NCBI RefSeq assembly: GCF_041260155.1
Contig: NC_091943.1
Coordinates: 19,095,783-19,159,782, forward strand
Reading direction: 5' to 3'
Length of the DNA: 64,000 bases
Source of the DNA: Ptychodera flava
Lineage: Eukaryota; Hemichordata; Enteropneusta; Ptychoderidae
In this document: positions 1-64,000 of the stretch, piece by piece
Layout of the letters: the number at the start of each line of letters is the position of its first letter
Numbering within the stretch: the stretch's first letter is position 1
The notes under the pieces: generated by a model
Told to the model about the DNA's origin: nothing
Databases searched by the model: none
The model's input: the letters and a program-made list of their open reading frames with translations, nothing else
Made by a program: the position numbers and the translations under genes

Positions 1-3000
1 TGTTAGTACAGACTTCAAATTATAAAAGAGATTTTGTTATATGTTACTGTCAGAAATAAGTTTAAGAACCTCTGTAGACGAAAATATCAAGTTTCTCAAA
101 ATCAGCAATAGTTTTCCTCATGTAAAGACCTTCAGAGTTTTTGGCAAGTTGTGAAGAAATTATGTGGTACCTCAAATGGTGTATTTCAAGCAAATACCTC
201 ACCTTCGGAATGGTTTAAATACTTTTAGGATTTATTGAATGATGAGTAATGTCGCCAGTGATTAAATGTGAGATAAGTGACCATGATTTATTTTGTAATT
301 TATGCAAAGAAAATTATCCACGATCCATGAACAGATATATTTCAGAATATGAAGTACGTAAGGCCATCAATCATTTAAAGAATATTTGCGGATGATATTA
401 CCGATTCGACTGATTTGCCGGTATGTTCATAGTTTAAATAAAATCATCTCGAGAAATGTAGTAAACAATCGGTGTCAATTTGTCAAAATCGAAAGGTGTC
501 GTATTTCATGATGGGGTATCTCAAAAACTTTGAAAATTATTTTACAAGATAAAATGTTGAAACTGTAAAACATCATACGTAATTTAGAGTTGCTTTTTTT
601 CTCCAAGGTTATTCTTGTCACCTGCAAAGTCAAATATTGCTGTCAAGGGACTAAAAGCATAAATTTCAAACTCTTTTAAACTGTTTTATACAACTGTTGT
701 ACTTTGTTATTATGGTGACGTTTGGAGTTTCTAATATTCAGAAAGTATCCAACGCGTGTAAGTTGCGAAGATTAGTGTTAATACACCACCTTTTTGGAAT
801 GTATTGGACTCCAATGATCATCACGTCGCCATAACTTTATACCTTCACGCTCTTTATAAGCACCGTTCAAGCCATCTCGATAATTTTTTGCGCGTCCTTT
901 AGAGACTTTGCACGTAAATGACGCAAGGCCGCGTTCTAGATTCAACACCGATTATGTTGAATTTATTTTAAAAAGAATATTTCATATTGTTAACGTTAAT
1001 TGAAATTAGAAATGACAGGCATCACAAAACATGTTATCTTATCTTGAAGCGTCCAGATTATGCTGGTAGAGTTACATAGGTTGCCTACATTAAGTAAGCT
1101 TTTGGAATAATTTGGCTGAAAATAAAAGACATTTAAGATGTAAAATATATAATAAAAGATATACAAAAATAGAAAAAATATTTGAAGAGCTTGAATCACA
1201 AAAGAAAACATATTTTAGCTAACGTTCACTGTTGCGTGCGTAAACTGAACAATGGAATCGGTTATTACCTTGAAGTGCCTGTCGAAAAGAGAATTATATT
1301 TCTATTGTAAAGAAGTTAAACATACTACCTTTGCGAAAAACGAATGTCATTTCATTTTTCTGTGTCCACTATACGAGGACATATGATTATTGGAACGGAG
1401 ATTTAATGTACATATAAGTAAGGTTGTTGAACTTGTGTCTTCGATTCAAAAAACAAATAGGCCTATACATTCTCAAAACTGTCATTGCATTTATCAGGTG
1501 ATTTCAACAGACGAGAAGTTTTAGCAGATTTACCAAGTCTAGATTTTGTATTTATTGTACATTTCTTCACAAAAATTAATTTTGCATTGTTTGTATTGTA
1601 CGAAGAATTTTGACACACTCCCCTCCGCATAACCGAAAATTGTAGAGCACTGTTGCTGTTGAGTGTTGATTCTCCGTTGTTAACCTGTACCATTTCGGGG
1701 GAGGTCCAATGGGCTGGGACGAGCTTCCGTTCTGCTGCTTCAGCGACGCCAGGCTCGCTCAATGATACACACGGTACGAAAATTAAACCATGGTTTGAAA
1801 ATCAGCAAAATAAATCGGCTGTACTTGATATCCAAACATTGTCGTGATCACAGGGTAGTTACGAAATCGATTGTCCACCTTCCTTAACCACAACAACCAA
1901 ATCCGGCTTCAGCAAATGTTAAGGTATTTCTGCTTTCTGGGCAACTCGCGGTCCATCGCTATTTAAAATTATTATTCAACCTGCGAGTGAATTTGGACAT
2001 CTTTCTATTGTCGCCTCGTACATTATGTCGTGCAAAGTTTGCTTTCGTCCATTTTAGGCCGTTACGGGGATACAGCGCTACAGGAGAAAACGGAGAGAGG
2101 TGTCACGCTTATACACGCGGGCTTACGGGGAAATGCGGCGGAGTCATTCGTATCGATTCGCGACAATCGAAAGAGTGAACAGGCGAGTGTGAACAGGCGA
2201 CCCTTCACCAATGTATTCTTCCGTTTGACTTAAATGATAAAATTAAAATCAATTTACTGATAACATCTTAAAGAAATGTTGTCCGTTGTGTATTTCTTAA
2301 TAACATTTACCCAAGTTACTTATGAAAGCTAGGATAATCTTCTAAAACAAGAATCGGTACACACATACTTTGCGGTGCGCGCGGTATTGTCCGTTGTTGA
2401 TAAGGCGACACTGGAACCGTTTGCAGGCATTTGGTTAAAGACCGCGCGCTCGAACTATTCGAATGGTGACCGCTATACGCGCTAGAACGCCTTACGTTCA
2501 CATCCTGAAGTAAAATGGCGGTACGAATCATATGTGAATGTGGATATTCTATACATGTTATCGTCGATGGACAGGAAAACCCGAGGTTTGTTTACATTTT
2601 GCTGTTTTTTACTTCTCAGTTAATATTCGAAGAAACCAACACGCTGCATTTAATGTGTGAAACGCATTTGTCCGACGAACACGCGCATATCCGCGCTTTT
2701 TGAATTACACGGATTTACGAATAACAGATATATTTCACGGAGGTTCGGTAATTTGTTCATTATTTTCCCCTTTACTTCTGCTTAAAAACCATATAAACAC
2801 AAAGTTTAAGGCCGTAAGCAGATGGAAATGTCTAATATTTTGAAAGTATCGCGATTTTAGTGTTTTCGTTCGATTTTCCTTACTGTTGCACGTCGGTCCT
2901 TATAGCTACAAGGTTTTACATACAATTCAACCTGTAGCCGTCCACTGACTATCTCTGTTACATATCTATCTGTATTCAATGCCGTACTTTAGAGTATGAT

Positions 3001-3579
3001 TTTAGTGTATGATATCTGTAGATAAAACCGTCCACTTGTTATGTATGTCCGGATGTTTGCTTTCTTTTATTTCTATGCATAACTGTCAAACATTTGCAAC
3101 GTAGCTTATATAAGTTTTAATGTACGTTACACTTGTTTACTCGATCAATTTACTTGTATTAGGAGTACATCTATGATCGTGTCATTATCGTCATAAAAAA
3201 ATCGCGCATTCTAACTTAACATTTCCACAGACTGTATGTACCACTGAGGCGGCATGTGGTTACTGACTTTTTTCAAAGTCCTCGACATTTGCTATGCATC
3301 GGACAACGTTTGTCTTTCTTTCGCCAAGCCGTTAGAAAATATCATGAAGAGATTGTGTAGAATATATTATTGCGCTACATGCTGTTTTAAAAGGTTGGCG
3401 CCTTGTGATTTAGCTTTTGATAATTGTTTCTTCGATAGGCTTTCGCGCTTTTTTAATTTCCTATCCTTAAACTCCCTCATGTGTTATATGTTTTCACTGG
3501 CATTTTAAATTGAATTTTGCTTCATCCCAGATAAATAAGTTAATAGATAAATAGATAGATAGGTAGACAGATAGATAGA

Positions 3580-3610
<31 letters not shown>

Positions 3611-3724
3611 AAAATGCGCCATTAATACTTCCATAAGCAATGTCGCGACTTGACCGATACTGAACCTGAAAAATCATTTCAAACAATAATGTTAGAACTT
3701 TCTTTCGTCTTCTTTCATTTACAG
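1..3724. other. Left flank, no confirmed gene; probable promoter/leader region
   Basis: I see no convincing protein-coding exon here. The first 1.8 kb is AT-rich without clear repeats. From about 1,980 to 2,530 CpG frequency rises, with many CGCG and GCGC words, which in animal genomes often marks a promoter. An ATGGCGG in good start context lies at 2515 and opens a frame of about 24 codons that could end at a weak donor (GTTTGT) near 2587. It resembles nothing I know and may instead be leader sequence of the scaffold gene that starts at 3739. A GATA/AAAT simple repeat lies at 3541-3612. Confidence 0.4.
3541..3612. repeat. Microsatellite (ATAG)n followed by (AAAT)n
   Basis: About 40 bases of imperfect tetranucleotide ATAG/GTAG repeat run directly into about 28 bases of AAAT repeat. 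It lies roughly 130 bases upstream of the first coding exon of the scaffold gene. The open frames across it are artefacts of the repeat. Confidence 0.9.
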
Positions 3725-3738
3725 GTGATCGTGACGGC

Positions 3739-6700
3739 ATGGCCAGTGACACAAGGTATGGATGGCTTTCCAAATTTTCATTTCTTCAGAAATGTGTGTT
3801 TCCTTTGTTGCATCCACAACAACAAGCATTATTTGTTCTCTCACCGCATGCCGCCAGGCAACATGATGCATTTCACTGATATTATTACTTATTTGCGGGT
3901 GAGATACTTTTGGCACACTCAGAGTGTTAAACATCCGTAACTCACGGCAAAACGAATCAAACGTTTTTCTTCAAGTGACAATTATATCATAACACAGTGT
4001 ACCGGTATAGTAGCCTTTATGTCAAACAAAGAAAAAATATCTCTTTGTCCGTTTTCATATTTTTCTCTTCTTTGCTATTTACGTTTTTGTAAATATTAAC
4101 CCTGTCACCACTGTGGCTTGAACCAATCTCATCGTTTTCTATGGAAAACTTGGACCTCTAGAGAGGGAAATGGGGTTGGCATGTTAAAGTGAACAGGAAG
4201 TGCTAAGTTTCTGCTGGGTGGAATAGGGGGTCGACTATCATAAAACCTGGCGCACTAGAAAGGTAATTTCTTGGTTTCGGGGGAAGGATGAGACCTCAGT
4301 TCGCAATAAGGATTCTGCCTTAACGAATAAAATTTCAGATCATAATAAATGCGATATTTTAATTGCAACACATAAAAACAGACTGGAAGACAGAGAGTCG
4401 ACAGAAGGGAAAAGATGACAATGCAGACACGGGACACGTATTCGTGTGTTGTTTTAACTTGACTATACGGCTCTGACGCATTGCTGTCTCATTAAGGAAA
4501 ATGGAACACAAATTAAACAATCTAAAAAAAGGAAAAATAATTTGAACTCTGATAGAATGAAACTAATGAAACGTTGAAAAAGTGTAATCGTTCCTTCAAT
4601 CATGTTGTTGATCGTAACATATGTGGTTCTGTAACCCGAAAAAATGAAAGTTGCAGGAGCACTGTGGCCTCTTCTTGACCCATTTACTCTAACATTTAGC
4701 TAGCTTCCCGCTAAAATTCAATATCAACGCATGCTATACGGCATGCTCGCAATTTAATGTAGCTATAGCTATAGGTTGCCTATTGGCGTATAAATTCAGC
4801 ATTTGCGTTGGCATGTTTCGTCTTTAACTATTTCCAGCATCCTATCTACATTATCACTAGATCATAGTAGTTGGTCCAGAGAGTTTTCGGTGAAAGCGAT
4901 TTTTTTTCAAATATTTAAAACAATCGAGCTCTATTCTGACTTGTTGAAATTATAATGGGACACTGACAGTCATCTGTCTATCGTTTGCGCCTTCACCGAT
5001 GTTTTGGGATGTTTTTTAAAATTATTCACGTGGTAGATGCAATCGTTGCTATTATTATAACAGGCGTCGACCAGTCTATCGGGCATCGTCCCTCTGAATT
5101 ATTGTATAACGGCTTTTGCAATGTAAAGTGACTGCAAAGGCGAAAACTTTCATGTTAATTCCACAGCTTGAAAATGTAATGTTTGAATATGCGCTAAGAC
5201 CGAAAATCAAAGCTATAAGCATTACAATCACATTATTTCTTTGTCATTACCAACGGCTGTTTTCTTTCTCATATTGTTGTATGAATACCTGCATCTATCA
5301 AAACGTTAAGTCTAAGATATATTTTAATCTGTGACAGAATTATCACAAGAGCAGAAGGGGTAGACGAAAATTGCCGCGGATTTAGTTTAATGGTGTCGTA
5401 CACGCCCAAGTGTTAGCCTAAACATGTTTTAGAAAGACTAGCCATCACCCTTGAAAAAGGCTACAATACGTTTGCAATTATTTTTTAATTGTGTTACCGG
5501 GATTTTACTTGAATAAACGGACTCATTTAGACCTGCCCTGTAGAAGTAACGGCGCCTATTTTCCGTGTTTATGTAAATAGAAAGGAGTAAAACCATATAA
5601 CAGACTAAGGCGTACCATTTCCTCTATTCAATAAAAGACAAAGAAGTATAGTATAAGCTTATATGAATTTGTGCTGTCGTATTTTGTTCAACAAAGGGAA
5701 AAATTGTTGAACTCGATAGGCGACCCATGAATTGTTACTAATTGACTTATCATATTTTTCGCATTATTTTTCTGTTAGTTGTAAATTTTCCAGATAACTT
5801 TCCAGCCATTTCGTATATGAAAACCGAAAACGTACTTGCTTTCCTTTTCCGTTTATTTGTTTAGCCGCGCCGGCAATGCGCCTGGCGGTGGTAAGACCTC
5901 TGGAGGCGGTCAAACGAAAACGACAACGAGGATGACCTTAAATGAATACTTGAAGACTGTGATGATCGAATCTCCGAGCACTACACAAAGTATCCAAGGT
6001 ACAATGGAGGGTTTATCTGAGTTACGGGAAGAATTGGACAGTTTGAAACACACGGTAGCCTCTCAAGAGGACAGCATAGGAGAGCTTGAGGTTGACATCG
6101 ACACTTTAGCATCAATGAAATCTCGTCAAGACCTGGAGATCGGTAGACTGTGGAACGAAATTAAGAAGATCAAGTCGTTCCTGGTCGATGGGAAAGGCAC
6201 CGATGGTTCGCCCGTACAGCAAATGATGGCGAAATTCGACGAGAAGAGGACAACGCTGAAATGCTTCGTAAAGGGAGAGTCACCTCAAGCCGTGCAGCTC
6301 AGCCCAGAAGAGGTACAGACTTTGCGCCGTTTAGACGCCGAGGTGAACGAAGGATTTGACACAATGGAAAACATTCTCGCCAAGTACACGGATACAGAGA
6401 GGCGAACTAGAGATATCAAGGCGAGCGCAGCTACTGCTAGATCTACCAAAACAGACGGGAAAGCAAAAAGTCCAACTGTGTACACACCTCTCAAACGTAA
6501 ACGCAGTTCTGATGACTATGGTATCCTTGAGAGTGTTACAGTGGTGGAGACGAAGTAACTGACGAACACGAACAAGACAGTTCTGACGTTGCATTACCAA
6601 CTAAACCACCTCCTTATACTCCGAACTTGTCTGAGTACATGGCGGTTGATGAAGCAGACTTTGATAGTCTGTGTTTCTCCCCAAAGATGTATGGTAAAGT

Positions 6701-9700
6701 ACAGATGCATAAAATGGTACATCATCCTGTAGGCAGAAGAGTCCAGCCACCAGAGGAGAGACCATATGAATGGGAGAGAAAAACTGCTGTTGAAGAAACT
6801 AAAGGAGTTCGCTTCGTGGTGGAAGAGCAGCCAAAAGTATCAGACTATGCAAGAGTTGAGCGAAGCTCTGTCGATCAATCATTCGGACCACCTCCATTTG
6901 TCCCCAACTTATCTCCCTTGATGGCACTTGATGATGTGGACTTTGATGATATGTTCTTCATGCCAAAGCAGTACCGAACAGCCCTCAAACAGAAAGAGAG
7001 AGTGCCCACTCCTCGAGGAGGAAGAGTTGGTCGACAAGAAGATAGGTCATATCAATCAGAAAGCAGTGCTACGGATAATGAAGACGTTGATGTGAAGCCA
7101 GAAAGATATGGTATACCGGCACAGTATGGAAAGAAGGTTAGAGCAGATAGAACCAGTGAGAGGATCATGGTAGGTGGCCCAAGAGACAGCAGTATCAGAC
7201 CAGGTCAACAATGCGCGAGCCAAGGACCACGAGCACCGGCTTATATCAAATGGAAATGTCAACTGTTGGAGAAGAATTTGAGTATGACACGAGTCAAGAT
7301 GACGAAGAAGAAGAACCATGGACCCCTCCACACTACACGCAAGCTCTACCTTACGCACCAAACTTAACAGAGCTAATGACAATGAATGAGGAAGATTTTG
7401 ACAATGTGACGTTTACTCCATACATATACGGGCGGGCTCAGAAGCAAATGCAGCATCCTAGGGTGAAGAGAGCAGATATGCCAAGCGACAGGTATAAAGT
7501 TGTTGATGCTGGTGATGATTTTAAGCCAACATATAAAGGACCGTCCCCGAGGAAAAGACCGATGACCGAAACCAACATGAAGATGAAGGACGACAAAACT
7601 AAGGAACGATACAGTCAAAAATACCTTCAAGAACTGAGGGATTTCAGTGCAGTCATCGTTACATATGTCACCACTAATGCACAATTGCAGTATGTTAATG
7701 AATTGCACAGTCAGAAGACAGTTTCCTATCAAAGACATGATAAAAAAGGCGGTAAGGTTGAACAAAAGGCGAAGGATGAACGAATGCAATATGCTGAGTA
7801 TCCTAGAGGACGAAAAGATGTTCCAAAGACTGCTGTCACTACTTCTACTCAGCCACCACCGTTTACGCCAAACATGGATGAACTACTGCTGCAGTATGAT
7901 GATACTGGTGATATCTTTGTCACTCCAGGTATGATCAAGAAAGCTACAAAACAGTACAAGTCAGGCAAGGATATTGGCATATCTGTTGGTGGGAAAATGG
8001 CCGAGAAAAACATCTGCTAAACACGCTGTCGCCTCTGGATACAAATATGATGTTGATGAAGATAGCACCATGGTTGATGAATTCAGTGATAGTAAGTATA
8101 CCCGTGCCAGACAGGGAAAAGAAGCAATGAAACTTTCAACCGCAGACAAAGTTTATGAAGGCGAAAATCGTGCTGATGTTAGAAAAGGAAAAGCAGTCGA
8201 TGATTCTGTAGATACAGAGGTCAAACAAAGCAAGCGTGAAAGTAGGAAAACTGTCCGACAACAAATTGACACTGACAGAGCCCAGGACGAGCCTGCTGCC
8301 AGTGACGTGGCAAGAAAGAGAGAATGGGTCGAAGATGCTTCTATGCCTTGGCAGTTTAGACCAGCTGATGAGCCACCACCTTTTGTGCCTGACATGGATG
8401 CTTTGATTCAACCAGACGACTTTGATGACGTACCACCCACAGCCAATATGTACAGAAAGGTCACCAAAACTTACAAGTCAAAGAAAGAGTTACCAAAAGA
8501 TAAGACTACCGTGGAAAAATCTCGACCTGACATCAAGTATAATGCTGGTCCCATTACCATTTCCGGACGGGAAAAAGAAATTACGAAATTCACGACTGTT
8601 AGCAAAACTTACAGTGATGATCAAAAAAACAGAAGAAGAACAGATAATAAGCCTCCTCCTCATACACCTGACTTAACTCAGTTTATGGGAGCTGATGACA
8701 TTAATTACGATGATATGTTTTTTACGCCAAATCTGTTTTTCAAAGCACTGAAACAAGAAAAGCCTTTCAAAGAAAAGAAAACTTTGAAGCAAAAAGGTGA
8801 CGGCGGTAAGACATTTGATTTAAGTGATAGTAAAGTAGCTGATCGTACCCTAGATAAAGTGAAGGAGAAGTCTGTTGACAGTGAAGTGACAACTCACATA
8901 AGATGGGTTGAAGATCCCTCGATTCCCTGGCACTTTATAGCAAAACCTACAGATGATGGAAAAGAGAGAGAGGTGGATTATCCCCACGATAAGAGGGCTG
9001 GCATCAGCGAACACGAGGGTAAGAAAACTGTTGGGTACCGTTTTGACGATGAGAAAGCGAAGGAGGAGCACCCTGAGAGTGAAGTTACCACACAGAAGAA
9101 ATGGGTCGAAGATGCTTCGATGCCTTGGGAATTTAGACCAGCTGATGAACCACCGCCTTTTGTGCCTGATATGGATGCCTTGATTCAACCAGACGACTTT
9201 GATGACGTACCACCTACAGCCAATATGTATAGAAAGGTCACCAAAAGTTACAAGTCAAAGAAAGATACACCGAAAGATAAGGCTATTGTAGAAAAATCTC
9301 GACCTGACATCACATCTAACAAAGCTCCCATTACTATTTCTGGACGGGAAGACAAAGTTATGAAATTTTCGACTGTTAGCCATACTTACGCTGATGATCA
9401 AGGAATAGAAGAACAAAAAATTAAGCCACCTCCTCATACACCCGATTTAACTCAGTTTATAGGAGGTGATGATATTGATTACGATGATATGTTTTTTACG
9501 CCAAATCTGTTTTTCAAAGCATTGAAACAAGAAAAGCCTTTAAAGAAACGAAAACCTTAAAATCAAAAGGCGATCGCGGTAAGAAATTTGGTTTGAGTAA
9601 TATTCAGGAAGCTGATCATTCCTTGGATAAAGTGAAGGGGAAACCTTCTGACAGTGAAGTGAAAACTCAGATAAGTTGGGTTGAAGATCCCTCGACTCCC

Positions 9701-12700
9701 TGGCACTTTGTAGCAAGGGGAAAACCCACAGATGTTGGAAAACAGAGAGGGGTGGATTATTCCCATGATAAGGGTGCTGACATCAGCAAACACGACGAGG
9801 GTAAGAAATTGTTGGGTACCATTTTGACGCTGACAGAGCGAAGGAGGAACATACTGTCAGTGAAGTTACCACACAGAAGAAATGGGTCGAAGATGCTTCG
9901 ATGCCTTGGGAATTCAGACCAGCTGTAGAGCCACCACCTTTTGTGCCTGACATGGATGCTTTGATTCAACCAGACGACCTCGATGACGTACAACCTACAG
10001 CCAATATGTACAGAAAGGTCACCAAAAGTTACGACTTAAAGAAAGATATCCCTAAGCCTACAACAAAATCTTACTTTGGCGATAAGTCAGGGGTTTCAAC
10101 CATATATGATGCCAAAGCTGAATATACCATTGGGTATGGAAATGAAGTAGAGCGCACTTCTACCACCGGCAGTGATAGAATAAGCGACGATGCTTCAAGT
10201 GAAGAAACATTCACCGATAAGTTGCTGTTTTCCATCAACCTGGTAAATTCAAACATGTCGACCCTCCACGAGTTTCACACGGACAGGGGTCAAAGAAATC
10301 TACCTTCCAGCCTCCACCTTTTGTGCCAGATTTGTCTGAAATGGTGCACTCAGATGACACTGATGAAATTCTTTTCACACCAAAAATGTTCGGGAAAGTG
10401 AGCAAGAAGTACCAAATGATAGGAGACCGTGACACTAGAAAATACCCAATTTATGAGTATGAGTATTATTACAGTGACGAGAGTGTTAGTGATCATGAAG
10501 ATGCCTCATTATATCCAGAAGAACCAAGTGTAATCAAGACGGGCAGAGAGATGGCTCAACAAAGCAAATTTGATTACACAGATTACACAGATGTCAAGGA
10601 TATTTCCATGTTAAGACATGTAGCCAAGATAATTGTAGTCAACGCCCTCACTTCTGCGCAGCTGCAGTATATCTCCTCTGTGGAAAACGTAGATGATGAA
10701 CACAAATATTATGGTCAATATACTGATGATACGCATTTTACTCCACAAATTTTCAGTGGAGGGACAAAGGGTTATCAACCTACCTCCATCAAAGCTGCTC
10801 CAAAATTCGCATGGGGTAGTGAGACGTCAGAAAGTGAAGAAGACTCTTTTTCTGAAGAAGATGAAGATGATTATTATGATGATTATGACTGGAATAAACG
10901 TTACATGGCTGAAAAAGAGCTGAGAGACACGAGGGCAAAGGCAGCAACTATAGACTTGAAACAATGACGTATGTGACCTACACTGAGGCAGAAGAGCAAA
11001 GGCGTTACAGACTAGTGAAAGCTGTCCCTGATCAGAAATCATTCCAGCCACCACCTTTCCTGCCTAATATGGATGAATTGGTCCAGCAACATGATGACTT
11101 TGATGACCTTGCCATCAAACCAAACATGTATAGTAAAGTTACCAAACAATATGGCGCAAGCATAAGCAAAAGGGAAAAAACAATCAGTAACTACTACCGA
11201 CCATGATAATGATGCGAGCCCTGGTGGACAAAGGTTAATAAAGACTGAAGAAAAGGCTGAAGACTATTTGCCTGTTCCATTGAAACTTGCAGGTATGAAA
11301 TCAGTCAAAAGGGAAATCAAAGAATCCAAGGATAAAGCCATTACAAGAGATGAAACCTGTTTTGGTGATATGAAGGGAGCAACGTCCTCTTACAGAGGCA
11401 AGCTGCCAGTCTGTGAAGCATCAGTTGGTCCACCACCATATGCACCAAACTGGGGGAATTAATGCGTGATGATTCCTATGAATATGCGATATTCTCTCCA
11501 AAGATGTTTGAGCACGTGTCAAAGCATTACGGCGTTGGTCCTGACAGAGGGCAGTGGATCCATAGAAGCTGGGGCACCAGTGATGATGATATCCAGACAG
11601 GTGGTTATCAGCTTAATTCCAGTGGTGATAGCGATGTTAGTGACTTTAGCGAGGAAGACACTGATAGTGATATTTTCCACGAAGATTACGATGAGCCAGA
11701 GGACGAATTTCACCCTGCACTTGTAATGACTAGAGAAGCTAGTTCAGATGATGAGTTTTTCTCCGCACTTTGCCTGCCAGAGGACAATATGGCTAAGAAG
11801 GCTGGTGTTCCTAAGACGTATGGCAAGGTTTCTCGGTCTAAACCAAAGAAGGACAAGATCTATTTTGACACAGGGGAAAGATATTGCACAGCGGAAACTG
11901 TTTCTTTGGTACGAGACTACTGTAGGGTTTATGTAGCCCATGTAATATCCGGTGCTCAACTTCAATACGCAAATGAAAAGCTAGGGAAAGAAGTATCAAA
12001 AGACAGATCTTCAACAAAATACGATAGTGACAAGTATGGTCTGATAGAAGAATATAAAGGGAAGGGAAGAGATTTTACCGCACCCCCACCATATATCCCA
12101 GATATGAATGAACTTGTTCTGCAAGCAGGTGATTCCGATGAAGTGTTTATCACCCCGAAAATGATCAGCAAGGTGACAAAGACGTACAAACGTGTTGATG
12201 ACGCCGGGAAGATGTCATCACGTGGAACTGATGATCACGACAAGTTTGACCAGGCAGATGCCACACCACTGAAGTACAGAAAGGTTACGAAGAAAGTGAG
12301 CTTTGTTGATGACATCATGGGCACAGAAACACCTGTGACATTCGAGCAAGCTGGCGTATCACACGAAGAATATTTTCGCCCACCACCATAGCACCAGATT
12401 TGAACGACGTGCTTCAGGCTGACTACCACACAGATATGACCTTCTCTCCCAAAATGTATGGACGCGTCTCCAAACAGTATGCGACCAAACGTCGAGATGA
12501 TTCAGAAAGCAGACAATATAGATATAGCCGTGATGGTCGCATCGTAGGTGAGCGTGCCAAGGAAGCAAAAAGCAGAGCTACAAAATATTATCGTGCCTAC
12601 CTGAAAGATGAGTATTTCGACAGTTCAGAATCCGACCAATATGAAGATGAGGAGGAAGAGAATTCTTCTCCACAGTATCATTGTTCGACAAACCATCTCA

Positions 12701-15117
12701 GGAGTCAACCGAGGATGAATTCTTCTCTGCAATGTCTTTGACAGATGACTTTGGTACCGCGGATGATAAATTTGATGTTGATACGTACGTGAGGAGCATG
12801 GACAAAAGATCTATCAACAAGCAGGTGACCACAAGTGAAGACTATGTTGTGACCCTCAGCAAGGTGGTGGTTCAAAATGTGATGGCTGGGGCGATAATAA
12901 AGTACACACGAGAACTGAGAGATGGTGGTAAGAAAACCGTTACCCCTACTGTTAAGACTGTGCAGAAGAGAGTGGAAACTGCCAAAGACAGACAGAGATT
13001 TTCACTGAACGCCAACTGGAATAACAGCGCTATTGTAACAAGAGATACTGGTCGTTCCCGACTGCAATCCAAGCAAGGTAAGGGTTACATGTAACACTTT
13101 GACACAGAAGATCAACATACAGGACAAATTCGTCATTTACATGTTCCAGAGGTATGAACATTTCTACGTCAAACATCCTGATGTTTTTGTAATCGTCAAA
13201 GATAGTAAACCTGGAGTGTCTGAGGTATCCAGATTTTTAGCGTGGAGAGCTGTACCTCGTGTACAAGCAGTGTTCTAAATTTACATTAAAGTTGACAATC
13301 TACATTTGACGTTTAGTTCACTTATATATGATTACTCTCGCGCTTATCGACGGTTGTCTAGTTTCCTAAGATTCTCTTTCGATGTCATTAATAATGTTTT
13401 GGTTTTTTTTGGTCGGATGTGAACAACATTCCCGGGTTATCAATTTCAAGAGCATGCAAATTAAGTTACTTTGTGAAAGCGGGTCGGATGATTTAATTCT
13501 TTCTACTCACTTTTACGAAAAAGCAGGCCCTCAGCTTTGCCACGCATTGGAATAAAATAAATAAAATGTGTGCGACTTCTACATTACATAGCAACCCCGG
13601 GATAGCACCTTAAGATTTTAAAACATCACATCTAGATCTGATTTGAAAGAAATACAATAAAATCCAGCAGGTGTTTAGCAAAGTAAAGCTTATTACAGGG
13701 CATGATTTATTATGGTAAAATGTTAGGTATTTTTTTTTAATTATACGTCACACTGTAATTGCATTTTATCCATGGTTAATGTTTCACATTTTTATACTTT
13801 TTCCTAATCGTCGGTCTAGGAGAAAGAGAACCAGTGTGCCCTCCACCCTTCGCGCCAAATGTAGATGAATTAGTGGATCAAGGAACGACTGATGATATCT
13901 ATTATCGCCCCAAGCTGTTCGGCCATGTCACGGAGACCAATATACCGTTCTCGAAGAAAGACCTTGACGTCCTAACCCAAAAGCGTACAGATGCTGGCCG
14001 CCGATACGATAGAGTCGCCAGCGGCGTTGACGGGGCAACACAGACACAGCCGAAGTTCAAAGTCACGCCGAGGGTCATGAGAGACCAGAGTGGAAAGATA
14101 GTGGACGGTTATTACGACGCACTCATGGTGCAGTTTTGCAAAATCTATGCTGTCAATATAATCACCAGTGCTCAGCTCCAGTACGCGGCTGAAATTACTC
14201 AAGCCTTGGAGGAGTCTGAATTGGCTAGGATGAATGAAAGGGCCAAACGTGAGACCGCCTACTTCGTGAAGGACAAGATACAATATTACGAATCACAGGC
14301 TACTACCAGCGATAAAATTACTGAGGACAATTACAAATATCAGAAGAAGACTGGTATTGTCGCTGAGAGAGTCCCACAGCCAAAGAGAACGGAGGACAAG
14401 TCTGTGAATACCGGACAGCAGTGGGAGTTGGCAGAAGGTAGTGTTGCCGCTCATGAAAAGGAGCACGACAGGAGAGATGCCACAACACAGACAAAGGTTA
14501 GAAGCGTCGGTCCAAGACACAGAGGCTGGTTCACCAGCAATCGGGAAGCAGAAACAAGAACACGGGAGAAGAGGGGTCAAGATCTTGCCAAGAAGAAGAA
14601 GAAGAAGGCAGCGAAGAAGGAAAAGAGTAAACAAGGTTTCATTCTCTTTTCGTTAGGATCGAAGAAGACAGATACGAGAAAGAAATTACAGAAGATTGAA
14701 GATAACATTAAAGTGTACGAGAAAATGTTAAAAAAGGAACGAAAACTCCACGCCACAGCAATGCCCAGTCTAAATCTTCCGAAGGAACAGACAAAGCTGA
14801 AGAGGGACAGAAATTAGTCAGAAAAAACGGAGGAAAAGAAAATATAAAAATGCATGAAAATCTACTCAAAAAAGAGAAAGCCGCTTTAGAAAAGTTACAA
14901 AAGAGGGATTCGACCGAGCGCCGTAACAAAAGGAAGCTTGAATCAGCTGAGAAAAGAACGTCTCCGGCTGGAAGAGACTCTAGTCGTCAGCGGGCAACCG
15001 GTAACAGTGAGGGCAGGCAAAAAGCCAGGAGAGGTGACTCTTAAATTAATTAATCTACCGGAAAGAGTGGCGAATCATCAGTTTCAAAAAATAAGAATCG
15101 TAAATGTACAAAGCTAG
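3739..15117 (+). CDS. Large repetitive scaffold protein, candidate multivalent PKA-anchoring (AKAP-like) protein
   Basis: I do not recognise this gene. The model is exon 1 at 3725-3755 (ATG 3739 in the context ggcATGGcc, donor GTATGG), a giant exon at 5865-13077, and exon 3 at 13820-15117. Both introns join in phase, which supports the start chosen. About 2,800 codons: a Gly/Thr-rich head, a coiled coil (about 5,940-6,200), then a disordered, highly charged body with 15 copies of a PPP-[FY]-x-P module. Interspersed are five short hydrophobic helices matching the PKA regulatory-subunit docking pattern. An acidic stretch of Asp/Tyr/Glu lies near 10,840-10,890. The tail from about 14,580 is Lys-rich coiled coil, then a less charged stretch of about 45 residues. 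The frame breaks by one base near 6530, 7220-7330, 8008, 9540, 9807, 10225, 10950, 11174, 11452, 12389, 12665, 14812 and 14945. Frames on both sides stay open and repeat-like, so these look like sequence errors. A signalling scaffold role is inference from the helices. Confidence 0.72.
5938..6200 (+). other. Predicted coiled coil near the N-terminus of the scaffold protein
   Basis: From the MTLNEYLK start of the segment through the EIKKIKSFL end, Leu/Ile/Met recur at heptad-like spacing between acidic and basic residues (for example the LSELREELDSLKHTV stretch). There is no proline apart from one SPST. This suggests a self-association region ahead of the PPP modules. No specific family was recognised. 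Confidence 0.55.
7631..7711 (+). other. Anchoring-helix copy 1
   Basis: This encodes an amphipathic helix ending in TTNAQLQYVNEL. Small and branched hydrophobic residues fall at the i, i+3/i+4, i+7/i+8 and i+11 positions expected of PKA-RII docking helices. It is the most divergent of the five copies, with Thr at one hydrophobic position. It lies between PPP modules 3 and 4. Confidence 0.55.
8325..10035 (+). repeat. Higher-order tandem repeat of about 780 bp
   Basis: The WVEDASMPW segment occurs at 8325, 9102 and 9883, that is, 777 and 781 bases apart. One unit holds this Trp motif, PPP module type A (DALIQPDDFDDV), a SGRE stretch, PPP module type B (KPPPHTPDLTQF), a KTLKxKGD stretch, a WVEDPSxPWHF motif and a KxGYxFD stretch. 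Two full units plus the start of a third are present, so this part of the protein grew by recent tandem duplication. The second unit would be 783 bases (261 codons) if two missing bases, near 9540 and 9807, were counted. Confidence 0.9.
10605..10685 (+). other. Anchoring-helix copy 2 (best match to the AKAP pattern)
   Basis: This encodes VAKIIVVNALTSAQLQY. It fits the pattern A-x-x-[IL]-V-x-x-A-[IL]-x-x-A and shares the core K-x-[IL]-V-x-N-A-x-x-x-A-x-x-Q-Y with the RII-binding helix of human AKAP7 as I recall it. The helix is flanked by acidic, disordered sequence. Docking to a PKA regulatory subunit, or to an RII-like domain of ROPN1/CABYR type, is inferred from the pattern only. Confidence 0.65.
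11904..11985 (+). other. Anchoring-helix copy 3
   Basis: This encodes CRVYVAHVISGAQLQYANE, with hydrophobic residues at the docking positions and the shared GAQLQYAxE ending. It is preceded by a predicted helix start, TVSLVRDY. Confidence 0.58.
12837..12920 (+). other. Anchoring-helix copy 4
   Basis: This encodes LSKVVVQNVMAGAIIKYTRE. Its LSK-x-[LV]-V-[EQ]-N register is close to the RII-binding helix of AKAP7 as I recall it. It differs from the other copies by GAIIKY in place of SAQLQY. Confidence 0.62.
13078..13819 (+). other. Phase-1 intron of the scaffold gene
   Basis: The donor CAAG|GTAAGG follows codon SKQ and the acceptor CGGTCTAG|GA precedes GEREPVCPPPF. Joining the two gives one Gly codon and keeps the frame. 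The sequence is AT-rich with no other feature. This is one of only two introns in about 8.5 kb of coding sequence. Confidence 0.85.
14118..14200 (+). other. Anchoring-helix copy 5
   Basis: This encodes FCKIYAVNIITSAQLQYAAE, in exon 3 of the scaffold gene and followed by a long Glu/Lys/Arg helix. It shares the TSAQLQY ending with copy 2 and has hydrophobic residues at all expected docking positions. Confidence 0.6.
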
Positions 15118-16892
15118 GGAAAGAAACTTTGAAATGGATAGAAAGAAAAAATGTACAAAAATCCCCAAACAATTAATTATCCGTACTTCCAAACAGATCA
15201 TTTTCACCACCAGATCATCATCATTATTAATTTGTTTACCATAAAGAAAGACAACATCTGTCGGTGATTTGGATATGTTATAGTGGCAACTACAAACTCA
15301 AAAGCATGCAGATTTTATTTCAGTCCTTCATTATTGCCGTTTCAATTATTCGAGGGGAACATTGTTGACCATAATCGAAGTTTGACATTTTTTCACAAAT
15401 ATCTAGACAATTGCTATGAGCAATGGCCACTTTTTTACAGCGATTTGACGTGTAACTAGATAAAAGGCGAAGCTTGTGAATTAAAGCGATGTTTATAGAG
15501 AGTATCGCAAAGTTTCCGATGTGTAATTATTTCTGGCGACGGTTGTTTTAAATTATCACAGAAAATATCAGGCATTTTAGTGAAACACTTTAGATTAGGA
15601 GTTTTGTATCAAGTCACCTGCCTGTCCTCTTTTTATGAGTGCTCAAACCCTTAGCACATGTTCCCAGTGTAAAATTGTTGACAACAACCATAACAATTAG
15701 TACTTAGTGGCTGTAACTTTTGATGATTATTTTTACTAGAATTTCTGGTGTTCTCCCAAAGTGTGTTGAGATAAGCAGCCTTCAATTTGTCAGTTGTGTT
15801 GATAAACTGCACTGTTGTTGTTGACAAGTGAATTCTGATCTGCCCTAGTATTCAAATGTAAATAATAACAGAGTATTTTAGACCCCACCCCAGGGGACTG
15901 ACTTCTGTGCCCTGTGGTAACAATGAGTCAAAATATGCAATTAACCTTTTCATTTTATTGTTTTTGTATTTAATTGTAACAATACTCTTGGTGTATATTA
16001 AGATTAAGCCTTGAAATATCAAAAGATGACTTCCTGTGTTGTACGGAAAAATGAAGCATCGACAACTTTTTTATTTTTTCAAAAAAAATCGCAGTCTTTT
16101 CTGAATTTTTCAAGCAAAATGGCAATATTAAAGTTTTTCTTTTCTTGCTTTTCGATCTACACGTCAATGGGGCAGAGTTGAAATTACACCATCCGAGGTA
16201 GTCCACCATCTGGACACTTCTTCAAAACTTGGAAATCAACTCCGAGTCCTTTGAAGGGCGCCACCACAGCGCAATATGTTGTCATAAAGGATATACATAC
16301 CTGTAGCTGCATGCTTAGAAGAGAGTCTTTGCTGTCTTTATACATGATATTTAAAATTCCATGATTGATCTATGTTTTCTCCCATCAAGGTATCATTTAT
16401 ATCTATGGTCGGGTGTACTTTCATAGGAATTTTTCGGTACTGGCACAGGATGACTCCACTGCTTTGATAAGCTTATAGTATGCCTTGGGAGATGGTGATT
16501 TTCTTCAGTTTGTCTGTCGCCAAATCACGCTATGGCCCTTGCCGTATATACTTTATATTGCGTTCGTTTTTATGAATATGGCATTCATATCATCAAAACT
16601 ACAATTTTTCTGTTTTGCTTAGTGTACTTTTAGCAAATTTGCAAAATGTCTGACAGACTGCAAATCGTTTTTGATACATACCATTCTCCTCGTATGCATA
16701 GTCCATTACATACACCAAATATGAAATATTTTGATACACACAAACCATCCATCTCTGCATATCATTTCAAAGGAGAATGTTAAAACCTGTCACCTACCAA
16801 TCCTTGCTGCTCAATTAGTTGTAGCAATTAAAATGAAACATTATCATTCCAACCAAATAACTTGATAAGACCTGTTAATGACAATCAATATG

Positions 16893-17226
16893 TTTAAAGG
16901 AATAGTGCTGTAACTTTTGATGCCTTTTTGAATATTTGTTTGTTTTCATGTTAAGCAGTTTCCTGTTTTACTCCCCAAGGCATGTTGTCATACACAGTAT
17001 TCAGTTTGGTAGACCCAGTCTGTACGTGTGTAAACTGAATGGATATGTTATTAAGTGAATACTGGTGTGGACTAGTACACAGTGCATTTTACACCTACAA
17101 ATGCTGTGTTGACAAACTGAATAGTTGGGTTTTGAACATGTTTGGGGAGTAGAACAAGACCTTACCATTGACACGGAGACTAAAAATGGTGAGAAAAATC
17201 ACAGATTACAGCTGCTGGTCCTTTAA
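16893..17226. mobile_element. TTAA-flanked inverted-repeat element, TTAAAGG family
   Basis: The left end TTAAAGGAATAGTGCTGTAA pairs with the right end ACAGCTGCTGGTCCTTTAA. Internally, CTCCCCAAGGCATGTTGTCA pairs with a reverse copy containing CATGTTTGGGGAG. TTAA at both ends fits a duplicated TTAA target (piggyBac or Kolobok type). There is no coding capacity. Relatives lie at 29653-30008 and, truncated, at 24225-24358. Confidence 0.7.
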
Positions 17227-17302
17227 TATTAGATTCCTCAGTGCTGGGTAATTGTCTCAGACCACTGCCTTGATGTCTGAGATACAATGAATCAAAAAGT
17301 GC

Positions 17303-17650
17303 AAGGTAGAACGTGCCTAGGGGACAGATATTCGGACACTCAAAATTCTACAATTCTTTTCTGATCTACCACTTGTGGGAGCTCATTTTAAAGCTCTTGG
17401 AGAAAGGAAAACTTTCACCATCTTACTTTTTTTAAAAATTCAAAATTTAATTTTTCCCCACAGAATTAACACAGAAATGGCGGCCATTTTGAATTTCGAT
17501 TATCGCAAAATGGTGGGTAATTTGTTTCGCTAGTTCCAAACTTTGCATGGTGAGCCCTGATTTTATTGTTGATTGATAATAGAATGGTTGAAAGCTTCAT
17601 TTGGGGAAAGTTTGAGCTTTCTCTTTGGAGGCACATACTACCTTAATGGG
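17303..17650. mobile_element. AAGGTAGAATGC-family inverted-repeat element, copy A
   Basis: This roughly 345-base element starts AAGGTAGAACGTGCC and ends ACATACTACCTTAA. It shares an internal ATGGCGGCCATTTTGAAT segment and a TCAGATTCCG-type end with copies at 23025, 48796, 55352, 58353 and 58865. It has no open frame of its own. Confidence 0.7.
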
Positions 17651-20600
17651 TCCTCATAAATAGACAGGAAGAAACACACACCACCAAGGAAGGAAGTCAA
17701 GACAGATACTGTAGATCAGCAGGACAACACCTACTTATCCACAGCCTTTCACACTTCAAAACTACTGTTGTATTTATGTACAAAAAATGAAGTCTTTTAT
17801 TCTACAATCAAGATATACAGTTTAGTACATGCACAGCGCTGTGACTGTGGCACACTAAATGAAAAAAATCTAAGCTTGAGAGTGAGAAAAATAGCATCTC
17901 AGTGAAAAATGCAAATGTATATATGGTATGTAAACCATGGGAGAAAGATAATGTTCAACATAACTGTGAGTTCATACAAGTGCTGTGTACACAAGTGATA
18001 GAATGTAAACAGTACCCTTGTGACCTGTAACTCTCTAATGAAATTGTTTCCAACCTTTTTGCACCATGCTTTGGTCTAATCTCATTGTCATCTGTGACAG
18101 TGTTGGACCCTGCACAGGGAAATAGGGTGAAATGGTCTGTGAGTTATGTTGGTACCTCGGAATGTCAGAGACCCGGTGGCAAAGGGACTGACAACTGCAG
18201 CAAACATCAAAGAAAACATCAACATTCTATGTGTAACCTCTGCTGGAATAATAATCCATGTAATCCCATTGTTTTATTTTGTTTTTTTTTGCACTAGCAA
18301 GTTGTAGTTCACAAAAGCATCATCCATCACAGAATAAAAATGTCTGGCTAACTTTGGGTCCCCATTCCATCATAGAAGTCATAAAATTACATAAAGTTTG
18401 CATGTAAGACAATCTTAAGCATGATGAAAAATATAGTTTCAGCTTATTTACCTACGGTAAACATAAAATACCCAGTGTTTGTCTGTACAAGACAGGCCTG
18501 ACAGAGCCCGCACATTGATGTTTTTACGTGTAAAATGTCACCTTCCAGAGTCTTTTGTCAAATGCACATGACAGAAATTCAATTCGGAGACCTATCTGTA
18601 ATGCACTGACAGATATGGGGCAGCCCTAGCTATGTATGAGTTAATGTGAAGGTACAGTGTTCACTCTTGAGATATAAAAGAAAATGCATATAAAGTGGTA
18701 AAACAGAATGCTGCCTTGATTTACACCAATTATATTTCACTAACACTGAGGTGGTGTTGAACACTATGACAGAGGAACTTGGTAAACGATACATTCACTG
18801 CTGATAAACAATTGATTCAAAACTTTTCTGCAACCACAAAACACATCATTTTTTAATGAATCTTACTGAGTACGGTGTATAGCCAATCTTGTTATGGACA
18901 ATGAAAACTACTCATTGACACTAACAAACAATGACTCAGCAACATTTTAACATGCTTTTTATGTGTTGACAATGTGTACGTGTAAAAAAAATCAAGCACA
19001 TGCGTACTGAACATGTGTGACCAATGTATTGTGTCATATGTCTTTATATTCATTCTATTCCTCAACATTGTTTTGAAGAGTGTAAAACTAGGAATGAGCC
19101 TCACTTATTGAACGGAAGTCAACCTTTCAATTCCAATTCTCGCTACCTTAAATAGATTTTGTCTTGTTCGAGTGGGGCAAACTATATGATATCGAAATGC
19201 ATTGTGGGTAAAAAGCAAAAGTTTGAGATGGTGATCTCATAAATACTTTTAACACAAATGTAATTGCTGTCATGGCAAGAGTTCTGTTTGTTTTTGAGTT
19301 GGCTATCTTTTTAGGCATTTCTGCCATTAACTTCTGTGCAACCCACAACTTTAATTTTGCTTCAGCAATCTTAGGTGTTTTACATGTAGAAATCTGCCAT
19401 ATTGACATCCAGTTCATCTGAGACTTTTATGACTAACTTAAGTGGTAAAATCGTATTTAAGGTATCGGGGTCTGGACAGTGAAAAATGACAAAAATTCAT
19501 GTATTTTGCAATACAGAGATACAGCACCATTTGCCAAGTCAGAACCTCCAATACTAGTACTAGCCAAGGCAAGACAAATTCAACATTGAAGATCTATGCT
19601 CTCATCTGTAATCCAAGTGATCAGAACCTTACATATAGCAGTGTAAATCTAACAACAACCTGTTCCACAGCCTCGTGACTATTCTTAAAAAGTTTTCAAA
19701 TTTTCGCTTCCAGAAAAGGTTTTCTCTTAACTATAACTCTCTACAAAGTTGTGTGACGTATTTTCTCACTAAAGTACGAAATGCACCTTTCAATTGCTCC
19801 ACGTCATGATTGGCTTTTTTCATTGTGTTGTCTGCATGAGAAATTCCTTGAAGACTGCTTGTGATCATACAGTTTTGCATTATGAGGTATATGTTGTAAA
19901 GAACAAAGTATTGCATGGAAAGTATCATGTGAATCTTACATGTTTTTTTTGTTTTTCTTGTAAAAGAAAGATAAAGTACTAAAACACAACTCATCTATTA
20001 ACCCTTTCACTAAATGGTTTGGCTCAAACACATTGTCATCAAAGGGGAGAGTTGATCTATTCACGATGTATAGGGTGAACAGGTAAAGACTGACTACTAT
20101 ATGTATTGCCATGTGAAATGCAATACCTAAAGATGAAAAGATAGTAAATAATAGTTGATTTTGGGGGTTTTTTGCACAAAAAGAAGACAGTAAAGATTTT
20201 CTTACTTTCTTGAACTTATTTATACAAAAGCGTTAAGTTGATATGAGTTCGTTCAAAATATCAAACAAGTCGAATCAGTACAAAATATATTGTAATGACT
20301 TCTACCTGTGTTTGTACATTTTAAATGTATCGCCAATTTCACACTGGGGAATGTAAGTTTCAATTACACTACAGAGAGTGCCCAGTTTCCATTATTATCT
20401 TTGCAATGAAAGATGCTTTTTCCCCCATAGTCTGTAAAGTACATGTATAATCACTAGCATTGAAGATACAATACCTGGTCTATTCCATGGTGAAACAATG
20501 GGATCAAACCAAAATATGACAATCATTTGCAAACCCAACAAACCTTGTCTTGCAGTAGAGTGTGACTAGGGTAGGTTTATTTTGGAATTTCAAATGTTTG

Positions 20601-21778
20601 AAATACTTTTCTAGTCTGTAGTCTGCTTCTTTTGAGGACTTACTTTGAAGTCTATAAAGTAAATGAAGTTTTGCTGTCTTGTTTTTTGAAACATTTGGTT
20701 TTTCCCCCATAGAATTAACCTTGACTATAGTGGCAAAATAGAATTTTAAAATATTTGCACAGCGACCTTAGAATTTTATTCTTTATTATGAAAAAAGGAT
20801 AGCTTCAAGTTTTCTTGAGGAAAGTTTGAACTAGTGTCCAAAACCTTTTTGTTTTTAGACATATATTTACCTTAAGTAGGGTGCAATGATAAAGCAATTG
20901 AATAGTGAGTAAAATCTGTGTGCTCAAGACTGGCACATCCCTATATTCCTGGTGAATAAAACAATGCTGATTACAAAATATATCTTGTCCATGTCAAAAA
21001 TATTTCTGCTCGTGCACCATTATCTCCACTAATTCTTTTTCAGGAAAATAATGTTGGCTTACTTAACGGGAATAAATGCGATTTTAAATGCTGATGTGTA
21101 TTCACTGAATGACACATGGTATTGAGTGAATTCAGTACGTATGTACACTTATACTACAGTGATATGCAGGAATAGTAGAGTAAAACCCGTCGGCTTTGTT
21201 TACACCAGACTAGCAGATGTGCTTGATGTTGAGGCAAAATATGGAGTAATTTTTCCTCAAAATCTTGTCACTATTTCATGATTTTATATATATACATAAA
21301 CTGTATGGCCAAAAAGACTGCATTGTTGCTAAGAAATGTAAAGTTATGTCCAATATTCTGCATATGTACATTACTGGAAACATATTCAAAAATAATTCAG
21401 ATGTGTTGAAAGACTCATTGGATCATGCTTGCTCTCTCTATGCTAAAAAGAATTTCATTGTCAAAGTGTTGACTTGATACAACACTTGTTTTTGAAAAAA
21501 AAAATGAAATCATCATAATGCTAATCACTCTGAAACAGAGATACAACTGCGTTTGAGGTCTCTGAATTTCATTGAAATAAACAAAACTACTCAAAAATCA
21601 AGGTATCGAGATCAGAATTCAAAGCAAATCATCTAAAATCAAAGATAATAAAATCACTTTTTACGAAGAAGAAAAAACATTTTTGAGTGCGACAGTAAAA
21701 TGTTGCGTACTGTTGTAGATAATCTCAATTAGCGTAAAGGAGTGCATGGTACTTCTCACTTGGAACCCCATGGCAGCA

Positions 21779-24700
21779 CTATCTCCTCAGGTCGGCTGCC
21801 TTTCCTATGAGTACATTGACATCTATGCTTGGGTAGTTCTGTGGACGTAAGAAATACAAAACAAACTCTGTAATTTGTACATGGATGTATTCTGCATTAT
21901 ACATATCAACGTTTAAAACAGTTCCAATTTGTCAATGTGACTCAAAATATAGACCTGTGCTGTTCTAAACTTGAAATATTTGTAAAGTATTACTCTTTGT
22001 ATAAAATTGTTTTTTTATATGATGCTATCTACATTATTCCGCAGACAAAGCAAACTGACTTGTTCATGTGTGAGATAGAAGAGTGAGCTAACTATTTTGA
22101 TTTGTAGAAGCTTGTTATTTGCATGCCATATAATACCTATTAGACCATAGACCACTCCACTGTCTGTGGGTAGACTGTTGACAGTCCCTCATGCCTATTG
22201 TTGCTGTACTTTCCTACCTGGTTGCACAGTACGCGGCCCTCCACAGGGACCGTGCACAGTGTTTACTGAACGTGAGTGCTGTATATGGTGGATTCTCAAG
22301 GTGGTCAAGTGCCAAAGGGAGAAAATTTGAGTTCCCAAGGCACTAAGCTCAGGGCCTTTCATTCAGTCACAATGCTGCACTGCTACTGAATAAAGTCAGA
22401 TGGCAAAAAATGGCAAACGTGGATCACACCTCTGTCAAACCTTCTCAGCAGCAAAACTCTGAAGATATGCAGTCTTACACTGTACAAAATTGTCAAAGAC
22501 ATTCTCATTGGATCTGTATCACTGACTGATTACTGAAGCATTTTCATCTGAATGAGAATAATACCAACCTTTAATAAGGTGTCAGTCAAAACTAAATTTA
22601 CCACCTGCAAGTGGAAATATTTTACAATACTGGGATGAATTACGGTACAGGGACTGCATGGGGACAAAATACATACCTGCAAAAGTTTCATATTTGAAGG
22701 AAAATCATTGTTCAGTAAATCATCGCGTACTAATCTGTAATGGCAAGAAACAAATACAGGTTTTTATGATGTGACCACATGAACCATTAAATAATATTTG
22801 TTACTTTTACATGATGTTATCATTCTTATCCCCAAAATAGATCTCAAACTTCAGAATTGAAAACACAGATTTAAGAATTATTTTTGATACTTACACTAAC
22901 ATTGCACAACAGACATAAATTAAGAATTCAAATCGTCTTTCATCAGAAAAACAGTGCATCCCACAACCGTATCACATCTGAAACAAGACAAAGGGTGAGA
23001 AAACACATGATAATGCTGTAAATTAAGGTAGAATGCACCTCGGGGTTTGATATTCAGACTCCTAAACTGTTACAATACTTTTCTGGTCTACATCTTGTGG
23101 GGGCTCATTTTGAAGCTGGCGGAATTACTGAAGTTTTCACCCACATTTTTGGTGAAAGTAGAAAATTTGATTTTCCACATTGAGTTAACGCAGGGATGGT
23201 GGCCATTTTGAATTTCAAATGTTAGAAACTATTGGGAAATTGTTTCTCTAGCACCACACTTTGCACTGTGTCCCCTGATTTTTATCCTTGATGATGAAAG
23301 GAAATGATGTAAAGGTTTACCCTTTCACTACCATGGTTTGTCCCAAATCCATTGTTTTCTATGGTAAAGTTGGACCTGTATACAGGGAACTGGGGTGAAA
23401 GGGTTAAAAGTTTGAGCAAAATTGTAAATCTTAGACTTTGAGGCATGCACTACCTTAAAATGATATTAAAAGGCTCAAATCATCATCTGCTATCATTTCA
23501 TGTCATAAAATTACACACAAGACATCCTGTACACATGTCAAGAAAACTTATTTTACACAGCAATATTGCTAGACAGTAAAATCTATAAGGGATGAGTCAA
23601 AGCTTAAAATGACAACAAAGTCACACATACACACATTCAGATAAAACGGGAAACAAAACCACAGCAATTTAAAAACATAAATAAACACTCACAAAAGTAT
23701 ACACATGGATAAATCAAAATATACATGTACTGGTATACATTCAAAATGCTTTGCTCTGTGTTAGAAATTCAGTAATTCACCACGCACTTTAACGAGATGT
23801 TACCACTGAAATAAGATAGTGAAAGTTTACTTTACAGGAAAAGCTGAACATAAACAGCATTTTTGTGAAATATAATAGACAGGTTCTCTATCAGACACAA
23901 TGTCATAACTTATCTGATGCAAACAATTGTGAAACAAATAAACTATTTCATACTAAGACTTTGCTTTACTAAAAATTGGCCAGAACTGTCCAATCAGATT
24001 GTCTTTCTGAAAATGATGGTGTGTAGGTAAGGTCATCTCTGATTTTAAGGGCAAGTATCTGTAATGGTTTTTAGGATTTTTTATATCTCCTTGGTTTTTA
24101 AGGTGAACAACTTTCTATTTAGCTTGTCAAAACAGCTTTTTTATATTTGTACAATGCACTGTTATTCTTGACTGGACAAGAATTCACTTATCAAAAATAA
24201 TGTTGCAGTTGGCTGAGTACAGGCTGAGTTGACAAGCTGAATACTGTGTATCTCAACAAGCTTTGGGGAATAGAAGAAGAAACTATGGTTGACATTAAAA
24301 ACTAAAATGGTGAAAAAAATCTTCAAAAGTTACAGATACTGTCCCTTTAACTCAGACATTTATCATCTCTTGCAACTATTTTTACTATTATCTTTCTATT
24401 CAAGATGTCATATATTTCATTCTCTTTCCTGAAAACAGTAAATAGGTTGGTTCAAAATATCTAAGAAGCCCTGCTTTTACATCAAACATACATAATTCTG
24501 TAATTTTCGTATTTACATGTGGAGTGATATAATTTACACCGGCAGCAATTACACTTCAATGCTGTGTATTCATAATGGACAGCTCTGAAAGCTGATGGCG
24601 ACAAATGAGTCAGCCTTGAGAAAGTTCAGAACTTTTGTACAGTTTTGAGAATTTGATACCTCTGTCCTGCGAAAGAATGAATTGATCAAAGCACAGAAAA

Positions 24701-27700
24701 ACATGTAAGTATGGTACACAGTGACTTATTTCTGGTCAGAAAAAATACAAACTTATTTTATGCAGACTGTCTTCAAGGTAGTGGACGTTAAAGTGAAACC
24801 TACCGGGCAGTGGGAATTCCTGTGACAGCAACAAGGTGAGCCACCTGAATCCAAAGAACTGAGGTTTGAGGTCCTGTTCATTCAGCCTGGCCCACAGCCT
24901 CATGTCCTTCACTTTCAATGTCATCATCAAGTTGGTCATGGTGGCGTTGATGCCCATGGCTGTGTCATCCAGCGATTTGATGAAGCTGTCGCGGATTTCG
25001 GACATCAGATTGGTGAAGCAGAAGAAGGCATCCGCTTCAGCGAACTCTGAAATTTACAGAAAGGAGTGTAATACATGTATGACAGGGTTTATGATAGTGT
25101 ATTTTAGATCACTTTGTAGCTCTTCAGGGGCAAAAAGGCTGGTATCCTGATGTTGAAAGGGTGTAAAGAATACTGGAGGCAGTGAGCATTATCAGAACTG
25201 TTTTGCTCATAAACTGAAGATTGATTCACTGACAGACAGACATACACAGTGTCACAAGGCATGTTTGTTGTTGTACCACAAATGCCATGGTGTCTTGAAA
25301 CTGAGCTCCACACACTCCAAGCAATGGTGGTGCTATACAACACATAAGGTCTACAGTTACAGTGTACACCACAGCCACAGCTTGCCAGTAACTTTTGATA
25401 TACCACATTTTGGCAAAGATATGAAGAATGACACTCATCAGTAATTCAATGCACAGGATTAACTGTACCTGAAACCAAAGATTGATGCAAAAGAAAATGC
25501 TATTCAATTCCATTGGCATATCTAGAGCTAGCACCTACAGTAAAAATGTTAGAAGCACATCTCTGTACCAAAAGTTTCAATTGCATTTGCAATTTCCATT
25601 TCGTGGAAACACAACACAATGAAACATTTAGGACAGTGGTAGCTTACCTTGCACTGACTGATCGGAATCCGATGCAAAGATATAATAGATGGGCCGATGA
25701 TTTCATTCATCCCCTGGACGTAGCCCTGTCCTGGATTCAGTTTGGCATAGAGGAAGAGGATTCGTTCAACCACCTCCCAATGCGCTTCCTGTCCCTCCGG
25801 TAAGGTGGCATACTCATCTGATAATTTGGATCGTTTTTTAGCAACCTAGTTTCAGAGAACAGGGAAAATAAACTGCTGTGAGGCTGCCTCACTCTTTTAT
25901 ATGGTGCACAATTCAATGAACATTTTCAGAAATCGATATGCAACATTGGTAATAATTTATTATCATAACAGTTTCATAGGTAAACAATATTCATAAAGAC
26001 ATTAATCATCATGACATGTTGCATAAATAAATATAATTACATGATTCATGCACAAGATGCCCTTGCCTCAAACTTTTTCAATTGTTTAAGACAAGTTATT
26101 ACTACCTTCAAACAGATTGCACTGAACATACAGTTTAGCAATGATACTTTAAATGCTTAGCAGTATCTTTTAAAGCTTCTCACTCCATAACTACCGGTAA
26201 GGTATGATGATCTCATAGTTGTTTTGTTTCCCTTTACATTATACCACATCAGCTTTCGATCTGTCTTATTGACAAAAGTGATATAATTTACCATAGTAGT
26301 AGGCACATGGGCACAAGTCTGTAGGCCTACACTGCACTGTGTGTGCCGTATAGGTGGACTAATAGCAGATGCCGGCATGGGTTCCGTGTCTGCATGCGAC
26401 GACGTACAGTGTACTTTTAATCCTGAAAGGAGCATGTTGTTTAGTAATTATAATTGAGTCCTCCATTATAAAGGGCATTGGGACTTACATTTGTGATGCC
26501 GAGCCAGTTTTTGCCAACATCTCCTGAATTCAACACTGTGTATTCAACTCTTTTCTTTTCCTGAGGGTTTCCACGCAAGACTCTGCATTGATGATTGGCA
26601 GGCAGGGGTATGCTGTGGCTCTCTGAAATAATGCTATCTCTGGTAGCAGTCTCCTGCAATGCGGGAAGACACATCACAATTTACAAAGAAATTGTAAATT
26701 TGACAGACATATTACTGCATGAGTGAAATCTGTATATTTTTTGAGCTTTCAGAACTGAAAGGTTTTTGTCATCATTTCTGAGTAACACCATATATGTTAG
26801 ATGAAAAAAGAACAAACTGCTTTGTTGTTGGTTTCAGATTAGGCCATATGAAATTTGATTTCAGTATGTTTACATCAGATCTGAAACAACAGTCCACTTA
26901 CATGAGGGACTGTGATTTGAGGGGGGGGGGGGGGGGGTAATCTCACTGCCTTAGACTGAACATGACTATGAATTCACCTGTTCTTCATTGCAGAAAAGTA
27001 ACAAGAGAAGATCAAATAATCTCCATATTCATGTTGTTGTTTGTACAGCTGGATGATGAACATTGGAAATCAACGTAAGATCATCACAAGCTAGACTTTG
27101 TTACAAAAGACTACTACCTAACTATTTTCATGTTGGAAGTGGTGTAAATTTTTTTGCTTTTCCCAGAATAAAACATGGAATTACTTCACATCTCAAAGAT
27201 ATTCATCCTTGACAACTTCACACAGAAATGACAAACACCTCGGGTAACTTGATCAAGAAGGTGAAAAGAATTCGTACCTTGTGTCTTTGTCAATTTGTAA
27301 AAGAACTTCATTATCTTTGAAATACTGTGACCATTCACTATTTGGATTGGGGTTTAGGGGCTGAAAAGTGGATAAAAAGAACACACTTGAACTTAAAAAG
27401 ATGAAAAAGGGAATTCTGATGATAAATGGGAATTCTGATGCAACAACTGATGACAAAATTTGGATTAGGACTGTACAGTTGGTATATGATTCAATAGAAA
27501 GAGAGCAAAATTCAGATAATTAAAGTTTGAAAAGAAGGAAAATGTCAGTACATATACTTTTAGGAGGTTTCCAGGATTTTTTTTCACATGATGATACTAA
27601 CCAGCAAGCATATAGTTGGAATATGGTGATATTATCAGATACACTTGAATCACAACTTGTATATCTCAACTACAAGATATCAACAACAGCAATAATGATA

Positions 27701-27724
27701 GTGACTAACATTATCTATCTATCT

Positions 27725-27759
<35 letters not shown>

Positions 27760-27865
27760 TGTCATCGTCATAATCAATGTCATTATCATCATCATGATTG
27801 TCATCATCATCACTGTCATGACTGTACTATCGACATCATCATCATCCTCATCATCATCATGACTG

Positions 27866-27912
<47 letters not shown>

Positions 27913-30900
27913 GTCATTCACTGCTATCATCACTATCATCATCTTTATTATGTTGTTTTTGTCATCATCATCATTGCCAACATTTCAACAACAAAACGAT
28001 CATCTCATTATGCATGCATGTTCCAATTGACCTCAAAATCTTGACGTGAAGGGTACTATGGTGGACGAATGCATTGGCATATTTGTTTAGGTAAACTTTT
28101 TACAAGATTCAGTCAATTTGTTTACCCTAGGGTGTCAGGATGTCAGGCAGCCTTGCAAGGTAAGCTGAATGTTAGATGATTGTGTGTGAAGTGACTAAAA
28201 AAGAAGACTCACATGATCTTCAACACTATTGCCCTCGTGTCTCCTCTTGGCACCAGGTATGAATAATGAGTTCCTGAATAAACTGATTGTAAAGAGCCCT
28301 GTACCGAGGTGAAAAGTACAGAAAATAATGGCCATGTAGGAAAATGGTCAATGACACAAAACAATCATCTGGTCGTACAATGTGCCTGAAACTGACCCAT
28401 ATCTCATCACCACAAACATGCAGAAATGGTGTTCGATAAATTGAGACAATACATGAATACATAACAAGGTTTCTCGACAAATAAAGGTTTGTATCATTCC
28501 AATTTCAGTGTTCACTTGCCTGCTATTATATTTTGGCTGCCAATGAATACAGTACCAAAAGCTTTCTAATAAGCAAAATAAATGCTTAACGCAGTCTACC
28601 TAAGAGACACTTTCTTTAGGTATACTCTGTCCAATATGGTAGAGGATACGAGATTTCTACCAAACGACCATTTACATCCAGTTTTTAGTCTGTTCTTGGA
28701 TTACATGATTACATGATTACATGATGAGAGTGGTCGCAAGTGAAGATTTGCACTGACTTTCAAAGTGCATCATTTTAGGAGTTGTGCAGAATTCATTAAG
28801 TCATGGCTTTTGCAAGGAGATGCGGCATACTCTAAAAAAAGCCAACAACAAATGGTGAAGAAGTCAGCACTGAAATGTTTATTTAAAGCCAACAAAATTG
28901 ACAATGAATGGCACAGCATGGGCACTGAAAATTAATGACATTCACACAAGTTCAAAAGCCCAGCCCTGCTTTCCCATGACACTTGACATGTTGCAAAAGA
29001 TTTTGACCTTATTCTATTGTTCACGATGTATTATTACAGAAATATTCATGCTTTAGTTGAATGATATTCCATCAGAATAGTTGCTGCTTGTTCTGGTCAT
29101 CTGCCTAACATGCGATCCTTTCATGGCCATTGTCTTGTACAACCTTGCGATTTTCCTTTTTGACGTTGACCCACTAAAGTTGTAGGGCAAGATAATGTAA
29201 ATGAAAAGATCACATGTCAGATCATAAGTAGTGATCTCTCACCGCAAAGAATTGACCAGGAACCATCACCTCATTGCACTGTTCAGTGCACACTGTGCTA
29301 CAAAGGGCAACTCAGCACTACCATTTTCAAGTTGGGAATTCGAACCCAAAATGATAGGAAGAGCACTGCATGAATAAATAATGTGATTCCATGAAAAATG
29401 ACAAACTCACCTTTTCTTAGCTAATGTTTCTTCCCATAGAGACCTGTTTATTGGTAAGTAATTTAACAAAATCTGTAATGTAAAGCAACATCAATATACC
29501 ATAAATATTAGCGGTACTGACTGAATGCATACAGTTGTAAAACCATCTTGTCTACTTTATTTATGACTCTGGTTTATGGTCCTTATATATCCTTATTTCA
29601 GCCTACTGAAAGAAGTCACAATAGACTCAGATCAAAGTCTAACGAAATACAGATTAAAGGGACATAAGCTGTAACTTGTGGCAAGTTTTTCAGTATTCTG
29701 CTTCTGTATATCAACTACCGTGTCTGACCCTAATCCGTTTGTAATGCTGAAATTTCGAGTATTCTTTTTGTCAACACAGCTTGTATGCGTGTAGTGATCA
29801 TTGTTTATTGTTTACAAATGAATTCTAGTCCGGACTTGAATACAATTTTTAACAATAACAATGTAGATTATACTCATATAGGTTGTGTTGATATGCTAAA
29901 TACTTGGCATTAAATTACAGTTTAGGGATTCAATGCAGAAAGTGTAGGGAAACCACAAAACAAAAGTTCTGAAAAATAGCCAAAAGATACAGCTTATGGA
30001 GCTTTAAAGTAGTAATTTTTTTTTTAAGTTTTTTATTAAGCTTTTCCATTTTGCTGACACAATACAAAGACACAAGACAAGAGACAAAAAACAAGTCTAA
30101 AGTAGTAAATAGCTATCCTGGTGGCTTCTCCATTGCATGGAAAATCTTCTCAAAATAATAGGCTCATATACTGTTGGATCATGTACACTATAAAATGTGT
30201 AAAACTGAAACATAAAGGCACCCCACACTGATGTTTTGAAGTTTACAAGAGTACTGGAGAGCAGATTGCTCATTTGTATTTTTTTTTTAAAGAATACCAG
30301 AAAATATTTGATTGTCAGTGTTCTCCACAGCTTGGAAAAATAGAGATGTGGCCAATATACAAATCGATGCATAATTTGCATATTCTTTTGTTGTGAAAAT
30401 ATACTCTTTTGTATGGTTCTAAAAGTATGAATATATTATTCAAAAAACAGGGGTGGCCGATCCCCCCTTGGAGGTCCCTGATTTTCTTTGAATCAATTTT
30501 GCTGATAAGTGGGATGAGTGGAATGAAAGTTTCTGCATATCGCACTGGTCTGACCAATGAGAAATATATAAGACAAGTAGTTATCCATGACAGAGATATT
30601 TCACAACACATGCCATACTGTTTATGTGAACCTTAACCATCTTTGAAATAAAACAACGACAAAACACTAAACTCTGCAATTTTAGCTTTCTAATTTCTGA
30701 AACTTGTAAATAACAGAAAGACCATGCTTTTATATTTGCTGCGGTCTCCTTTGAACATAAGATTTAGTCTTGTGTGCTTATCCTACTGTGCCAGGTTTTT
30801 TGTGTTTCAGTTTCAGTTTTACCGATCTAAGAGCAAAACCCCCTTTTTGCAATTTCAAATATGTAATCATAAAGAGTTAAATGTTATGTTGTTTGGTATT

Positions 30901-32218
30901 TACCATACATAAAGAAATCAGATTACTTAAAAATGTGATAGACTGAGAGAAAATACAGTGTTGAATGATAAGAAAATATAATATAAATCAAAAAAGGCTT
31001 CAACCAATGTCAAGGTTGATTAACTGCCAGAGTACCGGTATATGTTTCTTCAAGGAAATATAACTGTAACTAAATGCTGAGCCTTTCCTATCATGATCAA
31101 TATTTACAGCTATTGAACTTGAGATGCTTCCTTCCAAGTCACTATAGATGAACAGCTTTATTGCTAAGAAGTATGTATTCTGAAATAACGCTGTTGTTTG
31201 TTTTTATAATTAGAGGTCACATTACTAAATATACTTACTTTCCAACAAAGGGCCCTCATTCCAGGTTTATCAGGAATACCTAAACAAATAAAGACATTTA
31301 TGTGTGATATTCGACATATTCATCATCATATTTATCATGATGTGATGCACTCAGTGTTCATCTTATACTGCAACAATAACGTTATGTCTGGTATGCTGAT
31401 ATATTATGTTACACTTTATTTTTAGCCCCCGCACATGGCGATGATTTTTAAAGGGAAGATTGACTGCAACGTGGCCGCAGTAATCCGTTCTGTATTCAAA
31501 TCGTTATGAAGATTTTCGGAAAACAAATTCCTGAAAATTCAGCATCATAACAAACATTCCCGTCAAACGTCAAACTTGTTCTGGCGGCGGGTTTCCTCTT
31601 GATTCCAGAACACTATCAGACCGAAGACGCTAAACTTTTCTCTAACTCTTCATCTTGGACTTATATTTTCTTACGAGTCTATCGGCCAACAGCGATTGTA
31701 CAAAATTGTCGGGTGACAGCAGAAGGGTATATAACTTCCATAGATATTTCATAGGAGTGTTGTGACGATGTGGGCGGTTCCCGCGAGTCAATCACAGCAA
31801 CATGAGCTGTGACATCGCCTCGCCAGTGTATGTAACCTGCGACTAAAAAATTGTCTTGCCCTCTAGCATATTGTTGATTACAAAAGGTATATAATATTAG
31901 TCTCCTTTTCCCCGCAATTTCATCAAACATTTCCCTGAGCAGCATAGGTAACAACTTTCCGAAAGATACTAAACTCATAGAAAACTTCACGAGACTGCGA
32001 GTCGTCATGATTTGCGGTGTATGACGCTAGATACTTGCCACATGAACACATTAAATTCAGCCTTTTCCTGTCAATTGAGGACGTTGTAACATGGATTCGA
32101 ATTCCGCCAACCTATAACGAAAAAGAAAAAGGTAACATCAAGAAAGGCAAAGGATCAAATTTAATAAAATGTGTACATTTTCGGATCAAAACATTTACCT
32201 TGCCCTGTAAGTCGCCAT
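21779..32218 (-). CDS. TBC1D13: TBC1 domain family member 13 (Rab GTPase-activating protein)
   Basis: Exons on the minus strand, first to last: 32199-32218 (ATG 32218, context caagATGGCG), 32039-32111, 31239-31279, 29411-29472, 28213-28298, 27278-27360, 26489-26653, 25648-25845, 24804-25046, 22895-22977, 22677-22734, 21779-21838 (stop TAG). Phases join throughout once five one-base errors are allowed for. The protein follows vertebrate TBC1D13 end to end, as recalled: KDNEVLLQIDKD, HWEVVERILFLYAKLNPG, YVQGMNEI, FFCFTNLMSEIRD and KPQFFGFRWLTLLLSQEF. The catalytic Arg finger (IxxDxxR) is at the exon 6/7 junction and the Gln finger is in YVQ. Family role: it speeds GTP hydrolysis by Rab GTPases; the mammalian protein acts on Rab35. 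Frame breaks lie at 32063-32066, about 28257, 26551-26559, about 25690 and 22947-22951. The last exon is short, as in vertebrates. Confidence 0.93.
22895..22977 (-). CDS. TBC1D13: TBC1D13 exon 10, with a homopolymer frame break
   Basis: Reading the minus strand gives DVIRLWDALF, then a frame break, then SDERRFEFLIYVCCAML. The two halves match the vertebrate run VIRIWDSLFADDNRFDF as recalled. The break sits in a run of five T on the coding strand, where four would keep the frame and the splice phase. The exon is 83 bases where 82 are needed. This is among the clearest single-base errors in the window. Confidence 0.88.
23025..23458. mobile_element. AAGGTAGAATGC-family element (copy B) with a nested second element
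   Basis: Outer ends are TTAAGGTAGAATGCACC and GCATGCACTACCTTAA. Inside, 23316-23407 is a smaller fold-back (TTTACCCTTTCACTACCATG ... GGTGAAAGGGTTAA) that interrupts the outer element. It lies in the TBC1D13 intron between exons 9 and 10. The nesting shows that the AAGGTAG element is the older of the two. Confidence 0.75.
26913..26938. repeat. Poly-G tract
   Basis: A nearly pure run of about 22 G in the TBC1D13 intron between exons 6 and 7. Length is likely unreliable given the homopolymer errors elsewhere. The run could form a G-quadruplex. Confidence 0.9.
27715..27990. repeat. (ATC)n microsatellite in a TBC1D13 intron
   Basis: About 270 bases of ATC/ATT trinucleotide repeat with scattered substitutions, between TBC1D13 exons 5 and 6. 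The poly-Ile and poly-Asp open frames over it are repeat artefacts. Confidence 0.95.
29653..30008. mobile_element. TTAA-flanked inverted-repeat element, TTAAAGG family
   Basis: The end TTAAAGGGACATAAGCTGTA pairs with ATACAGCTTATGGAGCTTTAA. It lies in the TBC1D13 intron between exons 3 and 4. It has the same termini as 16893-17226 and, for the first 10 bases, as 61264-61600. It is non-coding. Confidence 0.75.
32039..32111 (-). CDS. TBC1D13: TBC1D13 exon 2, spliced with a GC donor
   Basis: The exon encodes LAEFESMLQRPQLTGK, a frame break in the run of four A, then RLNLMCSCG. It aligns to the vertebrate RIADFQDVLKEPS region as recalled. The acceptor TTATAG precedes it. Its 3' border is TGTG|GCAAGT, a GC-AG intron donor with an otherwise ideal sequence. 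The resulting phase 1 joins exactly to exon 3 (GT|ATTCCT) to give GIPDKPG, matching vertebrate GIP. Confidence 0.8.
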
Positions 32219-34650
32219 CTTGAACACTTCTCCCTCGTTCGCGCTTGCAGCTTACACTTTTCAACAATGTTTTTTTCAGTTTTTAAGATTTTGAGAATTT
32301 AACATAAAAAAAAACCATTTAATCATTTTTATATCTAAATGTATGAATTTTAAATGAAATATTACGACAACTTTAGATTCGGTTAACGTTACTTTTTTCT
32401 TTCCTTGAAAGAGGACAAACAGGCTGAACTTTCAGAAGAGGCCACTGTACATTGTCACAAATAATCAAGGTCCTCGCCAGAAATACGTCATATGTTACAG
32501 TTGCCAGTGCAGTTTTGTAAATTGGGTAAGTTGTTGGACTTGCCTAGACCCATATTCTATTAAGTTCCTGTTTTTAACAGCATGTTACCAATTTCACGTT
32601 GTCACAATGACGACATAACACAGAAGTCGCAGTTGTTCGCTGCTCCTCACGGGGTCTCACTCAGCCCAGGCCCAGTGCCATTAGTCTACAGATTTATCGC
32701 ACTGAGAAACGAAACAGTGCATGGACTGGTAGAAAAGAACGTCACGATATCCTATATGTAGAAAAGTAATTCTTGGTAGTCATGTTGCATTGTATTATCC
32801 TGAGAATCTGAAAGAAAGTGTCACAGTTTCAGAGTAGGGAAGTATATTTTTGGCTTTCGAATCGAATGTGGTGCAGTCCTCACAACAAAAACACTAAATC
32901 AAATAACTGACACTATAGGAAAAAAGTGCGTGACTAGAGCGAGAAACTGACGCTTTCTCGCAATCAGTGAGAATCTGTTCTTATTCTCACCGCTGTCGGT
33001 GAGAAAATTTTAATCTCCACTGGAGATTGGTGAGAATTGTACTCCTTGGCGAGAATAAAGTGTGGGGACAAATTCTCACCGGTGAGAATGGAAATTCTCA
33101 CTAAGTACAGCGAGAATTGAAATTCACTGGCGAGAATCATCAAGACTCGCATTCGGAGTCTTGATGATTCTCGCCAGTGAATTTCAATTCTCGCTGTACT
33201 TAGTGAGAATTTCCATTCTCACCAGTGAGAATTTGTTTCTCACACTTGATTCTCGCCAAGGAGTGCATTTCTCACCAATCTCCAGTGGAGATTAAAATTT
33301 TCTCACCGACAGCGGTGAGAATAAGAACAGATTCTCACCGAGGTAACTGGTCGTTTCGGCACCAAGTCGTTTCGGCCCAAGTCGTTTCGGCATCTCAATT
33401 TCCGGCCCCAAGTCACTTCGGCACCGCAACCCAAGACGTTTCGGCATCCGTGTTTCGATTGTTTTCAAACTATTTAGTAATTGACTGATCCGTCATATTC
33501 GTAAGCATGACCTTTGCGTTCTGACCACTACTTTTACGTGTGTTTTGTGTGACTTTTGCCGTGCTGCTTCTCGTCACCGCTTTCAAACTTTTGCCGTGTC
33601 GGCGGCTATTGATAATCGATAAACTTGAGTCACAGATTTGAAAATAATATGAAGTTTTTTCTCTTCCCATGTTCTCACAAAGATTAAAGCATACATGTAG
33701 GCCAGGCCTACGTGAATGTTAGTTGACACTATACTTTTTAGTGCTTTGATTTGCAACATTACGCTCCAGCACAAGTTCCCACAGGTAAGCTTAGCCTTCA
33801 GCGGTGCCGAAACGTCTTGGGTCGCGGTGCCGAAACGACTTGGGGCCTGAAATTGGGAGGCCGAAACGTCTTGGGCCGAAACGACTTGGTGCCGAAACGT
33901 CTAGAAACCGTCACGATTGCGAAGAAAGCGTCAGTTTCTCGCTCTAGTCACGCACTTTTTCCCTATAGTGTGAACACCTGCCCGTATTTCATCAACGGAA
34001 GATCAGAGGTAAAATTACCCGTTTGGCAGTAATCTGACATCCCGGTGTGTGACATCCACACTGGCACCACAAATCCCTGCTGCGTTCCGTAGCCCTCAAC
34101 TTTCTCCGGCGATTTTTAGATGGTGGAGAAAGGTAGGCCCACCCTTCTCCACCAACCAAAATGGCAAAAATAGCTTAGGGAAGTTGCAGGTTACGGAACT
34201 GCAGCTATACAGATCTTGGAGGAGTCTCTCGGACATAGGCAGATACACTTTCCTCACAAATTCCTTACAAAATTTACATGTAATCATATCCCCTAGGGAC
34301 AAAAAAGATACGCTAAAAATTATGGCAAGGCATAATTATGCATCATGGAGATATTGAGCATGCTTATGAAAAGCCGAACGGGATATTATTTTCACCTGCC
34401 TCCAAAACAAAATTTTGCAATTGCATTGTGTAGCTATAAAAGTATGGTGAAAATTTGTCCAGTCTGTGTGCTTCCAGCCTAAAGTGGGGAGAAAGAATAA
34501 ATGTGTGTTTGGCTGCAGTTGCTTTCTTATATGGAGACAATTCAAAGAAGCAGAAAGACAGAGAATGAAATCACAAAATTTGCATAAATGAAAATCATTT
34601 CGATTCTAATATTATTTTTCAAACTGTCTTTTTTCTTATTCCTTTAACAG
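32219..34650. other. Head-to-head region between TBC1D13 and ZER1
   Basis: The TBC1D13 start codon (32218, -) and the first traced ZER1 coding exon (34651, +) face away from each other. A shared promoter near 32,220-32,300 is plausible. Most of the space is the fold-back transposon at 32911-33970. The rest shows no coding signal; a 5' ZER1 leader exon may hide here. Confidence 0.5.
32911..33970. mobile_element. Non-autonomous DNA transposon with 55-bp terminal inverted repeats and nested fold-backs
   Basis: Terminal repeats CACTATAGGAAAAAAGTGCG (32911 onward) and the reverse copy ending CCCTATAGTG (33970) match over about 55 bases with one or two differences. A possible TGA duplication flanks them. 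Inside the left half (32966-33340) is a near-perfect hairpin with arms of about 180 bases centred near 33150, built on TGAGAAT words. The right half (33345-33905) begins and ends with inverted clusters of the unit AAGTCGTTTCGGC, four to six copies each. It has no transposase frame. Confidence 0.85.
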
Positions 34651-37600
34651 CATTTTTCATGTAAGGCTTTTGTGGAGGCCGAGGACAGGGTATTCACTGT
34701 CATACAGAATGGAGATGGCTGGGCAGCTGATGAAGTCAGTGAACCTGACTCCCTCTTTGAAATCGCCTGCGACTTCTGTCTGCAAAATATTGTGTCTTTT
34801 TTGTGTATACTCAAGATGCATCAGTGAGCATACGGCAGGGCATTTACATCCCCGTGGAGGTATGTGACAAACTTGTCAATCGGTGTGCGGCTCAGCGTAA
34901 GATAACCGGCGATTTCCTGTCTTTGTTTTCGGACACGTCGATGACTAGACTATCGCGTCTGAACTTAAACGGCTGCCATGGCATCCAGCATGGACTTCAA
35001 CACATATGTGGACATGACCTTGTGGAGCTTGACATCTCTGACTGTCAGCTCGGTCCATCCGCCTGGCAACATTTACAAAAACTCAGTGGATCGCTGCTTT
35101 CTCTGAACATTCATGGATGCAACCAGTTGATGATGGGGGTCATGCCGGAGTACTTCCTAATGACAAAGCTGCGGGCGTTGGACATCGGGAACACAAATTC
35201 TCCGCCGGCACTGTTGAAACAGCTCATACTACCGCTTGTCAATCTGACATCACTTGATGTATCCCAAGAAGTCAAGAACGGAGATTTGACTTTCTTAGAT
35301 TCTGTTAAAGACACACTGAGGTCTCTAATTCTGTTTGACTGTAAATTAAGCCTTGATAGCTTTCTATATATCTGTCAAATGAAAGCGCTTCGGTAAGTAT
35401 GCATGTACAGTCTGTCTACAACACTAGACACTGAAAAATTAAACACACATGCACAGCAAGTGAAATACCCCATGATTTGATTGACTGATCCACACAGAGA
35501 TCAAGCACCGCAGTGTGATAAATCTCTAGACTTCTGTACACAGAATACCATGGTGAGAGTTTTTAAAAAACTGACAAAACAAATTGTTGGTTCGAGTATC
35601 TTTCTGAATGCCATATTTTCAATATCACAAAATGTAATCATTTCTGCTTGAAGATGATGCAGTTTTGCAAAACTTTGAAAAGACTTGAAATGAATAGGGA
35701 AATAAAGTTGCATCTTGTTGTCTAAGAAGTAGATATTCATTTGCTACAGCAATCTACATATTCAGTGAGTTATATTTTGTGGCTACCTCCTTTGCTGATA
35801 ACTTCATTTTGAAAAGCACAACATTGAAGTTCACACAAACGTAGGATTTTTTGTGCATATTGCAGCAAAATTTTTATCAGTCACTGACTTGATATTTGTA
35901 TTCTGCCAATTTGAGATTGAACCTGCAAGGACAGGAGCTGAACAATGGTTAAATTGGTGCAATGATGTCTTTGTGTACAAATCAGGGAGAATTGTGGGAA
36001 ATTTCACATGCTGTGAGACATGGAGGTGAAAAGGTCAAACATTTGTCAGTGTAGTTTTATTGCCCTTCCATGGAGGAGTGATCTTCTTAAAAGTGTATGC
36101 ATGAAAAACACCGACCCTTCCTTTCTTCTTGATCAAGAACAAGTGACCCTTCACGTTGTCAAATAATTTGCATTTCTTTAAGGAGCTGGTACTGGTAGTC
36201 TTCCCACATTCCCACGAGAAATGCCAAGTATTTGCCTTGTCAACAGAGTGTGTACTATATATTATAGCCCAAACATCGGACTATGTGCCCGAGGGTAGGT
36301 GACCATTTGCCCGACGTAAGGAGGGCAAATGGTCTCCTGCCCCGAGGGTACATACATGTAGTCCCTTGTTTGGGCTATAATATTTTTATTACATGCCTCT
36401 CTTACTCAGTTTGCACCAACATATTTACGTTTATTGGCAAATTATAGTCAAATACTTTATTTTCATTTTAGACGAAAAACGGTTAAAATAGAACGATTTC
36501 ATCATCGAATGGCGCATTGATATATTTGAACTACTGTTATGGCGGTTTTCAATATTTTTATGCGAAATTTTCCAAAAAACGGATTTTCTTGTGCAAAACA
36601 TGCAATTTCAAGACTTTTACGTCGAAAAGTTTCAAGTTGAAAATAGTTCCGGTTCCCTTTCAGTCCAGTGATGACTATGCGGCCCACGACGTCATCGGCG
36701 AGTTACCATTGAATCCTATGGAGCGCGCGACGTTCGATATACGAGGCATGTAATAAATGTTTATGTATTCAGTCAGCAAATTGTCACAGTGTACTTCAGC
36801 AGTTAAGCTTCAACTACAAAGTTTGTGACTATACCGGTAGATATGATGTGTTGACAATGAACCAATAGGCACTGCAATATTGTCTGAGAAGAACCAAATG
36901 AAACGTAGGTGGTTGTCCCATCTGCAGCCATGCATGTGGGACCCATCCAACGGGTCTGTTACTGCACGCTGCACATCCCAGTTGCATCCCTCGTGCATAT
37001 CCAAAATATTAAAACAGCCGCTGTACCGAAATTGGTGGCTGAGGCTGAAGCAGCTTCATATAAAGAAGGGTCACTACCAAATTTTTTAGCAAAGTCTTAG
37101 TGAGCTATCAACATGCATCAAATGCTGAATATGCTACACTTGCTCAACATTCATTGCCAGTTTCTGGAAAGAGGCAATGTTCATCGACAAGGAAGTTTAG
37201 ACAGGATCATGACTGCCTCCCTATTACATCAGTTGGAAAACTATCCGTCATGTCATTTCTATTCATTTTTCTTAGAGCAAGATGTCAATACCATATGGTG
37301 CCAGCATGTTAATACCAATGTGGCATATGTATACATGCACAGATAACCCACTGGACATGGAGTTGCCTTCCCAGAGGAGTAAAGTGTTCAGTTTAAAAGT
37401 GCAAGGCAGTTTCAATATAAAAGCAATGTCATATCTGTCCCTAAAGTATGATGTAGTACAGTGATCAATAGACCTGACCCCTTATTGCTCTGCTCTGTGA
37501 AACCTGTGTTGTGGAAATAACTGTACATTATCCTTTGAGTAGTTTCTGCTTTTTTGTTGTAAACACACTGAACTGTGTAGCATGTAAAATTATCTTTTTT

Positions 37601-40600
37601 CAGACATCTCGACATTTCTCAAGACGTGGACGTGCTGGAGACGGTGACATCAGCAAATGTGTTGCCCCAACTGATTGCCAACTTGCCCAATCTTGTGTCA
37701 CTAGATGTATCTGGAACGGACATCGCGTTTACAGAAAACTATGTCGCTATTAGGTAAGAGTAATCGCCTAATGTTAGGCCAAAAAATAAAAAATAAATGT
37801 TTCTGGTCACGCGCGCGGTCACTTGAACAACAGCACATCACCCTTTTATTCTGTTTGTGGCCGGCGGCCGTGGCTGACACCAAACCAAAATGGCTGAAGA
37901 GAAAGAGAAGATTCTTTGGGGCATGATCAGTGACTGCATGAACAGTATATATGTGACTATAGTGATAAAACTATAAAACTGACCCTCCTCCCTCCCTTGA
38001 GGGAAAAAAAATTAAAATAATAAAAAAATTAAATGCGCGTTGCCGCACCATTTTTTAAAGAAAGACCTGACCAGAAACATTTCTTTTTTTTTTGGCCTTA
38101 CCAGTATGTTCCTTATGATATTCGCTTGGATGTTGTAGATCGCGTAGTTTCAAGTAAAGGTGTAGTTTGAAATACATGTGTTTTAACATACATAAAACTG
38201 TAAGTTTTCACTTACTCAAACTCTCTTTCAAAATCAAGAAGAAGTCACTGCGCAACAATTCATACCAGGCAATGTGCAATAATTTACACTAGAGAAACAA
38301 ATAACCCATCATGTCTTTCAAAATAACCACCATCCTGTGTAAATGCTATACATGCAGGAACAATTAAATTTTGGCTTTTCACAAAAGTGAACAGATGAAA
38401 AGTTTATTTACTTCGTGAGCTTCAAAATAAGCCCCCATTAACCCTTTTCCTGCCAAGTCCATATTTCACCACCAGGTCAAGATGGTTAAAATTAATGAAA
38501 CACATCGTATTCCATATGATGCATTTTAACATAATACTGTACATTTGAAGGCTGATGAAAACATAATACTGTAAAGTTGATTTTTTTAAACAAAAGATGC
38601 TATAACATACATGTACCAAGCCAAGTGGGTGAAAATACGTCATTTTTTGGCTCAATACCGCTTTTTACTGACTTAGCTGATGGGGAAGTGATACAGTATT
38701 ACTGTCTGGCAGGAAAAGGGTTAAATAGCCAAACCAATCACTTAACCGTTTTCCTGCCAGACAGTATCACTTCCCCATCAGCCAAGTCAGTAAAAAGCGG
38801 TATTGAGCCAAAACATGACATATTTTCACCCACTTGGCTTGGTCTGTTATAGTATCGTTAGTCCCAAAAAATCAAGTTTACAGTATTTATGTTTTAAACA
38901 GCTTTCAAATGTACAGTATTAGTTACAATACACCATATGGAATATGTTGTGTTTCATTAATTTTAACCATCTTGACCCTGCAGTGAAATATGGACTTGGC
39001 AGGAAAGGGTCAATTGTAAAAGTTTGAGAATTGAAATATCTGTCCCTGGAGGCATGTACATTACACCTTAAATATGATTTTCACAGGGGATGCCTATGAA
39101 GTGGTATAAAAATATCACTAAATGCAGATACAAAAATTTCAAGAAGTAATCTTCGCGGGAGAACTTGCACTAACCACCTCATGGGTACTTAAGTTTAGCA
39201 CATTTCAAAACATTGTCCAAGCCATAGCTTTTTGTTTGTGTGATATTTGCAGGCTTATGATTGTCATCTTGTTTCATTTACAATACCAAGGTGATGAATA
39301 TAATGAATTTATTACCTGTATGAACATGATTAATTTTATAAGCTAGAAAGGAATTGGATGATGTGATACAGCTGTGTATTTGTAATTACTACTACCAGTA
39401 GATTAGGGTTGGTACTTTGTTCCTAAATTTACCACATCAGCGGTAAACTCAAGTTGGCGGCAACATCTTGCAGTCTTAAACAACAACAGAATAATTAATG
39501 AAAAGTAATGTGTCAGCCAAGTTAATACAGCATCTGTAATACATCAACAGTGTCTGCTAGACTGGTAAAAAAATTCCATAGTACATGTATACATGTGAAA
39601 GATGAAACCTACAAATTTATCAAAACTTTCAGTTCATGAATATTTCAGTTTCTAGCCAAGTGAAGGTCAAAAAAAGTCAAGTTTACAAATTTACAATGCC
39701 TTACACTTCTTTTCCAATAAATGCCTGTAATTGGCTGATTACTTGGGAAATCTCTTGGAGATTAATCCAAGTTTTGCATATGGGATTAATTTGCATTTGC
39801 AAAAAAAAATGCTTACATGCAAGATACAGAATTGTTATTTGACTGTAAAATATAGTGCACAGCACAACTGAAAAAAAACTTTGAACTTTTCATTCATAGT
39901 GATGATGGCAAGAAAATGAAGAGTCGAATAGCTGGTCTGACTGGGCTCACCAAACCCCTGGAATTCCTTGGATTGCTGGATTCCAGCGCCTGTGAACAGG
40001 AAAACATACCAGCGTTGAAGGTAAATCTGTTTTGTGATCTTAAGTGTGCTTAATACCTCATGCTTCATTAAGGAGAGATGAATTCTCTTTTTTTAACCTT
40101 GGGTCTCATTAGGATCAGTTTTGGCTCACCTTTGCATGCAAAAGGGTCTTTTAGAGGATATCAGTAGGTACATGTATGTACTGTAACTCTTACAACTCCC
40201 TAGTCTTCTCATGATTGATACAAAATAATTTACACATCTGCTAATCTTCAGTCTTGCCCACTCATCTGACTGAAACATGCCTTCTTATCGGTTGCTACAT
40301 GCCTGTTGTCTACTCTGCTTCCACAGTACTAGTATAAAATAGCCCAAAGGTATTGTTTCAAATATCCACCAGATACTACTATCACAGAATTTATTAAGCA
40401 AACGTTTTGTTACTGGCTAATCAGCAGAGCAATACTGTAACATTTCTCATAAAACAAAAACACCAAGTAAATTTACCCTTTATTCTGCTGGCTCCTGTGG
40501 CTTCCCCATTGGCCAAGCGAGTAGAAAGCCATATTGAGCTGAAATCTATATATTTTCACCTACTTGGCATGGCGTGTTACCCGTACATAGCTAGCAGGTT

Positions 40601-42429
40601 TAATCAGTAAATCCTGTTACAGTATCTCCTCTTTTCACTGAATTTAAATGTTGCAAGATATTACACACATTATGCCATTCTTATTTTGACCAACTTGATC
40701 TGATGGTGACAAGTGAACTAGCTTGGCCAGAATGAGATAAGAGTTGTCTGCTAAACTATTGTCATTGTTCAACATGTAGGTATCAGGCCAGAATGATGAG
40801 CAGCAGATACTGACAGCTTTAGAAGCCTATGTGACCAGGACACCTTTCTTTGTCAAAGCACTGAACAGCTTGTTTGACATTGCCAGGGTGGCAGAAATAC
40901 GGAATCCATATCAGGCAGTCAAGGTAAGGACAGGTGATGCAGTAAGGTTGTCTTACTCATTCTTTTGAAATAATTTGTGGTATAATTTTTTCAAATGTAA
41001 ATATATATGTTGTAAGAAAGATATATATGTCAAAACTTAGTTGGAATCGGTCAGGTGATAGGCTGTGCCAGTGTCCTTTTTTTATGCATCCTTTGTGGTA
41101 TTTTTGTAATAACATTACTGTTTATAATACCGGATACATCTCACATTTGTGACTGGGGTGTCAAATGGGCCGTTTTACTGTTTCTTGCAATGTTAACAAT
41201 TTTTCTTCCGATTTACTTTATTTTTCGCCCAAGTATGGAATGCTATCTTCCACAGCCTTCTGGATAGCCTGTAAAATGTTAATGTACAGGGCGTAAGAGG
41301 TATTTCTGCAATTGTGCCATGTGTCCCTATAAACAGTTCAACAGTGAACGCGCTATGGTAGCTGGAGAATGCACTGTACATGAGGGTTGGGGATGCCTTG
41401 AAATGGGGAATGTTACAAAACAGTCTATTTTAACACAGCAAAACTCTATTATTCTATCTCAATGGAAGATAAGAGTAATTTGTCGTATCTTCATAAATTA
41501 GTTAAAGTGACATTTTGTGACATAAATGTCATATGTTAAATGTACCAGTATCAGCGCAGTCATGCACTATGACTTGCATCGTTTAACTTCATTTATTTTG
41601 ACAAAACTCTGCCTCTACATCATCAGAACTGTGAAGAGAAGTTGAACTCTACCCTCTCCCTGCGATATTCTTATTTGTTAATCCAATACTACAGCATGCG
41701 AATAGGTTGATTTAAAATGTTATATCATTTGTGCCCTCATTTTTATTGTACACAGGTATGCAAAAGTAATTTCACCTGAGAAATTAGTGTAGTGATTAGA
41801 ATGAGTGATAGGTTTGTCAGACAGCTGCCCATGGATCTTGACTGCAAACTGAATTTATCCACAATAAAACTCACAGCGAATTGAGTGAAGTTCAGATGGA
41901 AAAAGGAGAAAAGACTCAGAGAAATTTTGAAAGTAACACTTGGCATATGTCGCAAAGTCCACATTTAATGTTGTAATGTTTCTTATTCTCCCAGTGTATT
42001 GTGGCAGGAATGGACAGACATCGTGACAAGACAAGTCGTCCAGATTTCAGGAAGGTACAAAACTCATTGAATTTTGTAGAATTTTCACCATCTCTGAATG
42101 CACAGAAATACAGCGTACAAGTGTATGAAGAACTGTGTAAAGTTATTTACAACTTCAATCCTATGTACATGTATCAATGTATGTATAGTAGTAGCACATG
42201 AAACACATGCATTATCCAGTACAGCTGTACATTACATAGATCTCACAATGCATGTACAGATACATACTGCCAAATGCACTGATGTGTGTACCTACAAACA
42301 AATATCTGTACCGGTATATGCGTAAATTGATTTACACACAATACATACCATTACATATGCATGTACCGGTATGTATATGTGTAGATAAATGTATTCATAT
42401 TAATGTATAGATGCATGCATATATATATA

Positions 42430-42528
<99 letters not shown>

Positions 42529-45500
42529 GAAGACTTAGACATAGTCACAGACACACACACACATATACACACACATTCATTTATAGAAACATGTATACCA
42601 GTACATACATATGTACATACGAAATATGCTTGATATGTATAGGCTCTTACATATACTCATTGATACCCTTACACATCCCAAACAGTGTAAAATGCTATTA
42701 TCATAATGATAAGACCTGTCACGGTCCCTCCACAAACCGTGGATCTGTACGGCCATGATTGGTATTTGGGCACTCAATCTTGTGTGTATGTATCTCTCTC
42801 TGTGTATGTATATATGTATACATGCATGCCACATATATACGTGAATATAAATACATTTATCTACACATGATATACCACACTCAGTCTTGTGTGTGTGTAT
42901 CACTCTCTCTGTGTATGTATGTAAACATACATGCCATATATACGGTATGTGAATATAAATGCATTTATCGACAAATATACTACACTCAGTCTTGTGGCCA
43001 GAGTGGCCTGTGTGACCTTGAGCACCAAACTACTTATCAGGGCGATACAGATCAATTAGAATACCAGTACTGGTGTACCAGACTTACAGCGAGAGAGGTG
43101 TATTCATGAGATGCAACTATCCATGATAAGTACCACGTTATCGAATTACATTTTTGAAATTTGTCATTTGTGTTCTATCCAGTGCCTCACTCTACCACCT
43201 GACAAAGAGAGATGCCTATGCTAAATTGGGACACAGTCTAAGAAGGTAAGCTGCATGAAACAAAAACCTGGAACCACCATAGTCAATTCCGTGAGGCTGA
43301 GCTTTGCCATAGACAACACCAGTAATTAGTCACTGCACACTTAAGGTGTTGGTGCATGTATATGAGTGGCATCTATTTCATTAATATGGTTTGCATATAT
43401 GTAAGTTTCTTGTGTATTGGATATTCAGGGTTTGCTATCAGCGATTCTCAGTGTTTCATGACGTCAACTACTAATTGATCCATTACCAGCGCATTATCTC
43501 AATGCTTACAACGCATAAATGTCCTTTACTTGATAGACCCACTCTATTTGAGAAAATATATGATGAGACAAACTTAAATTGGAATTCATTTATTGACAAA
43601 AGGTGTTCCTTTATTATCATAGGATCAAAAAGAATGTCTTTTTCATGTTGGAGAAAGTTTGATTTATTTGACAACCAGTTTACTGTGGTGTTGAAGTCAC
43701 AAATGCTTTTGACAACTATATCGGCAACAGTTCTTTTTGGCCCCATCCCGGAAATCACTTTAATCTCAGACTATCCTTGGAAGAAGCACATCAAATACAA
43801 CTTTTGGAGGGGTTTATAATTAGGATCAGGTTTAGTTACAGGGTTAGCTACTTAAAGTGTTGTTACCCTTAGTACCCAAGAAAAAATTTGGGGGTTGGGG
43901 GACCTTAAGGAACTTTTTCCACTATATGCATACAAATATACGGATACAGCTATTGCCCCACCATAGATATGAAGGGTACTAGCAAATGCACATTTTCTGT
44001 TTCAGGAAATCTATAGTGGCATTGATCAACGCCATGGAGAATCTGCCGCGCGAACCCACGCTGCAACGAAATGCCTGTCTGACATTATGCAACTTCAAAG
44101 TGACCTGAAGAGCTGGAGTTCGTTTACGAGCGAGTGGCCCGGCAGCTTCTGCGACTCGCAACCGACGAAATGAACGATGACTTCATACAGAAGGTGGCAG
44201 TGTACCTGTGCAATGCCATAGTGTGCCAGGTGGATGGTGTTCAAAAGCAGCTGGTTGGCAAGATAGGTGTGGTAAAGGTTGGTAAACCCAAGTTATGCAA
44301 GACGTCTTCATCATATGCCATCATTCCAAAGTCCCCGTTCATTGGCTATACTACCGTACACTATCGAAAGATAAAGCACTATTATATTTACTTAGTGTGC
44401 AAACTTTTCCAAAAAGCATTTATTTATAAAGATAATATAGCAATTACATAAAAACTGATAGTGGACACACTGATCAGCTGAACATGTACGCATGGCTAAG
44501 CATTATGTGAAATTTTGGTTAGTCACTGATAAACCTGCTATGGCAATCAGTGCTAGGAGAGTGCAGTTTGGATTTCACATCATCTCTCCAGATGGAGGTT
44601 ACACGTATCATCTTCCCATATGTCTCACCAATTATCTAGGCTCACCTTTCCCCAATTTCAATGTTCCCTCCCAAAGACAATGTTGAAGTTAATCAAGGAG
44701 AGACTGGAAAACAGAAATTGTGATGAAGTAATGGAAATAGCCTGGAGTACTCTGTGGAATGTCACCGGTGAGTGAGAATTAAATTTTATATCTGTTATTA
44801 TTATATTGTATTGCATTCATTTTGTCAGTGTTCCGGTCAATTGGATATTGCAGCAAGTCTGGGATCAGAGATTCCAGATCTCGAACTTGATGGTGCTTTT
44901 TCACCTGATCAAAATATGCGTCACATCGCCTTCCGAAAGTGAACAAGGGCTTGGTTGACCATTGTCACTGGTGTACAAAGGAAGAGTTGAATTTTTGTTT
45001 TCCCAATCCAATAACGGGACTAGGGTTTTTCCAATCAAAGGACTGCCAGTAGTGTAATCCATTGTCAGTTGTATGCTTAGTACATGATGTGGTTTGAAAC
45101 ACCTTTCTGTCAATTGCTATAAATTTCAGATGTATGTGTTGGCCAGATACAAGTTGAAAATGTCACAACTAGGCGTGTTCTTGATTTCAGATGAAACTGC
45201 TGAGAATTGCCAGATGTTCTTAGAAGGGAATGGAATGCAGCTGTTTTTGTCCTGCTATTCTGTAAGTGAAATAGTTACCCCATTCTAGTATTGTCTCATA
45301 AATGAAAAAGAAAACTCTAAATTGAAAGAGCAAATGTAAAAAAATTCTATCTACAGACCTAATTACCCATGTTATCATGTTGGCCCATAGTGTTTTCTGT
45401 ATACTTTTCCATGCCAAAGATATATCCACAAAAAATTTCACTCATGAAAAAATCTAAATCAATTATATTGTAACTTTGACACTTCAAAGATTAGTCAAAG

Positions 45501-48500
45501 TGATATTCAAAACTGAATGGGCATTCAATTGAACAACCTTCTTTGATGTGTATTTTTTTCCATCCCAGACATTCCCTGGCAAACCAGAATTATTACGTAA
45601 TATGATGGGACTGCTTGGAAACGTGTCAGAGGTCAGAGAACTCAGAGAAGAGCTCATTAAATATGCAAATGTATTCAGGTGAGATTGCTGAATTCCTTCA
45701 TCACTGTCTATCCCCGCAAAGTCAGGGTTAAAGAGTATGTATCATTAGGTTTATTTGAAGCCAAATACTTGACAAAGTGACAGACTGTTCTCTAATGTTG
45801 CATTGCTATACTTGCCCATGAAGTTTTGTCCGCCATGAAGAAGGGGATACACCTTTTGTGAATTCCCCTTTGTTCAGCCTACCTGTGACAATGGTGCCTC
45901 CAGCTCATATATGTGAACACATTTTGGAACACCTTTGCATTCTGTTTGACTCTAAATCTCAACCTGATGTCATAGGTTACCAGGGGTCAGGTAGACTGAA
46001 AGATCCACCGCTCGAGGGCGCTCTTTCTGCTCTCCTTAAGAAGGGAGCGCAGAAAGCGCCCTCAAACACTGGATCTTCCAGTCTTCGGGGGTCTGGGTTC
46101 GAAGGTGAAAAAACATAACTCTCAAATGAAATAGTAAATGAAAAGAGCTTTTCTAATGCTTCACAAATTGTAGCGATTTACTGGACAATCACAGCGATGG
46201 CATTGAAGTGAGTTACAACGCGGCTGGTGTTCTCTCCCACATCGCCTCCGACGGCATTGAAGTCTGGAATCCACTCATGTCTCCCATCGACAGGAATGCA
46301 GTCTTGACAAAGATGGTGGAAGCCATCGATTCATGGGATCTTAATGCCCAGAGGAACATAAACTACAGGTGAGCGAGTTGCCTTGTGTCAGATGTGACCA
46401 CTTTCCATGTCAGCTTTTGATCTCAGCATTTCTAGCCGATTTGATAGTGCAAAATATCTACAATTCAATATTACATCTGTTTCACATTCTGTCTTGTGCA
46501 GTTGATGAAAGAAGAAAAACCAAATTAAATATGGGAATATGACCTTAAAAACATGAAAGTGATACAAATATTTCCAACATTTCTGTGTTTCAAAAACAGT
46601 TTTGCCATCTAACACTTACCACTCTATTGATATGTCTTTTCATCATAGATTTTTCATGTCAGTGTTTAACTGTTATTGTTGAAAAAGTAATCCGTGTCCA
46701 GACATAGATCCAGTACTTCATTTGCTTTGCAGTGCTGACCTTGCATAGATCTGCATACTCTACTGACAAGTCAGTTAATCCACATGTTAACATCGCTGTT
46801 GTGGGTATGCCCAGAAACTCATGGCAGAAAATGCTGAAAATAATTTTAAAAGTTGGAAGTGTGTAGTTTATCAGGTGTGCACAGATGTCCCACACCACAT
46901 CAATACTGTCATTCTTTTGTGCGTCTGTGAGCAATAAGGTATCTGTTGGATGACAACATATTGCCAAATATTTGCATCTGTACTAGGAATGGAAAGGGCC
47001 ATAGCTTTCTTATTCCAGATATAAAGACATTTTGAAGATACTCCCACAAAAACACAAGTGAATGGGAAGATGTGAAGCCTTAGGTTTTGAAACATTCAAT
47101 CATTAGTTTCTTTTCCGCTGTTTTACGTATAAAATAAATGTTCGTTGGCACCTGTTGTCTGCACACTGTGCAGTTACTGTTATTCCAGCTTATGGTCTTT
47201 GTGATTGCTTTCTTGATATAGTTTGTCTGTTTTTCTCTTCACTCAAGGTCATTTGAACCAATCTTGCGTCTTGTGTCCTGCTATCACACTCCACAAGTGC
47301 AGCTTTGGGCAGTTTGGGCATTGGCAAACCTTACAACAGTCTACCGTAAGTCATGTTCATAAAACAAATTACACGACTCTTTTACAAAAATGGATTAAAC
47401 TATTGGCGGAAGTTCCATTTTAAGGCTTCATCGACTCACTGCATTTGGAATCATGGGGTAAAAGCGCCAAGTTTAGTGCTTTTCATTACATGATATTTTA
47501 GGAGGCATCATGGTCCAGTGGCTAGAGCAGTGGACTCACGATCACAGGATGGTGAGTTCGAGCCCCGGCATGGCCATGGTGTTGTGTCCTTGAGCAAGGC
47601 ACTTTATTCCTCATTGCTTCTCCCCACCCAGGAGTGATGGGTACCTGGTAGGACAGTGGTTGTAATGTGTGTGTTTAGCTCTGCTGTGCTTATTGGCTGC
47701 ACATGTGAGCTGTTGTTTGCTCCCCAGGGAGTTGAGTGGTATCATATTAGGTCCAGTGACCAGGGGTAATAATAATTGTAAAGCGCCTTGAGCACATGTA
47801 CTTGTGGATATGTGCGCTATATAAGAACCCAATATTATGATATGGCAAGGGTCATCTTCTAACGGGTATGGTATTGTCCACTCACGTTCACGCCAAACTG
47901 TGCGTATTTGCATAACTTAATAGTTATGCAAATACACAGAGCCTGGTGTAAACATGAATGACAATGCCATACCCATCAGAAGATGGTCCCTGCCATATTA
48001 CAAGATGAAAGCACCAAGTGAGTTGATGACGCCCTAAAATGCAACTTCCACCAATAGTTTTATCCGTTTTTGTAAAAAAATCGTGCGAGTTAAAAGTGGC
48101 AAAAACGGCTTTTCCGGAATAAATGACCCCAAAAAGTAGCGCATATGTGAAAATCAGCCTTGGTAAACTCCCCCTTTAAGGCAACTTTTAACCATTCTCT
48201 TTCAAAATCAAGAATAAAAATCAGGTGTCACTGAGCAAATTCTGGTACTCGAGAAACAAATTATCAAATATTTACACAAGCTTGAAATTTAAATTTGCAA
48301 TTCAAGGATGGAAGACAGTGTTAAAGTACACAATTAGAGATCAAGTGTTCATCATGTCCTTTCAGCTGAGAAGTCTGCTCTCTGCTGAGAACAGAGGGTG
48401 GCTGTGACCTGCTGCAGAACATTCTAGAGCATGAGCCACCTGTGCCTCGAGTCAAAGAGCTGGCACAGAAGACGCTGAACAATGTAGCTGCATTTGAACA

Positions 48501-48528
48501 ACAGGAATCATACAGCTATGAGTTTTGA
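34651..48528 (+). CDS. ZER1: ZER1 (zyg-11 related), CUL2 RING ligase substrate receptor
   Basis: Exons: about 34651-35392, 37604-37753, 39900-40020, 40780-40923, 41995-42054, 43183-43245, 44006-44277, 44677-44767, 45191-45261, 45569-45678, 46174-46368, 47248-47345, 48366-48528 (stop TGA). The N-terminus has a VHL/CUL2-box-like [14 protein letters not shown], then leucine-rich repeats ([27 protein letters not shown]), then armadillo repeats. These contain [21 protein letters not shown] and [16 protein letters not shown], which match vertebrate ZER1. The Trp-Asn-x-x-Asp and Asn-x-x-Glu residues of the glycine N-degron pocket, as recalled, are present. Role by family: it brings proteins with N-terminal Gly to CUL2-elongin for ubiquitination. 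Frame breaks lie at 34797-34802 (T run), about 44103 and about 48375. The exon 5/6 junction is two bases out of phase, so a mini-exon may be missing there. The start codon is uncertain: 34714 is a candidate if one base is in error, otherwise it lies in an unseen 5' exon. Confidence 0.93.
36257..36754. mobile_element. Fold-back element in ZER1 intron 1
   Basis: TATTATAGCCCAAAC at 36257 pairs with GTTTGGGCTATAATA near 36368. Inside, ACCATTTGCCC pairs with GGGCAAATGGT. A second pair, TTATTACATGCCTC (36388) and GAGGCATGTAATAA (near 36742), bounds the right part. A fragment of the same family (GGGCTATGATATTTTTATT) recurs at about 60728, in the TSP1 receptor gene. Confidence 0.6.
37776..38100. mobile_element. 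Inverted-repeat element 22 bases after ZER1 exon 2
   Basis: AGGCCAAAAAATAAAAAATA at the left pairs with TTTCTTTTTTTTTTGGCCT at the right, and the adjoining ATGTTTCTGGTCA pairs with TGACCAGAAACAT, about 35 bases in all. The interior has CG-rich patches. Similar ends with a GGCCTAAAAAAA run are seen at about 52137-52250. Confidence 0.65.
38200..39072. mobile_element. AAGGTAG-family element split by a 570-bp fold-back element
   Basis: The fold-back is at 38441-39010: arms of about 270 bases, outer ends ACCCTTTTCCTGCCAAGTCC and GGACTTGGCAGGAAAGGGT, centre near 38730. The outer flanks, GAGCTTCAAAATAAGCCCCC on the left and AATTGTAAAAGTTTGAGAAT on the right, are contiguous in other AAGGTAG-family copies (for example near 49070-49110). 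The fold-back therefore landed inside an older element. A degenerate relative of the fold-back lies at 40475-40590. Confidence 0.75.
42411..42535. repeat. (TA)n microsatellite in ZER1 intron 5
   Basis: About 110 bases of nearly pure TA followed by a short CA run. Tyr/Ile open frames here are artefacts. Flanking DNA to 42660 is also rich in ACAT and CACA words. Confidence 0.95.
42769..42992. repeat. Tandem duplication of about 109 bp in ZER1 intron 5
   Basis: The unit runs from CACTCAATCTTGTGTGTATG through GAATATAAATACATTTATC. It is repeated once with about 85% identity, starting near CACACTCAGTCTTGTGTGTG. A third partial start, CTACACTCAGTCTTGTGG, follows. No gene function is suggested. Confidence 0.7.
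45979..46097. repeat. Short perfect-type fold-back in ZER1 intron 10
   Basis: Arms of about 52 bases (GACTGAAAGATCCACC and CGAGGGCGCTCTTTCTGC pairing with GCAGAAAGCGCCCTC and GGATCTTCCAGTC) around a TTAA centre. GC content is higher than in its surroundings. It can form a stable hairpin in the pre-mRNA. Confidence 0.75.
47368..48090. mobile_element. Inverted-repeat element in ZER1 intron 12, interrupted by a SINE
   Basis: The left arm (about 47368-47435, ACTATTGGCGGAAGTTCCAT) and right arm (about 48017-48085, AACTTCCACCAATAGTTTTA) are inverted copies about 67 bases long with few differences. Inside, TGGCAAGGGTCATCTTCT pairs with AGAAGATGGTCCCTGCCA. The SINE at 47501-47848 sits between the left arm and this inner pair. 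Confidence 0.72.
47501..47848 (+). mobile_element. tRNA-derived SINE, probably Nin-DC type
   Basis: The tRNA-like head has an A box (TGGTCCAGTGG, 47511-47521) and a B box (GTTCGAGCC, 47556-47564). The body holds the run CCTTGAGCAAGGCACTTTA followed by CCACCCAGGAGTGATGGGTA. This resembles the conserved central domain of eumetazoan Nin-DC SINEs as I recall it. The 3' part has GTAAAGCGCCTTGAGC and GCGCTATATAAGAA, a common SINE tail, then an ATTATGATAT end. Confidence 0.82.
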
Positions 48529-48795
48529 GAGTAAGGACTACAAATGCCTTTGAAAATACACACAGTCAAGCTACATGTAACCTGGCTTCATCAAGCCGAG
48601 ATGGCATAGTCAAATCATGATCCAATTATAACAACGCAATCGCCAGCATTTTGCAACCTTGTCAACATCAGTAATAATGCGCTCCATCAAACAGTAGCTG
48701 TATACCGATGATGTGTTCTGTTTCATCCATGGCATATCATTCTTTTGCATTTGCTGCATTTCAAGGAAATAACAGTGTGGGTCTGTTACAAAATT

Positions 48796-49152
48796 AAGGT
48801 AGCATGCACCTCAAAAGTGAAAGACCTAAACTTTTTGCTCAAACTTTCCTCAATAAACCTTTCAAACATTCTCTTACCAAAATCAACAATAAAAAACAGG
48901 GGTCACCATGCAAAGTTTGGTTCTAGAGAAACAAATTACACAACATTTAGCGATTTTTGAATTTCAAAATGGCCGCCACCCCTGTGTCCAGTTTATGGGA
49001 GAAAACAAAATTTTTGAATTTTGAAAAACTTAGATGGTGAAAAGATTTTTTACTCCAAGAGCTTTAAAATGAGCCCCACGATTGGGAGATCAAACAAGAA
49101 TTGTAAAAATTTCAGTCTGAATATCTGTCCTCAAGGTGCATTCTACTTAAGA
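48796..49152. mobile_element. AAGGTAGAATGC-family inverted-repeat element, copy C
   Basis: Starts TTAAGGTAGCATGCACCTC and ends GAGGTGCATTCTACTTAA, in the form AAGGTGCATTCTACTTAAG. Contains AAAATGGCCGCCACC. This is the best-preserved full-length copy in the window. Confidence 0.78.
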
Positions 49153-50105
49153 GACCATACATTTTCTTTAAGAAGTGTAATTTGCTATACCCACAGTATG
49201 CTCCAATGCTTCATCATTGGTAGAAATTCCATATGCATTTGATAAACACATACATACATGTATAGTAGGTACCAGCCAGTGCCTTACCTACTCTGTTAAC
49301 AAAGCCGATTCAATGTACAGAATTTTCACAGAAAAAAATGCTGTAAAAATCTGAAAATATCAGGCATTACAATCGGTCTGTTTTAGTTTGTTAAGAATAT
49401 GAGTCACAAAACGGATAAAAACCAATTCTTGGCTGATATTTATAACTGTATACTATTTATCTATAGACAAGGTCATGAAGAATCAAACAGCAGTTAGCAT
49501 CCATGCCTAACCCCTCAAGGTTTAACAAATCTGGTACTTTCATCAACCTGTTCTCCCCATTCACCTGTAAACACGTCCTCAATCACTGTAGATAACAATG
49601 GGTTTGGGCCAAACCATTGTGGAGAAGGGGTTGAAAAACAGGCCATAATTTCCATTTCCAATTTATGATTCTCTGTCCTCTTTGCAGTGTCCAGACAATG
49701 GAATGGAACTGAAGTTTTTTATCTGAATGATGGAAGAGGTATTTTAATAAGTGACTTCAAGTGACAATGATGACATGGGAGTGATGTCAGTTATTTTTAA
49801 ACTAATATAATCTACGACAATCGCTGCAAGCTTTAGATAGATACATTAGACCTGCTTGCCGGTACACATGATTTCACGGGTTACAGTGATGATACAGCTG
49901 CTTCTACGTGTAAAGTGGATATTTCATATCATATCATACCCATCCGGTATATTGACAGCGCAAAAAAGTAAGGTGATTGATGGAGACATGAAAATAACTT
50001 TGTTATATCTGCAACATAGCACGGTTGTAACACTCGCAAGCTCGCAGCTGGAGAGCTGTTTTTGATGTTTTTTACCGGAATTTCAATATACTCTTATGAT
50101 ATGAT

Positions 50106-50246
50106 AGCAATAAATCACACCCAGCGACGGTATACCACTCGATTTTGACCAGTTCACTTCATAATGTACTCGTTATCGCTCATGCATGTATGTCATGAAC
50201 TGGTCAAAATCTCGTGGTGTACTGTTGCTGGGCATGGTTTGTTGCT
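50106..50246. repeat. Fold-back with 50-base arms
   Basis: GCAATAAATCACACCCAGCG and CGATTTTGACCAGTTCA pair with TGAACTGGTCAAAATCTCG and TGCTGGGCATGGTTTGTTGC. The loop is about 36 bases. It has no open frame. Confidence 0.75.
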
Positions 50247-51058
50247 TGAATAATCCATTTGTCATATGGCCATGCTGGTGAAGAAAAGTAAGTCATCACA
50301 TTTGACATGTAACATTAATCTTTGACTCTTTCGTGTTGATGTAATCAGATTTATGAATGCCAGCTTCACTGGTAATGCAGTGCTCACAAATTTTCAATAG
50401 AGAACAGTGTTCCGTGTTGCCTCTGCTACAAACTCCAGAGAAGAGGAATGAGACATACTATGACAGCACCATGTCTGTCAAAACTACCCTGTAATATTCA
50501 TGTCAATAGTAGAATCACAGACACTAAGGCAGGGCTACTTTTTGAAATTGAAACTAGTGATGCAGTTCAGGGAGATCTTCAATGTGTAAATCAGAACTTT
50601 CACTCACTGTAAGACATCACTAGTTATATGCTACCCAGAAAACTACTGGGAATAAGGCAATGGGCGTATGCTAAAATAGCTTGTTCATTGAATCTTTCGT
50701 GTACTATTCTTTGTCTTGAGTTCCTAGCAGATCTTGCTCATTCTAGCTCAAGTTCAGTTCAGATTACTCACCAAAGTACACCAGATGTGACGACATCTAC
50801 TTCACTTTCATTCATTTTTCTTCAGTTTAGCTTCCTTCTAAGATGACGCTCAAGCAAGCCGCCAGATTTTCCCATCATGTGTATATAAAAAAATAAAATG
50901 TCCTATTATGACTTCACTGTAATACAATCAAATTTGCACTAAGGCCAGGAAGAAAAAATAAATTGTTCATCGGAATCGCCGCTTCTACTTTGGCGTATTT
51001 GGAAATTTTTTTTTTTTGATCGCGGCAAATTCTCACTTCCGCATTACAAATATTTTTA

Positions 51059-51478
51059 GTACTGCCGCTGGTGGCGCCCTACACTTTGTCGGGTTTTTGC
51101 GGGCACGGGATTTTGAATGAGACTTCCGACGTAGTTGACCGCCAACACGTTGTTGTGACGTCTGAATTTGGCGAATCACGACGCAAAGTGGGTCGATTTG
51201 GCCAGAAATTTCCTCGTTTTGTAAAGGTTAGTACCGGTACATGTCACATCGTGAGTATTAATTTGATCGCCAACATTCGACGTGATGGCCAACAGTTAGT
51301 TCCAAAGACGCTATTCAGTGTTTGTCCTGATATTACGTTTGGCGATTTATTCAACAAGATCGTGACAGCAGATGGACGGTGCGTCCGATTGAATGAAAAT
51401 TGCATCGAAAGTATAAAAATTTACGGCAATGACAAAACACATGGTTGCGTCGATGTTAAAGTACGATCTGAAAGATGA
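51059..51478 (+). CDS. Orphan open reading frame of about 138 codons, possible terminal exon
   Basis: I do not recognise this. The frame opens after a possible acceptor (ATTTTTAG|TACTGCC) and stops at TGA 51476-51478. Coding-like composition (balanced bases, CpG words) sets it apart from the AT-rich surroundings. There is no in-frame ATG, so it is either a 3' exon or has a frame break hiding its start. Visible segments are VVDRQHVVVTSEF, KVGRFGQKFPRFVKV, FGDLFNKIVTADGRCVRL and GCVDVKVRSE. It has no membrane segment and one possible alpha/beta fold. It might be a fragment of a transposon protein. Confidence 0.4.
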   Translation, partial: VLPLVAPYTLSGFCGHGILNETSDVVDRQHVVVTSEFGESRRKVGRFGQKFPRFVKVSTGTCHIVSINLIANIRRDGQQLVPKTLFSVCPDITFGDLFNKIVTADGRCVRLNENCIESIKIYGNDKTHGCVDVKVRSER

Positions 51479-54400
51479 CTATATAACTTCACTCCGATCA
51501 CAGTACAGTGTTGTTAGACCATCGTGTAAAATGTGTAGAGACAGTGGTAAAGAGGCCAAAACATGGGCCAAAGTAAAATGAAAAAACTCAGATGCTAGGT
51601 CCCACCAGGACAATATTAAAGGACATACTGAATTGTTGGATTTCAGTAATTTGCTGTACATTTCAGTTTTATTCTGAGAGAATGTTGAAATTCTTGACCG
51701 CGGAGTGACGTCACTTTCACCTATTGCTAGCGAGTGAGGTGAATTGGGATTTGACTATACAGGACAGTGAACAATGCAGAAATTATGTGACAAAGGACAG
51801 AACTTAGTGTTTATCATTGACATAATGTTGAAACTTTGAATACTGGTGTAAAGGTTGAGAAATTCACACTTCAATATTTTGTTCTCACGGCAGTGTGACG
51901 CAAAAATGACGTAAAATCCGCAAGTTCCCGGATGTCCGCGGTCAAGAATACTCAGAATATGTTGTGCAAACACTAACTGTGAATGTAATGGCCTATGTTA
52001 TTGTTGGGAAATATAGTATTGAATTCAGTTACCAGTATCAGTGTTTCTTGTCTGAGATATTTCTGGTAAAAGGGAAACAATTATCTTGCCTTGTCTGCAT
52101 CTGTGCAAAAATGCCAGAGGACCGCGTTTACCTTCGGCCTAAAAAAAAAAAAAAAAAAATTTCGCTCGCCGCTCCAGAGACTTGGTCCAAAAAATCCGAT
52201 GAACAAGATTTTTTTTTTCTCTGGCCTAAAGAAGAAAAAGCTGCGTATGCCATATATACATAGAGTATAATAAGAATATCACAAGATTGGAATGTTGAAA
52301 GTTGTGTATTAACCAGTCACAGTATACAGCAAACATTATTGCTAACCCACCCCAAGAATGAGACTGCATTATGAAATATCAACAAGGGAGTGTTTTCTGT
52401 AATTAACATGAAATATACTGTACAATGTAACCTATATTCCCAAATTATGGCAATTTCCTCATGGTATTATTCTTTCCACTGACATTGAATTACGGAAATT
52501 AGAGATCAGACATTTTATTCCTCTGTCAATAATGAAGTATAAAATGCAATATGTCATTGTATGATGTGCTGGCATCATGTGTATGCGATCTTTGCTGTGG
52601 TTAACATTCTTATTTAGTCAGTGAAACATAAATCGTATTTGAATTTAGAGAGTGTCTTGACACACTGTAAGCTCCCCTGTCCTATTATGTGACAGATGGG
52701 AAAAATAGGACGATTGTGTAGTGATTGACCTCTCTCAGATATGCCTTGTGAAATCTGTGTATGTAGATTCAGGGATTAAACTTGCCACGAGAATTTACAT
52801 TGAAAAACTACGATTGCTTTAAGTTGTTGAAACTATAGGTGGTTTTTTGCTGTATCCATTGGTATTGTATTACATGGTTTGTATTTGAAGAACAAGGAAT
52901 GCATAGTGAACTCATTATCAGATTTTTGATGAACATTACAGGGAGATTTAGGGATATGTTGTGCATATTAACAGACTCATTGTATGGGTCCCATACACGC
53001 AACTTGAGATAGGATGAGCCCCCTCCCTTTCAAAAAAGTGGCAAGTTTTTGAAGTAAATTCACTGTAAATCCTGCATCAAGCTAAACCTGTGTACTATAT
53101 CTCAGTCAGTGGTTTGTTTTTTATGTAATCTCTAACCTGATGGTTTCTCAAGCTGTAGTTTATAGTTTCTTGGAAAATCAAAATCGTCATTTTGTTAAGA
53201 TGGATCTGCAAATACATGAATATTTTGTCACCTTTTTCTGTCCAGTGTTTTCTAGTCTTTTCATCCGTCATGAACGCGTATGTGATGTTTTCCAGTATCA
53301 AGAATGAGACTCTAGATGCTGAGATGCATTTCAATGTGGGCATTTTGTGTTACAGTATTTTCATGTATATGCTGCAGTATATCTGTTGCCCTCAACACAC
53401 AACCATCTTTCCTTTCGTGGCATAACCTAGAATTGTAATCAGTTTCTTTTCAGAACTGTCAATACATGTTCAGTATCTAGTTGCGTAGAAATGTATTATA
53501 CTCAGTAGTTAGACCAAGAAAACCAGTCATCCTAAAAAAAATAGAGAAACACAAATTCTCAGAAACCTGAAGTTGTATATATTATCAAATTCATGATATT
53601 GACAAGAGATGAAATTGAGATTAGTGTCAGACGACTATGGAATCCTAATAAATGGGAAAAATAATTTTGAAGTATTTCAGGAAAAGTAGACAGGCTGCCA
53701 GACTCAAGTGTTAAAGATTTAAAAATATTGTGTGGTTACCAACTAATGTTCACCTCTAAAAATAAGAATTTGTGGTAGGTAATCCTTATGTCATGATGTC
53801 ACACTAACAGGTGTCATGCCGTGTTTTGGAGACTTCTTTTTTTAATTTCAAGTTGTGTTTTATCTTGCAGCCAGCTTATTTGCAGTCTGTTCCAACTTCT
53901 GTCATACAGAATTTGTGTCCTAAAATGAGTGAGTGTCATTGCAGTTTTTTTGCAACCACTGTAGACTTTGTTGTGTCTGTGCAATTATAGGCAGCTGTAA
54001 GTGTCTTTGATCATGATGAGTCTCTGTGATAGCTGGCAGAGTAACAACCCATATTGGGCAGAACCAGTAGCCTCCTCGTTGCTTACAGTGAAACATTTTG
54101 TTTGCCATTGGTCGGCTTTGCTGCGATGGGACTGTTTACAAAATCATGTGTATTGTAGTGCATCATACAATGTGGACACATCCTGTCATGTCGACCATGA
54201 GTGGAATCTTCCACTCTTTCACCCACTTATTTTGCTCAGACCAGAGCATAAATGGTTCAGTCCACCTATGTTTGCAATAGATTGTTCAAGTAAAATGAGA
54301 GAGAGAAAGAGAAGGGGGTTGGGGTGATCAAGCCAAGGGGAGGATATTTAATTGAATTTGTACTGAACAGGTGAAAATTGTCATTCTGGCAAATGTCATG

Positions 54401-54855
54401 TATTTCTTAATTTCTGTACAGAAATATAGCAAATCAGATCTAATCTAGTTATCATTTTCATATTTACTGCAGCTATCTAGTTATGGTGGTGCGCGCCATC
54501 TGCTTTCAGACTTTGCAGGATTTACGGTGTACATGGTTTCTAGCAAATGTGAGACAGAGCTATAATAAAGTCATTTTGTTCTCAAATTGTGTGTGTCTCA
54601 AATTTTTGTCATATCACATTGTTTGCCATGTTTCCAAAAGATGAGATTGTGAAACCATCTTTCCACATAGAGATACAAATATATAATTAAATCTGTAAGT
54701 GTGACTAGAGTTCAAAAATGAGAACAAAAAATTGCTCCTAAGAATGTGGATATTTTTCAAATTATGTAAAATAACTACATATACTTCAGCATTTTGTTAT
54801 TTCAGGGAGGTCAAAACATTGAGTCAAAGTAGATTGAAACAACTAACACATAACA
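51479..54855. other. Intergenic region, mostly unique AT-rich DNA
   Basis: It holds a small element at 51690-51949 with ATTCTTGACCGCGG / CCGCGGTCAAGAAT ends and a remnant of the GGCCTAAAA family at about 52137-52250. The rest shows no conserved coding frame, RNA gene or clear repeat. Confidence 0.5.
51690..51949. mobile_element. Small element with 14-bp CG-rich inverted ends
   Basis: ATTCTTGACCGCGG at 51690-51703 is matched exactly in reverse by CCGCGGTCAAGAAT at 51936-51949. TGACGTCA and TGACGTAA words lie just inside each end. The 260-base length and lack of coding suggest a miniature transposon. Confidence 0.55.
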
Positions 54856-56029
54856 AATTTTGCCACAGTTACCATGGAAAGAGAAAATCTGACCGATCAC
54901 ATATTTTAAGCAGGTGGCTGCTTTTTAAAAACAGCGCCCTCACATGGATATTTTGAATACCAAGGAACGCCCCTTTGACCACATATAGGCATATTTAGAT
55001 TGCAGGTGACTGTACACCTTTAACCTCTTTTCGCAGCACCTTTGCTCTGTATATTATATAAATTTCATTGTCCTGCTCTGAAAATGATGTATTTTGCTGC
55101 TCAGCATTATATCATGATGGGCCCATTTGACCGATCATCGAGAAACAATGACAATCACTTTCGATTCAGGAGAATTTGAATGCTTGGAGCATAGCAGGGG
55201 GGGGGAGGATCTGGGAAGTCTATGGAAAAGTGCAATATCTATTGCGGTGACATCTCAACCGAAATGGTTTGAAAAATTTAGAAAAGAAAGTAAAAGAGAC
55301 AAAAAGACGACCTGGCAAATGTGGAGTACCAGAAACAAGTCTCTCATTTGTTAAGGTAGAATGTGCCTCGAAAGTGAAGGATTTAAACTTTCGTTCAAAC
55401 TTGCCGGATGGCAAATTTTAACAATTCTCTTTCAAATCAAGAATAAAAATCGTGGGTCCATAGCGCAAATTTAGCACTAGAAAAACAAATTACCCAATAT
55501 TTAGCAATATTTCTGATTCAAAATGGCCGCCATCCCTGTGTTAACTCTATGGAGAATAATAAAGTTTCGATAAACTAAGAGGATGAATATTCTTGCACCA
55601 AGAGCGCTTTGAAATGAATCCCCACAAGTGATAGATCCGAAGACAACTGTAAAAGTTTGAGAGTCCGAATATCTGTCCCCGAGGCGCATTCTACCCTAAA
55701 AGTATGGCTCATTTAACATTTTGTGACATAAGGGTATGTTTATACGCACTGTTATTGTGAATTACATATCTTGCTTGAATTTCTCGTATTAACTAAAAGT
55801 TATCGGAAAAATGTCAGTTAGGGACTTTTATCACTTATTGTTACAATTCTTTCCTTCAAGTGTATTAAAGGTATACAGTCACCTGTAATCTAAATATGCC
55901 CATATATGGTCAAAGGGGTGTTCCATGGTATTCAAAATGCCCATGTGAGGGTGTTGTTTTTAAAAAGCGGCCACCCGCTTAAATCTGTGATTGGTTAGAT
56001 TTTCTCTCTCCATGGTAACTGTGGCAAAA
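54856..56029. mobile_element. Inverted pair of 165-base repeats around an AAGGTAG-family element
   Basis: 54856-55022 (GCCACAGTTACCATGG ... GACTGTACACCTTTAA) recurs inverted at 55865-56029 (TTAAAGGTATACAGTCACC ... CCATGGTAACTGTGGC) with about 85% identity. They may be terminal repeats of one 1.17-kb element or two separate insertions. Between them lies AAGGTAG-family copy D at 55352-55697 (ends TTAAGGTAGAATGTGCC and GGCGCATTCTACC). Confidence 0.65.
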
Positions 56030-56120
56030 TTGGAACAGGTGACGTGTATCTTTAAGCAAAACCATAAAAAAGTGAAAGTTCATACAGCATTCAGGGTAAC
56101 ATTCATAGTTTATTGCAAAA

Positions 56121-57519
56121 TCATTTCAGCTCGTGCATTCGCAAATGAACTATTGTCCATCCTCCTATCAGTACATTTTGCAGCCCCACATTGTCTTCTT
56201 CATCGTCCCGCGCGACCGGCGGACACTCTATCATCAAAGTTTTGCAGGAGCAGACTGGCCTGTAAATGTAAATCTGGAGAGTCTGGGGTATTTCCAATCT
56301 CCGGACTTCGACCTTCGTCAGCCGTTCTTGGCCCATCGCTCTCCTGATGGCTTGTCGGCTCAGAATTTCAAAGACAGCGGCCGGTTGGTGAGCTCTATCA
56401 GAAAGTCGGTGAGTTTTGCGGACTCCGGTTTTCTGAGGAGCAGAGGAAGTTCTCCGGTTTCGTTGTGGACGCGAATTCGTGTTGTTTGTCCAGGATGCGG
56501 CAAAGCCCTTCAAACGAGGATACGCCAGGTGTGACCTGTGTTTTTGGAAAACTTCCCTTCTCCGGACTGTAGGAGAGCACGATATAACTACAGTTTGCTT
56601 CAGTCCACAAGTATTCATTATCCAAATATTCATACAGCGGCGAGCGCCCTAGATTGTTCAGTATGTTTGCATCGGCGCCGTTTTGTAACAGCTCAACGAT
56701 GATGTCCTCGGGGGCTTTCGACCTGGCAGCCAAATGCAGGCAAGTGTTACCCTCGTTGTCTTGCTGATTAACGTCCAGTCCGCACCCTATGAGAAACTTC
56801 ATGCACTGCATCCTCTGCACGCGGGCGAACTGCCCCATGGCGTGCAAGGCTGTCTTGCCAAACTTATCCCAGCGGTGCACATTAACGCCCAGGGAAGCCA
56901 ACTCCTGCATAACCTGAAAGCTACCGAACTCAACTGCTTTTAGGAAGGGCGTCATCCCTCTCGAGTCTTCCATCTCGACGTTGCCACCGTAGTCTTTCAG
57001 CACAGAACTGCAGCCCGGATAGTTGTAAATGGCGGCCGAGTGCATGGGCGTGCTCCCGTTGACGTCCTGTGCGTTAGGGTTGGCACCGTAGATGAGCAAA
57101 GTCTTCATGTAGGCCCCCAACAACTGATCCGCATCGCCTTCGTTCCTGTTGAACATCTTCTGGTAGTGCATCTTCCTGATCAAGCAGTGCAGCGCCGTCC
57201 TTCCCGCGCGATCCCCGAAGTTTGGATCCAGCCCGCTGTCGAGTAACATCTGCAGAATCTCTATGTTCATGTTGTTGCTAAGGTGGTAGAACATCAGGTG
57301 ATGCGGAAGATAAACATGTCCCTCCCCCCCCCCCTCTTCCTTTCCGATGGGCAATAATTCCTTCCAGTTGACGTCGCCTCTCAGAAACTCTTTGCATCCT
57401 TCCACGTCTTGTTCGCGGATTATTCTGTGCAGAAGCCGTATTTGTGACCGGGCCCATCTAGATCGGAGCGTGCTCTTGGAACTCATAAGCTCCATGAGCA
57501 TATAAGCTGCCGACAACAT
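56121..57519 (-). CDS. Ankyrin-repeat and SOCS-box (ASB-like) protein
   Basis: The start is ATG at 57519 (MLSAAYMLMELM). The frame runs without introns to about 56398 with at least five ankyrin repeats, each showing a TPLH- or TALH-type turn (GRTALHCL, GSTPMHSAA, GMTPFLKAVE, GKTALHAM, GNTCLHLAA, GRSPLYEYLD). After two one-base frame breaks (about 56400-56435 and about 56362) the sequence gives NRPLSLKF then LSRQAIRRAMG, and ends with a Leu-Glu-Ile-Pro-Gln-Thr-Leu pattern. This is a SOCS box. ASB proteins use it to bind elongin B/C and CUL5, and use the ankyrin repeats to bind the substrate. Stop at 56121-56123, with AATAAA 7 bases downstream on the coding strand, implying a very short 3' UTR. 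I cannot assign a particular ASB number. Confidence 0.82.
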
Positions 57520-58026
57520 GGTTATTGTTCCTCGCAAACAAATTCAAAGATGTTTCTGTTCCTGTCGCGGCTTGATGTTGTCAGTGGGAGTACTAGAACT
57601 ATGCGGCACAATAGAGAGAACGCGCCCCCGTTACAATGCCCTTTGTTAAGAGTTTTGTAATAAGATCACTAGAGGGCGTTGCAGAAGAGGGAAAAGAATG
57701 GGAAAAACTTCGGTTGAGAACAAGTTCGGTGCTTGGCTTTAGTTTAGGGATGGTCCTTTCAAATACCTTTTCTTTTCATGAGTAATTCGTTGTCGTTGCG
57801 AGATAATATCGAACTTCTAGCCCTCGCACCAGCCTCACTGAAACACAAGGCTGAGGGGTACGGCGTTCGAACTATTCGAATCGAAATACAGAATGTTCAC
57901 CGAACATCTGTGGTTTGAACATCGCACGCCACAGAACAGGGACATGGTCCACGTAAATATGTACCCTCAATATGTATACTTTGTTCTGCCAAATTATTTC
58001 GGTAATACCCAAGAAACAATGGTAAC
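57520..58026. promoter_or_regulatory. Putative bidirectional promoter, ASB-like / TSP1 receptor
   Basis: 507 bases separate two divergent start codons. The part next to the ASB-like gene has CpG words. CGAACTATTCGAAT at 57868-57881 recurs exactly at 2451-2464, just upstream of the ATGGCGG at 2515. No TATA box is obvious. Confidence 0.45.
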
Positions 58027-60841
58027 ATGAGGCTAGAAGCAGTCGTGGTGGTCGTTTTGATAATTTGTGGTTCTGTCCTCGATGTCATAAACTCACAAGG
58101 TGTGTTCTATTTGGTTATTTTCGTACGGCCTTGATGGCGATCGTAATGTTGTACACTCGGCTTCGCAAGCGCGGCGTTCCATGCTGCTGACATCGACTGA
58201 AGTTCGAACACGTGTTGCTTTAAGGCAGTATGCTCCTTGGAAGTGAAAGACTTCAACTTTTGCTCAAACTCTCCTCCCTGAAACATTCAACCATACTCTA
58301 ACAAAATCGAGAAGAAAATTCAGGGGTCGCCTTGCCGAGAAACATACAAGTATTAAGGTAGAATGAGTGTTGGGACAAATATACGAACTCTCTCAATTCT
58401 TTACAAGACATATGATGTAACACTTGTAAGGGCGAACTTCAAAGCTCTTGTCGTAAATCAAAATTTCACCCTCTATTTTTGTGGTAAGTCGACAATCCCC
58501 CTCCAGTCGAGTTGACTCAGTGATGGCGGCCATTTTAAGTTAACTTGTTTCTCTGGTGACAAATTTGCCCGGTGACCCATGATTTGTATTTATAGTTCTA
58601 ATAGGGAATGCTTGAAAGCTTCCTTGGGGAAAGTTTGGGCAAACGTTTACGTCTTTCACTCCAGGCGCGTTTGTATGATTTCAGGAAGACACGTTGGTAA
58701 TTCAGTATTTTTTTCCATCGGATTCGAACTCGCAGCCTACAGTACACACTAGTACCTTCTTACCTAGCAAAGAAGATCCGCGTTCAAATACAATCGTACT
58801 TAACTACATCCCCAACTCTGAATTGGTGGTTCAGTAACCGACCTAAGTTAAAGCAATTTTTAGCGCAAATGTAGTATGCGCATTGAAAGTGAAAGACTTA
58901 CACTTTTGCTCAAACTTTCCTCAATGAAAATTTCAACCATTCTAATACCAAATCAAGAGTAAAAACTAGGGGTCGCCGTGAAAAGTTAACGTTCGGTATT
59001 AGAGAAAAATTACTAACATTTGCCGATATTTCAAATTCAAAATGAATGTCATCCCTTCGATTTTTTCAAAAACTAAGATGGTAAAAGTTTTTCTTACTCT
59101 AAGAGCAATAAGGCCCCCATACACACAAACAGTAGATCAGAAAAGTGTTATACAAATTTGAAAGTCCAAATATCAGTATCTGAACATCTCATAAGATATG
59201 CTCCACGAGTAAATGGAAATTTACAAGTTGTACCTGGATGCATTTCAATGCTTACCCAAAAGTAATGCACTCTTTCAGTCCAGTGAAATGTTTTTCTTTG
59301 TTTTGTTTTTTGTTTTTGTTTGTTTGTTTTTTTTTCACTTCGGATAACCCTTTAAATGACTTTAAAGGTAAGCGTATGACTCGGACTCCAATAACAATGA
59401 TCAGCTTTTCTACTTTCGATCTTTTGTTATAGTATCCTAGTTCTGACCTTTTTAATTTTGAAGAGAGATACATGTGATTAACACATCATTCATAAAGAGA
59501 CTTTTTGCCAGAGGTTATCACAGGACACATAACCGTTTTATTTGCGGAGATAGGCTATTTGACGGAAGCCTTTAATTCTTAAGTTGGAGTCATATAATAA
59601 TTTCTAAGCGATGAGGATCGAGTGTGTCTAGTATTCCGGGTGATCTGGCTTTGAAGACTCATTTGCAAGTCCTCTTCGCACAAAGTCGTTGGGCACCATG
59701 ATTCAAAAATACCCACTTGTAAATTGCATATATGCTGGATGGGCGTATGTCCTTCACGCTTGTGAAAATCATTCAAAAAGTGATTAATTTTACTTGTAGT
59801 CTACATAAAATGTTGCCATCCCAATACTGGAGCGGAAGATTTCGCTCCACTGTCTACGAGCAGACGAACTATATTTTGCGCATGCCAAGTATTGCAAGTT
59901 GGTTTGAGCAAACATTTCAATTTTTGCCATCCCACGAGCGTTAGGTCTTGTTACACCAGTAAATGCATTCTCGGGAAGATTTATCTTATCTCTACTGTCT
60001 GTGACTTGCCAGATACCAGGCTTGATGAAAGACTTGCCAATGGATACCAAGTATATGGTGAACTGGGTGGTCTACGTGGGGATGGGAAGAGGTACAGCGC
60101 CCTCGTCAACAGGCAACGTAGAGATCTCGATGGTGAAAGTAGATTCAGGCGGGTGAAAAAGTCGTCAGACGTAGACCGCATTGATAGACTCATGGATAGT
60201 GATTTGGAAATGCAATTGGACGAAGAGGCAACACTAAGGAAACATTTAGAATCTCGACTGAAACAGAGAAATTCTGGTAGAGGGCGTTCTGGAATGTTCG
60301 GTCCTTTCGGCATCACGCACGACAGGCCAGCACCGTCGTTTTTGGGTGATTACGATTTGGACCCAGCGGACGGACGATTCAAAAAGTCAGGTTTCTCCGC
60401 ACTCTTCACGGAGTGGACGAAGTGGTCGGGTTGCAATGTGACCTGCGGTAACGGTCACCAGTCAAGGTCACGTGAATGCGATATTGGTGTCATCAACTGT
60501 CCCAAGTCTGCCCTGTTAGAGAGAAGATTATGTCATGTCATCCATTGCGCTAATACAACAATAGGTAAATTTGTTTGGCATTATTTTTCGGTACACGATA
60601 ATTCTACTGAGAAGCGATAATGCGTTCCGTTCGTATACTGCCCGAATATCGTTCTAGTTCAGCCACCGTACGACCTGGCGATCGTATAGTCAACGGTAAT
60701 GCCGAGGGTACACAATCCCTGTGTGGGCTATGATATTTTTATTACATGTCTCTCACACAGAGTTTTCAAAATTTTTGGGTTTAGATACAAATGACAATCA
60801 TATGCTTTATTTCCCTGTCAGATGAAAATCTGTTGAAAATA

Positions 60842-60875
<34 letters not shown>

Positions 60876-63324
60876 ATTACTTACTTAATTACTTAATTAC
60901 TTACTTATTTCAGCTTTCATTGTTGTCATCTGCGTACTGTCCAGCATTGTTATCGGCGGCACTGTTATGTTTGTGTCCTTGATTAGAGCCAAGGGCGGGT
61001 AAGTGTTTTTTTTTCCGCTACTACTAGTAGTAAAAGTGCATTGGCAGATGGCTTTATGCTTTCGAATTTCTGGTAAAAAGCTGTCCTGTTCTTTCGAAGT
61101 CGTGGTGAAATTTAGAAGCGTTTTTATAATTTCTTATTCTTAGTAAGACTTGATAAAAGTTAGTGTATTTTAAACACGCCCTCAAACTTTTCCCCGCTAT
61201 CACGTGACTTTTTGAAAACGAAGATTACTCAAAATATATCCGATTGAGCAGGATTTCGTCAAGTTAAAGAGACAAAGTCGGCCATTTTTTCATGAATTTT
61301 ATTTGATACGAAATACTACTTAATATTGTTTGACATGTTGAAAGATACTGAATGAATGGGTGACCATGCATATATTCAACCCCAGTTTTAGACATGATAC
61401 ATGAAACCATCGCGAAAATGAATTAATGGTCATGACCATTAATTCATTTTTGCGATGGTTTCATTTAATTTGTCAAAAACCGGGGTCGAATATATGCATG
61501 GTCACCCATTCATTCAGTATCTTTCAACATGTCAAACAATATAAGTAGTATCTTGCATCAAACAAAATTCATGAAAAATGGCCGACTTTGTCCCTTTAAA
61601 TAGGATGGGAGAAGTAGCAAATGTAGCGCTTGGTCCATCGGAGGGGTTGCTTTTGGATCAACGATTTCGTATATCCCGTGATACTGCCGTACGGCTCCAC
61701 GGAAATGTGACTTATTTTAAAATGAGTAAATTTTTTCCCGAGTATCTCCGAAGAGAAATAATACAGCGACTCTGGGTTCCAGTTTTGCCATGTGAACCCA
61801 GGATGAGTTGTCACGTGGCATATCTAATTAGATGGTCTGTGTACCTTAACTTGAGTTGGCGTTTTCCTTTCATAATGTTGACAGCTTGTCTCGGGAAAAG
61901 AATCCTCAGAATTTGCTAACATTATAGGCCTAATTCTATTTTTTGTCCGTGGCGTCGACATGTTAATAAATGATGCCGAGGTCGTGTTGGTGATACCTGT
62001 ATCCGTTATATTCGATTGCTGGGGATATTGCTGTAATGTTTGCTGTGACGTATAAGTTACCATTCGGCACATTTGCGAACAGGAAATTCCTCCAAGGATA
62101 GAAGTGGACGAAGTAGAAAAGAGTAGAGCCCACCTTGCAACATAATATTTAAATGGGAGATACCCAAGAAATCCCTTGTTTTCCTGAATGTAAATTCGGC
62201 GTGAGAAACTACATATATGTACGGATTGTGAGTGAAAGCAAATCGTTAGAATTTTATTTTTGTCTGTTCGAATTTTAGATGCCGAAAATTGTTTTTCGGT
62301 GGATCCGGAAGCCAAGAAGGAAGCGGCAAAAAGAAAACCGGGGGACGCCGTTCCCCCGCCTCCTCCCCCAACATCCGAAAGACCAAAACTTACTGGGTAA
62401 GCACAGTAAAACATTAATTGCGTCTGCACTCAGTTTAGGACTAATTATGCGGGGCTATGGTCACTTCTTCACAATAATCGACAACGTTTGCAACTATAAA
62501 ATAATTCTGCACCCCGGGCAACTTATACATACCGGGACTCGTAGGCAAGGGTGTCAATACAGACCGACTCACTTTTTCACAGGTACTTGAAAAATTTTGG
62601 CCCCGCCATTTTTTTTTCTTTGAACGTCCTTTACCTCAGCGACGCTACTTGTTTCATGCAATAAATTATGTTATAATTAATAAAGTAATTAAAGTACAAA
62701 AGTATCTCACTGTATTGTAAGGTTGTTGTTCAAGCAGTTATCCGCCACGCTATGTTACGTAGTTCCAAGTTGCAGGATGTAACAAAGTACTATCTCATTT
62801 TGTGTCTTGCAAATATCAGGCCACAAAGCGACAAAAGAGACGGCGGCAGCGTGTACAGCACTATTCGTAGTGACCATGGCAGCGAAGAAGGCTTGTACAT
62901 TGACCCGTATGAAGATGTACCGGCTCCTGACAGTTCGAGGCGAGAGTAAGTCTTCGATCGCTAGGGCCGTTATCACAACTTAAAAACACTGTCCACGGTG
63001 CCCTATTGTGTTAATCTCGTCTCTGCCTTGGTCTAATCATAACCCTTGTTATCTAGATAGACACTACACCATTGTCGTTCAATTATTCGAAAGTTGGATA
63101 TATTGAGACCCCCTCTCCAATAAAAAAGCAATGAGGCCGTTTCAGCAAAATTGATGTTTAACGTTCACTTGAATTCAAGTCACCAGGCATACAGAGAATG
63201 CCTGTTATCGATTTTTAAGGTGTTATTTTTCCGAATTCATAAAAATTATGCATTCGAACTGTGCATTTATTACACGATGTGTTCAGTACTTGAAATGTTC
63301 ACAATCTTCTTTTGTTGTTCCTCT

Positions 63325-63380
<56 letters not shown>

Positions 63381-64000
63381 CTCTCTCTCAGGAGTGTTAT
63401 TCCAGAGTACTCACCTCCACCAACACCGGACAAACGGGGCAAATCTGGCCGTGATAGCGTGTAAGGAGGTTGTTAAATCAGCAACACATTGTGGCAGCAA
63501 AATAGGGCAACCTGTAGCTGTGCGAAATTCTTAACAGAGCGCCCTCTAGTGGCAATCTCCTTCATGCCGTGATAAATGTGGGCAGTCTTCGAGCTTCATT
63601 GTACAGTCCCGACACTGTGGAAGGCTCTGTGTTATCATTAAGATCTCAACCATTTTGTTAGATATGTGTAACCACAACAAATTGCGTGCGAAAATAGATG
63701 CTCCAAGTTTCGTTGTCGTTTGCCGTTTTTAATCCCCCCACCCATCACAGCAAATATGTAATCCTACATGTCGGTGCTTTGACATACGTATACATATCAT
63801 TCCGAATTCATCTGGTGACAGTCTCTCAAAGATTTAGTGCACACGGAGAGGTTAATACCTGTTGAACAAGCAAATGGCTATCTCAACGTACCGTCTGATG
63901 TATCTTGTTTTGAACCTTTTTTTTTTCCCCTAGACACAAAGAACCCTTGTATGAAGTACCCCACTCGCCGAGTGAAGTTGAAGGAGATGCAGATCACGTG
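58027..64000 (+). CDS. Thrombospondin type 1 single-pass receptor with tyrosine-motif tail (3' end off window)
   Basis: Exons: 58027-58099 (ATG; signal peptide MRLEAVVVVVLIICGSVLDV, about 24 residues), 60013-60564, 60914-60998, 62279-62396, 62820-62945, 63392-63460, 63934 to beyond the edge. Junction phases agree except at 60998/62279, which is one base off (error or missed exon). Domains: a charged ectodomain with a furin site NRQRR|D at 60108-60122, then one TSP1 domain (WTKWSGCNVTCGNG, RSREC, paired Cys) at about residues 155-204. The membrane helix FIVVICVLSSIVIGG follows, then a basic stop-transfer, a proline-rich run (VPPPPPPTS) and tyrosine motifs YSTI, YIDPYEDV, PEYSPPP and PLYEVP. 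The tail suits SH2/PTB docking after phosphorylation. I do not recognise a named orthologue. YIDPYEDV recalls the juxtamembrane YIDPxTYEDP of Eph receptors, so a kinase further downstream is possible but not seen. Confidence 0.78.
58218..59215. mobile_element. Cluster of three AAGGTAG-family elements in intron 1 of the TSP1 receptor
   Basis: A left-end fragment lies at 58218-58345, a nearly full copy in opposite orientation at 58353-58675 (TTAAGGTAGAATGAGTGT start, GGCGGCCATTTTAAGT inside) and a degraded copy at about 58865-59215 (TGAAAGTGAAAGACTTACAC, ATGAATGTCATCCC). They are non-coding. Confidence 0.65.
60843..60908. repeat. (ACTT)n microsatellite next to the transmembrane exon
   Basis: About 65 bases of ACTT/AATT tetranucleotide repeat end 5 bases before the acceptor of the membrane-spanning exon and serve as its polypyrimidine region. 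Confidence 0.92.
61264..61600. mobile_element. Near-perfect fold-back element flanked by TTAA
   Basis: Arms of about 165 bases (TTAAAGAGACAAAGTCGGCC paired with GGCCGACTTTGTCCCTTTAA) meet at the palindrome GGTCATGACC near 61433. Arm identity is well above 90%, so the insertion is young. An open frame over the right arm is not a gene. It lies in the intron after the membrane exon, where the phase mismatch is. Confidence 0.85.
63320..63391. repeat. (CT)n microsatellite forming a splice acceptor tract
   Basis: About 70 bases of CT repeat end directly in CAG, the acceptor of the exon that encodes SVIPEYSPPPTPDKRG. Its length could affect splicing of that exon. Confidence 0.93.

Follow-up and report, generated by a model that had tools for sequence, protein, structure and literature searches.

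What does the plus strand encode near the start of the window, i.e. the 64,000-nucleotide stretch of Ptychodera flava DNA analysed here, and what could the many repeats in the encoded protein be for? An earlier note, made from the letters alone, had described about 2,800 codons between 3739 and 15117 with a PPP-[FY]-x-P module of about 35 residues in 15 copies. The giant protein with its 15-copy module is undescribed, and we suggest, with a probability of roughly 0.5, that it is a multivalent scaffold, probably intracellular and mostly disordered, that presents 15 docking peptides to one partner and carries five helical sites in addition.

In a codon-based scan of 3501-15600, coding signal covers two stretches, at about 5876-12998 and at 13817-15038, with the frame changing along the way. 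The region from 3501 to 5875 has no such signal, so that the gene start at 3739 assumed earlier is unsupported: 3739-5864 gives no sign of coding, and the exon begins after a pyrimidine-rich stretch with an acceptor-like AG that ends at 5864. Because of this AG, a further exon upstream is likely; a possible start codon within the giant exon is the ATG at 5932. The stop codon is the TAG at 15115-15117. The gene occupies about 5865-15117 on the plus strand and consists of a giant exon, a GT-AG intron and a last exon:

5865-13077, plus strand: giant exon, delimited by the coding scan and the junctions, with a predicted long helix at the N-terminus, modules 1-14 and helices 1-4
13078-13819, plus strand: intron, GTAAGG...TCTAG, GT-AG, phase 1
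13820-15117, plus strand: last exon, which encodes module 15, helix 5 and the lysine-rich C-terminus

The frame is not continuous but falls into 15 open pieces separated by 14 junctions, one of which is the intron and 13 of which are frame breaks. Joining the pieces gives a composite protein of 2,838 positions, made up of 2,824 residues read and 14 unknown junction letters (X), and the length of about 2,800 codons given earlier is confirmed. The intron, the frame breaks, the predicted N-terminal helix and the five helices described below were all missing from the earlier note.

Fifteen related modules of about 40 residues each lie on the plus strand between 6597 and 13983 and share the consensus PPP-[FYH]-x-P-[DN]-[LM]-x-E-L … DDxDD … F-[TS]-P-K-M-[YF]-x-K-V-x-K-x-Y. 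A pattern search found 13 of them, and a profile added two more, one with an LPYAPN start and one cut by a frame break. Scores are from the profile search unless marked as leave-one-out:

6597-6749, plus strand: module 1, 63.5 bits
6879-7019, plus strand: module 2, 59.6 bits
7349-7453, plus strand: module 3, LPYAPN variant, 27.6 bits (40.3 leave-one-out)
7844-7987, plus strand: module 4, 70.7 bits
8367-8510, plus strand: module 5, tandem block A, 69.6 bits
8646-8795, plus strand: module 6, block A, 62.7 bits
9144-9284, plus strand: module 7, block B, 69.9 bits
9420-9566, plus strand: module 8, block B, with a frame break close to the end, 57.8 bits
9925-10068, plus strand: module 9, block C, 66.8 bits
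10305-10448, plus strand: module 10, 71.8 bits
11039-11179, plus strand: module 11, 70.5 bits
11421-11566, plus strand: module 12, interrupted by a frame break and scored as two pieces, 2.8 and 39.1 bits (49.3 leave-one-out)
12077-12223, plus strand: module 13, 69.2 bits
12374-12492, plus strand: module 14, split by a frame break, 25.7 bits for 12391-12492 (41.2 leave-one-out)
13831-13983, plus strand: module 15, 56.4 bits

That these are 15 diverged members of one family, as had been claimed, is borne out by leave-one-out scoring with near-identical sister copies removed as well, in which all 15 modules reach 40.3-68.8 bits; 200 shuffled versions of the whole protein yield no score above 7.3 bits. 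In a six-frame profile search of the window every match with E≤0.04 lies on the plus strand at 6597-13983, and outside this interval only two minus-strand rows with E-values of 5.7 and 6.0 were returned. Two weak matches, at 10722-10781 (E 0.35) and 12236-12319 (E 0.054), resemble the second half of the module. Of the alignment columns, P6 and P9 are kept in 15/15 modules, P5 in 14/15 and K37 in 13/15, and the aromatic position is F in eight rows, Y in four and H in two, with one row broken, the alignment near the prolines being uncertain for the row split by a frame break. The middle of the module varies in length, in agreement with the earlier description of conserved first and last parts around a variable middle. 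Successive modules are spaced by 94, 154, 168, 172, 93, 166, 92, 168, 126, 244, 128, 219, 100 and 241 residues, and part of the recurrence among these values stems from a block duplication.

This duplication allows selection on modules and linkers to be compared. Block A (residues about 815-1075) and block B (1074-1335) are tandem duplicates, and block C is a third, partial copy. Undivided, the pairs give dN/dS values of 0.47 for A/B (258 aligned codons), 0.31 for A/C (60 residues) and 0.22 for B/C (83 residues), and a mainly-linker stretch of A/B gives 0.57. When A/B is divided, identity is 94% in the modules (79 codons; dS 0.249, dN 0.027, dN/dS 0.11) and 66% in the linkers (179 codons; dS 0.330, dN 0.200, dN/dS 0.60). 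Nonsynonymous changes number 5.0 in 189.8 sites in the modules versus 75.2 in 429.0 sites in the linkers (Fisher p 2e-8 on rounded counts), and synonymous changes 10.0 in 47.2 versus 28.8 in 108.0 (p 0.55). Of the 15 differences between modules, 11 fall at codon position 3, and the differences between linkers are about equally divided among the three codon positions (32, 35 and 37). The similar synonymous divergence of modules and linkers argues against gene conversion as the source of module conservation, and we have put this explanation aside. In this test, the sole basis of which is one pair of blocks, the module peptide seems to have been kept by selection since the block duplication and the linker to have been little constrained, as the earlier note had proposed on the basis of conservation alone; this is the strongest result of the analysis.

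The module matches no named domain, again as stated earlier, in Pfam (all 15 pieces and the module rows), in NCBIfam (four of the 15 pieces) or among PDB sequences. More specifically, no Pfam model came at or near its cut-off with any of the 15 pieces; the 15 module and five helix rows gave hits to three families, a single row in every case, of which the best had E 0.017 and 15.2 bits where the cut-off is 27. In NCBIfam only the N-terminal piece matched, with nine models all far below cut-off that reflect coiled-coil background. Against PDB sequences the module profile found no family (best E 0.5), the last-exon piece had no match, and the helix profile reached at best E 0.92, with bacterial-type enzymes and at most 14 residues matched. 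In a protein collection no relative was found for the whole composite at E≤0.01 (7,987 candidates sharing most words scored), for region 1960-2240 at E≤0.05 (540 candidates), or for the last 981 residues and region 308-703 at E≤0.1 (4,410 candidates). These searches were weakened by the choice of words from charged sequence and by length limits, and absence from the collection is weak evidence because its coverage of animal proteomes is uncontrolled. Genome contigs and viral contigs, with one piece used in each scan, gave no relative, and the window has no match in Rfam. Six module and helix words had no match in paper texts, which says little because sequences are seldom printed in text, and the titles and abstract openings of the papers listed on invertebrate or molluscan sperm AKAPs and on repeat scaffolds contain nothing on the giant protein.

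At the N-terminus, AlphaFold2 run on the single sequence predicts a long helix:

5974-6189, plus strand: predicted long helix, residues 36-107 of the read-through

In the model of the first 221 residues the ten-residue means of pLDDT are 83-94 in residues 41-90 and pTM is 0.29; the predicted helix is read as a coiled coil, and the model has no match in the PDB by Foldseek. The C-terminus is lysine-rich and, judged by eye, looks coil-forming. The residues K, D, E and R together make up 33% of the protein, and its composition and the low model confidence are consistent with the disordered body that had been proposed, so that the protein is probably mostly disordered; the low AlphaFold2 confidence could equally reflect an alignment that is too shallow.

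A second repeat, a hydrophobic helix of 21 residues, is present in five copies:

7643-7705, plus strand: helix 1, FSAVIVTYVTTNAQLQYVNEL, from residue 591
10620-10682, plus strand: helix 2, VAKIIVVNALTSAQLQYISSV, from residue 1581, the most AKAP-like copy
11918-11980, plus strand: helix 3, YCRVYVAHVISGAQLQYANEK, from residue 2014
12855-12917, plus strand: helix 4, LSKVVVQNVMAGAIIKYTREL, from residue 2328
14134-14196, plus strand: helix 5, FCKIYAVNIITSAQLQYAAEI, from residue 2508

Positions A13 and Y17 are invariant in all five, and AQLQY is found in four of the five, with AIIKY in helix 4. From the start of the preceding module to the start of helices 1-5 the distances are 98, 103, 164, 159 and 98 residues, with an uncertainty of 1-2 residues in the anchor for modules 3 and 14. 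The two long distances contain all three copies of a third small repeat, EFFS[AT][LMV][CS]L, at 11753-11764, 12660-12671 and 12717-12728 (residues 1959, 2263 and 2282). An AlphaFold2 model of module and helix, built with 14 window sequences, has ten-residue pLDDT means of 87-93 in the helix and 52-71 in the module, with pTM 0.32. Hydrophobic residues face more than one side of the helices, an arrangement that would also suit a bundle.

Combining these data, we suggest a working model in which (i) the predicted N-terminal helix would join chains into oligomers, (ii) each module would be a docking peptide for a single copy of a common partner and would probably fold on contact, making two contacts through PPP-[FY]-x-P-[DN]-L and F-T-P-K-M-Y-x-K-V-x-K, (iii) the five helices would attract a different partner that binds helices, perhaps one with a PKA-type docking/dimerization (D/D) domain, or alternatively bundle with each other, and (iv) selection would hold the docking peptides and let the linkers drift. 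For binding, partners, oligomerization, disorder and cellular location alike, the model is what we infer from sequence and structure prediction. Given a strongly constrained, repeated peptide in a protein for which no named relative was found here, both the interaction and the domain of the partner may not yet have been described, and the fifteen natural variants within one gene constitute a ready-made series for locating the binding residues.

Could the helices define the protein? On a tentative alternative reading, against which the odds are considerable, the protein is an AKAP-like scaffold in which the five helices dock D/D domains, those of PKA regulatory subunits or of related proteins like ropporin, and the modules either carry clients of the kinase or tether the complex, e.g. 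in a sperm tail or cilium. Scored against six published PKA-anchoring peptides (from a table in PMC4526808) in the register [FYVL]-[SAC]-x-x-I-V-x-x-V-I-x-x-A, which was picked by eye, helices 1-5 rank 14, 1, 21, 2 and 30 of the 2,826 windows of the protein, so that two of the five, helices 2 and 4, resemble PKA-anchoring helices. Their summed score of 43.2 was matched in 0.05% of 20,000 column permutations and in none of 5,000 row-wise permutations, and among the other registers 14 of 16 sum below zero and the remaining two reach 11.5 and 25.8. However, the choice of register by eye itself speaks against the reading, the best helix (14.8) lies inside the range of shuffled whole-protein maxima (mean 11.8, 95% point 15.7), region permutation gives p values of 0.21, 0.006, 0.049, 0.012 and 0.19 for helices 1-5, and the top window of helices 3 and 5 is in another register. 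An AKAP consensus pattern fits two overlapping windows, both in helix 2, which is no more than shuffling can produce (500 shuffles averaged 0.7 fits and reached at most 5). At 0.18-0.35 the helical moments are lower than those computed for four of the anchoring peptides (0.37-0.50), the fixed Y of AxxxY is absent from the anchoring peptides, and neither the 15 pieces nor the module and helix rows have an AKAP match in Pfam. The tests are mixed, and an AKAP-like role is possible as a testable suggestion. In its more specific form, a lineage-restricted giant AKAP-like scaffold with five units of a proline-aromatic docking module and a D/D-docking helix at set distance plus ten further modules, the reading is rather improbable. 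If true, a single molecule could array five regulatory dimers alongside up to fifteen partner copies, and neither the docking module nor an anchoring protein of this multi-site kind would yet have a name.

Among known systems, AKAPs of the AKAP3/AKAP4 type and radial spoke protein 3 are scaffolds with short D/D-docking helices, and the similarity is that two of the five helices of the giant protein resemble anchoring peptides; the giant protein differs in having no Pfam similarity to them, a weaker helical moment and the AQLQY extension in four of five helices, and we know of no AKAP that carries a 15-copy module. The giant protein also resembles a general kind, the disordered multivalent scaffold built on repeats of short linear motifs, in having one constrained peptide in many copies among drifting charged linkers. 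It differs from that kind in a peptide of about 40 residues with two conserved halves and no match to a named family, five copies of which are followed at set distances by a conserved helix. FSIP2 is also a large protein, which the giant protein does not match in Pfam. The scaffold role of FSIP2 and other fibrous-sheath organizers (PMC11276731) is alike by analogy only. The same article describes AKAP3 and AKAP4 as having arisen in vertebrates. If the helices anchor D/D proteins, the giant protein would show that a scaffold with several anchoring sites can arise by another route than that of the sperm AKAPs of vertebrates.

Alternatively, the modules could bind along a polymer such as a microtubule, actin or another filament, making the protein a structural cross-linker or ruler with helices that bundle between chains. 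The many copies, the basic K-x-x-K-V-x-K stretch, the lysine-rich C-terminus and the predicted long N-terminal helix would all fit such a function, as would helices with the several-sided hydrophobicity of a buried bundle. We nevertheless regard it as unlikely, given that the module spacings are irregular, for which reason a ruler on a fixed lattice was dropped, and that neither the module profile nor the last-exon piece has a sequence match among solved proteins.

That the gene is a decaying pseudogene of such a scaffold protein is improbable. This reading would account for the 13 frame breaks that interrupt about 8.5 kb of coding sequence and with which the gene may be dead in this individual. 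Yet ten of the 13 are one base short (or two extra) and three are one extra (or two short), and we take this dominance of one kind as a mark of noisy long-read assembly. Moreover, every break is a frame change, none of the 15 pieces, divided as they were at the breaks, contains an internal stop codon, a neighbouring ankyrin/SOCS-box gene likewise lies in two frames, which an intron could also explain, and codon constraint has been visible since the block duplication. We infer that the 13 breaks are probably assembly indels. Programmed frameshifting was put aside because the breaks, inspected by eye, have no evident site in common.

Finally, it is very improbable that the modules bind a proline-motif domain of a known kind (WW, EVH1 or SH3): by the standard motif definitions PPxY occurs in three of 15 modules, well short of the majority expected of WW ligands, with a fourth site, PPHY, just ahead of module 3, and [RK]xxPxxP fits four of 15 module starts, but the aromatic position is F in 8/15 and H in 2/15, which to our knowledge PPxY binders do not take, the aromatic residue or leucine before the proline run that marks EVH1 ligands, searched for as [FWYL]PxP, occurs once in the 2,838 positions and outside the modules, TSG101-type and FxFP motifs are absent from the giant protein, and the conserved second half of the module would be left unexplained.

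Elsewhere in the window, pieces of a ZER1/ZYG11-like leucine-rich-repeat gene lie on the plus strand at 34761-35396 and 44104-44451 (PF25013 E 3e-12, PF22964 E 8e-12) and, spanning about 10 kb, probably represent several exons. On the minus strand at 56121-57543, the frame of an ankyrin-repeat gene overlaps a second one that encodes a SOCS box (E 9e-5; 23.0 bits, slightly under the cut-off of 23.5); the gene is probably of ASB type and interrupted by an indel or an intron. The open frame 59784-60620 on the plus strand contains a thrombospondin type 1 domain (PF00090 E 1e-7). Together, these three genes are indicative of animal DNA. A 105-base tandem repeat in two copies at 42771-42996 adjoins a long AT microsatellite at 42419-42520. 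The short tandem repeats at 33350-33902, perhaps a dispersed repeat, are based on GTCGTTTCGGCACC and words like it, part of them in reverse complement.
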